From NCBI GenBank assembly GCA_001783695.1, contig MFNE01000053.1, positions 80,757-129,989 of the forward strand: 49,233 bases of DNA, written 5' to 3'. The position numbers and the translations under genes are program-made. A model generated the notes under the pieces. That model ran no database searches, had not been told where the DNA came from, and saw nothing but the letters and a program-made list of their open reading frames with translations. Origin of the DNA: Candidatus Lambdaproteobacteria bacterium RIFOXYD2_FULL_50_16. Its GTDB lineage: Bacteria; SAR324; XYD2-FULL-50-16. Below are positions 1 through 49,233 of the stretch, one piece after another. The first letter of the stretch is position 1. The number at the start of each line of letters is the position of its first letter.

Positions 1-299
1 GCCGCCCGTTCGGTCGGGTCCTGCCGTTCCTGGCCGTATTTTTGGGCCAATTCCTTGGCGATCTCGGGGAACAGGGTCTTGGTCTGTGCCCGGTACCCGC
101 ACTGCTGCACTCGGTTGCAGATCACCTCGTACCCAGAGGCGGGCGACCACAGATCCCGGTACTCACAGTTGGGGCAGGTACCCCCTTGGAGTTTGCCGCC
201 CTGGCCGGGCTTCATGGCAAATGCCTGGATGAGGCGCTCTTTGTTGGCCTCTGCCCAAGCTTCCTTGGGGATGTTTCCGGTTTGGTGGTGGGTGTTCAT
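1..299 (-). CDS. Primase-like zinc-ribbon protein, N-terminal part (cut by window edge)
   Basis: The minus strand is open from an ATG at 299 to the left edge (99 codons, no stop), so this is the N-terminal part of a longer gene. It contains a zinc-ribbon-like pattern: CPNC at about residues 43-46, then a second pair in a CNRVQQCGYR context, followed by KTLFPEIAKEL. This layout resembles the zinc-binding N-terminus of primase/helicase proteins of phages and integrative elements, in which a CGxx-x-VKDLFPE-like segment follows the second cysteine pair. Its start overlaps the stop of the upstream 67-residue gene by four bases (ATGA), which indicates translational coupling inside one minus-strand phage-like operon. 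The primase assignment rests on the short visible motif only; catalytic domains would lie outside the window. Confidence 0.55.
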   Translation of the reverse strand, partial: MNTHHQTGNIPKEAWAEANKERLIQAFAMKPGQGGKLQGGTCPNCEYRDLWSPASGYEVICNRVQQCGYRAQTKTLFPEIAKELAQKYGQERQDPTERA

Positions 300-499
300 A
301 AAGGGGCATCCGGTTTTTTAGAGTTTTTTACAAAGGCCCTAGCTTGAGCCAAGACGTTTTTTTGTTGGTTTTTTGTAGCCGTCTGCCTCTCGGTCGAGTC
401 CGCCAAGGCGGATAAGAGGGGCAAGGCCTCAACCAACTTTCCTATTTTGGCTTCGATCCGATCTAAGCGGGCGTTTAAATCATCGATAGTTCCGCCCAT
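296..499 (-). CDS. Small helical protein of the integrated element
   Basis: 67 residues, not recognised. The N-terminal half (DDLNARLDRIEAKIGKLVEAL) has a heptad-like spacing of hydrophobic residues and probably forms a short coiled coil. The C-terminus is basic and rich in Gln, Lys and Asn. It lies between the CII-like gene (two-base gap) and the primase-like gene (four-base ATGA overlap), so it is almost certainly translated as part of the same minus-strand operon. Small coiled-coil proteins in this position of phage-like elements are often accessory replication or regulatory factors, but nothing in the sequence identifies a function. Confidence 0.55.
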   Translation of the reverse strand: MGGTIDDLNARLDRIEAKIGKLVEALPLLSALADSTERQTATKNQQKNVLAQARAFVKNSKKPDAPL

Positions 500-501
500 G
501 T

Positions 502-1011
502 CTAATTCGCTTTGAGTTGGACCATTTGATCGAGACGCAACAAGGCGGCGACCGCGGCTAAAATTTCTTGGTGACTGGCGGCGGCCTCGGCTTTGCTGAT
601 TTTCCCGTCCCTGAGCATTTCTAACGACTGGCGGGCTACATCGCCCACTTCGCGGCTGATCTCGGCGTTGGCCTCAAAAAAGTGGGCCAGGTTTATGATT
701 TCTGGGGCCGGGGGCAGTTCAACGGGCACCAATCCCCACCGCTCGATGAGCTTGGTCAAAAAATCGAACCGCACCTGGTGGGGGGATATGTCCAAAACCC
801 GGCCCATGGTCCAAAGATTAAGCCTGGATTGGCGTTGGTCTGGGTTTAGGCAGTTGGTTAGGTACGGGGTTTGCTGGGGCGGTTGGCCTAGGGCCTTGGT
901 GAGCCTCGGATATTTCCCGGTCCAAAACTGGTTTAAAACCAAAACCGGTTCGCGCAAGGCCTCTTCGGTCATGGGTTTAAGCAATCCTGGCTCTTGTCTG
1001 GTTTGGTCCAT
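502..1011 (-). CDS. Putative phage regulatory protein (CII/CP76-like)
   Basis: 169 residues. The second half (VGDVARQSLEMLRDGKISKAEA, followed by HQEILAAVAALLRL) has the pattern of a helical hairpin with a D-G-x-I-S/T turn seen in the phage regulatory protein CII/CP76 family, where related proteins end in helices of the form EALADGRITPxE. The N-terminal half could hold a helix-turn-helix-like segment (MGRVLDISPHQVRFDFL). The gene sits in the minus-strand block of the integrated element, 60 bases downstream of the 95-residue gene and two bases upstream of the 67-residue gene. The likely role is control of element replication or lysogeny. The family call is tentative; the operon placement is firm. 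Confidence 0.45.
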   Translation of the reverse strand: MDQTRQEPGLLKPMTEEALREPVLVLNQFWTGKYPRLTKALGQPPQQTPYLTNCLNPDQRQSRLNLWTMGRVLDISPHQVRFDFLTKLIERWGLVPVELPPAPEIINLAHFFEANAEISREVGDVARQSLEMLRDGKISKAEAAASHQEILAAVAALLRLDQMVQLKAN

Positions 1012-1070
1012 TTTGACCTCTTAGAGTTTGGGCAAAAAAAATCTGCCCGGTTTAAGACAAAAAAAAGACA

Positions 1071-1358
1071 CTAAAGCTTGGAAAAGTCGATCCAGCCGAT
1101 CACCGTGAAGCTATTAAATTGGTCCTGGGAAAAGTGTTTCACCTGCTTAGGCAAGGGGGGGTCCACTTGATCCGCCAGCCGTTCAACCTCGAAAACCAAT
1201 TGGCCCAAAAGATCTAAAGTGGCCCAGGAAAAAACCCAGACCTCGCCCTCGAGTACCACCAACGAACCAGGCGGCGGGTAGTCGATCGGGCCGGGGACCA
1301 GCCCCAAGGCCCTAACAATTTCCAAGGCGCTGGGGCGGTTGTTGGCGTTCATCTCCAC
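1071..1358 (-). CDS. Hypothetical protein of the integrated element
   Basis: 95 residues, no family recognised. It may start at GTG 1358 or at ATG 1352, because a GGGGTGGAG stretch overlaps the first codons. The start overlaps the end of the Rha-like gene by up to ten bases, so the two are translationally coupled. The sequence has a proline-rich segment (PGPIDYPPPGSLVVLEGEVWVFSW) that reads like a small beta-barrel or SH3-like fold, then a hydrophobic helix and a C-terminal beta-like tail. No catalytic motif or membrane segment is evident. About 60 bases separate it from the CII-like gene. Confidence 0.5.
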   Translation of the reverse strand: MEMNANNRPSALEIVRALGLVPGPIDYPPPGSLVVLEGEVWVFSWATLDLLGQLVFEVERLADQVDPPLPKQVKHFSQDQFNSFTVIGWIDFSKL

Positions 1359-1975
1359 CCCAATCTGGGTTCAACGTCCACGTCGAGCCAGCGTTTGAGG
1401 ATTGCTCTGGCCCAGTCGTTCGCCTTGCGGGCCAAGGTCATCAACTTGGCGGCCACTTGCGGCGGGATTTGTTGGTATTCAGGCGGCAAACTGCCGTCCG
1501 GGGCGAAGCCGTACTGGTGGAGAATTTCTGCTTGGGGGCTGTCGATTTTGGCTTTTTCGATTAGGCCCAGGATTGCGTTCCAGTTGGTCAGGCTGGCCTT
1601 TTGGGGGCGGTGTTTGAACCGAAGGAGTTCGGCTTCCATCTGGTTAAAGGCTTGGATGTATTTGATCTTCCAAACCAGGGCCTTTTTGCCGGTGAAGCCC
1701 ATAGCCAAAAGGGTGAAGCCATCGCGGGTGATCTCGAAGGCGGGCCGCTTTTCGCCTTTGGCGTCTTGGTATTCAACGGGCGCAAAATTGAGTCGGTTAA
1801 ACTGATCAAAATTAACGTCCCCAAAATTCGGGCCGTTGAACTGGTTTTTGATCGCTGCTAAAACATGGTCGTGCCTTTTACCGAAATGCCTCGCCAAGCC
1901 CAGGCTGGTACAGGTGGCCTTGCCACCGTGGATTGCTAAGACGGGCATTTGTTGGATCTGGGTTTGATGTTTCAT
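1349..1975 (-). CDS. Rha family phage regulatory protein
   Basis: 208 residues. The N-terminal 115 residues follow the Rha (pRha) pattern: a TSLGLARHFGKRHDHVLAAI segment in which the H-x-H-VL motif is typical, then a beta-rich stretch ending in FEITRDGFTLLAMGFTGKKA, and a helix carrying W-x-x-K-Y-I-x-AFN-x-ME. All are hallmarks of the family that interferes with phage growth in integration-host-factor-deficient hosts. The C-terminal 90 residues are less conserved and probably helical. It follows the ribbon-helix-helix gene on the minus strand and overlaps the next gene. Rha proteins are common in the early regions of temperate phages, which supports a phage-like origin of the element. Confidence 0.8.
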   Translation of the reverse strand: MKHQTQIQQMPVLAIHGGKATCTSLGLARHFGKRHDHVLAAIKNQFNGPNFGDVNFDQFNRLNFAPVEYQDAKGEKRPAFEITRDGFTLLAMGFTGKKALVWKIKYIQAFNQMEAELLRFKHRPQKASLTNWNAILGLIEKAKIDSPQAEILHQYGFAPDGSLPPEYQQIPPQVAAKLMTLARKANDWARAILKRWLDVDVEPRLGWR

Positions 1976-2021
1976 GGTTTCCTTATGGTTGGTTGGGACG
2001 GGCTGAAAATTCAGCCGTCCG

Positions 2022-2225
2022 TTACCCGGCGCGGCGCCGGTTGCGAAATTCCTCCAGTTTTTTGGGCTGGACTTCGATTGGGCCGTGTTGGTGTTCGAAG
2101 CGCTCGACCGCTTCTTTGATCGCCAATTCCAGCATAAAGGCGCGGCTGCGTTGATCTTGGATAGCCATCATGTCCAGCTTGTCCAAGACGGATTCATCAG
2201 TCCGCCCAGTAAAGTGCATGTTCAT
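2022..2225 (-). CDS. Ribbon-helix-helix (CopG/Arc-like) DNA-binding protein
   Basis: 67 residues from ATG 2225 (a second ATG lies at 2219). AAGGAG precedes the first ATG by three bases and the second by nine, so either may be used. The N-terminus reads as a beta strand followed by two helices (residues 3-42: FTGRTDESVLDKLD, then RSRAFMLELAIKEAVERFE), the standard arrangement of ribbon-helix-helix repressors or antitoxins. The C-terminal tail is basic (FRNRRRAG). It is the first gene of the minus-strand block and is divergent from the HTH/zinc-ribbon regulator at 2495, so it may regulate the shared intergenic region. No toxin-like partner is seen directly beside it. Confidence 0.6.
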   Translation of the reverse strand: MNMHFTGRTDESVLDKLDMMAIQDQRSRAFMLELAIKEAVERFEHQHGPIEVQPKKLEEFRNRRRAG

Positions 2226-2245
2226 TGTCTCCTTGTGTTCAAAAG

Positions 2246-2445
2246 TGCTTGTTGCAAGCACAAGTGGTTTGCTGATAGGCTGAGCCCAGATTTCGGGGCC
2301 AGTTGGTAGATACCATAGGCGTTGTAAGGGCTAAGGGTTTAAAAGCCGGGTAAAAGGTGACAAAAACAATCAAAAGTCGTTACAACCACAATCAAGGGGT
2401 AATCGGCTTAAGTTTGCTTAAGTTGGGTTGAGCATAGCACAAGTG
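2246..2445. promoter_or_regulatory. Divergent control region of the element with repeated operator-like sites
   Basis: Between the ribbon-helix-helix gene and the HTH regulator lie a perfect inverted repeat TGCTTG-TTG-CAAGCA (2246-2260) and two copies of the decamer AGCACAAGTG (2257-2266 and 2436-2445), one beside each divergent gene. This is what an operator pair of a lysogeny-type switch would look like. Which protein binds is unknown. Confidence 0.4.
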
Positions 2446-2494
2446 CAACTAATTGCAATACTAATAAAGCAACATTGCGTCATTCCGTGTTTAT

Positions 2495-2995
2495 ATGGCT
2501 GATATTTCAGAGGCAATAAGGTTATACCGCGAAAAAAAAGGCTGGTCACAAGCCAAAATGGCCGAGGTCTGCGGTATCAATGCCGTCCAACTTAGGAAGT
2601 ATGAATCGGGGACTAATAGACCCGGCGCAACGGTGATGTCTAGGATTGTAGCCGCTTGCCCAGACTTCGACCTAGAGCAAGCCTTGGCGGGGAAACCTTT
2701 GTGGGGCTACCATCGCCAGCCAAAAGGGGAATCCAAAGAGCGGACGTTTGATTGTGCGATTTGCACCCAGTGTGATTGGGGGGCTACTATCTCGCTGGTA
2801 GTAGAAGCAGGGCAAGAGGTTAACTTTTGCCCCGTTTGTGGGTCAAAGGCTATTAGTCAATGTCCTGATTGCGGCCATCCCTTTTCTTTCGGGGTGGAGG
2901 TGTTTTGTAGCCAGTGCGGTGTGCGGCTGCGCCCTGGCCCGGATCAGGCGGGGGAACTGAAACCGCCTTCTTTAAAAAAACCGGGCAAGTCTTAG
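2495..2995 (+). CDS. HTH (XRE-type) regulator fused to zinc ribbons
   Basis: 166 residues. Residues 5-60 form an XRE/Cro-type helix-turn-helix (AIRLYREKKGWSQAKMAEVC, then VQLRKYESGTNRPG). The second half carries cysteine pairs: CAICTQC at about 87-93, CPVC at about 112-115, CPDC at about 123-126 and CSQC at about 136-139, consistent with two or more zinc ribbons. The C-terminus is basic. It is divergent from the phage-like minus-strand block and is probably the element's repressor or switch protein. The fusion is unlike classical CI repressors, which carry a peptidase domain; here zinc or redox state could be the signal, though that is inference. A hairpin with a following T-run at 3114-3160 would end its transcript. 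Confidence 0.65.
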   Translation: MADISEAIRLYREKKGWSQAKMAEVCGINAVQLRKYESGTNRPGATVMSRIVAACPDFDLEQALAGKPLWGYHRQPKGESKERTFDCAICTQCDWGATISLVVEAGQEVNFCPVCGSKAISQCPDCGHPFSFGVEVFCSQCGVRLRPGPDQAGELKPPSLKKPGKS

Positions 2996-3113
2996 GTTGC
3001 GGCTTGCCACAATAGATACAAAATGGTGCGGGCCATTGCAGACCACAACAAATGAAAGCTGCGTGCATTTTTTTTCCTAAATGGGGTTACTTAATTCGAA
3101 GTGAATCCCCCCC

Positions 3114-3160
3114 CTTCGCCCGTGGCGAAGCAAACCCAGGGCCTTTTGCCCCTGATTTTT
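3114..3160 (+). terminator. Tandem hairpin terminator after the HTH/zinc-ribbon gene
   Basis: CTTCGCC-CGT-GGCGAAG forms a perfect 7-bp stem (3114-3130). It is followed by a second hairpin (CAGGGC...GCCCCTG, 3137-3154) and ATTTTTAT. Position and polarity fit termination of the plus-strand regulator transcript. Confidence 0.45.
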
Positions 3161-3173
3161 ATAGAAACAAAAA

Positions 3174-3902
3174 ATGGAACCAATTTGGGTAGTAGTTATT
3201 GGCGGCTACTGGTTAATGGTGGGGTTTTTCGCTACCCAGGGCGCTATGGTCGAATCGGACTTCAAAGAAGCCCAGCGAGTGGACACTAAGGCAGGCTGGT
3301 ACGAATTTATTGATAACTGGAAAAGAAGCTCCAAGGGCGGGCGGTATCTGGAAATTGCGAAAGATAAGGCTACTGAATTCGAGTTTCAGGAACACATCAA
3401 ACAAAGAATAGAAGAAGGGAACCGTGAGGGATTAGAAAGCCTTCTGGGACAAGGGGGGACGGCATTAAAAGAATGGCCCGATTTGGAGGATGAAGCGTGC
3501 CAAGCGCTAATGCCCTTAAGAGATCAAGCGATTAAAAAAGGGGAGGTGCAGGGGACTTGGGCTGATTTGCATTGGAGCTTAGGGAGTAGTTTTGACACCA
3601 CACCCCAAAAGGAAATCCCCGTCAAGCCGACGGCCGACCAAGTTTATACTTGGTTTGGGGAACTGGCCCAGGTGGAGGGAAATAATGCCCTTTTTGTTGG
3701 GAGAGACGGCTCTTTTGTGGCACGGGTCCGTCACAAAAAAAATCTGGAATCCCTTAAGCTGGGCAAGCGCTACCGAGTAATAGGCGCCTACGTGGACAAC
3801 GAAACCTTGACCAATCCTTTGGGCTCGTTTCCGGTTCCTGCCCTATCGGTCGCCTTCGTTTTTGACTTCGCCCCCACCCCCGCTGCCGGGTGTGCGAAAT
3901 AG
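3174..3902 (+). CDS. Unknown membrane-anchored protein, possible element cargo
   Basis: 242 residues, not recognised. It begins with a hydrophobic segment (residues 4-24, IWVVVIGGYWLMVGFFATQG) that could be a signal anchor. A long charged, mostly helical region (about 30-130) follows, and then a probable beta-rich C-terminal domain (about 150-235) containing FVGRDGSFVARVRHKK and LGKRYRVIGAYVDNETL. There is no catalytic motif I can name. The gene stands alone between the element's regulator and its integrase, a place where integrative elements often carry accessory or cargo genes. A role in defence or host modification is possible but unsupported by any motif. Confidence 0.5.
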   Translation: MEPIWVVVIGGYWLMVGFFATQGAMVESDFKEAQRVDTKAGWYEFIDNWKRSSKGGRYLEIAKDKATEFEFQEHIKQRIEEGNREGLESLLGQGGTALKEWPDLEDEACQALMPLRDQAIKKGEVQGTWADLHWSLGSSFDTTPQKEIPVKPTADQVYTWFGELAQVEGNNALFVGRDGSFVARVRHKKNLESLKLGKRYRVIGAYVDNETLTNPLGSFPVPALSVAFVFDFAPTPAAGCAK

Positions 3903-4118
3903 CCAAGAAAACGGAGCCAAAAAAATCCTTAAAAATAGCCATGTATCTTAAATTATATCAATTTACTAAAGCATTTAAGCTAAAACAAAAACGGCCATTG
4001 ATCCGGCAACACTTGGAATATTTTAGCATATTTTGGCCTACTGTCACTTTACCAAATAAAGCCAACAACCTATATTTAGCGGCCTTGCGGACAATTAATC
4101 ACTGGCCAAAAAATTGCC

Positions 4119-4167
4119 ACCTCCCCCCAAAAACACCCAAAGAAAGGGAGGCGGGGGAGTGCTTTTT
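4119..4167 (+). terminator. Hairpin with T-run upstream of the integrase
   Basis: CTCCCCCC (4121-4128) can pair with GGGGGAG (4153-4159), extended by CAC/GTG with a bulge, and is followed by CTTTTT. It may end the 3174-3902 transcript or act as a leader structure for the integrase, 40 bases before its start. Confidence 0.3.
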
Positions 4168-4209
4168 AGGGTTGGGTTGTTGTTTCCTGGCCCGCTGGAG
4201 GGGCGCACA

Positions 4210-5403
4210 ATGAGGGAGAGACAACTATTCGTCGAGCGAATGATTCTTGGCCGCAAAATGGTGGTAGCCCAGCTGTGGGAGTATATGGTGCCAGGGCAAG
4301 CAAAGCCCCCTCGGCGTGTCCTGTGCAGTCAAGAGGAATCGTTTACAATCACCCTGCCCAATGGAAAGACCAAGCGGCGATCGGCACAACAACGGGCGCT
4401 ATACTTGGTAGGGTTATTAAACCAAGCTGTTGCCGATTACAAAAAGGAACTGGCCGAGAAGCCAAAGCAAAGTTGCCCTAATATATCGGAGGCTTTTAAC
4501 GGTTGGCTTGATCAGATCGCGGCCACCCGATCGGCGGCAACTGCTAGAACCTATCGGCGAACCCGTGAAAAATATCTTGCAATCAACGGAGATCATCCCT
4601 TAGCCGACTATAGCCACCTACAAGCCACCCGATTTTTGGGAAGCCTAGCCGAAATGGGGTTAGCCCCTCGATCAATCAACAAAGAGGCAACCCAGTTGCA
4701 GGCCTTTTTAAGTTGGTGCTTTGCCGCTGGCCTTGTGTTGGTCCCTGCCCGCCCGGTTCCCAAGCTAAGGATTACCCAAAGGGAGGCCAAGGTTTATTCA
4801 CTGGAGCAAGCCTTGGCGATCGATGCGCTATTGGTCCAAGCGGTCGAGGCCAGCCGGGCTGATTCAGATTACCGCCAAAGGTTGGCGCTATCTCATTTGC
4901 GGGCCTGGCGTCTCTTGAGGTTTACCGGGTTTCGAGCGTCCGAGGTGGTCACCTTGAAGCTTTCGGCCATTCGTTTGGCGGACGGTTATATTTTGCTTCA
5001 AGACAATTTGGAAATGGGGATGGAGGTTAAAGGCCGGGTAGAAGCAAGGGTACCGATAGCCCAAGGGCTGCTTGACTTTTTAACAAAGGATTTGGCCGCT
5101 CGGTCGGTTGGCGAAAACTATTACCTAGACCGAGGCAACGGGCGTCCGCTCTATTCTAGTGCCGACGCCTTAAGTAAGGCCCTATTGCCATACAAACGGG
5201 CCGCTGGGGTAGACCCTCGAATCAAGGTTTTGCACGGCCTAAGAGGCGGCGTTGCCACTTGGCTTTCCCAAGCTGGAGCTGAACTTTCAACGGTCCAAAA
5301 AATCTTGCGGCATAAAGACCTTTCGACCACTCGGCAATATGTAAACGCTGATATGTTGGACACCCAAGCCGCCCTTGATAAACTCCCAAAAGACAAAATC
5401 TAA
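4210..5403 (+). CDS. int: Tyrosine recombinase / integrase
   Basis: 397 residues from ATG 4210, chosen because GGAGGGG precedes it and the upstream in-frame part is low-complexity. It has an N-terminal arm-binding region, a SAM-like core-binding domain (about 100-190) and a C-terminal catalytic domain. The catalytic residues are visible: Arg242 in RFTGFRASEVV, His342 and Arg345 in LHGLRGG, His368 in LRHKDLSTTRQY, and the nucleophile Tyr377. The enzyme would integrate and excise the element. It lies at the right end of the element, 67 bases before a tRNA 3'-end fragment that fits its attachment site. All catalytic residues are present, so the gene looks functional. Confidence 0.92.
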   Translation: MRERQLFVERMILGRKMVVAQLWEYMVPGQAKPPRRVLCSQEESFTITLPNGKTKRRSAQQRALYLVGLLNQAVADYKKELAEKPKQSCPNISEAFNGWLDQIAATRSAATARTYRRTREKYLAINGDHPLADYSHLQATRFLGSLAEMGLAPRSINKEATQLQAFLSWCFAAGLVLVPARPVPKLRITQREAKVYSLEQALAIDALLVQAVEASRADSDYRQRLALSHLRAWRLLRFTGFRASEVVTLKLSAIRLADGYILLQDNLEMGMEVKGRVEARVPIAQGLLDFLTKDLAARSVGENYYLDRGNGRPLYSSADALSKALLPYKRAAGVDPRIKVLHGLRGGVATWLSQAGAELSTVQKILRHKDLSTTRQYVNADMLDTQAALDKLPKDKI

Positions 5404-5470
5404 GAGTTTGTCTTTTGGCCATTTTTTAAAACATATAAATAACAACCATATAAAACGAATAGTTTGGGTT

Positions 5471-5514
5471 TTCCTAATCCCCAGATCGAGGTTCAAGTCC
5501 TCGTGGGGTCACCA
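5471..5514 (+). other. Attachment site: 3' fragment of a tRNA gene (probably tRNA-Arg, CCU)
   Basis: This 44-base stretch reads as the 3' part of a tRNA. It has a possible anticodon loop TTCCTAA (5471-5477), stem half TCCCC, T-arm CGAGG-TTCAAGT-CCTCG (5487-5503), acceptor half TGGGGTC, discriminator A and CCA (5512-5514). The 5' half of the tRNA is missing: the bases before it do not complete the anticodon stem. A 3' tRNA fragment next to an integrase gene is the classic mark of an att site. The intact tRNA should lie at the other end of the element, left of this window. If the loop is read correctly the tRNA is Arg with anticodon CCU. Confidence 0.75.
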
Positions 5515-5609
5515 GCAAAACCGTTGGGTTTTTTAGTTTAGTTTAATTCAGTCCCGACATAACCACCTGGACTCTTGGATTTACCAAAGAGAATAGTCCT
5601 AAAAACCAG

Positions 5610-5640
5610 CCGAGCGGGGTTGTCTCCCGACGGTTTTTTT
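5610..5640 (+). terminator. Rho-independent terminator downstream of the tRNA fragment
   Basis: An imperfect GC-rich hairpin (CCGAGCGGGG paired with CTCCCGACGG) is followed by seven T residues on the plus strand. It probably served the original tRNA transcript and now also stops readthrough from the integrase toward the convergent gene, whose stop codon it touches. Confidence 0.55.
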
Positions 5641-6511
5641 AGGTATAGGCTTTTCGCAAATAGTCTTCCAACGAATAGGGCGTGCGACCGAGTAACTGGT
5701 TTAGGGTTTGCACTGGCTTGTCAAGTTCCCCGGCAGCAATAGCTCCGCCAAAAACCACCCCCATGCCAATTGCTTCAGCGGGCACCCCAAAACTAGCCAA
5801 GGTTTGTTGGTAAACCTCTGCTGTTGGGGAACTATATTGAAAGGGAGAGCCCTGGAGTTGACTTAAGATTTTGGCCAAGTCTTCAAAGCTCCAACTAGCG
5901 CAGTTAGAAAAATCATAAGCTCCCGACTCGGTTGGGCAGGAAGCCAAATGCACTGCCCCGGCTTCGGCCAAATCCGCACGTGAAGCGAAGGCCACTTTTC
6001 CCGCTCCTGCGGGCAGGAAAATTTGGCGACTGTGCAATACATCGGGCCCGAGGAATATAGACAGGACTTCTAAGTACAAATTGTGGCGTAAAAACGAGTA
6101 CCCAATTCCAGATTCTCTTAACGCTTTTTCGGTTAACAAATGAGTGTGCGCCACTGGAGCCAAAGGGCTGTCAGCAGACTCTGTTTGGCGGGTAATGCTT
6201 GTATAAGCAATATGTGAAACCCCGGCTTTTTTAGCGGCTTCGATTAGGTTTAAATGCTGTTGGTCGCGATGAGCCCAATCGTTTCCAGAGACGAAATAGA
6301 TCTGTTCGATTCCGCTGAAAGCGACCTCCAAAGAGGACACATCGCTATAATCTCCTCGGCGGACTTCGATCCCGCGACTCGAAACGTCCGATAGCTTTTC
6401 CGGCTGTCGGGCCAGGGCCACTAGTTTGTTTTTGGGAATTAGAGTCGAAAGTTTTTCGAGGGCAGCGCGCCCCAAGGGGCCAGTAGCGCCGGTTACTAAG
6501 GTTTTTTTCAT
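5639..6511 (-). CDS. NmrA-like NAD(P)-binding oxidoreductase (quinone reductase QorB-like)
   Basis: 290 residues. The N-terminus has the dinucleotide-binding glycine motif TGATGPLGRAALEKL (residues 7-21) and the atypical short-chain dehydrogenase layout of the NmrA/QorB (YtfG) group: VRRGDYSDVSSL for the adenine-side loop, FVSGND, and HIAYTSITR. Length matches QorB (about 286 residues). The family reduces quinones with NADPH or acts as a redox-sensing binder. It is divergent from an HxlR-type regulator, the same pairing as qorB/qorR (ytfG/ytfH) in enterobacteria, which supports a role in response to quinone or electrophile stress. Palindromes in the shared intergenic region suggest local control. 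Confidence 0.75.
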   Translation of the reverse strand: MKKTLVTGATGPLGRAALEKLSTLIPKNKLVALARQPEKLSDVSSRGIEVRRGDYSDVSSLEVAFSGIEQIYFVSGNDWAHRDQQHLNLIEAAKKAGVSHIAYTSITRQTESADSPLAPVAHTHLLTEKALRESGIGYSFLRHNLYLEVLSIFLGPDVLHSRQIFLPAGAGKVAFASRADLAEAGAVHLASCPTESGAYDFSNCASWSFEDLAKILSQLQGSPFQYSSPTAEVYQQTLASFGVPAEAIGMGVVFGGAIAAGELDKPVQTLNQLLGRTPYSLEDYLRKAYT

Positions 6512-6535
6512 CTGGTTTTCTCCGTCGAAATTAGT

Positions 6536-6634
6536 GGTCTCTTTTAGAGACCTAGTTTATAATTTAAACCATAAACCAGACAAACGCAGCTAAACAAGTA
6601 GGCACTTTTTTGAAAGGTGCTTACCTTAAGGTAA
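6536..6634. promoter_or_regulatory. Divergent operator region of the quinone-reductase and HxlR genes
   Basis: Three symmetrical sites are visible: GGTCTC-TTTTA-GAGACC (6536-6552), GTTTAT-N10-ATAAAC (6555-6576), and a perfect 14-bp palindrome TTACCTTAAGGTAA (6621-6634). The last ends five bases before the regulator's start codon and covers its ribosome-binding region, which suggests autorepression. HxlR-family dimers bind palindromes of this general TTAC...GTAA form. Confidence 0.5.
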
Positions 6635-6639
6635 CCAAG

Positions 6640-7020
6640 ATGGAAGCAACGGCAGTAAAAAAATTTAGCAATGTAGCCCAATGCCCTGTCCGCAACGTCC
6701 TAGACCGGATCGGCGATAAATGGTCGGTATTGGTACTTTTGATACTCGGGGATAAAACAATGCGGTTCAATGAATTACAACGAGAAATTGGTGAGATTTC
6801 CCAAAAAATGCTTGTCACTACGCTAAAACATTTAGAAGCGGACGGCCTAGTCTTGCGTCAGCTTTTTGCAGAGGTCCCACTTCGGGTCGAGTACTCCTTG
6901 ACCCCCCTGGGAGAAAGCCTCCTGCCTAGTATTCACCAGTTGACCAACTGGTCGGTCGTTCACATGGAGGCGATCTTGAAATCCCGCGAAGCCTACCAAC
7001 AAATAAACCGGGACAATTAG
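6640..7020 (+). CDS. HxlR family transcriptional regulator with conserved redox Cys
   Basis: 126 residues from ATG 6640, preceded by AAGGTA. An upstream in-frame TTG at 6610 is unlikely because it would read through the operator palindrome. It shows the HxlR winged-helix pattern: CPVRNVLDRIGDKWSVLVLL, then MRFNELQREI, ISQKMLVTTLKHLEADGLV and YSLTPLGESL. The single early Cys (residue 15, AQCPV) matches the redox-active cysteine of YodB/HypR/QorR-like members that sense quinones, diamide or hypochlorite. It probably represses itself and the divergent oxidoreductase. The family is secure; the effector is inferred. Confidence 0.85.
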   Translation: MEATAVKKFSNVAQCPVRNVLDRIGDKWSVLVLLILGDKTMRFNELQREIGEISQKMLVTTLKHLEADGLVLRQLFAEVPLRVEYSLTPLGESLLPSIHQLTNWSVVHMEAILKSREAYQQINRDN

Positions 7021-7064
7021 GCTCAGATTTTGCGCCACAGGAACATCGCTTTTACTATTCCACC

Positions 7065-7092
7065 TTGACCCGGTTGCTAGATCAGCTAGAGT
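7065..7092 (+). promoter_or_regulatory. Possible sigma-70 promoter of the H2-sensor operon
   Basis: TTGACC (7065-7070), a 16-base spacer and TAGAGT (7087-7092) lie 40 bases upstream of the kinase start. Weak but reasonable; it would give low constitutive expression of the sensor genes. Confidence 0.35.
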
Positions 7093-7131
7093 ATAGGCAG
7101 CGGAGGTTTTGTTAAACCCTGAAGGTGGGCT

Positions 7132-8460
7132 ATGTCGGAAACTGAATCGGCTGCAAAAAACACCCCTGAATTCTCCCTGTTACCTGAACAGGAGTCGGTC
7201 TGGATTGAGGTGATTTATCAGATCGATCAAGCCTATGCAGAGTTAGTCCAGACTCAAGTAAATCTGGAAGCCTCTAACGAAGAGTTGGCCAAAGCGCGGG
7301 ATTTTTTGGTCAACATCCAGCGGCATATGAGTGACCTTTTAATTGTCACTTCTGCCGATGCTCGGGTGATCCAGGTGAACCAATCGTTCGAGCGATTAAG
7401 TGGGCTAAGCCCCGACACAGTGGTAAACCAACCTTTAGAATCTTGCTTCGAGCTTGGCGAAGAAAACAAGTTAACCCGCCTCCTTTCGAATAACCGGGTC
7501 ATCCACCGAGACCTAGAGATCGACCTTAAAACCGGGGGCAGTCCGCTGCGTTTAAGTATCAACTCATCCCCACGCTTCGAGGCGGACGGGGCTTACGCCG
7601 GGCTAGTTTTGATTGGGCGGCCAATTGGGGAGTTACAGCGGGCCTATAAAGAATTAGAGCGCGCCCATCAGGAACTGGTACAAACCCAACAGCAGTTGAT
7701 CCATGCCGAAAAGATGGCCAGTTTAGGCCGTTTGGTGGCGGGGGTAGCGCATGAGATGAACAACCCCTTCAGTTTTGTGTTTGCCAATTTACACATTTTA
7801 GAAACCTACCTGGAACATTTAACGCTTTACCTAACCCGGCTAGAGGCGGGCCGAAGCCCCACCGAGATTGAAACCCTACGCCAGGGCTTGCCAATCGCTA
7901 AGCTCCTAAAAGACCTGAAACCCTTGATTGATGGTAGTTTAGAGGGAACCAGCCGAGTCGAAGATATTATCGCCGGGCTCAAACAATTCTCCTCCAGTCA
8001 AGCAAAAGAGCGGGTGCAATTTGATTTGGCCAAGATGGCTAGGACCGCCCTAGGCTGGGTTAAAGGCAAACTTTCCTTAACCTTCGAGGACAAAATGCCC
8101 CCCGAACTTTGGGTCTGGGCCCCACCAGGGCAAATCAATCAAGTGGTGTTAAACCTCCTGCAAAACGCCGCCGATGCTTTAGAAAACCAAGATCAACCTC
8201 GCATTGAACTAGAAGCCGGGACAAAGGGGGAAGAAAGCTGGTTGATGGTGCGCGATTTTGGTACGGGGATTAAGGAGAGCGACTTAAGTAAAATCTGGGA
8301 ACCCTTTTTTACTACCAAGCCCATTGGCCAAGGCACGGGGTTGGGACTGGCGATAAGTTTAGGGATCGTCGAAAATTTAGGAGGGTCCATCAAAGCCCAA
8401 AACCACCCTGGCGGTGCCGAATTTATCCTCACTTTGCCAACCCAGGGGGAACGTGGCTAA
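7132..8460 (+). CDS. hoxJ: H2-signalling sensor histidine kinase (HoxJ/HupT type)
   Basis: 442 residues, cytoplasmic: no membrane segment is visible. It has an N-terminal helical part, a PAS domain (about 58-165, ADARVIQVNQSFERLSGLSP), a coiled linker, a dimerisation/phosphoacceptor domain with the H-box at His207 (GVAHEMNNPFSFVFANLH), and an ATPase domain with an N-box (NLLQNAADAL), DFGTGI and GTGLGLAIS. The FSFVFANLHILETY continuation after the H-box is characteristic of HupT/HoxJ kinases that partner regulatory hydrogenases. Its stop overlaps the start of the sensor small-subunit gene, so HoxJ, HoxB and HoxC are made together. In known systems the kinase modulates an NtrC-type regulator according to H2; that regulator is encoded at 18831-20267. 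Confidence 0.88.
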   Translation: MSETESAAKNTPEFSLLPEQESVWIEVIYQIDQAYAELVQTQVNLEASNEELAKARDFLVNIQRHMSDLLIVTSADARVIQVNQSFERLSGLSPDTVVNQPLESCFELGEENKLTRLLSNNRVIHRDLEIDLKTGGSPLRLSINSSPRFEADGAYAGLVLIGRPIGELQRAYKELERAHQELVQTQQQLIHAEKMASLGRLVAGVAHEMNNPFSFVFANLHILETYLEHLTLYLTRLEAGRSPTEIETLRQGLPIAKLLKDLKPLIDGSLEGTSRVEDIIAGLKQFSSSQAKERVQFDLAKMARTALGWVKGKLSLTFEDKMPPELWVWAPPGQINQVVLNLLQNAADALENQDQPRIELEAGTKGEESWLMVRDFGTGIKESDLSKIWEPFFTTKPIGQGTGLGLAISLGIVENLGGSIKAQNHPGGAEFILTLPTQGERG

Positions 8461-9430
8461 TCTGCTTTGGTTGCAATCAGGCGGCTGTGGCGGCTGTAGC
8501 CAAGCGTTGTTATTGCAACCTCGGCTGCTTGAGCGGTTAGAAACCTTGGGGATTAACCTGCTCTGGCATCCGGTTTTAGCGCCTAAAGAAGAAGATTCCT
8601 TTTGGCCCCTGATTGACCAGATTTTAGAGGGGTCCGTAGCCCTAGACATGCTGTGTATCGAAGGTTCGGCTCTGCTCGCTTCTGGCGGACTGGTCCACCG
8701 GCTTAGTGGACGAAACGGCCATATGGCCGGGCTGCTGCGTCAATTAAGTGGGCTTGCCCAAGAGGTTTTGGCCATCGGCAGTTGCACCGCCTTTGGTGGG
8801 ATGAGCGCCTTGGGCGCCAACCCCGCAGGCGCGGTAGGTCTGCAATATGATAACGGTCGTTTAGGTGGTTTTTTAGGTGGGGATTTTAGAACCCAGTCTG
8901 GAAGACCTGTAATTAATATTGCTGGTTGCGCCATCCATCCTGGCTGGCTGGCCGACAGTCTAAGCCTGCTCTCCCAAGGGAATTTAGTACTCGACGAATG
9001 GGCTCGCCCTGCCTTTTATACCGAAGGCTTGGTCCACCACGGTTGCCCAAGAAATGAATTTTACGAATACAAAGCCAGCGCCCCTGAACCCAACGATTTG
9101 GGCTGTTTAATGGAAAACTTCGGTTGCAAGGCGACCCAAGCGCGGGGCGACTGTAACATCAGGCTTTGGCCAGGGGGCGGGTCCTGCTTGCGCGGAGGGT
9201 TTTCTTGTATCAACTGCACCGCCCCAGGTTTCCAAAACCCAGGACACCCCTTTTTAGAAACCCCCAAAGTGGCCGGGTTACCCTCGACCTTGCCCACCGA
9301 TATGCCCAAAGCTTGGTTTGTCGCTCTTTCGGCCTTGGCTAAGGCGGCCACGCCCGAACGGGTACGGGTAAACGCCACCTCACCAAAGATATTGGTGCCC
9401 CCGAACAAACGGGCTGAGTCTAAAAAATGA
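8453..9430 (+). CDS. hoxB: Regulatory [NiFe] hydrogenase small subunit (HoxB/HupU)
   Basis: 325 residues from GTG 8453, chosen because GGGGGA precedes it and the protein then begins directly with the small-subunit fold. No Tat or other signal is present, so it stays in the cytoplasm. Cluster ligands are visible: C12 and C15 in SGGCGGCSQ, a Cys in IGSCTAFGG, and AGCAIHPGW for the proximal cluster. HHGCPRNEFYEY and the GCLMENFGCK and CNIRLWPGGGSCLRGGFSCINC stretches supply the distal and medial clusters. The proximal CxxC has plain G residues, unlike the uptake enzyme in this window. A basic C-terminal tail (about 40 residues) matches the extension that HoxB uses for dimer and kinase contacts. 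Confidence 0.9.
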   Translation: MANLLWLQSGGCGGCSQALLLQPRLLERLETLGINLLWHPVLAPKEEDSFWPLIDQILEGSVALDMLCIEGSALLASGGLVHRLSGRNGHMAGLLRQLSGLAQEVLAIGSCTAFGGMSALGANPAGAVGLQYDNGRLGGFLGGDFRTQSGRPVINIAGCAIHPGWLADSLSLLSQGNLVLDEWARPAFYTEGLVHHGCPRNEFYEYKASAPEPNDLGCLMENFGCKATQARGDCNIRLWPGGGSCLRGGFSCINCTAPGFQNPGHPFLETPKVAGLPSTLPTDMPKAWFVALSALAKAATPERVRVNATSPKILVPPNKRAESKK

Positions 9431-10869
9431 GCCAAACACAAACTATCTTAGGGCCCTTTGGGCGTATTGAGGGGGACTTAGAGATTCGCTTAGAGCCCCG
9501 TGAAAACCAGGTGGGCGCGGCTTTTGTGACGGCCCCAATGTTTCGTGGTTTTGAAACCATGCTTGAAGGACGTGCCCCTTTAGACGCATTGGTTATCGCC
9601 CCTAGGGTTTGCGGAATCTGTTCGGTCGCCCAATCTTTAGCGGCTCGGTCGGCCTTAGCGGGCCTTACGGATCTCAGATTGCCCCGCAATGCAGAGCGAG
9701 TGTTTAACCTAATGCAGGCGATCGAAAACACTTCCGACCTGCTTTCCCATTTTTATCTCTACCTCGCCCCCGAACTCCAGCGGCAAGGCTATAAAGATCG
9801 AAAGTGGTTTGCGCAAGCCAAACGGTTTGCGTTGGGTACGGAGCCCTATAAAAAAGCGGTTGCCGCCAGAAATGGTTTACTCGGCATGCTGGCCCCCTTA
9901 GCAGGCAAGTGGCCCCATAGCCTTTCGATGTTGCCCGGCGGTTTAACTAAAACCATCGGCGCCAGCGAGCGGGCCGGGCTTTTGGACCATCTAGGCGAAT
10001 TTGAAGCCTTTGTGAGCGCCCAAGTGTTTGGCGGTGGGCTCCAAGCCTTTATTAACTTGAAAAACACCGCGCAACTGGCCGACTGGGCTTTAGAATACCA
10101 ACACACCGATTTGGGCCTGTTTATCCAAATTGGCCTTGAGGAAGGTTGGGAGCGTTTGGGGTTAATCAAGACCCCCCTCTTAAGTTATGGTGCCTATTTT
10201 GAGGCCGGGTTTCCGCTCTTTGCTGGCGGGGTTTGGAAAAACCAGGTCGAGGCCTTTGATTGGAACCAGATCACCGAAGACTTAGCTAGCTCCTGGCTAG
10301 ACGGCCCCTTTGAGCCCCTCTCCCCCGCCCAAGGGGTCACCCGATTAGATGCAGAACGCGAAGGGGCCTATAGCTACGCCAAGGCCCCCCGGTATCAGGG
10401 GCAGGTGGTTTCAGTGGGCCCCTGGGCCCGGCAAGTGATCGACGGCCAACCCTTGGCCAGGGCTTTAAACCAAACTTGGGGGTCAGGAGTGTTATCAAGA
10501 GTACTCGCTCGCTGGATTGAGCTGGGTCGGTTGCTACCTCAAATGCGGCAGTGGTTAGAACAAATAGAGCCAGACCAGCCTTTTTACCACTCAGGCAACC
10601 TAATGATAAAAGATGGGCAGTCCTTTGGGTTGATCGAAGCCGCAAGGGGCAGTTTGGGGCACTTTTTAGAGATCGAGGGGGGTCGTATCACTCGCTACCA
10701 AATCTTAGCCCCCACAAGCTGGAACTTTTCGCCTCGCGATCAAACCGGTCAGCCCGGTCCAGCAGAACAGGCGCTGGTTGGCCTGCCCCTGTTTAAGGGT
10801 AAGCCCGGCCCAGAATTGGGGCTGGTAATTAGAAGTTTTGACCCTTGTATGCAGTGCCAAGTGCACTAA
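9427..10869 (+). CDS. hoxC: Regulatory [NiFe] hydrogenase large subunit (HoxC/HupV)
   Basis: 480 residues. Its ATG overlaps the small-subunit stop (ATGA). Nickel ligands are present: C62 and C65 in RVCGICSVAQ and C474 and C477 in DPCMQCQVH. Two features separate it from catalytic uptake enzymes. The usual His of the first motif is Gln69. The protein ends exactly at the final His, so there is no C-terminal peptide for a maturation protease. Both are typical of H2-sensing hydrogenases (group 2b). It forms the H2 sensor with HoxB and signals to HoxJ. Its stop codon overlaps that of the convergent hypA. Confidence 0.92.
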   Translation: MSQTQTILGPFGRIEGDLEIRLEPRENQVGAAFVTAPMFRGFETMLEGRAPLDALVIAPRVCGICSVAQSLAARSALAGLTDLRLPRNAERVFNLMQAIENTSDLLSHFYLYLAPELQRQGYKDRKWFAQAKRFALGTEPYKKAVAARNGLLGMLAPLAGKWPHSLSMLPGGLTKTIGASERAGLLDHLGEFEAFVSAQVFGGGLQAFINLKNTAQLADWALEYQHTDLGLFIQIGLEEGWERLGLIKTPLLSYGAYFEAGFPLFAGGVWKNQVEAFDWNQITEDLASSWLDGPFEPLSPAQGVTRLDAEREGAYSYAKAPRYQGQVVSVGPWARQVIDGQPLARALNQTWGSGVLSRVLARWIELGRLLPQMRQWLEQIEPDQPFYHSGNLMIKDGQSFGLIEAARGSLGHFLEIEGGRITRYQILAPTSWNFSPRDQTGQPGPAEQALVGLPLFKGKPGPELGLVIRSFDPCMQCQVH

Positions 10870-11213
10870 TCCTCTTGCTCTAAAACGAAGCGCTCGATTA
10901 ACAATTCCCGACCCGACAAAACCAGCCCGGTGCCGCCACATTGGGGACAGGCTAGGCTAAGTTCGGGGGGCTCGAATTCATGCCCACAATCTTCGCAGCG
11001 GGCCAACAAAGGTGGGGTAAGAATGGTTAGTTGGGCGTTGTTTAGTAAACTTGAAGGCCGCAAAGCCTCAAAAGCAAACTCTAGGGCCTCGGTGTTGACC
11101 CCGCTGGCTTGCCCTACTGACAAAGTCACCTCGGTGATCCTGCCACCGCCTCGGTTTTTTACCTCTTCAGATAGGCTCTCAAGTACCGACTGCATAATCG
11201 AAAGCTCGTGCAT
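10866..11213 (-). CDS. hypA: Hydrogenase nickel-insertion protein HypA
   Basis: 115 residues. It starts with MHELS, where His2 is the conserved nickel ligand of the family. Zinc is bound by two CxxC pairs in CEDCGHEF and CPQCGG (about residues 72-75 and 90-93). With HypB it delivers nickel to the hydrogenase large subunits, likely both HyaB and HoxC. It is the last gene of the minus-strand hydrogenase/maturation operon, six bases after hypD, and its stop overlaps the stop of the convergent hoxC by two bases. Confidence 0.93.
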   Translation of the reverse strand: MHELSIMQSVLESLSEEVKNRGGGRITEVTLSVGQASGVNTEALEFAFEALRPSSLLNNAQLTILTPPLLARCEDCGHEFEPPELSLACPQCGGTGLVLSGRELLIERFVLEQED

Positions 11214-11219
11214 AAAGGC

Positions 11220-12314
11220 CTATAAGGAACGGATACCAAAACGGGACCAAGAATTGCAGGTGCCTTCTGGCGAGACCATACAAGGGCCAATCGGGTTTTG
11301 GGGGTTGCAGGCTTGGCCAAAATGGCCGCAATCGGTTGGCTGTTTTTCGCCTAACATAATGCGGTGGCATTGGCAGCCAGGCGGGTGCCCTTGGGCGGGG
11401 AAGCCGGGGTCGGCGTTCAGCGCCCGCAAAGCGTCTTGGTCCCGGTAGGCCTCGCGAAGGACAAAAGCCGAATCTTCAACTAGATCAATTCCCCGCCAAA
11501 CTCCCGGCTTAAGGTCAAAAACTTGAGTGATCCAGGCCTGAGCCTTAAGGTTGCCCTCGTCCCTAACTGCGCGGGGATAGGCGTTTTTGAGTCCCGCCGT
11601 ACCTTGGGCAATCTCTTTTAGTAACATCCAAATCCCCAAAAGCACGTCTGCTGGCTCAAACCCGGCAACCACACTGGGTAACTTGTACTGCGTCTCCATA
11701 AAACGGTAGGGCTCCAAACCGGTAATAATCGCTGCATGGCCGGGCAGCAAAAAACCCCTGATAGTTTCGTCGTGAATCTCCATCAACAACCGCAAAACCG
11801 GGGGCATATAGCGGCCTGCTACCAAAAAATAGAGGTTTTTAGGCAGGCTTTGCGCGATCAAACCGGCCACACCAGCCATGGTGGTTTCAAAACCCACCGC
11901 AAAAAAAACTAAGGTTTGCGTGGGTTGTTCTTGGGCTAGTTTTAGGCAGTCGTAGGGGCTATAAACCATCCGCACCGAAGCTCCCTCCGCCTTGGCCTGG
12001 GCCAAACTCTGCCGAGAACCAGGGACCCGCAACATATCCCCAAAGGTCACCAGCGTGGTCTGGGGTTGTTTGGCCAACTGAATTGCTTGGTCAATCGCCT
12101 CTGCTGGACAGACACAAACTGGGCAGCCAGGACCGGGGATGATTTTTAGCTCCTTGGGCAATAGTTGGCGAAGACCATGCTGATTAAGGGCGTGTTCATG
12201 GCTACCACAAAGGTGCATGAGTCGCAAAGGGCCCGTCTGGGCGACTAGTTTTCCAATAGCCTCGCTTAGAGCCTGGACCGGCTCGGGGGTCCCAAAGGGA
12301 TCGGATGGATTCAT
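11220..12314 (-). CDS. hypD: Hydrogenase Fe(CN)2CO assembly protein HypD
   Basis: 364 residues from ATG 12314. The longer open frame to 12377 overlaps hypE and lacks the family start. Conserved HypD motifs are all seen: LCGSHEHAL near residue 36, PGPGCPVCVCP around 60-70, GFETTMAG, and a C-terminal cysteine-rich cluster segment (CQCHRIMLGEK...CGHFGQAC...GPCMVSPEGTC). HypD holds a [4Fe-4S] cluster and, with HypC and HypE, builds the iron-cyanide-carbonyl unit of the active site. It begins four bases after the hypE stop without a clear Shine-Dalgarno sequence, so translation is probably coupled. Confidence 0.93.
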   Translation of the reverse strand: MNPSDPFGTPEPVQALSEAIGKLVAQTGPLRLMHLCGSHEHALNQHGLRQLLPKELKIIPGPGCPVCVCPAEAIDQAIQLAKQPQTTLVTFGDMLRVPGSRQSLAQAKAEGASVRMVYSPYDCLKLAQEQPTQTLVFFAVGFETTMAGVAGLIAQSLPKNLYFLVAGRYMPPVLRLLMEIHDETIRGFLLPGHAAIITGLEPYRFMETQYKLPSVVAGFEPADVLLGIWMLLKEIAQGTAGLKNAYPRAVRDEGNLKAQAWITQVFDLKPGVWRGIDLVEDSAFVLREAYRDQDALRALNADPGFPAQGHPPGCQCHRIMLGEKQPTDCGHFGQACNPQNPIGPCMVSPEGTCNSWSRFGIRSL

Positions 12315-12318
12315 AAAA

Positions 12319-13317
12319 CTAACAAATCCGGGGCAATTGTTCACCCAGAGGCATCTCAACCAAACGCCGAGTGCCAATCTGGGTTTGAATCCACAGGGGG
12401 GCGCTTTGGCGCTCTATCACCTCACCAATAATGGCCGAATCCCGCCCCAAGGGATGGGCCTGCATAACTTTGAGTAACTTTTCAGCAGAAGCTTCTGGGC
12501 AAAAGGCCACTAGTTTCCCCTCGTTGGCCACACTCAAGGGATCAATTCCCAACATTTGCAAAGCCGCTTGAACTGGCGACTTAATTGGCAAGTCTTTTTC
12601 CTTAAGTAAAATACTCAAGCTAGAGGCGCTGGCTAGCTCGTTACCCAAGGCCGCCAAGCCCCCCCGAGTTGGGTCGCGCAGGAGGCGAATCTCGGGACAG
12701 GTCGCTAACATCGTTTCTACCAATCCATGTAAACAAGCGCAGTCGCTGATCGGCGGGGTCTCGAAGGGCAAGGACTCGCGCGCGGCCAAGATAGCCAATC
12801 CGTGTTCAGCTAGGCCGCCGTTGATCAAAAGTCGGTCCCCAACCTTAAGGGCCTTGGGCGAGAAGGGCTGGGCTAGTCGGCTCCGGCCAATTCCAGTGGT
12901 GTTAATATAAATCCCATCCCCCTTGCCCGCCTCGACTACCTTGGTGTCTCCGGTGACCACCACCACCCCAGCTTCTTTGGCGGTTTGGGCCAGAGAAGCT
13001 AATATTTTTTGCAAATCGTCATACTCGAAACCGGCCTCAATAATTAGCCCCAAACTCAACCACAAGGGCTCTGCCCCACACATGGCCAAATCGTTTACCG
13101 TGCCGCAAACCGCCAGTTTGCCGATGTTGCCCCCTGGGAAAAAAAGTGGGCTGACCACATAAGAATCAGTGGTCATTACCAAGCCTTGGCCGGGCAGGTA
13201 GGCCCCATCGTGCCCCTGGTCAAGCAACGGATTGGAAAGTGCCGGGCGGATCACTTGGTCTAAAAGCTCCTGCATCCCCCGCCCTCCGGCCCCTTGGGCC
13301 AACTCAATACGGCTCAT
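12319..13317 (-). CDS. hypE: Carbamoyl-dehydratase HypE
   Basis: 332 residues. The protein belongs to the PurM/SelD ATP-binding superfamily: AQGAGGRGMQELL at the N-terminus, DGAYL, TTDSYVVSPLFFPGGNIG, and VVTGDTKVVE for ATP and metal binding. It ends in LPRIC, the conserved C-terminal tail whose final Cys accepts carbamoyl from HypF and is dehydrated to thiocyanate, the source of the cyanide ligands. It overlaps hypC by four bases and is followed closely by hypD. HypF, its carbamoyl donor, is not encoded in this window. Confidence 0.94.
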   Translation of the reverse strand: MSRIELAQGAGGRGMQELLDQVIRPALSNPLLDQGHDGAYLPGQGLVMTTDSYVVSPLFFPGGNIGKLAVCGTVNDLAMCGAEPLWLSLGLIIEAGFEYDDLQKILASLAQTAKEAGVVVVTGDTKVVEAGKGDGIYINTTGIGRSRLAQPFSPKALKVGDRLLINGGLAEHGLAILAARESLPFETPPISDCACLHGLVETMLATCPEIRLLRDPTRGGLAALGNELASASSLSILLKEKDLPIKSPVQAALQMLGIDPLSVANEGKLVAFCPEASAEKLLKVMQAHPLGRDSAIIGEVIERQSAPLWIQTQIGTRRLVEMPLGEQLPRIC

Positions 13318-13544
13318 GAGGCAGAGTCCAGTATGTCAAACAGTTCCAATGTCTTTTTCGCTTCTTCTTTGTCCATTTTACTAATCGCGAACCCGGCATG
13401 AACGATCACAAATTCGCCTATGGCCACGTCAGGAACACAATCAAGGCAAATCTCGCGCACCATACCCCTGAAATCCACCCGCCCCACCAGAGGCTGCGAA
13501 TTAGGCGTGATGGCTAATACTTCGCCAGGGATGGCTTGGCACAT
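13314..13544 (-). CDS. hypC: Hydrogenase assembly chaperone HypC
   Basis: 76 residues, starting MCQAIPGEV: the conserved Cys2 is the iron-site ligand exchanged with the large subunit. The following GRVDFRGMVREICLDCVPD and GEFVIVHAGFAISKMD are typical of the HypC/HupF small barrel plus C-terminal helix. It forms the scaffold with HypD on which Fe(CN)2CO is assembled, then carries it to the hydrogenase precursor. Start chosen at the only suitable ATG, after GAGGAA. It lies 126 bases downstream of hyaD and overlaps hypE by four bases. Confidence 0.94.
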   Translation of the reverse strand: MCQAIPGEVLAITPNSQPLVGRVDFRGMVREICLDCVPDVAIGEFVIVHAGFAISKMDKEEAKKTLELFDILDSAS

Positions 13545-13670
13545 GGTTCCTCGTGTAATTAAAAAAAGGCTGTTTTTAGGATTTTAGTTGGTTTTTATCT
13601 TCACGAACTCCACCTGCCAAGTCTAGCCCAGAGTGGGCCTCGTGGCAAGTTGTTGGGAGGGGATCACGGT

Positions 13671-14156
13671 TTACTCCACGGTCGCAGGGGCCAGCAGCTT
13701 AGCCAAAATCTTTTCCACCTCAATTAAGAGTTGGGGCATGGCCGCTTGCACTGGTGGTGAAAAAATCATCCCCACAGGCTGGACCAATTCGACGGACATA
13801 ACCACCAAATGGGTGTCTGGCTTGTAACCCATTAATTCCGCCGTATCCATCAAGTCTTTCAGGCCAATGTCGTGTGCTGAAAGACTTGGGGGATAGTCCT
13901 GGGCGAACTTGGGCCGGATCACCCGGACAAACCCTGGCGGGTTTTGATCCAAGGTGGCATCGATCAACACTAAATGCCGGTAATCCTGTAAATCCCCTAA
14001 CAAATGAAACCCGCCAGTGCCTCCGTCTAGGAGATCGACCTTCGCGCCCCAGCCTTTGGCTTCTAAAAGCTCGACCGCTTTGGGTCCGATCCCTTCGTCT
14101 GCAAGGAGGATATTGCCTATCCCCATCACGAGGACCTCCTTTTTACCGGGCTCCAA
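13671..14156 (-). CDS. hyaD: Hydrogenase maturation endopeptidase (HyaD/HupD)
   Basis: About 161 residues from TTG 14156. I prefer this start because the first beta strand (KKEVLVMGIGN) is part of the family fold; a GTG at 14130 or ATG at 14127 behind a strong AAGGAGG would remove it. Nickel-sensing acidic and His residues are visible: Glu in NILLADEG, Asp in VLIDAT and His in LSAHDIGLKD, matching E16/D62/H93 of HybD. The enzyme cuts the C-terminal peptide off the large subunit after nickel is inserted. The target here is HyaB, which has a 15-residue tail; HoxC has none. It follows the cytochrome b gene by four bases. Confidence 0.9.
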   Translation of the reverse strand: MEPGKKEVLVMGIGNILLADEGIGPKAVELLEAKGWGAKVDLLDGGTGGFHLLGDLQDYRHLVLIDATLDQNPPGFVRVIRPKFAQDYPPSLSAHDIGLKDLMDTAELMGYKPDTHLVVMSVELVQPVGMIFSPPVQAAMPQLLIEVEKILAKLLAPATVE

Positions 14157-14160
14157 CGGG

Positions 14161-14844
14161 CTACCCCTTTTTCTGAAAAATAAACTTCCACCCACCCACC
14201 ATGCTCGAAAGCACCCCGCGGGCCTCCACATAGTCGTGATAAGCAACTAAGTAAACGTGAACAATCACAAACAATGCGTAAAACCACATGGCCACGTGAT
14301 GCCAGTACCGCAAGGTCATTTCAGACTCAAAAAAGCCCCCAAACCAAGCAAAAAATCCGGGGATCAGGGAGCTACTCATGGGCGCGTAGAGCGCGAAGCC
14401 GGTTAAGATGGAGAAGATACTCGCTCCAAACAATACCAAGTAGATCATCGAGGCCAAGGCGTTGTGACCCACGGACTTGATCTCGCCCTGTTTAGCCATA
14501 AAAAGGTCGATTACCAAAACCTGCCCTACCTCCTGCCACTGCGCTTTGGTGACCGGCAAAAAGGTATTCCAGCGGGCGTATTGGTTGCCCACAAAGGCCC
14601 AATAGACCCGATATACCCAATTAAATAAAAACAGGTAAGCCGAGCCAAAGTGGATAAACCGCACCGTACCAAACCAGTATCCGTCGTAAGCCTCCAGGTT
14701 GGTTAAAAGCGCTGGAGGGTTACCGATTAAATAGCCAGTGGCCGCCAGCGCCACTAACGCCAGGGCGTTGATCCAGTGGAAGATCCGAACCGGGACCTCC
14801 CAGACATACACCGGCTTAACAATATGGACTTCTTGGTTTGCCAT
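14161..14844 (-). CDS. hyaC: Ni/Fe-hydrogenase b-type cytochrome (HyaC/HupC)
   Basis: 227 residues. Four membrane helices are visible (about 22-42, 62-84, 130-153 and 180-203). Candidate haem-ligand histidines are H23 (RIFHWINA), H65 (RFIHFGSAY), H182/H183 (RYWHHVAMW), H196 and H203 (IVHVYLVAYHDY). The protein anchors the small-subunit tail and passes electrons from the periplasmic hydrogenase to the quinone pool. It starts after a strong AGGAGGGG Shine-Dalgarno sequence, nine bases past hyaB, in the usual small-large-cytochrome order. A b-type partner is what group 1 respiratory uptake hydrogenases use. Confidence 0.93.
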   Translation of the reverse strand: MANQEVHIVKPVYVWEVPVRIFHWINALALVALAATGYLIGNPPALLTNLEAYDGYWFGTVRFIHFGSAYLFLFNWVYRVYWAFVGNQYARWNTFLPVTKAQWQEVGQVLVIDLFMAKQGEIKSVGHNALASMIYLVLFGASIFSILTGFALYAPMSSSLIPGFFAWFGGFFESEMTLRYWHHVAMWFYALFVIVHVYLVAYHDYVEARGVLSSMVGGWKFIFQKKG

Positions 14845-14853
14845 TTGCCCCTC

Positions 14854-16572
14854 CTAAAAGGTGTTAAGCTGATGTTTATGTTCGCCCTTTTCATCATACA
14901 AATGTACTGCACAAGCCAAACAAGGATCGAAGCTGTGGATCGTGCGGATAATCTCTAAAGGTTGGTCCGCATTGGCCACGGGGGTTCCAATCAAAGAGGC
15001 TTCGAAGGCCGAGCGTTGATCCTTGGCATCTCTGGGGCTGGCGTTCCAAGTGGTGGGGACGACCAATTGGTAATTCTCGATTTTGTGATCCTTAATCCGC
15101 ACCCAATGCGCCAATGCGCCCCTTGGAGCTTCCGAAAGACCAAACCCTTTGGCCTCCGAGGCCCAAGTCTCAGGCTTAAATTTAGCCGAATTGTGCACTC
15201 GGTCATCGCCAGACTTGAGGTTGCCAATTAGCTTGGCATAATCGTCAAGCGCCCACTGGGCAATCAAGACCGACTCCAAGCCCCGCGCGGCGGTGCGGCC
15301 CAAGGTGCTAAAGAGCGCTTCTGGGCCTACGCCCAGTTTACCCAAAGCCATACCAACTACCTCTTTGATATCGTGACTGCCTGAAGCATAACCAACCAGC
15401 ATCCGAGACAGCGGGCCTACCTCGACCGCGTGACCTTTCCAACGTGGGGTTTTAACCCAAGAATATTTGCCTTCGACATTTAGGTTTTCATAGGGTGGCT
15501 GAGGACCGGTGTAGTTAAACTCGGTTTCACCATCATAAGGGTGTAGCGCCTTGTCGTCGCCTCCTTGGTAGCTATACCAAGAATGGGCAATCTCTTCAGT
15601 AATCTCTTGAGGGTTGGTGGGGTCCACCGGATGCACCTGGGAAAGGTCGCGATTCAAAATAACCCCGCGAGGCAACCGCAAGCCAGAGGCATCATTATAA
15701 CTGCCCGTCGGTTGGTCGCCGTAAGCCATATAGTTGGTCAACCCACCGCCAATCGCCGCCCAGTCCGTATAGTAAGGGGCCACGGCCAATAGATCGGGGA
15801 TGTAAACCTGATCGATAAACACTTTGGCATCCTTTAATAAGGAGTGAACGTGGTTGAGCCGCTCCATGTTGATCGCGTTAACCTCGTCCAGGTTAATCGC
15901 GCAAGGCATACCACCCACCACATAGTTAGGGTGGGGGTGTTTACCTCCAAAAATCGCCTGAATCTTGACCACTTCCTTCTGCCATTCTAAGGCCTCTAAG
16001 TAGTGCGCCACTGCCAAAAGGTTGACCGCTGGCGGCAGCTTGTAGGCCTTGTGCCCCCAATAACCATTAGCAAAAACACCTAACTGGCCAGACTGGACAA
16101 ATTTCTTAACCCGGTTTTGCACATCTGCAAAATAACGGGGGCTCGACTTAGGCCAGTTGGATATCTTTTTTTGAATCTCACTAGTTTCTTTGGGGTCCGC
16201 AGACAAAGCACTAACCACATCAACCCAGTCCAGGGCGTGCAAGTGGTAAAAATGCACCACATGGTCTTGCATATAAATCGCGGCAAACATCAGGTTGCGG
16301 ATCAGCTCTGCGTTAGGCGGAATGTCGATACCCAAAGCATTTTCCACCGCTCTGACCGAGGTCAAGCTGTGCATACTAGTGCAAACCCCGCAAACCCGGC
16401 CCACCAAGGCCCAAGCATCTCTAGGATCCCGGCCTTTTAAAATAATTTCCAAGCCTCGAACCATAGTCCCTGAGGACCAGGCATCGCTGATTTTACCATC
16501 GGTAATTTCCGCTTCGATACGCAGGTGGCCTTCGATACGGGTAACTGGGTCAACAACAATACGCTTAACCAT
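14854..16572 (-). CDS. hyaB: Uptake [NiFe] hydrogenase large subunit (HyaB type)
   Basis: 572 residues from ATG 16572, preceded by GGAGG; the extra eight residues of the longer frame are not part of the family start (VKRIVVDPVTRIEGHLRIE). Nickel ligands: C61 and C64 in GRVCGVCTSMH, with the usual His68, and C551 and C554 in DPCLACAVH. The protein continues 15 residues beyond His557, the peptide removed by HyaD after nickel insertion. It is carried across the membrane with the Tat-tagged small subunit. Its start overlaps the small-subunit stop by eight bases. Together with the cytochrome it oxidises H2 on the periplasmic side. Confidence 0.95.
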   Translation of the reverse strand: MVKRIVVDPVTRIEGHLRIEAEITDGKISDAWSSGTMVRGLEIILKGRDPRDAWALVGRVCGVCTSMHSLTSVRAVENALGIDIPPNAELIRNLMFAAIYMQDHVVHFYHLHALDWVDVVSALSADPKETSEIQKKISNWPKSSPRYFADVQNRVKKFVQSGQLGVFANGYWGHKAYKLPPAVNLLAVAHYLEALEWQKEVVKIQAIFGGKHPHPNYVVGGMPCAINLDEVNAINMERLNHVHSLLKDAKVFIDQVYIPDLLAVAPYYTDWAAIGGGLTNYMAYGDQPTGSYNDASGLRLPRGVILNRDLSQVHPVDPTNPQEITEEIAHSWYSYQGGDDKALHPYDGETEFNYTGPQPPYENLNVEGKYSWVKTPRWKGHAVEVGPLSRMLVGYASGSHDIKEVVGMALGKLGVGPEALFSTLGRTAARGLESVLIAQWALDDYAKLIGNLKSGDDRVHNSAKFKPETWASEAKGFGLSEAPRGALAHWVRIKDHKIENYQLVVPTTWNASPRDAKDQRSAFEASLIGTPVANADQPLEIIRTIHSFDPCLACAVHLYDEKGEHKHQLNTF

Positions 16573-17671
16573 GATGGCCTCCAGTGTGTTCCTCAATACG
16601 GTCTTTGATTTCAGTGCGTTTGGTTAGGTTGGCCGCCACTAAATGGGCACCCACACCCACGCCAGTAGCTACAGCCAAACCAGCGCCGATTTTGTCGGCG
16701 GTACCTTCGATAGCAAAACCTTTGGTGTCTTTTAAGTGTTCATAGAGACTGCCGTTGTCAAAATAACCGGCCTCGCTGCAACCGATACAACCATGGCCCG
16801 ATTGGATCGGGAAACTGGTCCCTTCGTTCCACTTGGTTACGGCGCAAGCGTTGTAGGTAACCGGGCCACGGCAACCCATTTTGTAGAGGCAGTAGCCCTT
16901 CTTGGCGTTTTCGTCGTCGAAGGATTCCACAAAGAGTCCGGCGTCGAAGTTAGGCCGCCGGTAACAGGTGTCGTGGATTCGCCGAGAGTAGAAGGCTTTG
17001 GGGCGGCCATGCGCATCGAGGGCCGGGAGTTTGCCAAAGGTTAAGATATGAGTAACCACCCCGGCCATTACATCGGCGATTGGAGGGCATCCGGGCACGC
17101 TAATCAAAGGGGTCGAGCCCACAAACTTTTTAACCGGGGTGGCCTGGGTTGGGTTGGGCTTAGAGCCCTGGACGCAACCGGCAAAAGCGCAGTTACCCCA
17201 GCCAACCACAGCGAAGGCGTCTTTGGCCGCCTCCTCCACAATACTCTTGGCCGTTCGCCCGCCAATCACACAATGAATGCCATTGTCTGCCAATGGAATC
17301 GAGCCCTCGACCATTAAGATATATTTGCCCTTAAACTCCTCCATGGTTTTATGGAGGGCCGCCTCGGCTTGATGACCAGAAGCCGCTTGCAGGGTTTCGG
17401 TATAGTCTAAGGAAACCATATCCAGGACCACATCGGCGACAATCGGGTGCGAAGACTTAATAAAGGACTCACTGCAACAGGTGCACTCTTGGAAATGCAA
17501 CCAGATTACCGGGGGGCGGGGGTTGTTTTCTAGGGCCCAAACCACTTGATCCAACTGGGAAGAAGCGATGCCGCTGGCTGCGGCAATCCAGCCGCAAAAC
17601 TTGATAAAATCTCGGCGGGAATAACCCTTTTCTTGGGCTTGTTCCCAAATAGTGGGACGATGGTTTTTCAT
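16565..17671 (-). CDS. hyaA: Uptake [NiFe] hydrogenase small subunit, oxygen-tolerant type (HyaA)
   Basis: 368 residues from ATG 17671, which overlaps the hypB stop (ATGA) behind AGAGG; the longer open frame is inside hypB. Residues 1-45 are a twin-arginine signal (RRDFIKFCGW). Proximal-cluster ligands are C63, C66, C161 and C195. Two supernumerary cysteines, C65 (ECTCCSES) and C166 (CAFAGCVQ), match the extra cysteines of E. coli Hyd-1 and Ralstonia MBH, which bind the [4Fe-3S] cluster that gives oxygen tolerance. Distal ligands are H233, C236, C261 and C267; medial ligands are C276, C295 and C298. A C-terminal membrane helix (about 328-349) precedes a His-rich end. It is a group 1d-like uptake enzyme. 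Confidence 0.95.
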   Translation of the reverse strand: MKNHRPTIWEQAQEKGYSRRDFIKFCGWIAAASGIASSQLDQVVWALENNPRPPVIWLHFQECTCCSESFIKSSHPIVADVVLDMVSLDYTETLQAASGHQAEAALHKTMEEFKGKYILMVEGSIPLADNGIHCVIGGRTAKSIVEEAAKDAFAVVGWGNCAFAGCVQGSKPNPTQATPVKKFVGSTPLISVPGCPPIADVMAGVVTHILTFGKLPALDAHGRPKAFYSRRIHDTCYRRPNFDAGLFVESFDDENAKKGYCLYKMGCRGPVTYNACAVTKWNEGTSFPIQSGHGCIGCSEAGYFDNGSLYEHLKDTKGFAIEGTADKIGAGLAVATGVGVGAHLVAANLTKRTEIKDRIEEHTGGHHG

Positions 17672-18462
17672 ACTGCCTCTTGATGCCGTTGTGCTTGGAT
17701 TGCTTCTTTTTGTAGCCAGTTGGCCAGTGCTTCTAGGCCCTCGCCGGTTTTTGCAGAAACCGCAAATACCGGCAAATTGGGTTTGAGTTTGCGGACGCTG
17801 GCTAAACAAGCGTCCAGGTCGAAGTCTAGGTAAGGGATCAGGTCAATTTTGTTAATCACTAAGAGGTCTGCGGTTAGAATCAAGTCAGGGTATTTAGCTG
17901 GCTTGTCGTCGCCTTCCGTTGCTGAAACCAAGGCGATTTTAACCGCTTCGCCTAAGTCAAAAGCGGTGGGGCAGACCATGTTGCCCACGTTTTCGATCAT
18001 TACTACCGAATTGGGTGTCGGATTTAGTTTGTGAAGCCCTAGGTGAACCATTTGAGCGTCCAAGTGGCAGGCGGAGCCGGTGTTGATCTGCACCACGGGT
18101 GCGCCTGCTTTTTTGATCCGGTCTGCGTCGTTTTGAGTTGCCTGGTCTCCCTCAAGTACATAAAGGGGCAATCTCAACCAGTTTTCCTCGATTAACGCCT
18201 CTAAAAGTCGGGTTTTTCCTGAGCCTGGGGCGCTGATCCAGTTACAGGCAAAGATGCCCTCGCTCTGGAAATGCTCCCGGTTGTGGGCTGCTTGGTGGTC
18301 GTTGCGGCCTAAGATAGCCTTTTTAAGGCTAAACTCCTGGCCTGCTGGTTTGTCGTGGTGGTGCCCGTGAGAATGGTCATGTCCATGCTCGTGATGGGTC
18401 TCAGGGGCCTTGCCATCAATTAGGGGGGTGACCCCTTCGATGCAGCCGCAGTCTCGACACAT
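17668..18462 (-). CDS. hypB: Hydrogenase nickel GTPase HypB
   Basis: 264 residues. The N-terminus has CRDCGC (high-affinity metal site) and a His-rich stretch (about residues 22-37, alternating His, Gly and Asp) for nickel storage. The SIMIBI-type GTPase domain shows the P-loop SAPGSGKTRLLE, EGD, the metal-site Cys in GSACHLDA, and the base-recognition motif VINKIDLI. It supplies nickel with HypA. It sits directly upstream of hyaA with a four-base overlap, so maturation and structural genes share one transcript. TAGGGGAT before the ATG provides the ribosome-binding site. Confidence 0.94.
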   Translation of the reverse strand: MCRDCGCIEGVTPLIDGKAPETHHEHGHDHSHGHHHDKPAGQEFSLKKAILGRNDHQAAHNREHFQSEGIFACNWISAPGSGKTRLLEALIEENWLRLPLYVLEGDQATQNDADRIKKAGAPVVQINTGSACHLDAQMVHLGLHKLNPTPNSVVMIENVGNMVCPTAFDLGEAVKIALVSATEGDDKPAKYPDLILTADLLVINKIDLIPYLDFDLDACLASVRKLKPNLPVFAVSAKTGEGLEALANWLQKEAIQAQRHQEAV

Positions 18463-18470
18463 AGTATCCC

Positions 18471-18635
18471 CTACCGCCGACCAAACAACAAATAAGCCCC
18501 TACCCCTAGGGCTAGTGCCACTAAAAATTCGGTCACCCCATGTAGATGGAACCCATCAAGGGCCGCGTGTCCAGGGTGGGCTAGGGCTAGACTCGGAGCA
18601 AAACCGATCAGCAGGAGAGGAAGGTGTTTTTTCAT
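18471..18635 (-). CDS. Small secreted HPGH-motif membrane protein, first gene of the hydrogenase operon
   Basis: 54 residues from ATG 18635; a longer frame upstream runs through the promoter and is rejected. A signal peptide (about 1-19, ending ALA) is followed by HPGH, DGFHLHG and one membrane helix (about 34-50) with a basic end. The first mature residue would be the His of HPGH. HupE/UreJ nickel permeases begin their mature part with a similar HxGH motif, but this protein has only one further helix, so it is not a transporter by itself. Its place as first gene behind the hydrogenase promoter suggests periplasmic nickel handling. That role is inferred from position and histidines only. Confidence 0.6.
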   Translation of the reverse strand: MKKHLPLLLIGFAPSLALAHPGHAALDGFHLHGVTEFLVALALGVGAYLLFGRR

Positions 18636-18720
18636 TATCAAGACCAACTTGGGGTTAAAAACAATCGGGAGCGCCAATTGGGACTGGACCCATAGCCCTA
18701 GCTTTCTGGCCCTGGTATTC

Positions 18721-18737
18721 TGCAACAAGCAGACCAA
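18721..18737 (-). promoter_or_regulatory. Sigma-54 promoter of the hydrogenase operon
   Basis: On the minus strand the bases read TTGGTCTGCTTGTTGCA: TTGG at -24 and TTGCA at -12, with exactly ten bases between the invariant GG and GC. The start point would be near 18710, about 75 bases before the first gene. An NtrC-type activator gene lies immediately upstream. Confidence 0.75.
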
Positions 18738-18791
18738 CTTTTACTGCATTGTTTATATTGATGTACACAAATGGGCGCCAGGAATAAAAAC

Positions 18792-18823
18792 AAACATAGT
18801 TTACACTAATGGAAACTATGTTT
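18792..18823. promoter_or_regulatory. Perfect inverted repeat, likely activator (HoxA) enhancer site
   Basis: AAACATAGTTT and AAACTATGTTT form perfect 11-bp arms around a 10-base spacer. The centre lies about 97 bases upstream of the predicted sigma-54 start point, where enhancer sites of NtrC-type activators usually sit. It could also act as a terminator for hoxA, since on the minus strand it is followed by TTGTTTTTATT; the stem is AT-rich, so both roles are possible. Confidence 0.6.
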
Positions 18824-18830
18824 TCATTGC

Positions 18831-20267
18831 TTAATCTAAAGAGCTACCCTGGTCGGCAATTTCGATTTGGTACCTAAGCAATTTATTGCGCAACCCTACC
18901 CGCGAAAGTCCCAACTCTGTAGCAATCTTGGATTTATGGTTCCCATGTTTGCGAATCGCTTCCTCGATCAAATTCCGCTCTAACTCCCCAACCTGCTGGG
19001 CTAAACTCCCACCTCTAAGTGGAGCCTGGACCAGCCCGCGCAGTTTTGGAGAAAGATCTTGGGCTTCAATCTTTTTTCCTTGCGCCAAAACCAAACACCT
19101 TTTGACCTCGTTTTGCAGTTCGCGCACGTTTCCTGGCCAGCTAAAGGCCCTCATTAGCCCCATCGCCTCTTTCGAAAAACCAGAAATCTTTTTACCAAAG
19201 CTGATAGCGAGGCTGTTTAAGAGGTAATTGGCGATTAGTTCAATGTCGTCAGGCCGTTGGCGCAGAGGAGCGAGGTTGATATTAACCGTGGCCAATCGGT
19301 AATAGAGATCAGCGCGAAACCGCCCTGCGCGGACCTCTTCCTCTAAATTTCGATTAGTGGCGGCAACAATCCGAATATTGACTTGGCGACTTTTATTACT
19401 GCCTAAGGGGCGTAGCTCACCCTCTTGCAAAACCCGTAATAGTTTAACCTGAAAACTTGGGGTCACATCGCCAATTTCATCGAGAAAAACCGTGCCTCCA
19501 TCGGCCTGTTCAAGCAGTCCAATATGCTCGGAAACCGCCCCAGTAAAAGCCCCCTTCACATGCCCAAAAAGCTCACTGATTAAAAACTCGTCTGATAAAG
19601 CGGCGCAGTTTTCCGCCACAAAGGGGCGCTCAGCCCGGTGGGAGCCATAGTGTAGCGCCCGGGCAAACATTTCCTTGCCGGTCCCCGACTCCCCGGTAAT
19701 TAATACGGATACATCAAAAGGCGCGACCTGGGTTAGTTGCTCGCAAGCGTGGTTTAGTGGGGAATTTTGGCAGCGAAAAATCGAATCAAGCTGAAATCGT
19801 TGGGCTAGCTTTTTTTTGGTTTGCCGATTGCTGTGTTCCACTTGTTCGGTGGTTGCCCGTGTCTCGCTGGCTAAAAGCGCGTTTTCCGCCTGCAGGTCAT
19901 AGAGTTTAACTAGGTTTTTAATAATTAATAGGAGGTTACTCGGGTGCCAAGGTTTGGCAATAAATTGGTAAATACCCCCGTTGTTAACCCCTTCAATAAT
20001 GTCGTCCACATCGGAATAAGCCGAGATCAGCAAGCGAATGGGTGAGGGCCAACGCCGCCTTACTTCGGCTAAAAACGCCACCCCTGAGGTGCCCGGCATG
20101 CGGTTGTCGCATAAGATAACCTTGATCCGGTATTCCTCTAAAAAACGGAAGGCTTCTTCCGTGTTTCGGGCGGCTAGCACCTCGAAATCGGTGTCTAAGG
20201 TGCGGCTCATCGCCTCTAAAGCGCGAACCTCGTCGTCCACTATTAGGATTCGGTCTAATACACTCAT
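18831..20267 (-). CDS. hoxA: NtrC-type response regulator for hydrogenase (HoxA/HupR)
   Basis: 478 residues in three domains. The receiver (1-120) has acidic D11/D12, phospho-acceptor Asp54 (LCDNRMPG) and Lys105. The AAA+ domain has Walker A (GESGTGKE, from 192), GAFTGA for sigma-54 contact (239-244), Walker B (FLDEIG, 261-266) and arginine-finger region LYYRL. A Fis-type helix-turn-helix closes the protein (NHKSKIATELGLSRVGLRNKL). It is most likely the partner of HoxJ and acts at the sigma-54 promoter just downstream. In characterised HoxA/HupR systems the unphosphorylated form is the active one, so H2 lowers kinase action. Its own promoter may be at 20315-20343. Confidence 0.9.
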   Translation of the reverse strand: MSVLDRILIVDDEVRALEAMSRTLDTDFEVLAARNTEEAFRFLEEYRIKVILCDNRMPGTSGVAFLAEVRRRWPSPIRLLISAYSDVDDIIEGVNNGGIYQFIAKPWHPSNLLLIIKNLVKLYDLQAENALLASETRATTEQVEHSNRQTKKKLAQRFQLDSIFRCQNSPLNHACEQLTQVAPFDVSVLITGESGTGKEMFARALHYGSHRAERPFVAENCAALSDEFLISELFGHVKGAFTGAVSEHIGLLEQADGGTVFLDEIGDVTPSFQVKLLRVLQEGELRPLGSNKSRQVNIRIVAATNRNLEEEVRAGRFRADLYYRLATVNINLAPLRQRPDDIELIANYLLNSLAISFGKKISGFSKEAMGLMRAFSWPGNVRELQNEVKRCLVLAQGKKIEAQDLSPKLRGLVQAPLRGGSLAQQVGELERNLIEEAIRKHGNHKSKIATELGLSRVGLRNKLLRYQIEIADQGSSLD

Positions 20268-20314
20268 ATTGGGAAACTCGGAGGAACCTGGAAGAGGTAC
20301 CCTGGTTTGGGGTC

Positions 20315-20343
20315 AGCATAGTTCAAGGGTCTAAAAACTCCAA
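20315..20343 (-). promoter_or_regulatory. Possible sigma-70 promoter of hoxA
   Basis: Minus strand: TTGGAG (20338-20343), a 17-base spacer and TATGCT (20315-20320), 48 bases before the start codon. Four of six bases match at each box. Confidence 0.35.
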
Positions 20344-20386
20344 CCACAAATCATGCTACCCTAAAGAACAGAGGGCTCTATGGGCC

Positions 20387-21973
20387 TTAAATGGCCAAGA
20401 GGTTATTTAAAACCTCGAATAATTGACTAGGTTTTAGCGGTTTGTAAATCACCGCAGCAAAGCCAAATTTTTGACTTTGCTCGTTTACAGAAAACGCATC
20501 TGCCGTAACCGCCACCACGGGAATATGTTTGGTTTTTTCCCCTTCTTTAAGTATCCTAGTGGCTTCGAACCCGTCCATCAAAGGCATCTTTAGGTCCATC
20601 AAGATCACATCGACCTTTAATTGGTTGGCCTTTTCAATCGCCTCTAAACCATCACTGGCAACCTCGACCTGGTAGGGATAATTGTGCAAAATTTGGATAA
20701 TCAGCTCACTATTAATCGCCATGTCGTCCACCACCAAGACCAATTTGTTTTGGGGGAACAGGGGGCAGTAGGTTTCAGAAGTCTCTGATTTTTCAGCTTT
20801 AGCTGTGGCGATCCCGCTAAATTTACAGGTAAAATGCGAACCTTTTCCAGGTACACTTTCAAGGGTTAAACTCCCTCCAAAATGTTCGGTTAATTTTTGA
20901 ACAATATTCAGACCCAGCCCTGTACCTTCGATAAATTTAGCCCCTTGTTTAACCTGGACAAAGGGATCAAAAATATTTCCCTGCAACTCTATAGGAATGC
21001 CCACTCCTGAATCCTCAACCGATATAGTCAAGCAAACTGTCTTAGAATCTGCCCCTTCTGGCTCGACTTTAATAACCAGTCGCACAAAACCAGATTCCGT
21101 GAACTTCAAGGCATTTCCTATTAAGTTAAACAGGATTTGATTGATCCGCAAACGGTCAAACATTATCCAGGGAGGGTTTTGCGGCTGAAAATCTACCTGT
21201 AACTCCAGCCCTTTTTTTTCGGCAATCAGACTAAACAACCCCTTCATCTCATCGGCCAGTTCAATCAAACTAATCGGAACCGAAAGCACCGAAAGTACCC
21301 CCGACTCTATCTTGGCTAAGTCAAGGATATCGTTAATAATCCGCATCAACGACTGCCCGGCTTTATGGATATATTGAAGAAACCGCTTTTGATCCTCCCC
21401 TTGGGCGTCTTCGAGCAGAATCTCGGCAAAGCCTAAAACCGCATTCATCGGGGTGCGGATTTCATGGCTCATATTGGAAAGAAACTGGGTTTTGGCATAA
21501 TTGGCCATTTTGGCTTCTTCCATGGCATTAAAGGCTTCCTGACGGGCCAAAACCAATTCCTGGTTGGCCCATTCCAGCGCCCTTTGCTGGTTAAAAAGAG
21601 CCAAAAACACACTAACCTTACTAACTAAAATATCCGGGTTAATTGGTTTAAATAAATAATCCACTGCTCCGACCTTGTAGCCTTCAAAAACGTGAACATC
21701 TTCTTTGTTAATCGCCGTTATAAAGATGATGGGAATAGTTTTGGTTTTAGGATTGTGCCTGATTAATTCAGCGGTTTGGTAACCATCGAGGATAGGCATT
21801 TGCACATCTAAAAGGATCAGCGCAAATCGGTGAGTTAACAAGGCTTCTAGCGCAGCTTCCCCAGAGGTAACCTTGACTAGCTCGGCGTCAACCTCACTTA
21901 AGATCTCTCCCATCACCACTAGGTTTTGGGGCAAATCGTCCACGATCAGAATCTTGGCTTTTGTTTTATCCAT
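20387..21973 (-). CDS. REC-histidine kinase-REC hybrid protein
   Basis: 528 residues, no membrane segment. The N-terminal receiver has Asp56 (LLDVQMP) and Lys109. A short coiled linker leads to a HisKA domain with His170 (FLSNMSHEIRTPMN), then an ATPase domain with NLIGNALKF, DSGVGIP and GTGLGLNIVQ. The C-terminal receiver has its Asp in ILMDLKMPLMDG and Lys in YKPLKP. The input receiver means this kinase is probably controlled by phosphorylation from another protein, likely the 1154-residue kinase whose stop it overlaps by eight bases. No HPt or DNA-binding output is present. It is the last gene of a three-gene signalling operon. Confidence 0.88.
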   Translation of the reverse strand: MDKTKAKILIVDDLPQNLVVMGEILSEVDAELVKVTSGEAALEALLTHRFALILLDVQMPILDGYQTAELIRHNPKTKTIPIIFITAINKEDVHVFEGYKVGAVDYLFKPINPDILVSKVSVFLALFNQQRALEWANQELVLARQEAFNAMEEAKMANYAKTQFLSNMSHEIRTPMNAVLGFAEILLEDAQGEDQKRFLQYIHKAGQSLMRIINDILDLAKIESGVLSVLSVPISLIELADEMKGLFSLIAEKKGLELQVDFQPQNPPWIMFDRLRINQILFNLIGNALKFTESGFVRLVIKVEPEGADSKTVCLTISVEDSGVGIPIELQGNIFDPFVQVKQGAKFIEGTGLGLNIVQKLTEHFGGSLTLESVPGKGSHFTCKFSGIATAKAEKSETSETYCPLFPQNKLVLVVDDMAINSELIIQILHNYPYQVEVASDGLEAIEKANQLKVDVILMDLKMPLMDGFEATRILKEGEKTKHIPVVAVTADAFSVNEQSQKFGFAAVIYKPLKPSQLFEVLNNLLAI

Positions 21974-24900
21974 GGGCTTTTGGCTCGGTTGATTTGTTCA
22001 CCCAAGCCTTGATCATCCCTACTAATAAATCTCCATCTAAGGGCTTGCTTAAATAATCGTCGGCCCCAGCGTCGAGGCATTTTTTGCGGTCTTCGCGCAT
22101 CGCCTTGGCGGTAACCGCGATGACCGGCAAATGAGCCAATTTAGGAATTTGGCGAATAGCCTGCATCGCTTGATAACCATCCATTATTGGCATCATAATA
22201 TCCATTAAAACCAGGTCAACTAGCGGATCGTTGTCCAAGAGGTCCAAGGCCTCTTTCCCATTTTTGGCGTGCAAAGTTTCTGCTTCATTTTCCACCAACA
22301 CCGAAGAGATCACAAAAATATTTTTGATATCGTCATCTACAATTAAAATTCGCTTTCCCTTAAGACTACTTCCTGTTTTTGGTTTAGGCAGCGGTGTCGC
22401 AGGCTCATCCAAAGCCCATTTGAGTTCGTCTAAAAGACGCTCGCGAGAAAAAGCAGTTTTAACAATAATACTTTTTGCTTGGGCCTGCAAACGGTCTTCT
22501 TCTAAAGAGCTTAGCTCTTTACCGGTGTAAACAATCACCGGCACGCGAACCCCACGGGTTTGCATCCGGCTGAAAAGTTCGGTGCCGTCCTGGTTTTGTA
22601 GGCGTAGGTCGAGTAGCACTAAATCTATTTGGTGGTGCCGCAAGTGTTCTTCGGCCTCTTCTAAGTTTTTGGCCAACAAAACCTCTAGGTCCAGTTCGCT
22701 AGCCAAAGCTACCACTACTTCGGCCTCTTGGGTATTGTCTTCGACCACCAAAAGCCGATGTTTTTTGGTCACCATTTTCGAAGTCAAGGTAGATACTAAG
22801 GTGTCAAAATCGCGGTCTTGCAGGGGTTTAGTCCAAAATCCTAGGCTGTCTAGCTTTTGGGTCTCTGGGGTTTGGTCCTGGGCGGTGACAATAAAAATGG
22901 GTAAATGTTGACTCGCTTTTTGACTGCGTAACTGGGCAAACACATCAAGACCGTTCATATCTGGTAACCCTAAATCTAAAACCGCGGCGTCAAAACGGCT
23001 TTTAGCCAGTTGTTCAAACGCCGCTTTGCCTGAAGATACATGCACAAAAGTGAAGCCCCGTCCTTCTAACTTTTCCCCTAAATATTGAGCGAAAAGAAGG
23101 TCGTCTTCGATGATCAACACCCGACCTTGAGTATCCGACGGCTTAGTCGCTTTAGGCCTCACTGGCTGAGGTGGTAGGGCGGCCGCATTGATAGCCAGAG
23201 GTAGGCGAAGCCTAAATACGCTTCCCTGGTCCACCTCGGATTCGAGCTCGATTTGCCCGCCCATTAAATGCACCAACTCGCGGCTAATCGAAAGCCCTAA
23301 GCCCGTACCGCCATATTGCCGACTGGTGCTGCCGTCTGCCTGCTGGAAGGCTTCAAAAATAAGCTCCTTTTTGTCTTTTGAAACCCCAATACCCGTGTCA
23401 ATCACCTCTAACACAAAGGGCAGGTTGCCTGCTTCGCGTCTGGATTTAATGGCGATTTGACCTTGGTTAGTAAATTTCAAGGCGTTTGAAAGCAGGTTCC
23501 GAAGCACCTGCCCTAGTCGTGAACGGTCATTTACCAGAGCCCCATTAAATTGATCCTCAACCACTAATTTTAGTCCTTTTTCCTCTGCTTGTAGTGAAAA
23601 CAAGTCCTGGACCGAGCTCATAAATTCCTTAGATTCCAAGGTCTCGGCGAAAAGCTCCATTTTTCCAGCTTCTACTTTGGAAAGGTCTAAGATATCGTTG
23701 ATTAAACGTAACAATTCGTTGCCCGAATCTTCAATAATTTTAAACAGCCGGACCTTGTCTTCGGTAAAAGTATTGTCTTTATTTCGGGCTAATTGCTGGC
23801 TTAGGAGAATGATGGCGTTGAGCGGGCTTCGAAGCTCGTGGGACATGTTAGCCATAAACTCTGATTTATAGCGGCTTGTATTAGTCAGCTCCTCGGCTTT
23901 TTGGTTTAAGGCTGATTGGGCCATTTGCAGTTCTTCGTATTGCTGGGTCAATTCCTCTTTTGACTCGCGAAGCATCTGCTGTTGCTCTTCCATCTGCTGG
24001 TTCGCTTCCTCCATTTGCTGATTCGCTTCTTCAAGCTGTTGCTGCTGAATCATCAATTGGCGGTTGGTTTGGTTGAGCTCTTCGGTCTGCATCTGCAACC
24101 GCTCGTTGGCTTCTTGGCTATCTTGCAGGAGATAACCAATTTTATTTTGCTGTTGCTGACTAAAAATGAAGTTGCCCACTAGGTGGGCGGCTTCTTCTAA
24201 AAAAGCTTTTTCAAAATCTTTAAAGTGCCGGACCAGCCCTAGCTCCATCACCCCGATAATTTGATTATCATGAACCACCGGAACCCCAAAAATCTCTATC
24301 GGGGCATATTTCGAACTGGAGGTCTCGACCAACAATGGGTGTTGCCCGACAAGTAACATGCTGAACGATTTGGCGTCTTTAGCAACCTGCCCAACAATCC
24401 CCTCACCTAAAGCGATTTCAGACTTAAAATTAAGAGAATAGCTCAAGGCAAAACTACCGGTTAACTTCAGCTTTCCTTCAGTGTTGAGCAAATATAAGGT
24501 CCCCACCCCAGCACCAAGGTGCCTCGCCAAGACCTCTATTGCTAGGTCAGCCAAATTTTGACGCTCAACCTCGGCTAAAAGCGCCCCATTTAACCGAGCG
24601 AGGCCGTCTTTATACCAATTTTGTTGGGCCGACTCTTTAAGACTTCTCCTTTGAAAATGGACCAGACTGTTGATCGCTCCAACTAACATCCCCAACTCGT
24701 CGGTACTTTGAGTTTTTTTAAACTTAAGATTTCCCGCCTCGATTTCTGCAATCCAATCGGTCATCACCTTTAAGGGCTGGGTAAGACTTCGGATCAAGCT
24801 CCAAGCAATCAGTAGTACAAAAACCAAAAGTCCAATTAAGATACTTATATTTAGCCGGAAGGCTTGATCCCGCTGCTCTTGGGCCTGTTGCAAAAAATTA

Positions 24901-25430
24901 TTCGCGTTAGCAAAAGCAAAGGTTTTAATCGATTCAGCCTGTTCGATAAAATATTCGACCAATACCTTGTCATCCCCCATAAACAAGGCTAATGCCGCCT
25001 CTCTGTCCCCTTGACGGAGCAAGGAATAAATCTCACGCCGAAGCTCCCCCCAATGGATAAAGGTGGCTTTAGTCTCTAGAATCCCAGTTTTATCCCCTAA
25101 ATAGTTGCTTAAAACCACTTCGAAACGGTCCAATACTTCCTGTTCCTTCAAAGAACTGCGTTTGAACAGGGTTTGTAATTCCTTTGGATCTTCTGAATGG
25201 AGCATCACCCGCAAATCCCGCTCCAGAATCAAAACTCCTGATTCAATCTCGCGGATATTGTAGCCTACTATTAAGGGATGATCATAAAGCGACTGGGTTA
25301 ATTCACTTAGCGTAAAAATATTGTATAAGCTTATTATTCCAAGCGTCGAAGTGATCAACATTACCAAAGTAAACCCAATGACTAAGCGGGGACCAACGCC
25401 AAACTTTCTGATAATTTGTTCAAACTTCAT
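21966..25430 (-). CDS. Membrane hybrid kinase: HAMP-GAF-HK with three receivers
   Basis: 1154 residues. Membrane helices at about 14-35 and 196-214 frame a helical periplasmic sensor of the four-helix-bundle type. A HAMP domain (about 215-268), a GAF domain (about 290-420), and a long Gln/Glu-rich coiled coil with three near-identical heptads of the form EEANQQM (about 470-490) follow. HisKA has its His near 529 (FMANMSHELRSPLN). The ATPase has NLLSNALKF, DTGIGV and GTGLGLSISREL. Three receivers then follow in series, each with a candidate Asp (AVLDLGLPDMNG, VLLDLRLQNQDG, VLMDIMMPIMDG). Only the third looks fully standard (YLSKP). It overlaps the CheB-CheR gene by four bases. The ligand is unknown. 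Confidence 0.9.
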   Translation of the reverse strand: MKFEQIIRKFGVGPRLVIGFTLVMLITSTLGIISLYNIFTLSELTQSLYDHPLIVGYNIREIESGVLILERDLRVMLHSEDPKELQTLFKRSSLKEQEVLDRFEVVLSNYLGDKTGILETKATFIHWGELRREIYSLLRQGDREAALALFMGDDKVLVEYFIEQAESIKTFAFANANNFLQQAQEQRDQAFRLNISILIGLLVFVLLIAWSLIRSLTQPLKVMTDWIAEIEAGNLKFKKTQSTDELGMLVGAINSLVHFQRRSLKESAQQNWYKDGLARLNGALLAEVERQNLADLAIEVLARHLGAGVGTLYLLNTEGKLKLTGSFALSYSLNFKSEIALGEGIVGQVAKDAKSFSMLLVGQHPLLVETSSSKYAPIEIFGVPVVHDNQIIGVMELGLVRHFKDFEKAFLEEAAHLVGNFIFSQQQQNKIGYLLQDSQEANERLQMQTEELNQTNRQLMIQQQQLEEANQQMEEANQQMEEQQQMLRESKEELTQQYEELQMAQSALNQKAEELTNTSRYKSEFMANMSHELRSPLNAIILLSQQLARNKDNTFTEDKVRLFKIIEDSGNELLRLINDILDLSKVEAGKMELFAETLESKEFMSSVQDLFSLQAEEKGLKLVVEDQFNGALVNDRSRLGQVLRNLLSNALKFTNQGQIAIKSRREAGNLPFVLEVIDTGIGVSKDKKELIFEAFQQADGSTSRQYGGTGLGLSISRELVHLMGGQIELESEVDQGSVFRLRLPLAINAAALPPQPVRPKATKPSDTQGRVLIIEDDLLFAQYLGEKLEGRGFTFVHVSSGKAAFEQLAKSRFDAAVLDLGLPDMNGLDVFAQLRSQKASQHLPIFIVTAQDQTPETQKLDSLGFWTKPLQDRDFDTLVSTLTSKMVTKKHRLLVVEDNTQEAEVVVALASELDLEVLLAKNLEEAEEHLRHHQIDLVLLDLRLQNQDGTELFSRMQTRGVRVPVIVYTGKELSSLEEDRLQAQAKSIIVKTAFSRERLLDELKWALDEPATPLPKPKTGSSLKGKRILIVDDDIKNIFVISSVLVENEAETLHAKNGKEALDLLDNDPLVDLVLMDIMMPIMDGYQAMQAIRQIPKLAHLPVIAVTAKAMREDRKKCLDAGADDYLSKPLDGDLLVGMIKAWVNKSTEPKAHG

Positions 25431-27115
25431 AGCATTCCAGCTTGTGGGGTAAACTTTTTTTGGAAAATTTTAAGTCGAGGTTCTAATTGGCTGAAGTTTG
25501 ATTGGTGCGGTGAGGTCAAGGATTCGCATTGTCCCAAAAGTAAAAATCCCCCTCGCACCAAAGAGGAGTGGACCAGAGAAAGGACTTTTGTTTGCAAACT
25601 AGGTTGGAAATAGATCATTACATTACGTAACAAAACCAATTGAAATTCATTCATTACGGAGTCACTTACCAAATTATGTTGAAAAAATAGAACCTTTTTG
25701 CGAATTTGCGGGACTATTTCATAAAAACCCGCATGCGGGATCAAATAGTCTTCGAAATTTTTTGCGCCCCCAGCTTTAAGGTAGTTGTCTTTATAGCTGG
25801 CCAATCCTTCCTCTGGGATCAATCCGTTTTGCGCTTGGGCTAGAATGGTTTGATTAAAATCAGTCGCATAGATCTGGGTTTTTTCGAGCAGTCCCGCTTC
25901 CTCTAATAAAATAGCCAACGAAAAAGGCTCTTCCCCACCAGCACAACCGGCGCACCAGACCTTACAATGGGTAAAGGTTTCTAAATATCTAAAAACCCGC
26001 TCCCTTAGGCCAGTAAGTTGCTCGGGCTCGCGGAAAAAACTGCTAACATTAATAGAGCTATCATCTAAAAAGTCTTCAAAAAGCGCGGGGTCGGTTAAAA
26101 GTTCTTTTTGAAAATGAGCAAGGTTCGAATGGCCGTTTCGCCCCATAGAGATACTAACCCGGCGCGACATACTGGTCCAATCGTATTCTTTGAAATTGGT
26201 CCCATAAACCTGCTTTACTTGCTCCAACAAGGATTCGATCCCAGGAAGGATCTTTGCCACTTCGCTGGGGGTCAAAATATCATTTAATGCGTTAACTATT
26301 TCTTCATTTTTTATCACCCGGTGACACTCGCCACTATCGACAATCGCTTTGGGTAAACTAGAGGCAGTGGCTTGGGATGGATCTTCGGCCCAGATTAACG
26401 ATCCACATTGTTTTAGGGTTTTAATGGCGCCCGCGCCATCTTGTCCGTACCCGGTAATCGTCAAGGCCAAAAGGTTATCGAGAAATTCCATGGCTAAACT
26501 TTTATAGGCCACCTCAATTGAGGGCCTCGCTCCGGCAACCCTTAGCCCTTTGGTTAAATAAATCACGCCACCAGAAACGACCAAATGCGAATCAGCGGGA
26601 GCCAGATATAGGTATCCAGGTTCAATGGGGGTACCCGAACTGGGCTCAGTTACCTTATAGGTCGTACTCAGTTGTAAAATGCTTTTTAAGTCAGATTTAC
26701 GCCCAGGCTGCTGGTGTAAAATCAAAAAAATACTTACCTCTTGCAGCTCTAGGCCAGGCAATACCGACTTAAGCCATTCAATACTTCCGGTGCTGCCCCC
26801 AATGACCAGGGCTCGAATATGGGGCTTGAGGGTTTGGGTTACAAGAGGGCGGGTCCAACTAGCGTCAAAACCCAGTTGCTGCAAATAAAGCCAAAGTCGG
26901 CGGTTACCCACCTTAAACTTTAATCGGTCTTTATGGTTGGCCAAATCAATTAATATCGTGCGCGAAAGCTCGGAGACATTTACCAGCGTCACTTCAAGCA
27001 GCCCTTGGGTCGAGTGCACGCCTGTTAAAAATTGGGTATCCTCTGCACCGGAGGTGATCGGACCTTCTAAGTACAACTTGGTGCCCTGCGGGCTTTGGTT
27101 AACTAGCTGTAACAA
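25427..27115 (-). CDS. CheB-CheR fusion protein with STAS-like N-terminus
   Basis: 562 residues from TTG 27115, preceded by AAAGG; no better start is open. Residues 1-95 look like a STAS/anti-sigma-antagonist-type domain. About 98-290 is a CheB methylesterase domain with a likely catalytic triad of Ser108 (IGGSTGS), His134 (LILHQQ) and Asp226 (TGYGQDGAGAI). About 300-555 is a CheR methyltransferase with the SAM motif CAGCAGGEEPFSLAI and LLRNVMIYF. There is no receiver, unlike classical CheB, so control must come from the N-terminus or from partners. It heads an operon with two hybrid kinases. No chemoreceptor, CheA or CheW is encoded nearby, so its methylation target is unknown. Confidence 0.85.
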   Translation of the reverse strand: MLQLVNQSPQGTKLYLEGPITSGAEDTQFLTGVHSTQGLLEVTLVNVSELSRTILIDLANHKDRLKFKVGNRRLWLYLQQLGFDASWTRPLVTQTLKPHIRALVIGGSTGSIEWLKSVLPGLELQEVSIFLILHQQPGRKSDLKSILQLSTTYKVTEPSSGTPIEPGYLYLAPADSHLVVSGGVIYLTKGLRVAGARPSIEVAYKSLAMEFLDNLLALTITGYGQDGAGAIKTLKQCGSLIWAEDPSQATASSLPKAIVDSGECHRVIKNEEIVNALNDILTPSEVAKILPGIESLLEQVKQVYGTNFKEYDWTSMSRRVSISMGRNGHSNLAHFQKELLTDPALFEDFLDDSSINVSSFFREPEQLTGLRERVFRYLETFTHCKVWCAGCAGGEEPFSLAILLEEAGLLEKTQIYATDFNQTILAQAQNGLIPEEGLASYKDNYLKAGGAKNFEDYLIPHAGFYEIVPQIRKKVLFFQHNLVSDSVMNEFQLVLLRNVMIYFQPSLQTKVLSLVHSSLVRGGFLLLGQCESLTSPHQSNFSQLEPRLKIFQKKFTPQAGML

Positions 27116-27209
27116 AAGGCCTTTATTGTTTAGAGGGGCATGGTACCAAACAGCGCTTTGAACTTAACAGATTAACCTAAAAATTTCTAGTCCCTATCAA
27201 TCGCAGCCA

Positions 27210-27239
27210 TATTCCTTGGATAAGAAGCATAAAGGAATA
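27210..27239. repeat. Inverted repeat upstream of the CheB-CheR operon
   Basis: TATTCCTT (27210-27217) and AAGGAATA (27232-27239) are perfect 8-base arms. The site is between the operon start and the end of the membrane-protein gene and has no T-run, so it may be an operator or a Rho-type stop structure. Confidence 0.3.
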
Positions 27240-27256
27240 GACTAAAAATACTTTTT

Positions 27257-29149
27257 TTAGTGTTCTCGCCGCACCCAAACTGCTACTTGGGGCTCGGCCA
27301 TAGTTTGCTCAAAGCCCTCTAACTTAATCGGTAATATAGGGCTGTTTTTCTCGATCCACACGACCGCCTGGACTCGGTACTCTTCTAAAAACACGGTTTG
27401 TTCCTCTTGATCCATCTTGCCTGCAAAAAATAGATCAGCCTGGGTTTGAACGGCTTGATAAACCTTTGGGTCTTGAAACAGGGCGTCATCATATTGGCTT
27501 GAAATCACGGACCGGTTGTGAGTTAAAGCCGATATTCCAAAGGCTCTGGGGCCTTGATAATAATTATGTAGTACCAAGGCACTAGGTTTGGTTTTTTTGT
27601 TTAGCTGGGCAAACGCCTCCACCTCGTCAGGATGGTAGGAATATTGGGACATAGCTGAAAAATCGTTCCGCCTTTCCCAGGCGTATTGATAGCCCGCAAA
27701 GGCTACCAGTAATAAAACCAGCACCAGCCCCAACCTCGGGCGTCCAGCCCACCTGCGGGCAAAAACCATCGCCGCCCAAGCCGAAAAGGCCCAAGAACCG
27801 TAAAACAGGAAGTAGGAGATGGAACTAGGCGCGTGGGTAAACTGGTAATATAAAAAGACTCGTAACGTGCCTATTGCCCCTAAAAACAGGAGGATAGGAG
27901 CCGGGTCAAACCCCACTCGGCTTCGGCGGCAGAGCGCCAAACACAATAAGATTAAGCTATCGCCGAGATAAAAAATAGGAAACAAGCTGTTTTTATAGTC
28001 AAAGCCGGTCCAATTATTGATTTTATTAAGCAGGAACGCATAAACTGGCGAGGCTTGTACCATACGCTCTGAGTAAATCGCGATCCAGTCGTGACCTTTG
28101 TAATATTCTAAACTTGTTTGCACCGATTGCGTATCAAATCCAAAACAGGCGATGTACACCAGACCAGAGGCCCCTAACCCTAAAACTAGGGCCGTCAATA
28201 TCAATCGCCAATCCGCCTCCCGCCTAAAAAAAGCCCAAAGTCCCACTAAAGGAACCGCCAACAAAAGTGGAGCCAAGGCGACCACCTTAATCCCTACCAA
28301 TAGAGATGACAGCAAGACCGCCAATACCAAGTCTAGGGGCAACTTTTTGGCGCCGTAGCGAAGCACCGCCGCCGCAGCAAAAAACATTATAGCCAGCCCA
28401 AGGGTGTCCTCGCGAAAACCAAAATGGGCAATCTTTTGGCCACTGGCCATCCCTTGGATGGTGAAAAAAAAGAGGGTCAAACCCAGCCCTAACCAAGGCG
28501 GAACCGGTTCCCTAGCCGAAAGCACCGCCCAAAATCCGGCAAAAATCAGCATCCAGTTGATCCCAACCAAGAAGCGTAAATACACCTCTGGCAAACTGAT
28601 CTGGCCAAACTGGCTTAGATTAACCGCAAATAATTCGGTCAGGTGATAATAACCAAAGTGACCCTCGGTAGCGACTAAAAATTCTTGGGGTGGATAATGT
28701 CTTAAGATCTCTTGGGCCAGAGACAAACGGAATAGTTCGTCTTCGTAATATTGGTACAGTTCAATCTGATTGGCCCACCATGCTGCGATCCCTATAGCGA
28801 AGGCACCGATAGCAAAAGCTACCCAACGTTCTTTGGTCACCCAAGAAAACCCAATCTCCCACATCCGGGCCATATCGCCCAGCAAGACTTGGCGATAGGT
28901 TAATACCCAGCCAAATAAAAGACTGGCTTCGATGAAATAAAAGATCTGAAAGGGTAAGCCCAGTAGGCCTAAAATCCACCGAAAAAATAGTGACCCAAAG
29001 AAGTGGGCTACTATACCCAGCCCTAATACCGCCCCTACCCCAGGAACAGGAAAGTAACCTCTGCGCCACCCTATATGCCCCAAAGCTAAACCAGGCAAGA
29101 CTAGGTTATATAGGAGGAACAACATACAAATGAGGCTGTTTTCTAACAT
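27257..29149 (-). CDS. Polytopic membrane protein, GT-C glycosyltransferase-like
   Basis: 630 residues from ATG 29149, which has AGGTG just before it; an upstream TTG at 29179 is less likely. There are a dozen or more hydrophobic helices across residues 1-500, with an acidic loop after an early helix (YQYYEDELFRLSLAQEIL) in the position where GT-C transferases carry a catalytic acidic motif. The last 130 residues are soluble and probably periplasmic (ALVLHNYYQGPRAFGISAL and following). Such proteins transfer sugars from lipid carriers to surface polymers or lipids. The exact family is not recognised, and it stands alone between signalling genes. Call rests on topology and the acidic loop. Confidence 0.5.
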   Translation of the reverse strand: MLENSLICMLFLLYNLVLPGLALGHIGWRRGYFPVPGVGAVLGLGIVAHFFGSLFFRWILGLLGLPFQIFYFIEASLLFGWVLTYRQVLLGDMARMWEIGFSWVTKERWVAFAIGAFAIGIAAWWANQIELYQYYEDELFRLSLAQEILRHYPPQEFLVATEGHFGYYHLTELFAVNLSQFGQISLPEVYLRFLVGINWMLIFAGFWAVLSAREPVPPWLGLGLTLFFFTIQGMASGQKIAHFGFREDTLGLAIMFFAAAAVLRYGAKKLPLDLVLAVLLSSLLVGIKVVALAPLLLAVPLVGLWAFFRREADWRLILTALVLGLGASGLVYIACFGFDTQSVQTSLEYYKGHDWIAIYSERMVQASPVYAFLLNKINNWTGFDYKNSLFPIFYLGDSLILLCLALCRRSRVGFDPAPILLFLGAIGTLRVFLYYQFTHAPSSISYFLFYGSWAFSAWAAMVFARRWAGRPRLGLVLVLLLVAFAGYQYAWERRNDFSAMSQYSYHPDEVEAFAQLNKKTKPSALVLHNYYQGPRAFGISALTHNRSVISSQYDDALFQDPKVYQAVQTQADLFFAGKMDQEEQTVFLEEYRVQAVVWIEKNSPILPIKLEGFEQTMAEPQVAVWVRREH

Positions 29150-29299
29150 GGCACCTAGGTTGATTTTAAATATAAGCAAACCTAGCAGGGCGTTGACCGG
29201 GAAGCAACCGCTTCAACTTTTAAAAAAGGGGTAGGAAGAAAGCTTGGTACCGTTTTATACTCAAGTTTCTTAACAGAGCAAACCGAACTTGTAGGAGTT

Positions 29300-30157
29300 A
29301 TGCAAAACAAGCGAATTTTGGTGGTCGATGATGAAGAGGCGTTGCGGCGTTCGATTTTGCGTCACCTTAAAAAAACCGAGGCCCTGTGTTTTGAAGCAGG
29401 CAACGGCGAGGAAGCCCTGGCAACTTTGGGTGAAACCAAACCCGACCTGATTTTACTCGATATTATGATGCCGGTTATGGACGGCCTTGAGTTTTGCCGT
29501 CAGGTCCGCCGGGTGCCAGAGATGCGCGAGGTTTATCTGATTTTTTTAACCAGCAAATCCGATTTAAAAGACCGAGTGTTAGGGTTGTATTTAGGGGCAG
29601 ATAATTACCTAACCAAACCCTTTGAACCCAAGGCGCTTTTAGAGGCGGTCGAGGTCGGACTTGCGGCAAAGGCCCAGACCCGCCAAGCCATTCTGGACCC
29701 CCTCACCGAGCTTTACAATCGCCATTATTTTAACCTGCGATTAGGCGACGAACAGTACCGCGCCCAATTATACCACCGGGGACTTTCGCTGGCGCTAATT
29801 GACCTCAATGGTTTTGGCATGGCCGACCCAGAGGTGGGCAAACTGGGCTGGGACACTATCTTGAGCACCTTAGCCCATTTAATGAAAAGCCAGTTTCGCC
29901 GGTGTGATCTGCTCGCCTATTTGGGAGAGGGGAATTTAGCCGTTTTGTTGCCCGAATCCGAGCCCTACGGTGCCAAACAGATACTCGAAGAATTTGTCGC
30001 TTTAGTCAAAGCCTCCGATTTCCCTAAAAAAGGTAAAATTATTTTACGGATTGGCCTTGCTTCAGGAGAACCCGGACACCTATTAAAACAAGCAGAAGAG
30101 GCCCTTCGGGGGGCATTGATCAGGGGGGAGTGGCTCCATGTTTTACCCGAACCTTAA
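29300..30157 (+). CDS. Response regulator with degenerate GGDEF domain
   Basis: 285 residues, start behind TAGGAG. The receiver (1-125) is complete: D10/D11, Asp54 (LLDIMMP), Thr in FLTSKS and Lys in YLTKPF. A GGDEF-fold domain follows, with the family entry DPLTELYNRHYF intact. The active-site GGDEF is replaced by LGEGN (about 208-212), so it cannot be expected to make c-di-GMP. It may bind GTP or a partner. A TATACT -10-like box lies 39 bases upstream of the start. A paralogue of the same architecture lies at 41716-42546 next to an HD-GYP gene. It is followed by the DUF2461 gene after eight bases. Confidence 0.82.
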   Translation: MQNKRILVVDDEEALRRSILRHLKKTEALCFEAGNGEEALATLGETKPDLILLDIMMPVMDGLEFCRQVRRVPEMREVYLIFLTSKSDLKDRVLGLYLGADNYLTKPFEPKALLEAVEVGLAAKAQTRQAILDPLTELYNRHYFNLRLGDEQYRAQLYHRGLSLALIDLNGFGMADPEVGKLGWDTILSTLAHLMKSQFRRCDLLAYLGEGNLAVLLPESEPYGAKQILEEFVALVKASDFPKKGKIILRIGLASGEPGHLLKQAEEALRGALIRGEWLHVLPEP

Positions 30158-30165
30158 AGGGAAGT

Positions 30166-30858
30166 ATGGAATTTTCTGGCTTTGGTAAAGGCGCCCAGCA
30201 ATTTTTTATCGACTTGGCCCAAAACAACCAAAAAACTTGGTTTGAGGCTAACAAGTCCCGCTACGAAGTCGAGGTTTTGGAACCCGCTTTAAGACTAGTT
30301 GAAATCCTTGGATCAAAGCTGGCCACCCTTCGTCCAGGGATTCATTATGAAGCTTCCGCCCATGGCAGGGGGTCGATCTTTCGGATTCACCGAGACCTGC
30401 GTTTTTCCAAAGATAAAACCCCCTATAAAACCCATCTAGGGGTGCTTTTTTGGCTCAATTTAGGTTTGCCCAAAAAAGATAACCCAGGATTTTATTTAGA
30501 GCTTAACCAGGCCGGGGTGAAGCTTTACGCTGGTCTTTGGGAACTGGACAAAGCCCGCCTGGAAGCCTTCAGACAATCAGTCACCAATCCTGGACCCGCC
30601 CTAGAATTGGACAAAATTTTCCAAGCTTTGCAAACTGCTGGCTATGAGACCGCCCAGCCCTACTATAAACGCCCTCCCAAAGGCTTTGTCGCCGAACATG
30701 AAGCGGCTGGTCTGCTCCTTTACCGTGCCCTTTGGGCCCACAAGGCAAATCTAGGCGCCAAGGTTGGCCAAGGCAACGAGCTAGTCGAGGAAACCTTATA
30801 CTTTTATCAATCCTGTTTCCCCCTTTTAGATTGGGTCGAAACCCACCTATTTGGATAA
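30166..30858 (+). CDS. DUF2461 family protein
   Basis: 230 residues from ATG 30166, preceded by AAAGGGAAG. Recognised by the family pattern: FFIDLAQNNQKTWFEANKSRYE near the N-terminus, RIHRDLRFSKDKTPYKTHLG in the middle, PGFYLELNQAGVKLYAGLW, and RPPKGFVAEHEAAGLLLYRAL toward the C-terminus. The length fits the family (about 210-230). The biochemical function of DUF2461 is not established; the conserved Arg, Lys, His and Asp residues suggest an enzyme or nucleotide-binding protein. It is eight bases past the degenerate-GGDEF regulator and probably co-transcribed with it. A near-perfect palindrome follows. Confidence 0.85.
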   Translation: MEFSGFGKGAQQFFIDLAQNNQKTWFEANKSRYEVEVLEPALRLVEILGSKLATLRPGIHYEASAHGRGSIFRIHRDLRFSKDKTPYKTHLGVLFWLNLGLPKKDNPGFYLELNQAGVKLYAGLWELDKARLEAFRQSVTNPGPALELDKIFQALQTAGYETAQPYYKRPPKGFVAEHEAAGLLLYRALWAHKANLGAKVGQGNELVEETLYFYQSCFPLLDWVETHLFG

Positions 30859-30862
30859 GCCA

Positions 30863-30897
30863 ATATAAACCCTAGGTGGGCAACACTAGGGTATATA
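30863..30897. repeat. Palindrome between the DUF2461 gene and the following unknown gene
   Basis: ACCCTAG (30869-30875) and CTAGGGT (30886-30892) are perfect arms, extended by near-matching TATA stretches on both sides to about 12 bases. No T-run follows. It may be an operator for the gene at 30955 or a weak transcription stop. Confidence 0.35.
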
Positions 30898-30954
30898 GGA
30901 GCTTGTCGAAGCGGTGCAATCCATTTACTCTAAACTTCTAAACTGGGAAATAAA

Positions 30955-31350
30955 ATGAGCTCTACACTCCTAATTCGATGGCAAAAGCTTGAAGATTCTG
31001 GGCCACAATTGGACTTTTGGGTGACTAACGGGTTCACTCATCCGGTTATGGTGCTGGGGTTGGTCCTGGGTAACCATGGGGACTTTTACCCGCTTGCCCT
31101 AGAAGCCTTTGCCAAAGGGGTGGACGGTTATGGACTTAGCTTTAAAATCGAGGCTTTTGAAACGGTTCGTTGCCGGCCTATTTTTGATCCTCTTTTAGAG
31201 GAAGCCTTGACCTACGACCAATCCTTATTTTGTTTTTTGGCCCATGAGCCCTGGCCAATTGAGGTTAAACCAATTGAATTATTCCAAAAGGCAGGCAACC
31301 TGTTGGACCGACATGCGTTTGAACAAATGGGTAAGGGGCCAGCCCGTTAA
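30955..31350 (+). CDS. Hypothetical protein upstream of a lone response regulator
   Basis: 131 residues, not recognised. It starts at ATG 30955 behind GGGAAAT, a weak ribosome-binding site. No signal peptide or membrane helix is evident. The sequence has alternating hydrophobic residues typical of a small alpha/beta domain (LLIRWQKLEDSGPQLDFWV, MVLGLVLGNHGDFYPLAL) and a helical C-terminus. Its stop is 13 bases before a single-domain response regulator, so the two are very probably one operon and may work together, for instance as partner or phosphatase. That is positional inference only. Confidence 0.5.
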   Translation: MSSTLLIRWQKLEDSGPQLDFWVTNGFTHPVMVLGLVLGNHGDFYPLALEAFAKGVDGYGLSFKIEAFETVRCRPIFDPLLEEALTYDQSLFCFLAHEPWPIEVKPIELFQKAGNLLDRHAFEQMGKGPAR

Positions 31351-31363
31351 CTTTCGGAAACCA

Positions 31364-31807
31364 ATGCGAGTGCTAATCGTAGAGGACGACTTTTCAAACT
31401 TGACCTTCATGGTCCATGTACTCAAGGCCTATGGTCAAGTGGACACGGCCCTTAACGGACTTGTTGCACTCGAAGTCTTTAAAGCAACCTACCAGCAGGG
31501 GGGCTTTTACGACTTGGTTTTTCTGGATATTATGATGCCCGAAATGGACGGTTTTACGGTGGAAACTGTAATCCGCCAGTGGGAACGAGACGCCGAAGTC
31601 CCGCCTGAAAAAAAAATCAAAATCGTTATGGCAACCGGCCTCTCTGAAACCGAGCATGTACTGCGCGGATTCCAACTCGGCTGCGACCTCTACCTGCCCA
31701 AACCTATCCTCACCTCCCAACTCGAAGGCTTCATGCGCGAAATGGGCTATGAAAAGCTTCAAATTTTTCCACAAAATCTAACCCCGCCTAAATCTCTCTT
31801 GATTTAG
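31364..31807 (+). CDS. Single-domain response regulator (CheY-like)
   Basis: 147 residues from ATG 31364; a longer frame overlaps the previous gene and is rejected. It is a receiver with E7/D8/D9, Asp55 (LVFLDIMMPEMDG), the switch Thr in VMATGLSE and Lys in YLPKP. The loop around 80-92 (RDAEVPPEKKIK) is longer than usual. There is no output domain beyond a short C-terminal tail (about 20 residues). It may act by protein contact, for example on the flagellar motor or on one of the hybrid kinases nearby. Its stop codon lies inside a 10-bp-arm hairpin. Confidence 0.85.
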   Translation: MRVLIVEDDFSNLTFMVHVLKAYGQVDTALNGLVALEVFKATYQQGGFYDLVFLDIMMPEMDGFTVETVIRQWERDAEVPPEKKIKIVMATGLSETEHVLRGFQLGCDLYLPKPILTSQLEGFMREMGYEKLQIFPQNLTPPKSLLI

Positions 31808-31810
31808 GCG
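31785..31810. terminator. Hairpin between convergent response-regulator and napB genes
   Basis: CGCCTAAATC-TCTCTT-GATTTAGGCG forms perfect 10-bp arms overlapping the regulator stop, 16 bases before the napB stop. It may stop transcription from both sides, although neither side has a strong T-run. Confidence 0.45.
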
Positions 31811-31825
31811 CTCGATAGAGGGGTG

Positions 31826-32311
31826 TTAAAACCGGTTAAGGACCAGTGGCTTCAGGTTGCCAGCTTGGGGGACGTGGCACTGGGTGCAGAAGTAGCGGGC
31901 CGGGTTGTAGTCGTCCGCGACTAGGTCGTATCCCGTGATCCTGGTGGTTTGGGGGCTGGTATCTACTTTACCCAAGGCCACCACGGGCACTTTGTGGTGC
32001 GATTCCGGGATCACCGGGACCCCCTCACCGCCAAACTGATGGCAAGCGAGGCACATATTCCCGTCTTTATTGATATCCATCCCCTCGATAGTATGCGGAA
32101 TCTGGGGCGGGACTCCGTTGAAACTCCGTGGTAAAAGCTTCGAATCTCCCGGACTAATCGCAGAATACCGAGGGGCGTCGATTGGTTTAGGTAACAGGTC
32201 TAAACAATCATGCCGCAACGAAATTTCCTCGCACCCAATTCCTTTAGGCGCAGGGTCACAAGCGGCCAAGGTTAATAACAAGAGGCCAATCAAAATTAGC
32301 TGTTTTTTCAT
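31826..32311 (-). CDS. napB: Periplasmic nitrate reductase dihaem cytochrome c subunit NapB
   Basis: 161 residues. The N-terminus is a lipoprotein-like signal (LLLLTLAAC), so the protein may be lipid-anchored, which is unusual for NapB. Two c-type haem sites are visible: CLACH (about 87-91) and CTQCH (about 142-146). The typical NapB region between them contains HQFGGEGVPVIPESHH, with distal His ligands. It passes electrons to NapA. It starts eight bases after napA, so the order is napD-napA-napB. The electron donor to NapB (NapC, NapGH or NapM type) is not in the window. Confidence 0.9.
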   Translation of the reverse strand: MKKQLILIGLLLLTLAACDPAPKGIGCEEISLRHDCLDLLPKPIDAPRYSAISPGDSKLLPRSFNGVPPQIPHTIEGMDINKDGNMCLACHQFGGEGVPVIPESHHKVPVVALGKVDTSPQTTRITGYDLVADDYNPARYFCTQCHVPQAGNLKPLVLNRF

Positions 32312-32319
32312 GGCTCTCC

Positions 32320-35055
32320 TTAGGCTTTGGTGATTTTAACGGCGCACTTTTTATAATCGGTCTGCTTCGAAAGTGGGCAGGTTTGATCCAAGGTTAACTT
32401 GTTGATCAACACATGCTCGTCAAACCAAGGCACAAAAATCGAACCCTTGGGCATTTTGTTACGCCCCGCAATCTCCACCCTCGCCCGGACCTCACCTCGC
32501 CGCGAGGCAATCAAGGCAAAGTCGCCGCTGGCCAATCCAAAGGCCCGGGCGTCTGCCGGATGAAGCGCCACCGTGGCGTGAGGCATGGCTTTATAAAGTT
32601 CGGGCACCCGGCGGGTCATAGTCCCCGAGTGCCAATGCTCAATCACCCGCCCTGTGCAGAGCCAAAACGGATATTCTTGATCGGGCATCTCTGGTGGATC
32701 CATGTAGGGGCGAAAAAAGATCTTCGCCTTGCCACCCCGAATATTGCCCTGGTCGTCTTTGAAGGCAAACAATTTGACCTTGGGTAATTCTAGGTTGGGT
32801 CCGTTCAGGTCCCCTTGGGGAATCTCTTTTAGGGCCGGTCCATAAAAGTTAAAGGTCTCTCCAGATGCAACATAAGGGTCATATTGTTCATTGTAACGCC
32901 AAGGGGTCTCCTTGCCTTTAACCACTGGCCAGCGTAGCCCTGGGACCTTAAAATAGGTTTCGTAGGAGGCGAGGTCGTGCCCGTGACCTTGGCCAAATTG
33001 GCGGTACTCCTCCCACAAGGCCTTTTGAACAAAAAAGCCTTGTTCTTCCGCAATATGGTTCTTGTGCCCTTTGGCCAATTCACTTTTAGGGTCCCAGGGA
33101 GAACCCTCACCTGGACGTTGGAACAGCACATCAAAGAGGCTGTCTGTTTCTTGATATCCCATGCTTGACAGCTTAGGGATCAGGTTGGGCAGATAGCCCC
33201 CTTCAGCCTGTTCCAACTTAACCTCGCCCCAAACATCGAGGAGAGTAAAACGTTTAGAGAGCTCCAAATATTGCCAAAGGTCCCCCTTGGCTTCTCCAGG
33301 TGGGCTCACTTGCTCGCGCCAATGTTGGGTCCGCCGCTCGGCATTGCCGTAGGCACCCCATTTTTCAAAGATCATGGCGGAGGGTAAAATCAGGTCGGCC
33401 ACCTTACAGCTAACCGTGGGGTAGGCATCAGAAACCACAATAAAACTTCCTGGTCGCCGCGCGGCTTTTACCCAGCGATTGGCGTTGGCATAGTCCTGAA
33501 AAGGATTAGCCACATGGGACCAGAAAAAGTCGATTTTACCAGATTCTAATTCCCGCATCATCTTGACCGCATGGCTGCCGGGGAAGGGGTTTAGGGTCCC
33601 TGCGGGAAGCTTCCAGATAGATTCGGCTTTTTTCCTATGGTCTGGATTGTCGATCATCGTGTCTGCGGGCAACCGGTGGGCAAAGGTGCCCACCTCGCGC
33701 GCGGTGCCACAAGCCGAGGGTTGACCAGTCAAAGAGAAAGCCCCATTGCCGGGAGTGGCTTGCTTTCCCAACAAAAGGTGGACCATATAAGCCTGTTCGT
33801 TAACCCAAGAACCTCGTACATGTTGGTTCATTCCCATGGTCCAGAAACTGACCACCTTGCGGCTTTTTTCGGCGTAGAGTTTAGCCAAGACCACCAGTTT
33901 TTCTTTAAAAGATTCAAGCGGTTCGTCGGCATCGCCTTTGGCCAGCTCGGCCACATAGTCCAAAGTATAGGGCTCCAAGCCTTTGATAAAGTCGGCCTTA
34001 GAAATGGTCCAATGTTTGGCGGCAGACCCTGTATTTTTTTGGGCGACCTTGGTGCCCGCCCCAGACTTACCCAGGCCCATCCCCACTGCTTCTGCTGGCG
34101 AAAGGGTGATCTCGTTCTCTTTGGGATGGGTGGGCTCCAGGCCGTAGCCAATGTCCGTCGGCCCGGCAGCAAAGGTGGTGTATTTGTTGACAAAATCCCA
34201 GTCCACCGCCTGATGGTCGATCAGATACTTGGCGAGGTAGTTAAACAGGGCTAAATCGGTATTGGGCTTGAAAATTATCTCCAAGTCCGCCAGGTCGGAA
34301 CTGCGGTTTTGATAGGTAGAGAGGTTGACCAATTTAACCTGATTGGGCCTCTTTAACTTGGTCGCGGTAACCCGCGCCCAAAGCATCGGGTGCATTTCGG
34401 CCATATTGGCCCCCCAAAGCACCAGGGTATCGGTCAACTCAATGTCGTCGTAATTCCCAGGAGGCTCATCAATACCAAAGGTTTGGAAGAAACCAACTAC
34501 TGCGCTGGCCATACAGTGCCTAGCGTTGGGCTCAATATTGTTGCTGCGGAAACCGGCCTTGATTAGTTTGTTGGCGGCGTATCCTTCATCAATCGTATAT
34601 TGGCCCGAACCAAACATACTGATCCCAACAGGGCCCTTGTCGTTTAAGGTTTTTTTGATCTGCTCGGCCATCACGTTAAAGGCGGTATCCCAAGAAACTG
34701 GGGCAAATTCCCCATTTTTATCAAACCGCCCGCCCGACATTCGCAAAAGTGGCTTGGTCAGCCGGTCAGCACCATAAAGGATCTTGGCGTTATAATACCC
34801 CTTAACACACAACATTCCCCGATTTACCGGGGATTCAGGGTCCCCCTTAACCGCGACCAGCTTGTTATTTTCGGTGGCCACTTGCAGGGTGCAACCGGTC
34901 CCACAAAAACGACAGACCGCCCGGTCCCACTGCCATCCGGCCTCCGATTCTTGAGCCAAAGCCGCCAGCAGTTTGGGAGGTAGTTCCATACCCACGGCCA
35001 AAGCCGCAGAGGCGGCCAAGCTGGCCTTGATAAAGTCTCGTCTTTGGCAATCCAT
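32320..35055 (-). CDS. napA: Periplasmic nitrate reductase catalytic subunit NapA
   Basis: 911 residues from ATG 35055 behind AAGGAG; a GTG one codon earlier is too close to it. A twin-arginine signal ([13 protein letters not shown]) leads the protein. [4Fe-4S] ligands are C48, C51, C55 and C83 (CRFCGTGC and MLCVKG). The molybdenum-ligand Cys is C181 ([10 protein letters not shown]). The molybdopterin regions include GVPWFDEH-like FVPWFDEHV near the C-terminus. The length is longer than enterobacterial NapA (about 830) and closer to the Campylobacterota form (about 925), with insertions in the middle and C-terminal parts. It reduces nitrate to nitrite in the periplasm and depends on NapD for export. 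Confidence 0.93.
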
Positions 35056-35080
35056 CACAACTCCTTAGGGTAGGGGCTTG

Positions 35081-35305
35081 TTAAGAAACATAAAAACCAC
35101 TGACCTGCACACCCAAAACACCGGGCAAAGCCTCTAGTTCAGAAAGTCGCCGCCTAGCAGTAGGTTCATCGGTCGACTCTAAGGTAAGGATCATTTTTTG
35201 TCCCTCTTCGGCCATCAATTCCAGGTCAGTGGCCTCAACAAGATAACCTCGCAACCGGTCTTCAACCCGGGGGTCAAACAACAAATAAAGCGCTGAAATA
35301 TACAT
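35081..35305 (-). CDS. napD: NapA signal-peptide chaperone NapD
   Basis: 74 residues. A ferredoxin-like beta-alpha-beta pattern is seen: YISALYLLFDPRVEDRLRGY, then MILTLESTDEPTARRRLSELEALPGVLGVQVSGFYV. The segment LEALPGVLGVQVS is typical of NapD. It binds the NapA Tat signal and holds back export until the cofactor is inserted. It is the first gene of napDAB, 25 bases before napA. No clear FNR or NarL site stands out in its upstream region. Confidence 0.82.
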   Translation of the reverse strand: MYISALYLLFDPRVEDRLRGYLVEATDLELMAEEGQKMILTLESTDEPTARRRLSELEALPGVLGVQVSGFYVS

Positions 35306-35446
35306 GTCTGCTTAAGTGGGAATGGTTCGTTACCAGTCTAACAACATCTTAGCGGCTAGTGAAGGGTTATTTAAGACAACTGTTTCAATTTAGAACCAAG
35401 TCCCCCTTGCCAAAAATCAGTTTTTTCGCTAGTAGTGAAGTTTTGG

Positions 35447-35523
35447 CGGGGTGTAGCGCAGCCTGGTAGCGTACTTGCTTCGGGAGCAAGGGGTCGGAGG
35501 TTCAACTCCTCTCACCCCGACCA
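35447..35523 (+). tRNA. tRNA-Pro (anticodon CGG)
   Basis: 77 bases including an encoded CCA. Acceptor CGGGGTG pairs with CACCCCG; the D-arm region is GCGCAGCCTGGTAGCGT; the anticodon stem-loop is CTTGC-TTCGGGA-GCAAG giving anticodon CGG; variable GGGTC; T-arm GGAGG-TTCAACT-CCTCT. The sequence is close to standard bacterial tRNA-Pro. A decayed tRNA-like repeat follows 14 bases later. Confidence 0.95.
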
Positions 35524-35536
35524 AAACCTAATACCC

Positions 35537-35596
35537 GTTGGTAGCCTGGCGTCCACCCGTCCGCGCGTCGGAGGTTTAACACACTCACCTCGACTC
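35537..35596 (+). pseudogene. Decayed partial repeat of tRNA-Pro
   Basis: Starting 14 bases after tRNA-Pro, this stretch keeps GTCGGAGGTT-AAC, CTCACC and CGAC in the same order as the tRNA-Pro T-arm and acceptor end (35567-35595), with four substitutions and one deletion. A weaker match to the D-arm (GTAGCCTGGCG) lies before it. It cannot fold as a tRNA. It is either a degraded tandem copy or the scar of an excised element that used this tRNA. Confidence 0.55.
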
Positions 35597-35713
35597 AAAA
35601 AGGGCCTCTGCTTTCGCACCCCCTCGCAAATGCAGGGTCCATCGCCAAGCAACTAAAAGGCTTGAAATATTGGCAGATTAGGGTTGGATTGGTTCTAAGT
35701 TGAGGCTATTTTC

Positions 35714-37912
35714 CTAATTGTTAGAACCTCTCCAACTTTGAAACCCAATTTTTATTCTTCGAATAAACGAGTTCGGTAGGTCAGATTTAAATCCTATAAA
35801 ACCCAAAAGAATCCAAAATCCCACCACATCTAAAAGATAAAAATTGGCAATCGCTGGCCAAAATCGAAATTCAATTTTATGGTTGCCTGCGTCTGGGACC
35901 CAAACCGCCTTAAAATTTCCATTGGCTTTAATAATAGTCGCCTCTTTAGAGTCAACCCAAACTTTCCATCCAGGATACCAAGCATCGGACCAAATTAGAT
36001 AATTTGGCCCCGCATTATAGGACTGAATCAAAATATGGTTTAGCCCAAAATCCAAAACGCTGCTATTCCCCTGTGGAGGCGCGGGGTTGTCTGATTCTTC
36101 TTGGGTTAGCAAAACGTCGTACAGGACTCCTTCAGCTAATCGGGATTGCAAACGCTCCTCCTCGCTAAAGGTCTCGTAGTGCTCGCTCCAGCGTACCAAA
36201 GGAGCTGTTTTGGAAAAAAATTTCGCTTTTTGTTCCTCTGAAAAAAGAGCATGAAGAGCCATTTGTTTTTTTAACGACAGGAAGTTGGGCTCAGTTAAAT
36301 AACAAACCTCCTCAAGCAACAGTGGCCGCCCGTTTCCCCACCTTTCAATAGGGTAGTTTAATCGGTGGGTCCGGTAGGTGGGATAGGGACGATGCCACAA
36401 AAGCTCTTTGTTAATAATTTCGGACCATCCCTCACTATTACCGCCTACCCCACTTATGGCCGATTTGTAGGCGAACGCTTGCTCCATACCAATGCCGACA
36501 ACACACACTACCATCAGCCATTGGAGAGGGAATTTAAAGCGCCTGACCAAAAATAAGTTATTCAGGACTAATAAAAACCAAGTGAATGCCATTACCCCAA
36601 ACAGCCCCAAGTCCTTTTGCATATACAATAGATAGCCTAGGAAGGGCACAAAAGCGAGAATTTCGCCCGCATTAGGGCGATTTGCGCAAAAGATCCAAAT
36701 CCCCACAAAACCGAAAACCCAGATAATTAGACAAACGATATCGTAATAAATTCTCAGATAAAATATTTTTTGCAACGCCGGGGCTAATTTTGAATAAATC
36801 AAAATCAAAAACGGCGACTCCACCCCTTGATACACCGATCCGACCAGTACAATCACCAGCAAAAAAGGTAAATAGGTCCGCCAAGTTTTAGTGTGGAATA
36901 AAGCTAATAAACTAAAAAATAGTAAACCTGTCCGCAAATACATCGGGTACGGACCTTCATAATTTAAATTATAGGAAAAATAAACAAAGTCTTGCCCATT
37001 TTGTGCCTGAACAAATTCCCGAAAGTCGATTAAACTTAACTCACGACCATAGCGAGCAATGGTAGGGAAATCGACTAAATAAACGTATATAAACGGGCTC
37101 AGGCATAATCCCGCAAGGAGTAATACTCCCAGGTTTTGATATACTTCTTTGGTTATTCGTGGTTTAGCCTGTTTAATAAAATAGGGTAAAAAAGCCTTAG
37201 TTCCCGGGATTAAAAGCATAAAAGCGACCAAACAAAGCAAAAAAATGGCATAAGGAACCGCGTAAGAGCCAGAATAGTGCAGGCTCAATAGGCCAGATAA
37301 GACCACTTTCGCCAAAGTCTGGACCTGGGCTCCATCCCATAACCATCGCAAGAGGTAATAAAGCAAAAACAAGGGGAACAGGTGAAGATCGATAAACACA
37401 ACGTTAAGTCCCGCCACTCCCCGCTCGCACATAAACAGCATGATCATAAAACCACCGATCCAACTAAAAATAATCTCTCCCGAATTGGAATTTGTATGAA
37501 TCCCACTTTGGCGGATTAATAAACGGATCAATTTATATAGGATAAAGCTACCCAGTGAAATGGCGAACAATTGGACAAACTGCCCCAGCGCGACCGTGGT
37601 TAACCCTGGGATGAACCGAGCGATCCAGAATACAACTGCCAGCGCAAAATCAATTGGCGAGGGGAAACTGGTTAAAATAAGATAAAAGAAGAAGGGCTGT
37701 CCATTATCGACAAAGGGGTTCCACAGAGGGATTTGGCCGGAGGCTAAGGATTCAAGAGAAAATAAGTAACGAATAAAATCCTCGGTTACCTCGCCTGAAA
37801 CAAACCGATATGGGCCGGTCAGGCCTTTTTGGAAAAATAAGTTAAGCAAAATAAAGGACAACAATACCTTAATTTCAGTCGGCTTTGTATTAAAAAAGGA
37901 AGTTTTTTTCAT
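35714..37912 (-). CDS. YfhO-like polytopic membrane protein
   Basis: 732 residues with about a dozen membrane helices. The C-terminal domain carries SDAWYPGWKVWVD, followed by an N-G-N-F-K-A-V-W-V segment and HKIEFRF, the signature of YfhO-type membrane proteins, then a last helix (IANFYLLDVVGFWILLGF). YfhO relatives glycosylate lipoteichoic acid or other surface polymers, so a GT-C-type transferase is likely. The Gram-negative target is unknown. The coding sequence is richer in A+T than the neighbouring hydrogenase and nap genes. It follows a LamG-domain gene with overlapping start and stop; the three genes form one operon. Confidence 0.65.
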   Translation of the reverse strand: MKKTSFFNTKPTEIKVLLSFILLNLFFQKGLTGPYRFVSGEVTEDFIRYLFSLESLASGQIPLWNPFVDNGQPFFFYLILTSFPSPIDFALAVVFWIARFIPGLTTVALGQFVQLFAISLGSFILYKLIRLLIRQSGIHTNSNSGEIIFSWIGGFMIMLFMCERGVAGLNVVFIDLHLFPLFLLYYLLRWLWDGAQVQTLAKVVLSGLLSLHYSGSYAVPYAIFLLCLVAFMLLIPGTKAFLPYFIKQAKPRITKEVYQNLGVLLLAGLCLSPFIYVYLVDFPTIARYGRELSLIDFREFVQAQNGQDFVYFSYNLNYEGPYPMYLRTGLLFFSLLALFHTKTWRTYLPFLLVIVLVGSVYQGVESPFLILIYSKLAPALQKIFYLRIYYDIVCLIIWVFGFVGIWIFCANRPNAGEILAFVPFLGYLLYMQKDLGLFGVMAFTWFLLVLNNLFLVRRFKFPLQWLMVVCVVGIGMEQAFAYKSAISGVGGNSEGWSEIINKELLWHRPYPTYRTHRLNYPIERWGNGRPLLLEEVCYLTEPNFLSLKKQMALHALFSEEQKAKFFSKTAPLVRWSEHYETFSEEERLQSRLAEGVLYDVLLTQEESDNPAPPQGNSSVLDFGLNHILIQSYNAGPNYLIWSDAWYPGWKVWVDSKEATIIKANGNFKAVWVPDAGNHKIEFRFWPAIANFYLLDVVGFWILLGFIGFKSDLPNSFIRRIKIGFQSWRGSNN

Positions 37913-38883
37913 CAGAAAAACAGGGTCGCATATAAAAAGAAGGCATCGTTGACTAAAAGTAATAAAAATAGTTCCTGCTTAGAATTTTTTACTTTTAGTA
38001 TCAAATTAATCAAGATTAAGTTGAGCACCCCCGCCACCGCAAAAAACCGGACTAGTTTCTCAACGAGTTTAAACCTTTGAACCTTTGAGGTGCGGAAGAT
38101 ATCTAGTCCACCACCTTGACTCAATTCCTTAATCTCCTTTTCATCTAATGCTCTTGACCAAACCAATAACCCTCCATAAATGCCGGACAGTCCGGTTTGG
38201 GGCGAACTCCCAAGGCCGATTTGGGCAGTATCTAAGGGATAGTCGAAGGCAGAAATTGAGCTGGACTCCAAAATATAAGGATTCTCTATCTGATTGCCAT
38301 CAATCCAAAGGCTAATTCCCTTAGTTAAATCGTTTGAAATTACAACCTCAAATGGATGGAATGTATGCAATGAAATACCATCCACATCAAACGAATTTCC
38401 CTGCGCGCTGTAGTGAAGAGACTGGTTCCACATGCGAATCCAGCAGGAAAACAGGGGAGAGGTGGTATGTTGGCTGTTGCCTATCCAAACAAGATTATAA
38501 AGGCTTTTTACTTCTCCTTCCTGGATTTCGTCAGGCCAAACCCAAAACGAGATCGTGTACTCTTTTTGAAAGTCGATATTATCTAGTTTTGAAAGATCGA
38601 TGAAATCCCCTTTAGGACCGTTTAAATGGACCCCTTTAAAATTTTCGCGCGCTAGGAACTGCTTTGTGCCTCGAATTACGGTGTTTCCCTGGGGCTCATC
38701 TGGTTGATCAAGAGGCAAAAAATACTTCAGTTCTTTATTAAGGTTTTTTGAGAGCGCTGAGGGTGCAAAATAAGTTTGGGAGGCACTATTTCTTCCATAC
38801 CAAAGGGTTACCAACGCAAAGGAATAAAACCAAACCAATAATAATCCAGTGATCAAGAGAATGCCTAAAAGTCTTTTTTTCAC
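37912..38883 (-). CDS. LamG/concanavalin-like membrane protein
   Basis: 323 residues. An N-terminal membrane helix (about 6-26) is followed by an extracytoplasmic beta-sandwich of LamG/concanavalin type (about 75-265): FIDLSKLDNIDFQKEYTISF, the W in VWPDE, SLWIDGNQIENPY and YGGLLVWSRALDEKEIKEL are the typical strand and end motifs. Two further hydrophobic helices lie at about 277-295 and 302-320. LamG domains bind sugars or proteins at the surface. It overlaps the next and previous genes by one to four bases. The relation to the YfhO-like protein suggests a common substrate, perhaps a surface polysaccharide. Confidence 0.65.
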   Translation of the reverse strand: MKKRLLGILLITGLLLVWFYSFALVTLWYGRNSASQTYFAPSALSKNLNKELKYFLPLDQPDEPQGNTVIRGTKQFLARENFKGVHLNGPKGDFIDLSKLDNIDFQKEYTISFWVWPDEIQEGEVKSLYNLVWIGNSQHTTSPLFSCWIRMWNQSLHYSAQGNSFDVDGISLHTFHPFEVVISNDLTKGISLWIDGNQIENPYILESSSISAFDYPLDTAQIGLGSSPQTGLSGIYGGLLVWSRALDEKEIKELSQGGGLDIFRTSKVQRFKLVEKLVRFFAVAGVLNLILINLILKVKNSKQELFLLLLVNDAFFLYATLFF

Positions 38884-39971
38884 TTTAATCCTTTAACAAA
38901 ATTAGAATTTGTATTTGGACGTTGCGCCAAAGCAAGTTTATACGTTAACTCTGGTTCCGATGGAATAGGTAGTTGATTTTTAGATAAAATGTTGTAAGCG
39001 ATTTGCTCCGTACTAATCCCACTATGGGGTACTCCAAGTTCTTTAGCTGTTTGGAGTAACCGGGTTCGAGTAGGAAAAAAAATGCTCTCCCAATACTCGC
39101 GTTTACGTTTAATAGAAAACAGTGGCAACCATCGACTCCACGCCACCAAAGCCAACACGCAAATAGAGTAATAAGCCAATTTAATCCATAAAGCTTTTGT
39201 TTTTTCCGAAGATTGCGTTGTTTGATCAGATAAAAATAGGGCTTTCACTTGCTCCTCGGTCAACGCTGTAGAAAAGATCCTTAGGTCTGAATAGTTTCCC
39301 TTTAAACCTATTATCGACTTAATACTAGCACCCAAACGCAAACGGATAAACGGGCGAAGCGAAAATTTTTCATTTTCTTCAAAGGCGAGTTCCCCATCTA
39401 AATATAATTTAACCCATCCTTCTTTTGGATCGACTGTTAAGGTAAACCATTGCCCTTCTTTGGGAAGCAGACTGGCCTTTTCTTGGCATTTCCACAAGTT
39501 GCGGCTTTGCCAATTAACTTCCATACAAATGACGCGGCTCTCTATTTCCCGACTTATGCTGATTGCAGAATCTCGTATATCAAAAGCACTAAGTAAAAGG
39601 ATTTGCCGATAATGATTGGAAAATTGTGCCTGCTTATATTCATCATTTTCTTTAACGCGAAAACCAAGGGTAAACGGCGTTTTGGAAGTGACAAATTTAG
39701 CTGAATGAGCCACTGACAAGTGCAGGTTTGAAGGTGAATCACCGTTCAAAATCAGGCTTTCACCGGTAAAGTGTGATTTTTGATGAAAAATAAGCTTGTC
39801 ACAGCGACCTTCCACTTCGGCAAGGGAGTTGTGTAAGGGATAGTAACAGAGGGGCTCCTCGCCTACTTCTAACTGGGGAGCACTTAAGGGGATTAACCTA
39901 ATAAACTTATCCCAAGCAAAAAAGCTGTATGTAATTAATATTAATAGTAAAAAAGAGGGAATAGTTTTCAT
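38880..39971 (-). CDS. LamG/concanavalin-like membrane protein
   Basis: 363 residues. The N-terminal helix (about 5-24) is followed by a LamG-type beta-sandwich (about 60-245): HSLAEVEGRCDKL, TPFTLGFRVKEN, GWVKLYLDGELAF, GNYSDLRIFSTALTEEQVKALF. The last motif is the usual end of a LamG domain. A second membrane helix (about 266-284) is followed by a basic cytoplasmic tail of 75 residues. The gene is a paralogue of its downstream neighbour, with which it overlaps by four bases. It is the first gene of the AT-rich three-gene surface locus. Cytoplasmic tail function is unknown. Confidence 0.65.
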   Translation of the reverse strand: MKTIPSFLLLILITYSFFAWDKFIRLIPLSAPQLEVGEEPLCYYPLHNSLAEVEGRCDKLIFHQKSHFTGESLILNGDSPSNLHLSVAHSAKFVTSKTPFTLGFRVKENDEYKQAQFSNHYRQILLLSAFDIRDSAISISREIESRVICMEVNWQSRNLWKCQEKASLLPKEGQWFTLTVDPKEGWVKLYLDGELAFEENEKFSLRPFIRLRLGASIKSIIGLKGNYSDLRIFSTALTEEQVKALFLSDQTTQSSEKTKALWIKLAYYSICVLALVAWSRWLPLFSIKRKREYWESIFFPTRTRLLQTAKELGVPHSGISTEQIAYNILSKNQLPIPSEPELTYKLALAQRPNTNSNFVKGLK

Positions 39972-40288
39972 GAATATTGCGGTTTTTCTCCCAATTTGAA
40001 TACTTGTAATTCGGTCTTCGGGCTAACATTACAGACGTCTCAAAAAAGGTCAATGCGAGTCCAAAAAGCCTTTAAGATTTCGACCTTCGGATTGTAACCT
40101 AACTGAAAATAGGAAAAGAGAAGCAAACCTTCTGGTTTTTCAAGGGTCAGAGGCCCTTGCTTGGTGGTTTGGGTGCCAAAGAGCGGACAAAAAATCTTAC
40201 TATCCTTGGCGGGCCCGTTACCGGGCCTTATGAAACAGTCTTAAGACAGTGTGGGGCAAGCCCTTGGCCGAACAAGAAAAAAGTCTAA
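39972..40288. other. Intergenic stretch, no gene seen
   Basis: About 320 bases. It should hold the promoter for the LamG operon on the minus strand. The plus strand has a GC hairpin (GGCCCG-TTAC-CGGGCC near 40208) without a T-run. I see no intact gene; the right part probably belongs to the decayed insertion sequence that follows. Confidence 0.5.
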
Positions 40289-40513
40289 AACGGGCCCAAG
40301 CTGCGCTACCGGGTAGAGCGGTGCTTCGGTTGCTTAAAGCTGCACCAAAGGTTTGATCGGACTCGCTATCTGGGCAAAGCCAAGGTAGAGCTGGAGTTTT
40401 ACCTCAACGGCTTTGCCTACCACCTTAAACAGGCCGTAGGATTGGTCTTAAAGGGAGCAGTCTGCCCAAAAATGGGGCAAATCCCCCAAAAAGGAGTGAA
40501 AACCCGGTTCTGA
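40289..40513 (+). pseudogene. Transposase C-terminal remnant (IS5/DDE type)
   Basis: A plus-strand frame between a stop at 40286 and a stop at 40513 reads KLRYRVERCFGCLKLHQ, then RYLGKAKVELEFYLNGFAYHLKQAV. This matches the end of IS5-like DDE transposases, where VERVFGxLK carries the catalytic Glu and is followed by RYRGLAKVELQxxLxAxAYNLKR. No start codon, no DDE aspartates and no clear terminal repeats are present. It is a fossil of an insertion next to the AT-rich surface locus. Confidence 0.75.
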
Positions 40514-40646
40514 AGGTCAAATCAAGACCGGTTTGACCAAAAAAATGCTATGAACTGCCTGTTTTGTTTCGCGCCTGGGCAACAGGTTCAGTTTAGGTCG
40601 GCTCCTTCTGATTGGACCACCGCTTAAAGGCTTCTTGGACATCGGG

Positions 40647-40674
40647 TTGACAAGGGGTTGCCTCAAGCTTTAAA
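40647..40674 (+). promoter_or_regulatory. Sigma-70 promoter of the OmpA-like lipoprotein
   Basis: TTGACA (40647-40652), a 16-base spacer and TTTAAA (40669-40674), 30 bases before the TTG start codon. The -35 box is a full consensus match. Confidence 0.5.
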
Positions 40675-40704
40675 CTTAAAAATAAAAAAAACTCAAGGAG
40701 TATT

Positions 40705-41535
40705 TTGCGCCCGATCCCACTATTTCGAATACTCACCGCCTTAGGGCTGATCGCGTTTGCCTTTTCCGGTTGTAGCAGTGAACCGACGGTTCCACCTTGG
40801 CAGTCGGCCTTTGGCAATCAAGTGGATTTTAGTTTTGAGGATCTTGACCCAGATCAAGGACAGGTCTCGGGTGGCGTAGTACTCACCGGGGTGACCAGCC
40901 CTACGGGATATGACACTTACGAGGTTTATTGGTCTTCTTCCATAGACGAAACGGGCCAATTAGGGCTTTTAGGCAGCAAAAAATTCACCACTTTTGTGGA
41001 CAATCCCTTGATCCAAGTCGCCGAAAATAGCCCTTTAGATGGGGATTATTTGCTACTTTACATCACCGACGCCAATGGGAAAAACCGGATATTTACGGGC
41101 AAAGCGGCTCGGGTAAAAGACTTAGTACAAACGGATCAGACCAAAAAAGAAGGAGCGAGCAATAGTTTATTAGAAGTAGATAAGGTTCGTTTCGCCTTTG
41201 ACCGGGCCGAAATTGATGCCCAATACCAAGAAATTTTAGATAAAGCCTTTGGCCAACAAAAGTCGCCAAGCCAAATCAAGTTAAAAATTATTGGTCACGC
41301 CGATTCACGTGGGTCTAACTCCTATAACCTTGCACTAGGCGGGCATAGATCACAAGCAGTAAAGGATTATTTGGTGCGGGTTTGGGGGCTTTTGCCGGAT
41401 AATATTCACACCTATTCTTGTGGAGAGGAGCAACCTGAATTAGACGGTGAAGGCGAATCTGCCTGGAGCGTTAACCGGCGGGCAGTCACCCTCCTAGAGG
41501 ACAGCCAAGGCTGGGACTGTTCCTCCCCACTTTAG
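40705..41535 (+). CDS. OmpA/Pal-like outer-membrane lipoprotein
   Basis: 276 residues from TTG 40705, with AAGGAG four bases before it. The signal peptide ends in a lipobox (IAFAFSGC), so the mature protein would begin at that Cys with a lipid anchor. The middle (about 40-150) is a beta-rich domain not recognised. The C-terminal 110 residues are an OmpA/Pal domain: VRFAFDRAEIDAQYQEIL, IIGHADSRGSNSYNLALGGHRSQAVKDYL, and WSVNRRAV, with the Asp and Arg that bind peptidoglycan diaminopimelate. It links outer membrane to cell wall. No tol genes are near it, so it is probably an accessory lipoprotein rather than the Tol-Pal Pal. Confidence 0.82.
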   Translation: MRPIPLFRILTALGLIAFAFSGCSSEPTVPPWQSAFGNQVDFSFEDLDPDQGQVSGGVVLTGVTSPTGYDTYEVYWSSSIDETGQLGLLGSKKFTTFVDNPLIQVAENSPLDGDYLLLYITDANGKNRIFTGKAARVKDLVQTDQTKKEGASNSLLEVDKVRFAFDRAEIDAQYQEILDKAFGQQKSPSQIKLKIIGHADSRGSNSYNLALGGHRSQAVKDYLVRVWGLLPDNIHTYSCGEEQPELDGEGESAWSVNRRAVTLLEDSQGWDCSSPL

Positions 41536-41627
41536 CCTCGAATTTCCTCTCCAGGCCCGGCGGCATTGAGTCGGGTCTCGGCCTTTAGATTACCTGTTTT
41601 CCTCCATAGACTTTTTGCTCGAAAAGT

Positions 41628-41636
41628 TGATACAAT
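41628..41636 (+). promoter_or_regulatory. Extended -10 promoter upstream of the regulator/HD-GYP pair
   Basis: TGATACAAT fits an extended -10 (TGN-TACAAT); no good -35 is visible, as is common with this type. It lies 80 bases before the start of the receiver/GGDEF-like gene. Confidence 0.4.
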
Positions 41637-41715
41637 GAACACTTCAGGGGGGGAGGATTGACGTTAAGCAACGGGCCTGTGCCCGATGTTCCTACAATCT
41701 ACCCTGGAGATCATG

Positions 41716-42546
41716 ATGGCTGGTAGAATTTTGATCGTAGATGACGAGCCGGCCCTGCGCCGGTCTATTTTGCGGCTCTTAAAGCCCTTTGGATATCAAA
41801 TTTTCCAAGCAGGCAACGGGATTGAGGCTTTGACCTTGCTCGCTGGGATCCAACCGGACCTCATCATCTTAGACACGCTCATGCCGGAGATGGACGGGTT
41901 GAGGACTTGCGCCCAGATTCGCAAATCCGAGCCTTGGAGTGGGCCCTATATCATTTTTTTGTCGGGGAGTGGGCAATTAGAGGATCAGGTAGCTGGTTTA
42001 CTAGCGGGAGCGGATGTTTACCTGACCAAGCCCTTCGATTCGGAACAGTTGGTGTTCGAGGTTAAAAAAGGGTTGGCCACCTTGGCCCACGAAAACCTCT
42101 TGAATTCAGGCTCTTCGGCGAGCCACTTTCACCCCCGTTCTTTTCAACGTCGGTATCACCAAGAGGTCTCCCGTGCGCTTCAGGACGGAAGTGAACTGAT
42201 GATTTTAATATTGCAAATCGAAGGCTTTGAACAACTGGTTTCAAGCAAGGGGTCCAAAGCGGCGGAGCAGGTCCAAAAAGCGGCGGAAGGGGTGATTAAA
42301 AAGGCGTTGTTGCATACGGATTTGGGCTCTCGGTTCGCCCCTGGGGAATTTATGTTGATGATGCCCGGGGCGACCGCTTCGGGGGTAATGGGCTTTGCCG
42401 AAGAAATACGAGTCCAGGCGGCGCATTCCGCGCCAGTAGAGAACCCCATCAAATTTAACCATGCTTTGTTTACGGGCCGTCACGAAGGCAAACACCCCTT
42501 CGAATGGGTGCTGCGGACCGTAGATTTAGCGGAACAGCGTTCGTAG
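41716..42546 (+). CDS. Response regulator with degenerate GGDEF domain (paralogue)
   Basis: 276 residues from ATG 41716, six bases after GGAG; the ATG one codon earlier is also possible. The receiver (about 1-120) has D9/D10, Asp53 (IILDTLMPEMDG), Ser in place of the switch Thr (FLSGSG), and Lys in YLTKPF. The second domain has the GGDEF fold but no working active site: the motif position reads APGEF, and the DxLT entry motif is lost. It is a paralogue of the gene at 29300. Six bases separate it from the HD-GYP gene, so it may bind or steer that phosphodiesterase. Confidence 0.8.
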   Translation: MAGRILIVDDEPALRRSILRLLKPFGYQIFQAGNGIEALTLLAGIQPDLIILDTLMPEMDGLRTCAQIRKSEPWSGPYIIFLSGSGQLEDQVAGLLAGADVYLTKPFDSEQLVFEVKKGLATLAHENLLNSGSSASHFHPRSFQRRYHQEVSRALQDGSELMILILQIEGFEQLVSSKGSKAAEQVQKAAEGVIKKALLHTDLGSRFAPGEFMLMMPGATASGVMGFAEEIRVQAAHSAPVENPIKFNHALFTGRHEGKHPFEWVLRTVDLAEQRS

Positions 42547-42552
42547 GCACCG

Positions 42553-44001
42553 ATGAATCCAAAAAGCTTACTCCATTATTTAGCGGCCGCCCTGTTACTC
42601 GGCGTGTATGGGGGGCAGGTATGCCCATTTTTAGACAGTTTAACCCCTTGGCAGTTTGGCCTGCCCCTAGGTTTGATGTTTTTGCTATTATTAGTTATTC
42701 AGCCCCTCATTCAAAGACGGCTGGAGTCAGCACCCCCCCAAGACTGGCCCCGGCTCGCGTTTAAGACCCACTTAGGTCTATTTTTCGGTGCATCCCTAAT
42801 TTTGGGTACCTACAACTTTGTAGTTCACCAGTTCCCTTTAGGTAGCGGGGCCAAACTGCTATTGGGATTTGCTTTTTTTGGATTCTTCGCTAGTCTCGAC
42901 CTAGCCCTAGACCAAATGGGCCGCGCAGCTCGTGTTTTGGAGGCTCAAGGTAAACAATTAGAGCTTAACCAAAGCTTCTCAAGTCTTCCAAAAAAGTTGG
43001 CTCAAGTGGCCTTGAGTAGCTCGATCTTAATCGCCTTGATTTTGTTTTTAGTGATTAACAAAGACCTGGAATGGCTATCTGTCCAGAATTTAGAGCGGGC
43101 CCAAGCGGGGCGTTCGATTTTGGGCGAATTTGCTTTTGTGTTATTCGTAGCGATTTTAGAGATTTTAAATCTGATTCACAGCTATGGCAAAAATCTAACC
43201 CTGTTTTTAGGCAACCAAACCCGGATTTTAGAACGGGTCTCGGGCGGGGATTTGGGGGTTCAAGTACCGGTGGTGAGCCAAGACGAGTTTGGCCGGATAG
43301 CGGACTACACAAACCGCATGATTACTGGTCTGCGCCAAGCAACCTTTGAACTGGCCAGAACTCGGGATGTGACCATCTTATCCTTAGCCAACCTCGCTGA
43401 AACTCGCGATAACGAGACCGGGGCGCATGTGCTTCGCACCCAGAGATACATTAAAGCCTTAGCCCTTAATCTAGCCAAAGACCCAGAGTATAGCGCCCAA
43501 CTTGGCGAGGATGTGATTGATTTATTGTTTAAATCGGCGCCACTCCACGACATCGGCAAGGTAGGGATCCCTGACGCTATTTTACACAAACCGGGCAAAC
43601 ATACAGACGAAGAATTTGAGGTTATGAAAACCCACGCCGCCTTGGGGGCTCTTGCATTAGAGCAAGCGGTCAAGCAACTAGGAGAAAACAGCTTTTTAGG
43701 ATTCGCCAAAGAAATCGCCTTAACCCACCACGAAAAGTGGAATGGCTCTGGCTACCCAGCCGGTCTTAAAGGGTTAGAAATCCCCTTGTCAGGCCGCCTA
43801 ATGGCCTTGGCCGACGTCTATGACGCCTTGATCTCCGCCCGTGTTTATAAACCGGCCTTCTCCCACGAAAAAGCCGCCCAGATTATCACCGAAGGCAAAG
43901 GCACCCACTTCGACCCCCAGTTGATCGAGGCCTTCCTGGCGACCGAAGACGAATTCAAATCCATCGCCCGCCAATTTGGCGACCAGCATACGGGGGGATA
44001 G
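42553..44001 (+). CDS. Membrane HAMP/HD-GYP cyclic-di-GMP phosphodiesterase
   Basis: 482 residues. About six membrane helices occupy residues 1-215. A HAMP-like linker (FLGNQTRILERVSGGDLGVQVPV, ending near 265) leads to an HD-GYP domain (about 270-475). Its catalytic residues are in place: ETGAHVLRTQRYI, HDIGK near 333, THAALGA, THHEKWNGSGYPAGLKG for the second His pair and the GYP motif, and ALADVYDAL. It would hydrolyse c-di-GMP in response to a membrane signal. The degenerate-GGDEF regulator six bases upstream is the likely partner. Confidence 0.88.
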   Translation: MNPKSLLHYLAAALLLGVYGGQVCPFLDSLTPWQFGLPLGLMFLLLLVIQPLIQRRLESAPPQDWPRLAFKTHLGLFFGASLILGTYNFVVHQFPLGSGAKLLLGFAFFGFFASLDLALDQMGRAARVLEAQGKQLELNQSFSSLPKKLAQVALSSSILIALILFLVINKDLEWLSVQNLERAQAGRSILGEFAFVLFVAILEILNLIHSYGKNLTLFLGNQTRILERVSGGDLGVQVPVVSQDEFGRIADYTNRMITGLRQATFELARTRDVTILSLANLAETRDNETGAHVLRTQRYIKALALNLAKDPEYSAQLGEDVIDLLFKSAPLHDIGKVGIPDAILHKPGKHTDEEFEVMKTHAALGALALEQAVKQLGENSFLGFAKEIALTHHEKWNGSGYPAGLKGLEIPLSGRLMALADVYDALISARVYKPAFSHEKAAQIITEGKGTHFDPQLIEAFLATEDEFKSIARQFGDQHTGG

Positions 44002-44270
44002 GGCAAGTTTTATTGCGGTGCGGGGTAAATATATATTTACGTATTAATGGTTAATTTGTTTAATATCAGTTCAATAGTAAATTATGCTTAAAATATTTGT
44101 TAATTATAAGATATCAATTGCATAGAGGAATATATTCGAATTAATAGGTTCTATAGGTTGCTAAACCTTGCTGGTTTTGAGAACCTCTTTATTATCAAAA
44201 ACTCAATCAATTAACTTAGCCAAAAGCTAATTGATTTCTATATTCGGTAATTATAAAGGGAGAAATTCAT
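44002..44270. other. AT-rich intergenic region
   Basis: A 269-base stretch much richer in A+T than its surroundings, with several TAAT and AATT runs. It probably contains the promoter of the small membrane-protein gene, which starts behind AGGGAGA. No small gene or clear repeat is evident. Confidence 0.5.
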
Positions 44271-44651
44271 ATGGCCTTTGACATCCTTGTGTTAAGAAAC
44301 CCCCAAACCCATCAAATTAAACGGGCTCCAGTTGGATTTTCCTGGACAACCTTTTTTTTTGGGCTCTTTCCGGCCCTTTTTAGGGGTGACTTTAAATGGC
44401 TTTTTATTCAATTCGGGGCCAGCTTGGTGACCTTTGGACTTTCAGCCTGGGTCTTTGCCTTTATGTATAATAAGTTTTACTTCCAGGGCTTACTTAAACA
44501 AGGGTACTTGGTAGTTTCGAGCGAGAAAAATGCGCCTGAGTCGATGATAGCCGGGGCGCTTGGTGTGGCGCAATTGAAGTTTTATCCCGCCGATCCGGTG
44601 CAAGCAAAAGAGCCAGTTATTACCGATACCGCTGAACCTGAACCCGCATAA
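44271..44651 (+). CDS. Small membrane protein, HrgC/DUF2628-like
   Basis: 126 residues. The segment KRAPVGFSWTTFFFGLFPALFRGDFKW is typical of HrgC/DUF2628-type proteins, where a hydrophobic hairpin follows a P-x-G-F-S-W-x-x-x-F-F-G motif. A second helix (FIQFGASLVTFGLSAWVFAFMYNKFY) follows. The C-terminal 45 residues are polar and acidic. A strong terminator follows, so it is transcribed alone. Function of the family is not known; members occur in chromosomes and on plasmids and phages. Confidence 0.65.
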   Translation: MAFDILVLRNPQTHQIKRAPVGFSWTTFFFGLFPALFRGDFKWLFIQFGASLVTFGLSAWVFAFMYNKFYFQGLLKQGYLVVSSEKNAPESMIAGALGVAQLKFYPADPVQAKEPVITDTAEPEPA

Positions 44652-44657
44652 ACAGCG

Positions 44658-44687
44658 CCGGGCCTGTTAGGGGCCCGGTTGATTTTT
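44658..44687 (+). terminator. Rho-independent terminator after the HrgC-like gene
   Basis: CCGGGCC-N7-GGCCCGG forms a 7-bp GC stem, followed by TTGATTTTT. It starts seven bases past the stop codon. Confidence 0.8.
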
Positions 44688-44708
44688 GCGAACAATTATA
44701 GGTGTCCT

Positions 44709-45215
44709 ATGGAACCAAGCAGAAGTGTCAAATCAATCCCCCGCCTTTCGACCTTTTCTTTTTTATTGTTGCAGGCGGTTACGTTTGGAATTTATGCTAT
44801 TGTTTGGCTCGCTGAACGGAGGGACCGGATCAACGATTTGTTGAAATTTGAAGTTATTTCGAGCAAATCTTTGAAGATTTTATCTATATTATTAGGCGTA
44901 TCCCTTTTTGGGGACATGATAGACTTGGCTGGTTCAGCAGCAGGAGGCGAGGTGGAGGTCGTATTAGGTTTTGCTAGTTCTGCATTGAACCTCCCCTTTT
45001 GGATTTATCTGATTATATTAACCTTCCGCCTCATTCCCCCACTACAAGCCTATTTTAACGAAAAATACGGCTTCAAACGGATTAACTACAACAAGTTTAT
45101 AGCTTTTTTTCTTTGCTTCACCTATCTGAATTATAAGATCAATGAAGCGCAGGACCTGGAATCATACCAAGAGGCTAATCCTCAACAACCTGGTTTTAAA
45201 ACCGCCAATTTTTGA
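44709..45215 (+). CDS. DUF4234-like small membrane protein
   Basis: 168 residues from ATG 44709, behind AGGTG; a longer frame from 44679 is less likely because it runs back through the terminator. Three to four membrane helices are visible. The first, with LLLQAVTFGIYAIVWLAERRDRIN, resembles the DUF4234 motif (a T-x-G-I-Y-x-x-x-W segment followed by a basic loop). The C-terminus is polar. Its 3' end overlaps the convergent Wzz-like gene by 20 bases. Function of the family is unknown. Confidence 0.6.
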   Translation: MEPSRSVKSIPRLSTFSFLLLQAVTFGIYAIVWLAERRDRINDLLKFEVISSKSLKILSILLGVSLFGDMIDLAGSAAGGEVEVVLGFASSALNLPFWIYLIILTFRLIPPLQAYFNEKYGFKRINYNKFIAFFLCFTYLNYKINEAQDLESYQEANPQQPGFKTANF

Positions 45216-46863
45216 GGGCGTTAATCAATTGGGATTTGAGTTGGGAGAGGTGGCCTTTTTGTTGGGCTTCGAGTAGATAAACCCGCAAGAGCACACTCAC
45301 CACGGCTAACCCGAAGGCGATGATCCCAAATAACACCAAGGCCTTGGTCGAAAAATAGACCGGTTCAAAATCTTCGAATCGCAGCGATTTGGCTAGGTCG
45401 CCCTCTTGGTCTTTTTTGAAATTGAGCCGAAAGGCAACCTGCACTGTATTGAGGCTAGGGGCCTTGACCACTTGGATCGGGCTGAACAGGCCCAAGCGGT
45501 AAGTGGCAACCAGTTCGGCCAGACTAGCGAGATTTTGTCGGCGGTAGCCTTGGGATTCATGGTAATATTCTAAATCCACGATTTGGTCAGGCCGCCGTTC
45601 GTTAGGCCGCCGGGCTTGGGACTCGGATTCGGTGGGTAGTTTGTTTTTAACAATATCTACCTCAACCCAGCGGTTTTTTGGGTAAGTGCTCAATTGCAGC
45701 CGGGCGGACATCACCTGTTGCAACCTTTCATACAAAAGCCCGGCCTTAAACTCCAACTGGTTCATTTCCGCAACCAAACGGTCTTGTTTTGCCTCGGTTT
45801 GGGCTAGGCTGGTCTCCAAGTCGCTTACCTCGCCCGCGGTGGTTTGGGCCTTTTTAAGTTCGGCCCATTGGTTTTCCCTTTTAACCAAGGTTTCCCTTTG
45901 CTCTTGGGCCAGTTCGAAATAGTGCTGGTACAGGTTCACCAAGCGGGCAGCTTGCCCGGTTTTTTGCCCGGTCAAGGGAGTCAATTTAGATTTGATTTCA
46001 GAACTTAAACTGCCCAAAGCCGCTACCGAATCAAACTGCACCGCCTTGGCTTTGCCCTCCTCAACCTCTAAGAGGTATTGGACCCCTTCCTTCTCGAGAT
46101 AATAACGCCCACCCCGACTTAAAGGAACAAAAGCGTAGTCATCGAGCCGCTCCAACCCCTTGAGTAGGCTCTGATCGGCAGCCAACATCTGGCGGTTTTC
46201 CTCGTCTAATTGACTTTGATAGAGTTGGGTATAAATCTCTTGGTTGCGGGTCTGGATAAACTGGTTGAGTTCGGTTAAAGCCTCAAAGGTGGTTTGCACT
46301 TGATTGGTTGAAACCCGAAGTTGAGAGCCCACCAAGCAACCTTTGCAATCTGAAAAACGAATCCGGTCAGACCCTTTAAAGGTCTGGGCCAATTTAAAGG
46401 CACTCGCCGCCTTGGGCAGATGGAAGTTTTTTTCTAAGATTTCTTTAGCCCTCCAGAGTTCTTCGGGGCGTAGGAGGTATTGATCAGGGTAGTAGGCCTC
46501 AGGGTACTTAATCTGCAAGACCTTGAGGTCTTTGATGATCGGTCTGGATTTGAGTTGTTTTTCTAGGTTGACGTCCACCGGTTGGGCCACATAGGCTGGT
46601 GGTGGTTCGTATTGATATTCAATATAATCTTGGTAAACCGATTCCCCGTAAATCCAACATGCCAAAATCCCGGTCAAAAGTCCCAAAAACACCACACCTA
46701 AGACCTGCCACTTGTATTCAAGGGTCGGCAGGAGTAGGTCCCAAATCTTGATTTCCTGTTCCTTGATTTTTGGCTGTGGGGCAAGGTAAACCCGCTTCAC
46801 CGCTTCGGTCACTAGCGCCTGGGCTTCGTTTGATTGGGGATCAATGTTTTTTTTTGCGGTCAT
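45196..46863 (-). CDS. Wzz-like polysaccharide chain-length / co-polymerase protein
   Basis: 555 residues. Two membrane helices, near the N-terminus (about 51-72) and near the C-terminus (about 508-530), enclose a large periplasmic domain with a long coiled coil (about 310-400: REN-QWAELKKAQTTAGEVSD, then SLAQTEAKQDRLVAEMNQLEFKAG). This two-helix topology is that of Wzz/PCP proteins that set surface polysaccharide chain length. The N-terminal and C-terminal tails are cytoplasmic. No tyrosine kinase domain is fused and no Wzx/Wzy neighbours are seen, so it stands alone. It is 69 bases downstream of fliM on the same strand. Confidence 0.6.
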   Translation of the reverse strand: MTAKKNIDPQSNEAQALVTEAVKRVYLAPQPKIKEQEIKIWDLLLPTLEYKWQVLGVVFLGLLTGILACWIYGESVYQDYIEYQYEPPPAYVAQPVDVNLEKQLKSRPIIKDLKVLQIKYPEAYYPDQYLLRPEELWRAKEILEKNFHLPKAASAFKLAQTFKGSDRIRFSDCKGCLVGSQLRVSTNQVQTTFEALTELNQFIQTRNQEIYTQLYQSQLDEENRQMLAADQSLLKGLERLDDYAFVPLSRGGRYYLEKEGVQYLLEVEEGKAKAVQFDSVAALGSLSSEIKSKLTPLTGQKTGQAARLVNLYQHYFELAQEQRETLVKRENQWAELKKAQTTAGEVSDLETSLAQTEAKQDRLVAEMNQLEFKAGLLYERLQQVMSARLQLSTYPKNRWVEVDIVKNKLPTESESQARRPNERRPDQIVDLEYYHESQGYRRQNLASLAELVATYRLGLFSPIQVVKAPSLNTVQVAFRLNFKKDQEGDLAKSLRFEDFEPVYFSTKALVLFGIIAFGLAVVSVLLRVYLLEAQQKGHLSQLKSQLINALKNWRF

Positions 46864-46932
46864 GGCCTTGGGCTGATTTGGAATGTTGCCACTTTAGGGG
46901 ATTGCCCCAGCTTAGGCAAGCAGGCCCAAGGC

Positions 46933-47934
46933 TTATTCGAATTCGTCGGCAATCGGCGGTACATAGACCATTTCGGAGATCTGAATCGCCTGTTTGCCCT
47001 TGTAGGCCCCTTGGAATCCGCGGAACTTGGTCACCCCTTCCACCTGTACATCCAGAGGCTTGGCCGCTTCGTGGTTCAGAGGTAGTAGGTCACCTTTTTT
47101 CAAATTTAAAAAATCTTGCACCGTAATCTGGGACCGGCCTAGTTCCACTAAAAGCGAGATTTCTGCTTCGGCGAGGTTGTCGCGGAAACGCTTGCCCCAA
47201 ACGTGGTCTTCTTCGTTTTGGTCCGACTGGAAACCTGAGTCCAACTTGCCCCGAATCGGCTCGACCATCGAGTAGGGGATACAGATGGTCAGCATCATCG
47301 GTGCTTTGCCCATCTCCACATCGAAGGTGATCACCACCACCACTTCCGAGTGAGGCACGATAGCGACGAACTGCGGGTTGATTTCAGTACGGGTATAAGC
47401 GACCTGGAGCGGGAACACGGGCTTCCAGGCATTTTGTAGGTCTTCTAGGGCAGAAATGACCACCCGTTTGACCATTTTTTGCTCAATGGCGGTGAAGTCC
47501 CGGCCTTCGGCCTTAACCTCTAATTCCCCGGTGCCCCCAAAAAAGATGTCGATCAACGTAAAAACTAATCTGGTCTCCAACACCAAAATCGCGTTGCCCC
47601 GTAACGGGTTCATACGAAATAGGTTTAAGGAGGAGGGAACGGGCAGGGTTTTTAGGAATTCGCCGAATTTGATAAGTTCCGTCGAACGGACCGAAATATC
47701 GACCACCTTGCGTAGCGCCGAAGACAGGGTCAAGCGGAACATCCGCACAAACCGGTCGTGGATAATTTCCAAGGTCGGCATACGACCCCGGATAATCCGG
47801 TCCTGACTGGTTAAGTCGTAGGGGATCACCGCATCGGCGTCCATATCGGGCATGTCAAAGTCGTCGGAGTCATCCCCCCCGGCTATACCTTTGAGTAGGC
47901 TATCGACTTCGTCTTGGCTGAGTACCTGTGACAT
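46933..47934 (-). CDS. fliM: Flagellar motor switch protein FliM
   Basis: 333 residues. The N-terminal LSQDEVDSLLKG (about 5-16) is the CheY-phosphate binding motif. A CheC-like middle domain follows (about 45-230, with PLRGNAILVLETRLVFTLIDIFFGGTG), and a C-terminal SpoA/FliN-like domain (about 255-325, RSQITVQDFLNLKKGDLLPL). It forms the C-ring with FliG and FliN and sets rotation direction. Other switch or export genes are not adjacent; the gene stands between Wzz-like and lgt genes. The flagellin gene begins 1.3 kb away on the opposite strand. Confidence 0.95.
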   Translation of the reverse strand: MSQVLSQDEVDSLLKGIAGGDDSDDFDMPDMDADAVIPYDLTSQDRIIRGRMPTLEIIHDRFVRMFRLTLSSALRKVVDISVRSTELIKFGEFLKTLPVPSSLNLFRMNPLRGNAILVLETRLVFTLIDIFFGGTGELEVKAEGRDFTAIEQKMVKRVVISALEDLQNAWKPVFPLQVAYTRTEINPQFVAIVPHSEVVVVITFDVEMGKAPMMLTICIPYSMVEPIRGKLDSGFQSDQNEEDHVWGKRFRDNLAEAEISLLVELGRSQITVQDFLNLKKGDLLPLNHEAAKPLDVQVEGVTKFRGFQGAYKGKQAIQISEMVYVPPIADEFE

Positions 47935-48117
47935 CGTTTTTACCTGCTTAGTGGATCCAAGCCCTCAAGGGCCTTTTTTTCTCTATCGGCATTTGAAGCC
48001 AAAACTTAAATCTGGTTTTTGCAGCCCTTTGGCCCAAAGCCAAACTTCGAGTTTCTATTGTACCCCATTCCCAATCAAACTCCAACCCAAACCGCATTGC
48101 AGATTCCGCGCCTCACT

Positions 48118-48948
48118 CTACATCTTCCATTGTCGTTTAGGGAGGAACTGTTGCTCTTTTTTGGGGGCGGGGGCTTTTTCTTGTTCGAAGAGGCGCAAGA
48201 CCAAGATCACTGCTAGGGCACCAATAATCCCCAAGATCGAGACCACGTGAGGGGCGCGTAGCCCCATAAAATAGAGGTCGTCGGCGCGGAAGAAACTCGC
48301 CACAAAACGGATCACCCCATATATCACGACATAAAGGGCCGAGATAAAACCTGGCCGGAAGTGTTTTTTGCGGATCGAATAAAGGAGAGCAAATCCCAAC
48401 ACATCTAAGATGGCTTCATAAAACATCACCGGATGAAGGGGAATCCCTGGAAACTCGTGGGCTGCGGGGCCGTAGGGGAACACCACCCCCCAAGCCAAGT
48501 CGGTCGGGATGCCGTGAGCGTCGCCGTTCATAAAGTTGCCTACCCGTCCCAAGGCCTGCGCTAAGAGCAAGGTGGGAGCGAACAGATCCGAGATGCGGCC
48601 AAAGGGATATTTTCGGAAGTGGCAAACCAAGAATAGGGTCAAAGGCCCGGTTACCAACCCCCCATGAATAGCCAACCCGCCATGCCAGACTGCCACAAAC
48701 TCATACCAAGGCACCTTCTCACCAAAGTAATAATCGAGGTTAAACAAGACGTAATAAGCCCTGGCCCCTAAAATGGCGCCTAAAAAGGTATAAATGATCA
48801 AGTTAAACATCTCGTCTGCGTCCACCTGGGCCTTAGCCCAAGAGAGATCGCGCTTGATCAAAAAGTAAGCCGCCAAAATCCCCATGGCGTACATCAGGCC
48901 ATAATAGCGGATCTGTAGGCTTCCTATCTCCAAAAAAACTGGGTTCAT
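48118..48948 (-). CDS. lgt: Prolipoprotein diacylglyceryl transferase Lgt
   Basis: 276 residues with about seven membrane helices. Family motifs: YGLMYAMGILAAYFL, WHGGLAIHGG with the key His, and GRVGNFMNGDAHGIPTDLAWGV, the Lgt signature with catalytic Arg and Asn. YGVIRFVASFFR near the C-terminus is also conserved. It transfers diacylglycerol from phosphatidylglycerol to the lipobox Cys of prolipoproteins, such as the OmpA-like protein in this window and probably NapB. It is divergent from flagellin and 183 bases upstream of fliM on the same strand. Confidence 0.95.
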   Translation of the reverse strand: MNPVFLEIGSLQIRYYGLMYAMGILAAYFLIKRDLSWAKAQVDADEMFNLIIYTFLGAILGARAYYVLFNLDYYFGEKVPWYEFVAVWHGGLAIHGGLVTGPLTLFLVCHFRKYPFGRISDLFAPTLLLAQALGRVGNFMNGDAHGIPTDLAWGVVFPYGPAAHEFPGIPLHPVMFYEAILDVLGFALLYSIRKKHFRPGFISALYVVIYGVIRFVASFFRADDLYFMGLRAPHVVSILGIIGALAVILVLRLFEQEKAPAPKKEQQFLPKRQWKM

Positions 48949-49097
48949 CCTGCTCCTCCAAACTTCCCCATTTTTAGCGCAGCCCCCATAAAAACAAAAG
49001 GACTAAATAGTTTGGGCAGCTCGCCCTAAAGTTTTCAGGTGGTTTGACCGAAAGAGAACTAAGAACAGGTCGCTTTAAAAAAAGTGAACCTAACCAT

Positions 49098-49124
49098 TAA
49101 AGTTTTTTAAAAGGCTTCCGATAA
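49098..49124 (+). promoter_or_regulatory. Sigma-28 (FliA) flagellar promoter
   Basis: TAAAGTTT (49098-49105), an 11-base spacer and TCCGATAA (49117-49124) match the flagellar consensus TAAAGTTT-N11-GCCGATAA at all but one base. The transcript would have a leader of about 70 bases before the flagellin start. Confidence 0.85.
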
Positions 49125-49200
49125 GGAGTCCATAGGGGCGGCAATGCCTCACAGCGAAACCACCAGCCCTCGGCAAAAGGGCCGGTAAAAAAGGAAAGTC

Positions 49201-49233
49201 ATGAGCTTGAAGATTAATCATAACGTGGCTGCG
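49201..49233 (+). CDS. fliC: Flagellin, first codons only (cut by window edge)
   Basis: Eleven codons from ATG 49201, behind AAGGAAA: MSLKINHNVAA. This is the standard start of bacterial flagellin (M-x-L-x-I-N-x-N-x-A-A), in the D0 helix. A near-consensus sigma-28 promoter lies 77 bases upstream, which is the usual control of flagellin. The remainder lies to the right of the window. Confidence 0.85.
   Translation, partial: MSLKINHNVAA

Follow-up and report, generated by a model that had tools for sequence, protein, structure and literature searches.

Genes and predicted control elements of the locus

The window, that is, the whole stretch of 49,233 nucleotides analysed here from Candidatus Lambdaproteobacteria bacterium RIFOXYD2_FULL_50_16, contains an uptake hydrogenase operon, genes for a regulatory-type hydrogenase and a PAS histidine kinase, and a gene for a sigma-54 activator. 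Its relevant features are given below in window positions; negative numbers count from the predicted transcript start.

7132-8460, plus strand: hupT/hoxJ-like PAS histidine kinase (domains; 38-41% identity to kinases beside HupUV in L044, L046 and L047)
8414-9430, plus strand: hupU/hoxB-like regulatory hydrogenase small subunit (51-54% to the same three)
9427-10869, plus strand: hupV/hoxC-like regulatory hydrogenase large subunit (42-46% to the same three)
10866-14246, minus strand: hupD, hypC, hypE, hypD and hypA, in minus-strand order (Pfam/NCBIfam, frames, homologues)
14161-14844, minus strand: hupC, b-type cytochrome (TIGR02125)
14854-16596, minus strand: hupL, large subunit, true start probably inside the frame (PF00374)
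16565-17809, minus strand: hupS, uptake hydrogenase small subunit, true start probably inside the frame (TIGR00391)
17668-18462, minus strand: hypB (TIGR00073)
18471-18634, minus strand: first frame of the operon, a 54-aa membrane or exported peptide (weak match to DUF6732, E 0.0059, below the family cut-off)
18721-18737, minus strand: predicted sigma-54 promoter TTGGTCTGCTTGTTGCA, -24 GG and -12 GC (read directly)
18788-18806, no strand: weak second operator-like dyad AAACAAACATAGTTTACAC, centre 18797 (-87), 1.8 bits, function putative
18792-18823, no strand: perfect inverted repeat made of the cores of two dyads (read directly, genome pattern search, folding)
18809-18827, no strand: predicted strong HoxA/HupR operator ATGGAAACTATGTTTTCAT, centre 18818 (-108), top matrix score
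18831-20267, minus strand: hoxA/hupR, with receiver, sigma-54-interaction (AAA+) and Fis-type HTH domains (Pfam, tree, recognition helix)

The gene hupD was called by Pfam and NCBIfam, hypE and hypD by Pfam, and hypC and hypA by frame reading and homologues in relatives; the frame at 13671-14246 is longer than hupD proper. The 54-aa peptide begins like a signal sequence and carries the motif AHPGH, and as a short query it gave zero matches in the hydrogenase loci of five relatives. Directly upstream of hoxA, the minus strand encodes a response-regulator histidine kinase, a large apparent hybrid kinase frame and a CheB/CheR-fusion-like frame (20387-27115).

Read on the minus strand, 18737-18721 is TTGG-N8-TTGCA with ten bases from GG to GC, just as a previous sequence-only reading of this DNA had described it. 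The C of the -12 GC lies at 18722, which puts the predicted start at 18710. The pattern TGG-N8-TTGCW has six matches in 98 kb (both strands together), and these counts give an expectation of about 0.01 in the relevant 165 bp. The element thus combines -24 and -12 boxes in the GG-N10-GC arrangement, in a genome that encodes rpoN; the -24 box is imperfect and weak (TGGTCTG vs TGGCACG). A sigma-70 promoter scan over 18400-19000 found none, and Rfam gave zero matches.

The adjacent gene is, by its sequence, a true HoxA/HupR. The sequence-only reading had recognized an NtrC-type activator with a GAFTGA motif, and both the translation, in which this sigma-54 contact motif is visible, and the Pfam domains agree. 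Further, the maximum-likelihood tree places the protein in the HoxA/HupR clade with support of 100/100, together with Cupriavidus necator HoxA (L211) and HupR of a Rhodobacter relative (L215) and apart from the NtrC-type proteins of its own phylum. The nearest named relatives are 46-54% identical and located in hydrogenase clusters. The recognition helix LGLSRVGLR is common to the window protein and nearly all family members, and that of the phylum's paralogues differs (for example, LGISERALR). The nearest NtrC-type proteins of the phylum were considered as HoxA orthologues and rejected because of their identity of about 40%, their different helix and their separate clade.

The inverted repeat, 18792-18823, sits between the stop codon of this activator gene and the operon's first reading frame and reads AAACATAGTTT-ACACTAATGG-AAACTATGTTT. 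The perfect 11-bp arms, separated by N10, and the midpoint about 97 bases upstream of the start correspond to what the sequence-only reading had reported. The arms lengthen to 14 nt at 93% within the window, and their centres lie at -87 (18797) and -108 (18818). The repeat is unique in the 3.14-Mb genome even at three mismatches (a reversed control pattern gave 0 matches), and no near-exact 32-bp palindrome was found elsewhere in the genome or in the related loci scanned. Each arm is a dyad in its own right, AAAC-N3-GTTT. This arm-internal symmetry, missed before, turns out to be the key to the palindrome.

A dyad motif upstream of hupS

We derived a motif from the hupS upstream regions of HoxA-bearing proteobacteria, with the window excluded. 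The conserved unit is a dyad of 17-19 bp with the consensus TGGAAA-N5-TTTCCA. It occurs with at most two mismatches in 20 of 33 upstream regions, where a Markov model predicts 1.15, and with at most one mismatch in eight (0.15 expected); two of the matches are exact, six have one mismatch and twelve have two (0, 0.15 and 1.0 under the model), and because the regions are related, these statistics overstate their independence. The hupS upstream regions of Paraburkholderia have no good match. Motif discovery from random seeds recovered this dyad as well; its log-likelihood ratio was 310, whereas shuffled sets reached 91, 120 and 122. This answers only partly the bias that arises from the motif having first been spotted by eye.

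Relative to the start that the sigma-54 element predicts, the main sites cluster at -131/-132 (median -132). Of all offsets for a second copy, 32 bp downstream alone is strongly enriched (z 6.6); such pairs are frequent, not universal. The dyad is also present upstream of hupS in genomes where hoxA is not adjacent. Retention of the site upstream of orthologous operons had been proposed as a check on the sequence-only reading, and the 17-19 bp dyad is indeed found there in other HoxA-bearing genomes. Strong sites were also seen away from hupS, at 4348 and 4380 in L209, 3678 in L208, 2886 and 2917 in L200 and 15756 in L210; some are paired 31-32 bp apart, and they probably belong to promoters of further hydrogenase-related operons.

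When the window is scored with the matrix trained without it, 18809-18827 ranks first among 49,215 positions with 17.4 bits, and it keeps this rank in 19 of 20 retrainings on half of the promoters. The next-best position reaches 13.7 bits (14173-14191, within the hupC/hupD overlap, probably a chance match). The window thus carries an above-background match at the expected place. This strong dyad consists of the right arm of the palindrome and 3 bp on either side, which supply the outer contacts TGG...TCA. For the left arm, the score is 1.8 bits (rank 108 of 49,215) vs 17.4 for the right, and the weak dyad lies 21 bp from the strong one, that is, two helical turns away on the same face of DNA. 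No second copy of the motif is found at +32 or -32 of the strong site, and the 32-bp pairing is consequently missing in the window. Because the right arm matches the motif strongly and the left arm poorly, we suggest that the palindrome arises from two near-palindromic 11-bp cores, a good predicted operator at -108 and a poor one at -87.

The motif was also scored in further loci as controls. Five relatives keep the hydrogenase without HoxA; in the 500 bp before their hupS genes the best scores are 0.6-4.1 bits, and in four of these loci none of 67,532 positions reaches 17.4 bits. Within C. necator pHG1, a stretch of 25 kb has its top match 227 bp upstream of hoxF, followed by a second site at a distance of exactly 32 bp (195); the training set did not include this stretch but did include the plasmid's hoxK promoter, which makes this a partly independent control. 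Binding of HoxA to the hoxF promoter has been reported (PMC10073562). The pHG1 hoxK promoter, for which HoxA binding is likewise reported, lacks a good match. Another match, of 16.9 bits, is located directly before hoxN within the hox cluster (L211/L226). Genome-wide, the pattern with at most one mismatch has 15 sites in the genome of the window, no more than the 20 of a reversed control; the pattern alone is therefore not specific, and no regulon is inferred from it.

Competing explanations of the inverted repeat

Very probably, the region between hoxA and the operon combines a HoxA/HupR enhancer, built of 17-bp dyads, with the sigma-54 promoter of the hydrogenase operon. Against this assignment speak the weak -24 box TGGTCTG, the spacing of 21 bp in place of the usual 32 bp and the poor match of the left arm, as well as the want of a good match before pHG1 hoxK and Paraburkholderia hupS and the low specificity of the loose pattern. 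The sequence-only reading had arrived at the same regulator, promoter and upstream site, and in these respects it stands; its view of the whole 32-bp repeat as the binding unit does not, since the conserved unit is 17-19 bp long. A single HoxA site of 32 bp would account for the perfect symmetry of the two arms. Elsewhere, however, the arm itself is the centre of symmetry rather than the midpoint between the arms, and the loci scanned hold no close copy of the 32-bp repeat, so that we regard a single long site as highly improbable.

The repeat begins 7 bp past the stop codon of hoxA, and in minus-strand RNA it would form an 11-bp hairpin (-10.6 kcal/mol) followed by the T-rich GUUUUUAUU. It might hence be nothing more than an intrinsic terminator of hoxA. 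Yet only two of the 11 stem pairs are G-C, so that the stem is far from G+C-rich, and a standard terminator scan was silent. Persistence of the palindrome downstream of hoxA genes had been named as an observation that would favour a terminator over an operator; in 27 other HoxA loci, nothing above 7.7 bits occurs within 200 bp after hoxA, and, as described above, the dyad is found upstream of hupS also where hoxA is not adjacent. Because HoxA-less relatives lack the site and other genomes lack it after hoxA, termination alone is insufficient, and we consider it very unlikely as the sole function. A dual use is compatible with the operator assignment: the strong dyad would serve HoxA, and the complementarity of the left arm would be kept for a hairpin that terminates hoxA. 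The left arm pairs perfectly over 11 bp despite the 1.8 bits of its dyad, and the T-rich tail and the hairpin energy point the same way. On the other hand, the stem is AT-rich, the complementarity may simply follow from two near-palindromic operators, and a second case is not known. The arm pairing may thus also form a weak hoxA terminator, but dual use as an explanation of the repeat seems to us rather unlikely.

Finally, the dyad could be bound by a regulator other than HoxA, for the genome encodes about 25 further proteins with similar sigma-54 activator domains. The motif, however, tracks HoxA and is absent in the close hydrogenase-bearing relatives without it, and the recognition helix differs in the paralogues examined; a different regulator is therefore very unlikely.

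A possible circuit, its origin and its relatives

Our model of the HoxA-dependent promoter starts from what the letters themselves provide, namely a promoter-like element, an operator-like dyad, the co-occurrence of both with HoxA, and the family and recognition helix of the regulator. HoxA/HupR dimers would bind the 17-bp dyad; the strong copy in the window would be TGGAAACTATGTTTTCA at -108. The weaker copy lies at -87, two helical turns nearer the promoter and on the same DNA face. Bound activator would then remodel the sigma-54 polymerase presumed to sit at 18737-18721, and transcription would begin near 18710 and proceed into the small gene, hypB, hupS, hupL and hupC. As in the characterized HupT/HupUV/HupR circuit, the HupT-like kinase would phosphorylate HoxA and thereby keep it off until HupUV binds H2. 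In the known systems, H2 on HupUV halts phosphorylation by the kinase, leaving an unphosphorylated activator that drives sigma-54 transcription; activity of unphosphorylated HoxA/HupR is known for C. necator and Rhodobacter capsulatus (PMC5133592, PMC10073562).

The components for such sensing are encoded in the window. The three proteins of 7132-10869 are 38-54% identical to HupT, HupU and HupV of Rhodoferax, Herbaspirillum and Hydrogenophaga, and hoxA is thus encoded together with HupT/HoxJ-like and HupUV/HoxBC-like proteins. The HupV-like protein ends with CMQCQVH, without a C-terminal extension. Among 51 other genomes of the phylum examined, none has a HoxA or HupV orthologue of comparable similarity, and five keep the hydrogenase (HupS identity 66-76%). 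The simplest reading is that the sensor cassette (HupTUV, HoxA) was laterally acquired, because the phylum relatives lack it, though some of them share the hydrogenase operon.

The HupT/HupUV/HupR system of R. capsulatus resembles the window in its kinase, regulatory hydrogenase and NtrC-type activator acting over an uptake hydrogenase operon (PMC5133592). HoxJ/HoxBC/HoxA of C. necator pHG1 consists of orthologous parts, and its hoxF promoter has two motif dyads 32 bp apart (PMC10073562); it differs from the window, which has a 21-bp spacing and hoxA immediately before the operon, and its hoxK promoter lacks a good match. In Acidithiobacillia, a 2025 paper describes a HupR motif found with MEME, comparative like ours and upstream of hupSL, in a case that differs by its group 2 hydrogenase and the lack of HupT; the same paper states that no position weight matrix was known for HupR (PMC12194929). 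Our search of the literature, mostly outside subscription journals, turned up no consensus for the binding site of HupR or HoxA.

For HupR of R. capsulatus, the given site is TTG-N5-CAA, which differs in letters from TGGAAA-N5-TTTCCA. We did not find TTG-N5-CAA in the related Fuscovulum promoter, nor upstream of the promoter in four plasmid-borne hydrogenase promoters; Bradyrhizobium has a single match at -31, probably by chance. Enhancers of NtrC are likewise 17-bp dyads upstream of sigma-54 promoters, in pairs about three helical turns apart, but their letters, of the TGCACC-N5-GGTGCA type, differ from those of the HoxA motif. The circuit itself is already known; its operator consensus appears not to have been described in the literature we searched.

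Taken together, we tentatively propose that same-face pairs of TGGAAA-N5-TTTCCA represent a general, so far undescribed HoxA/HupR operator, and that an acquired HupTUV/HoxA cassette, missing in relatives, put this operator and a sigma-54 promoter before the lineage's own operon, in a compact form with 21-bp spacing that overlaps a hoxA terminator. This combined proposal is possible, but we hold it with some doubt. HupR/HoxA circuits serve in hydrogen biosensors, and a consensus backed by many proteobacteria (about 30 here), with preferred position and paired spacing, would let HoxA regulons be predicted in any genome. It would also give the HoxA/HupR family a testable general recognition sequence. 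The window would then be a case of one lineage's hydrogenase operon coming under the control of a sensor cassette that is missing in its relatives.
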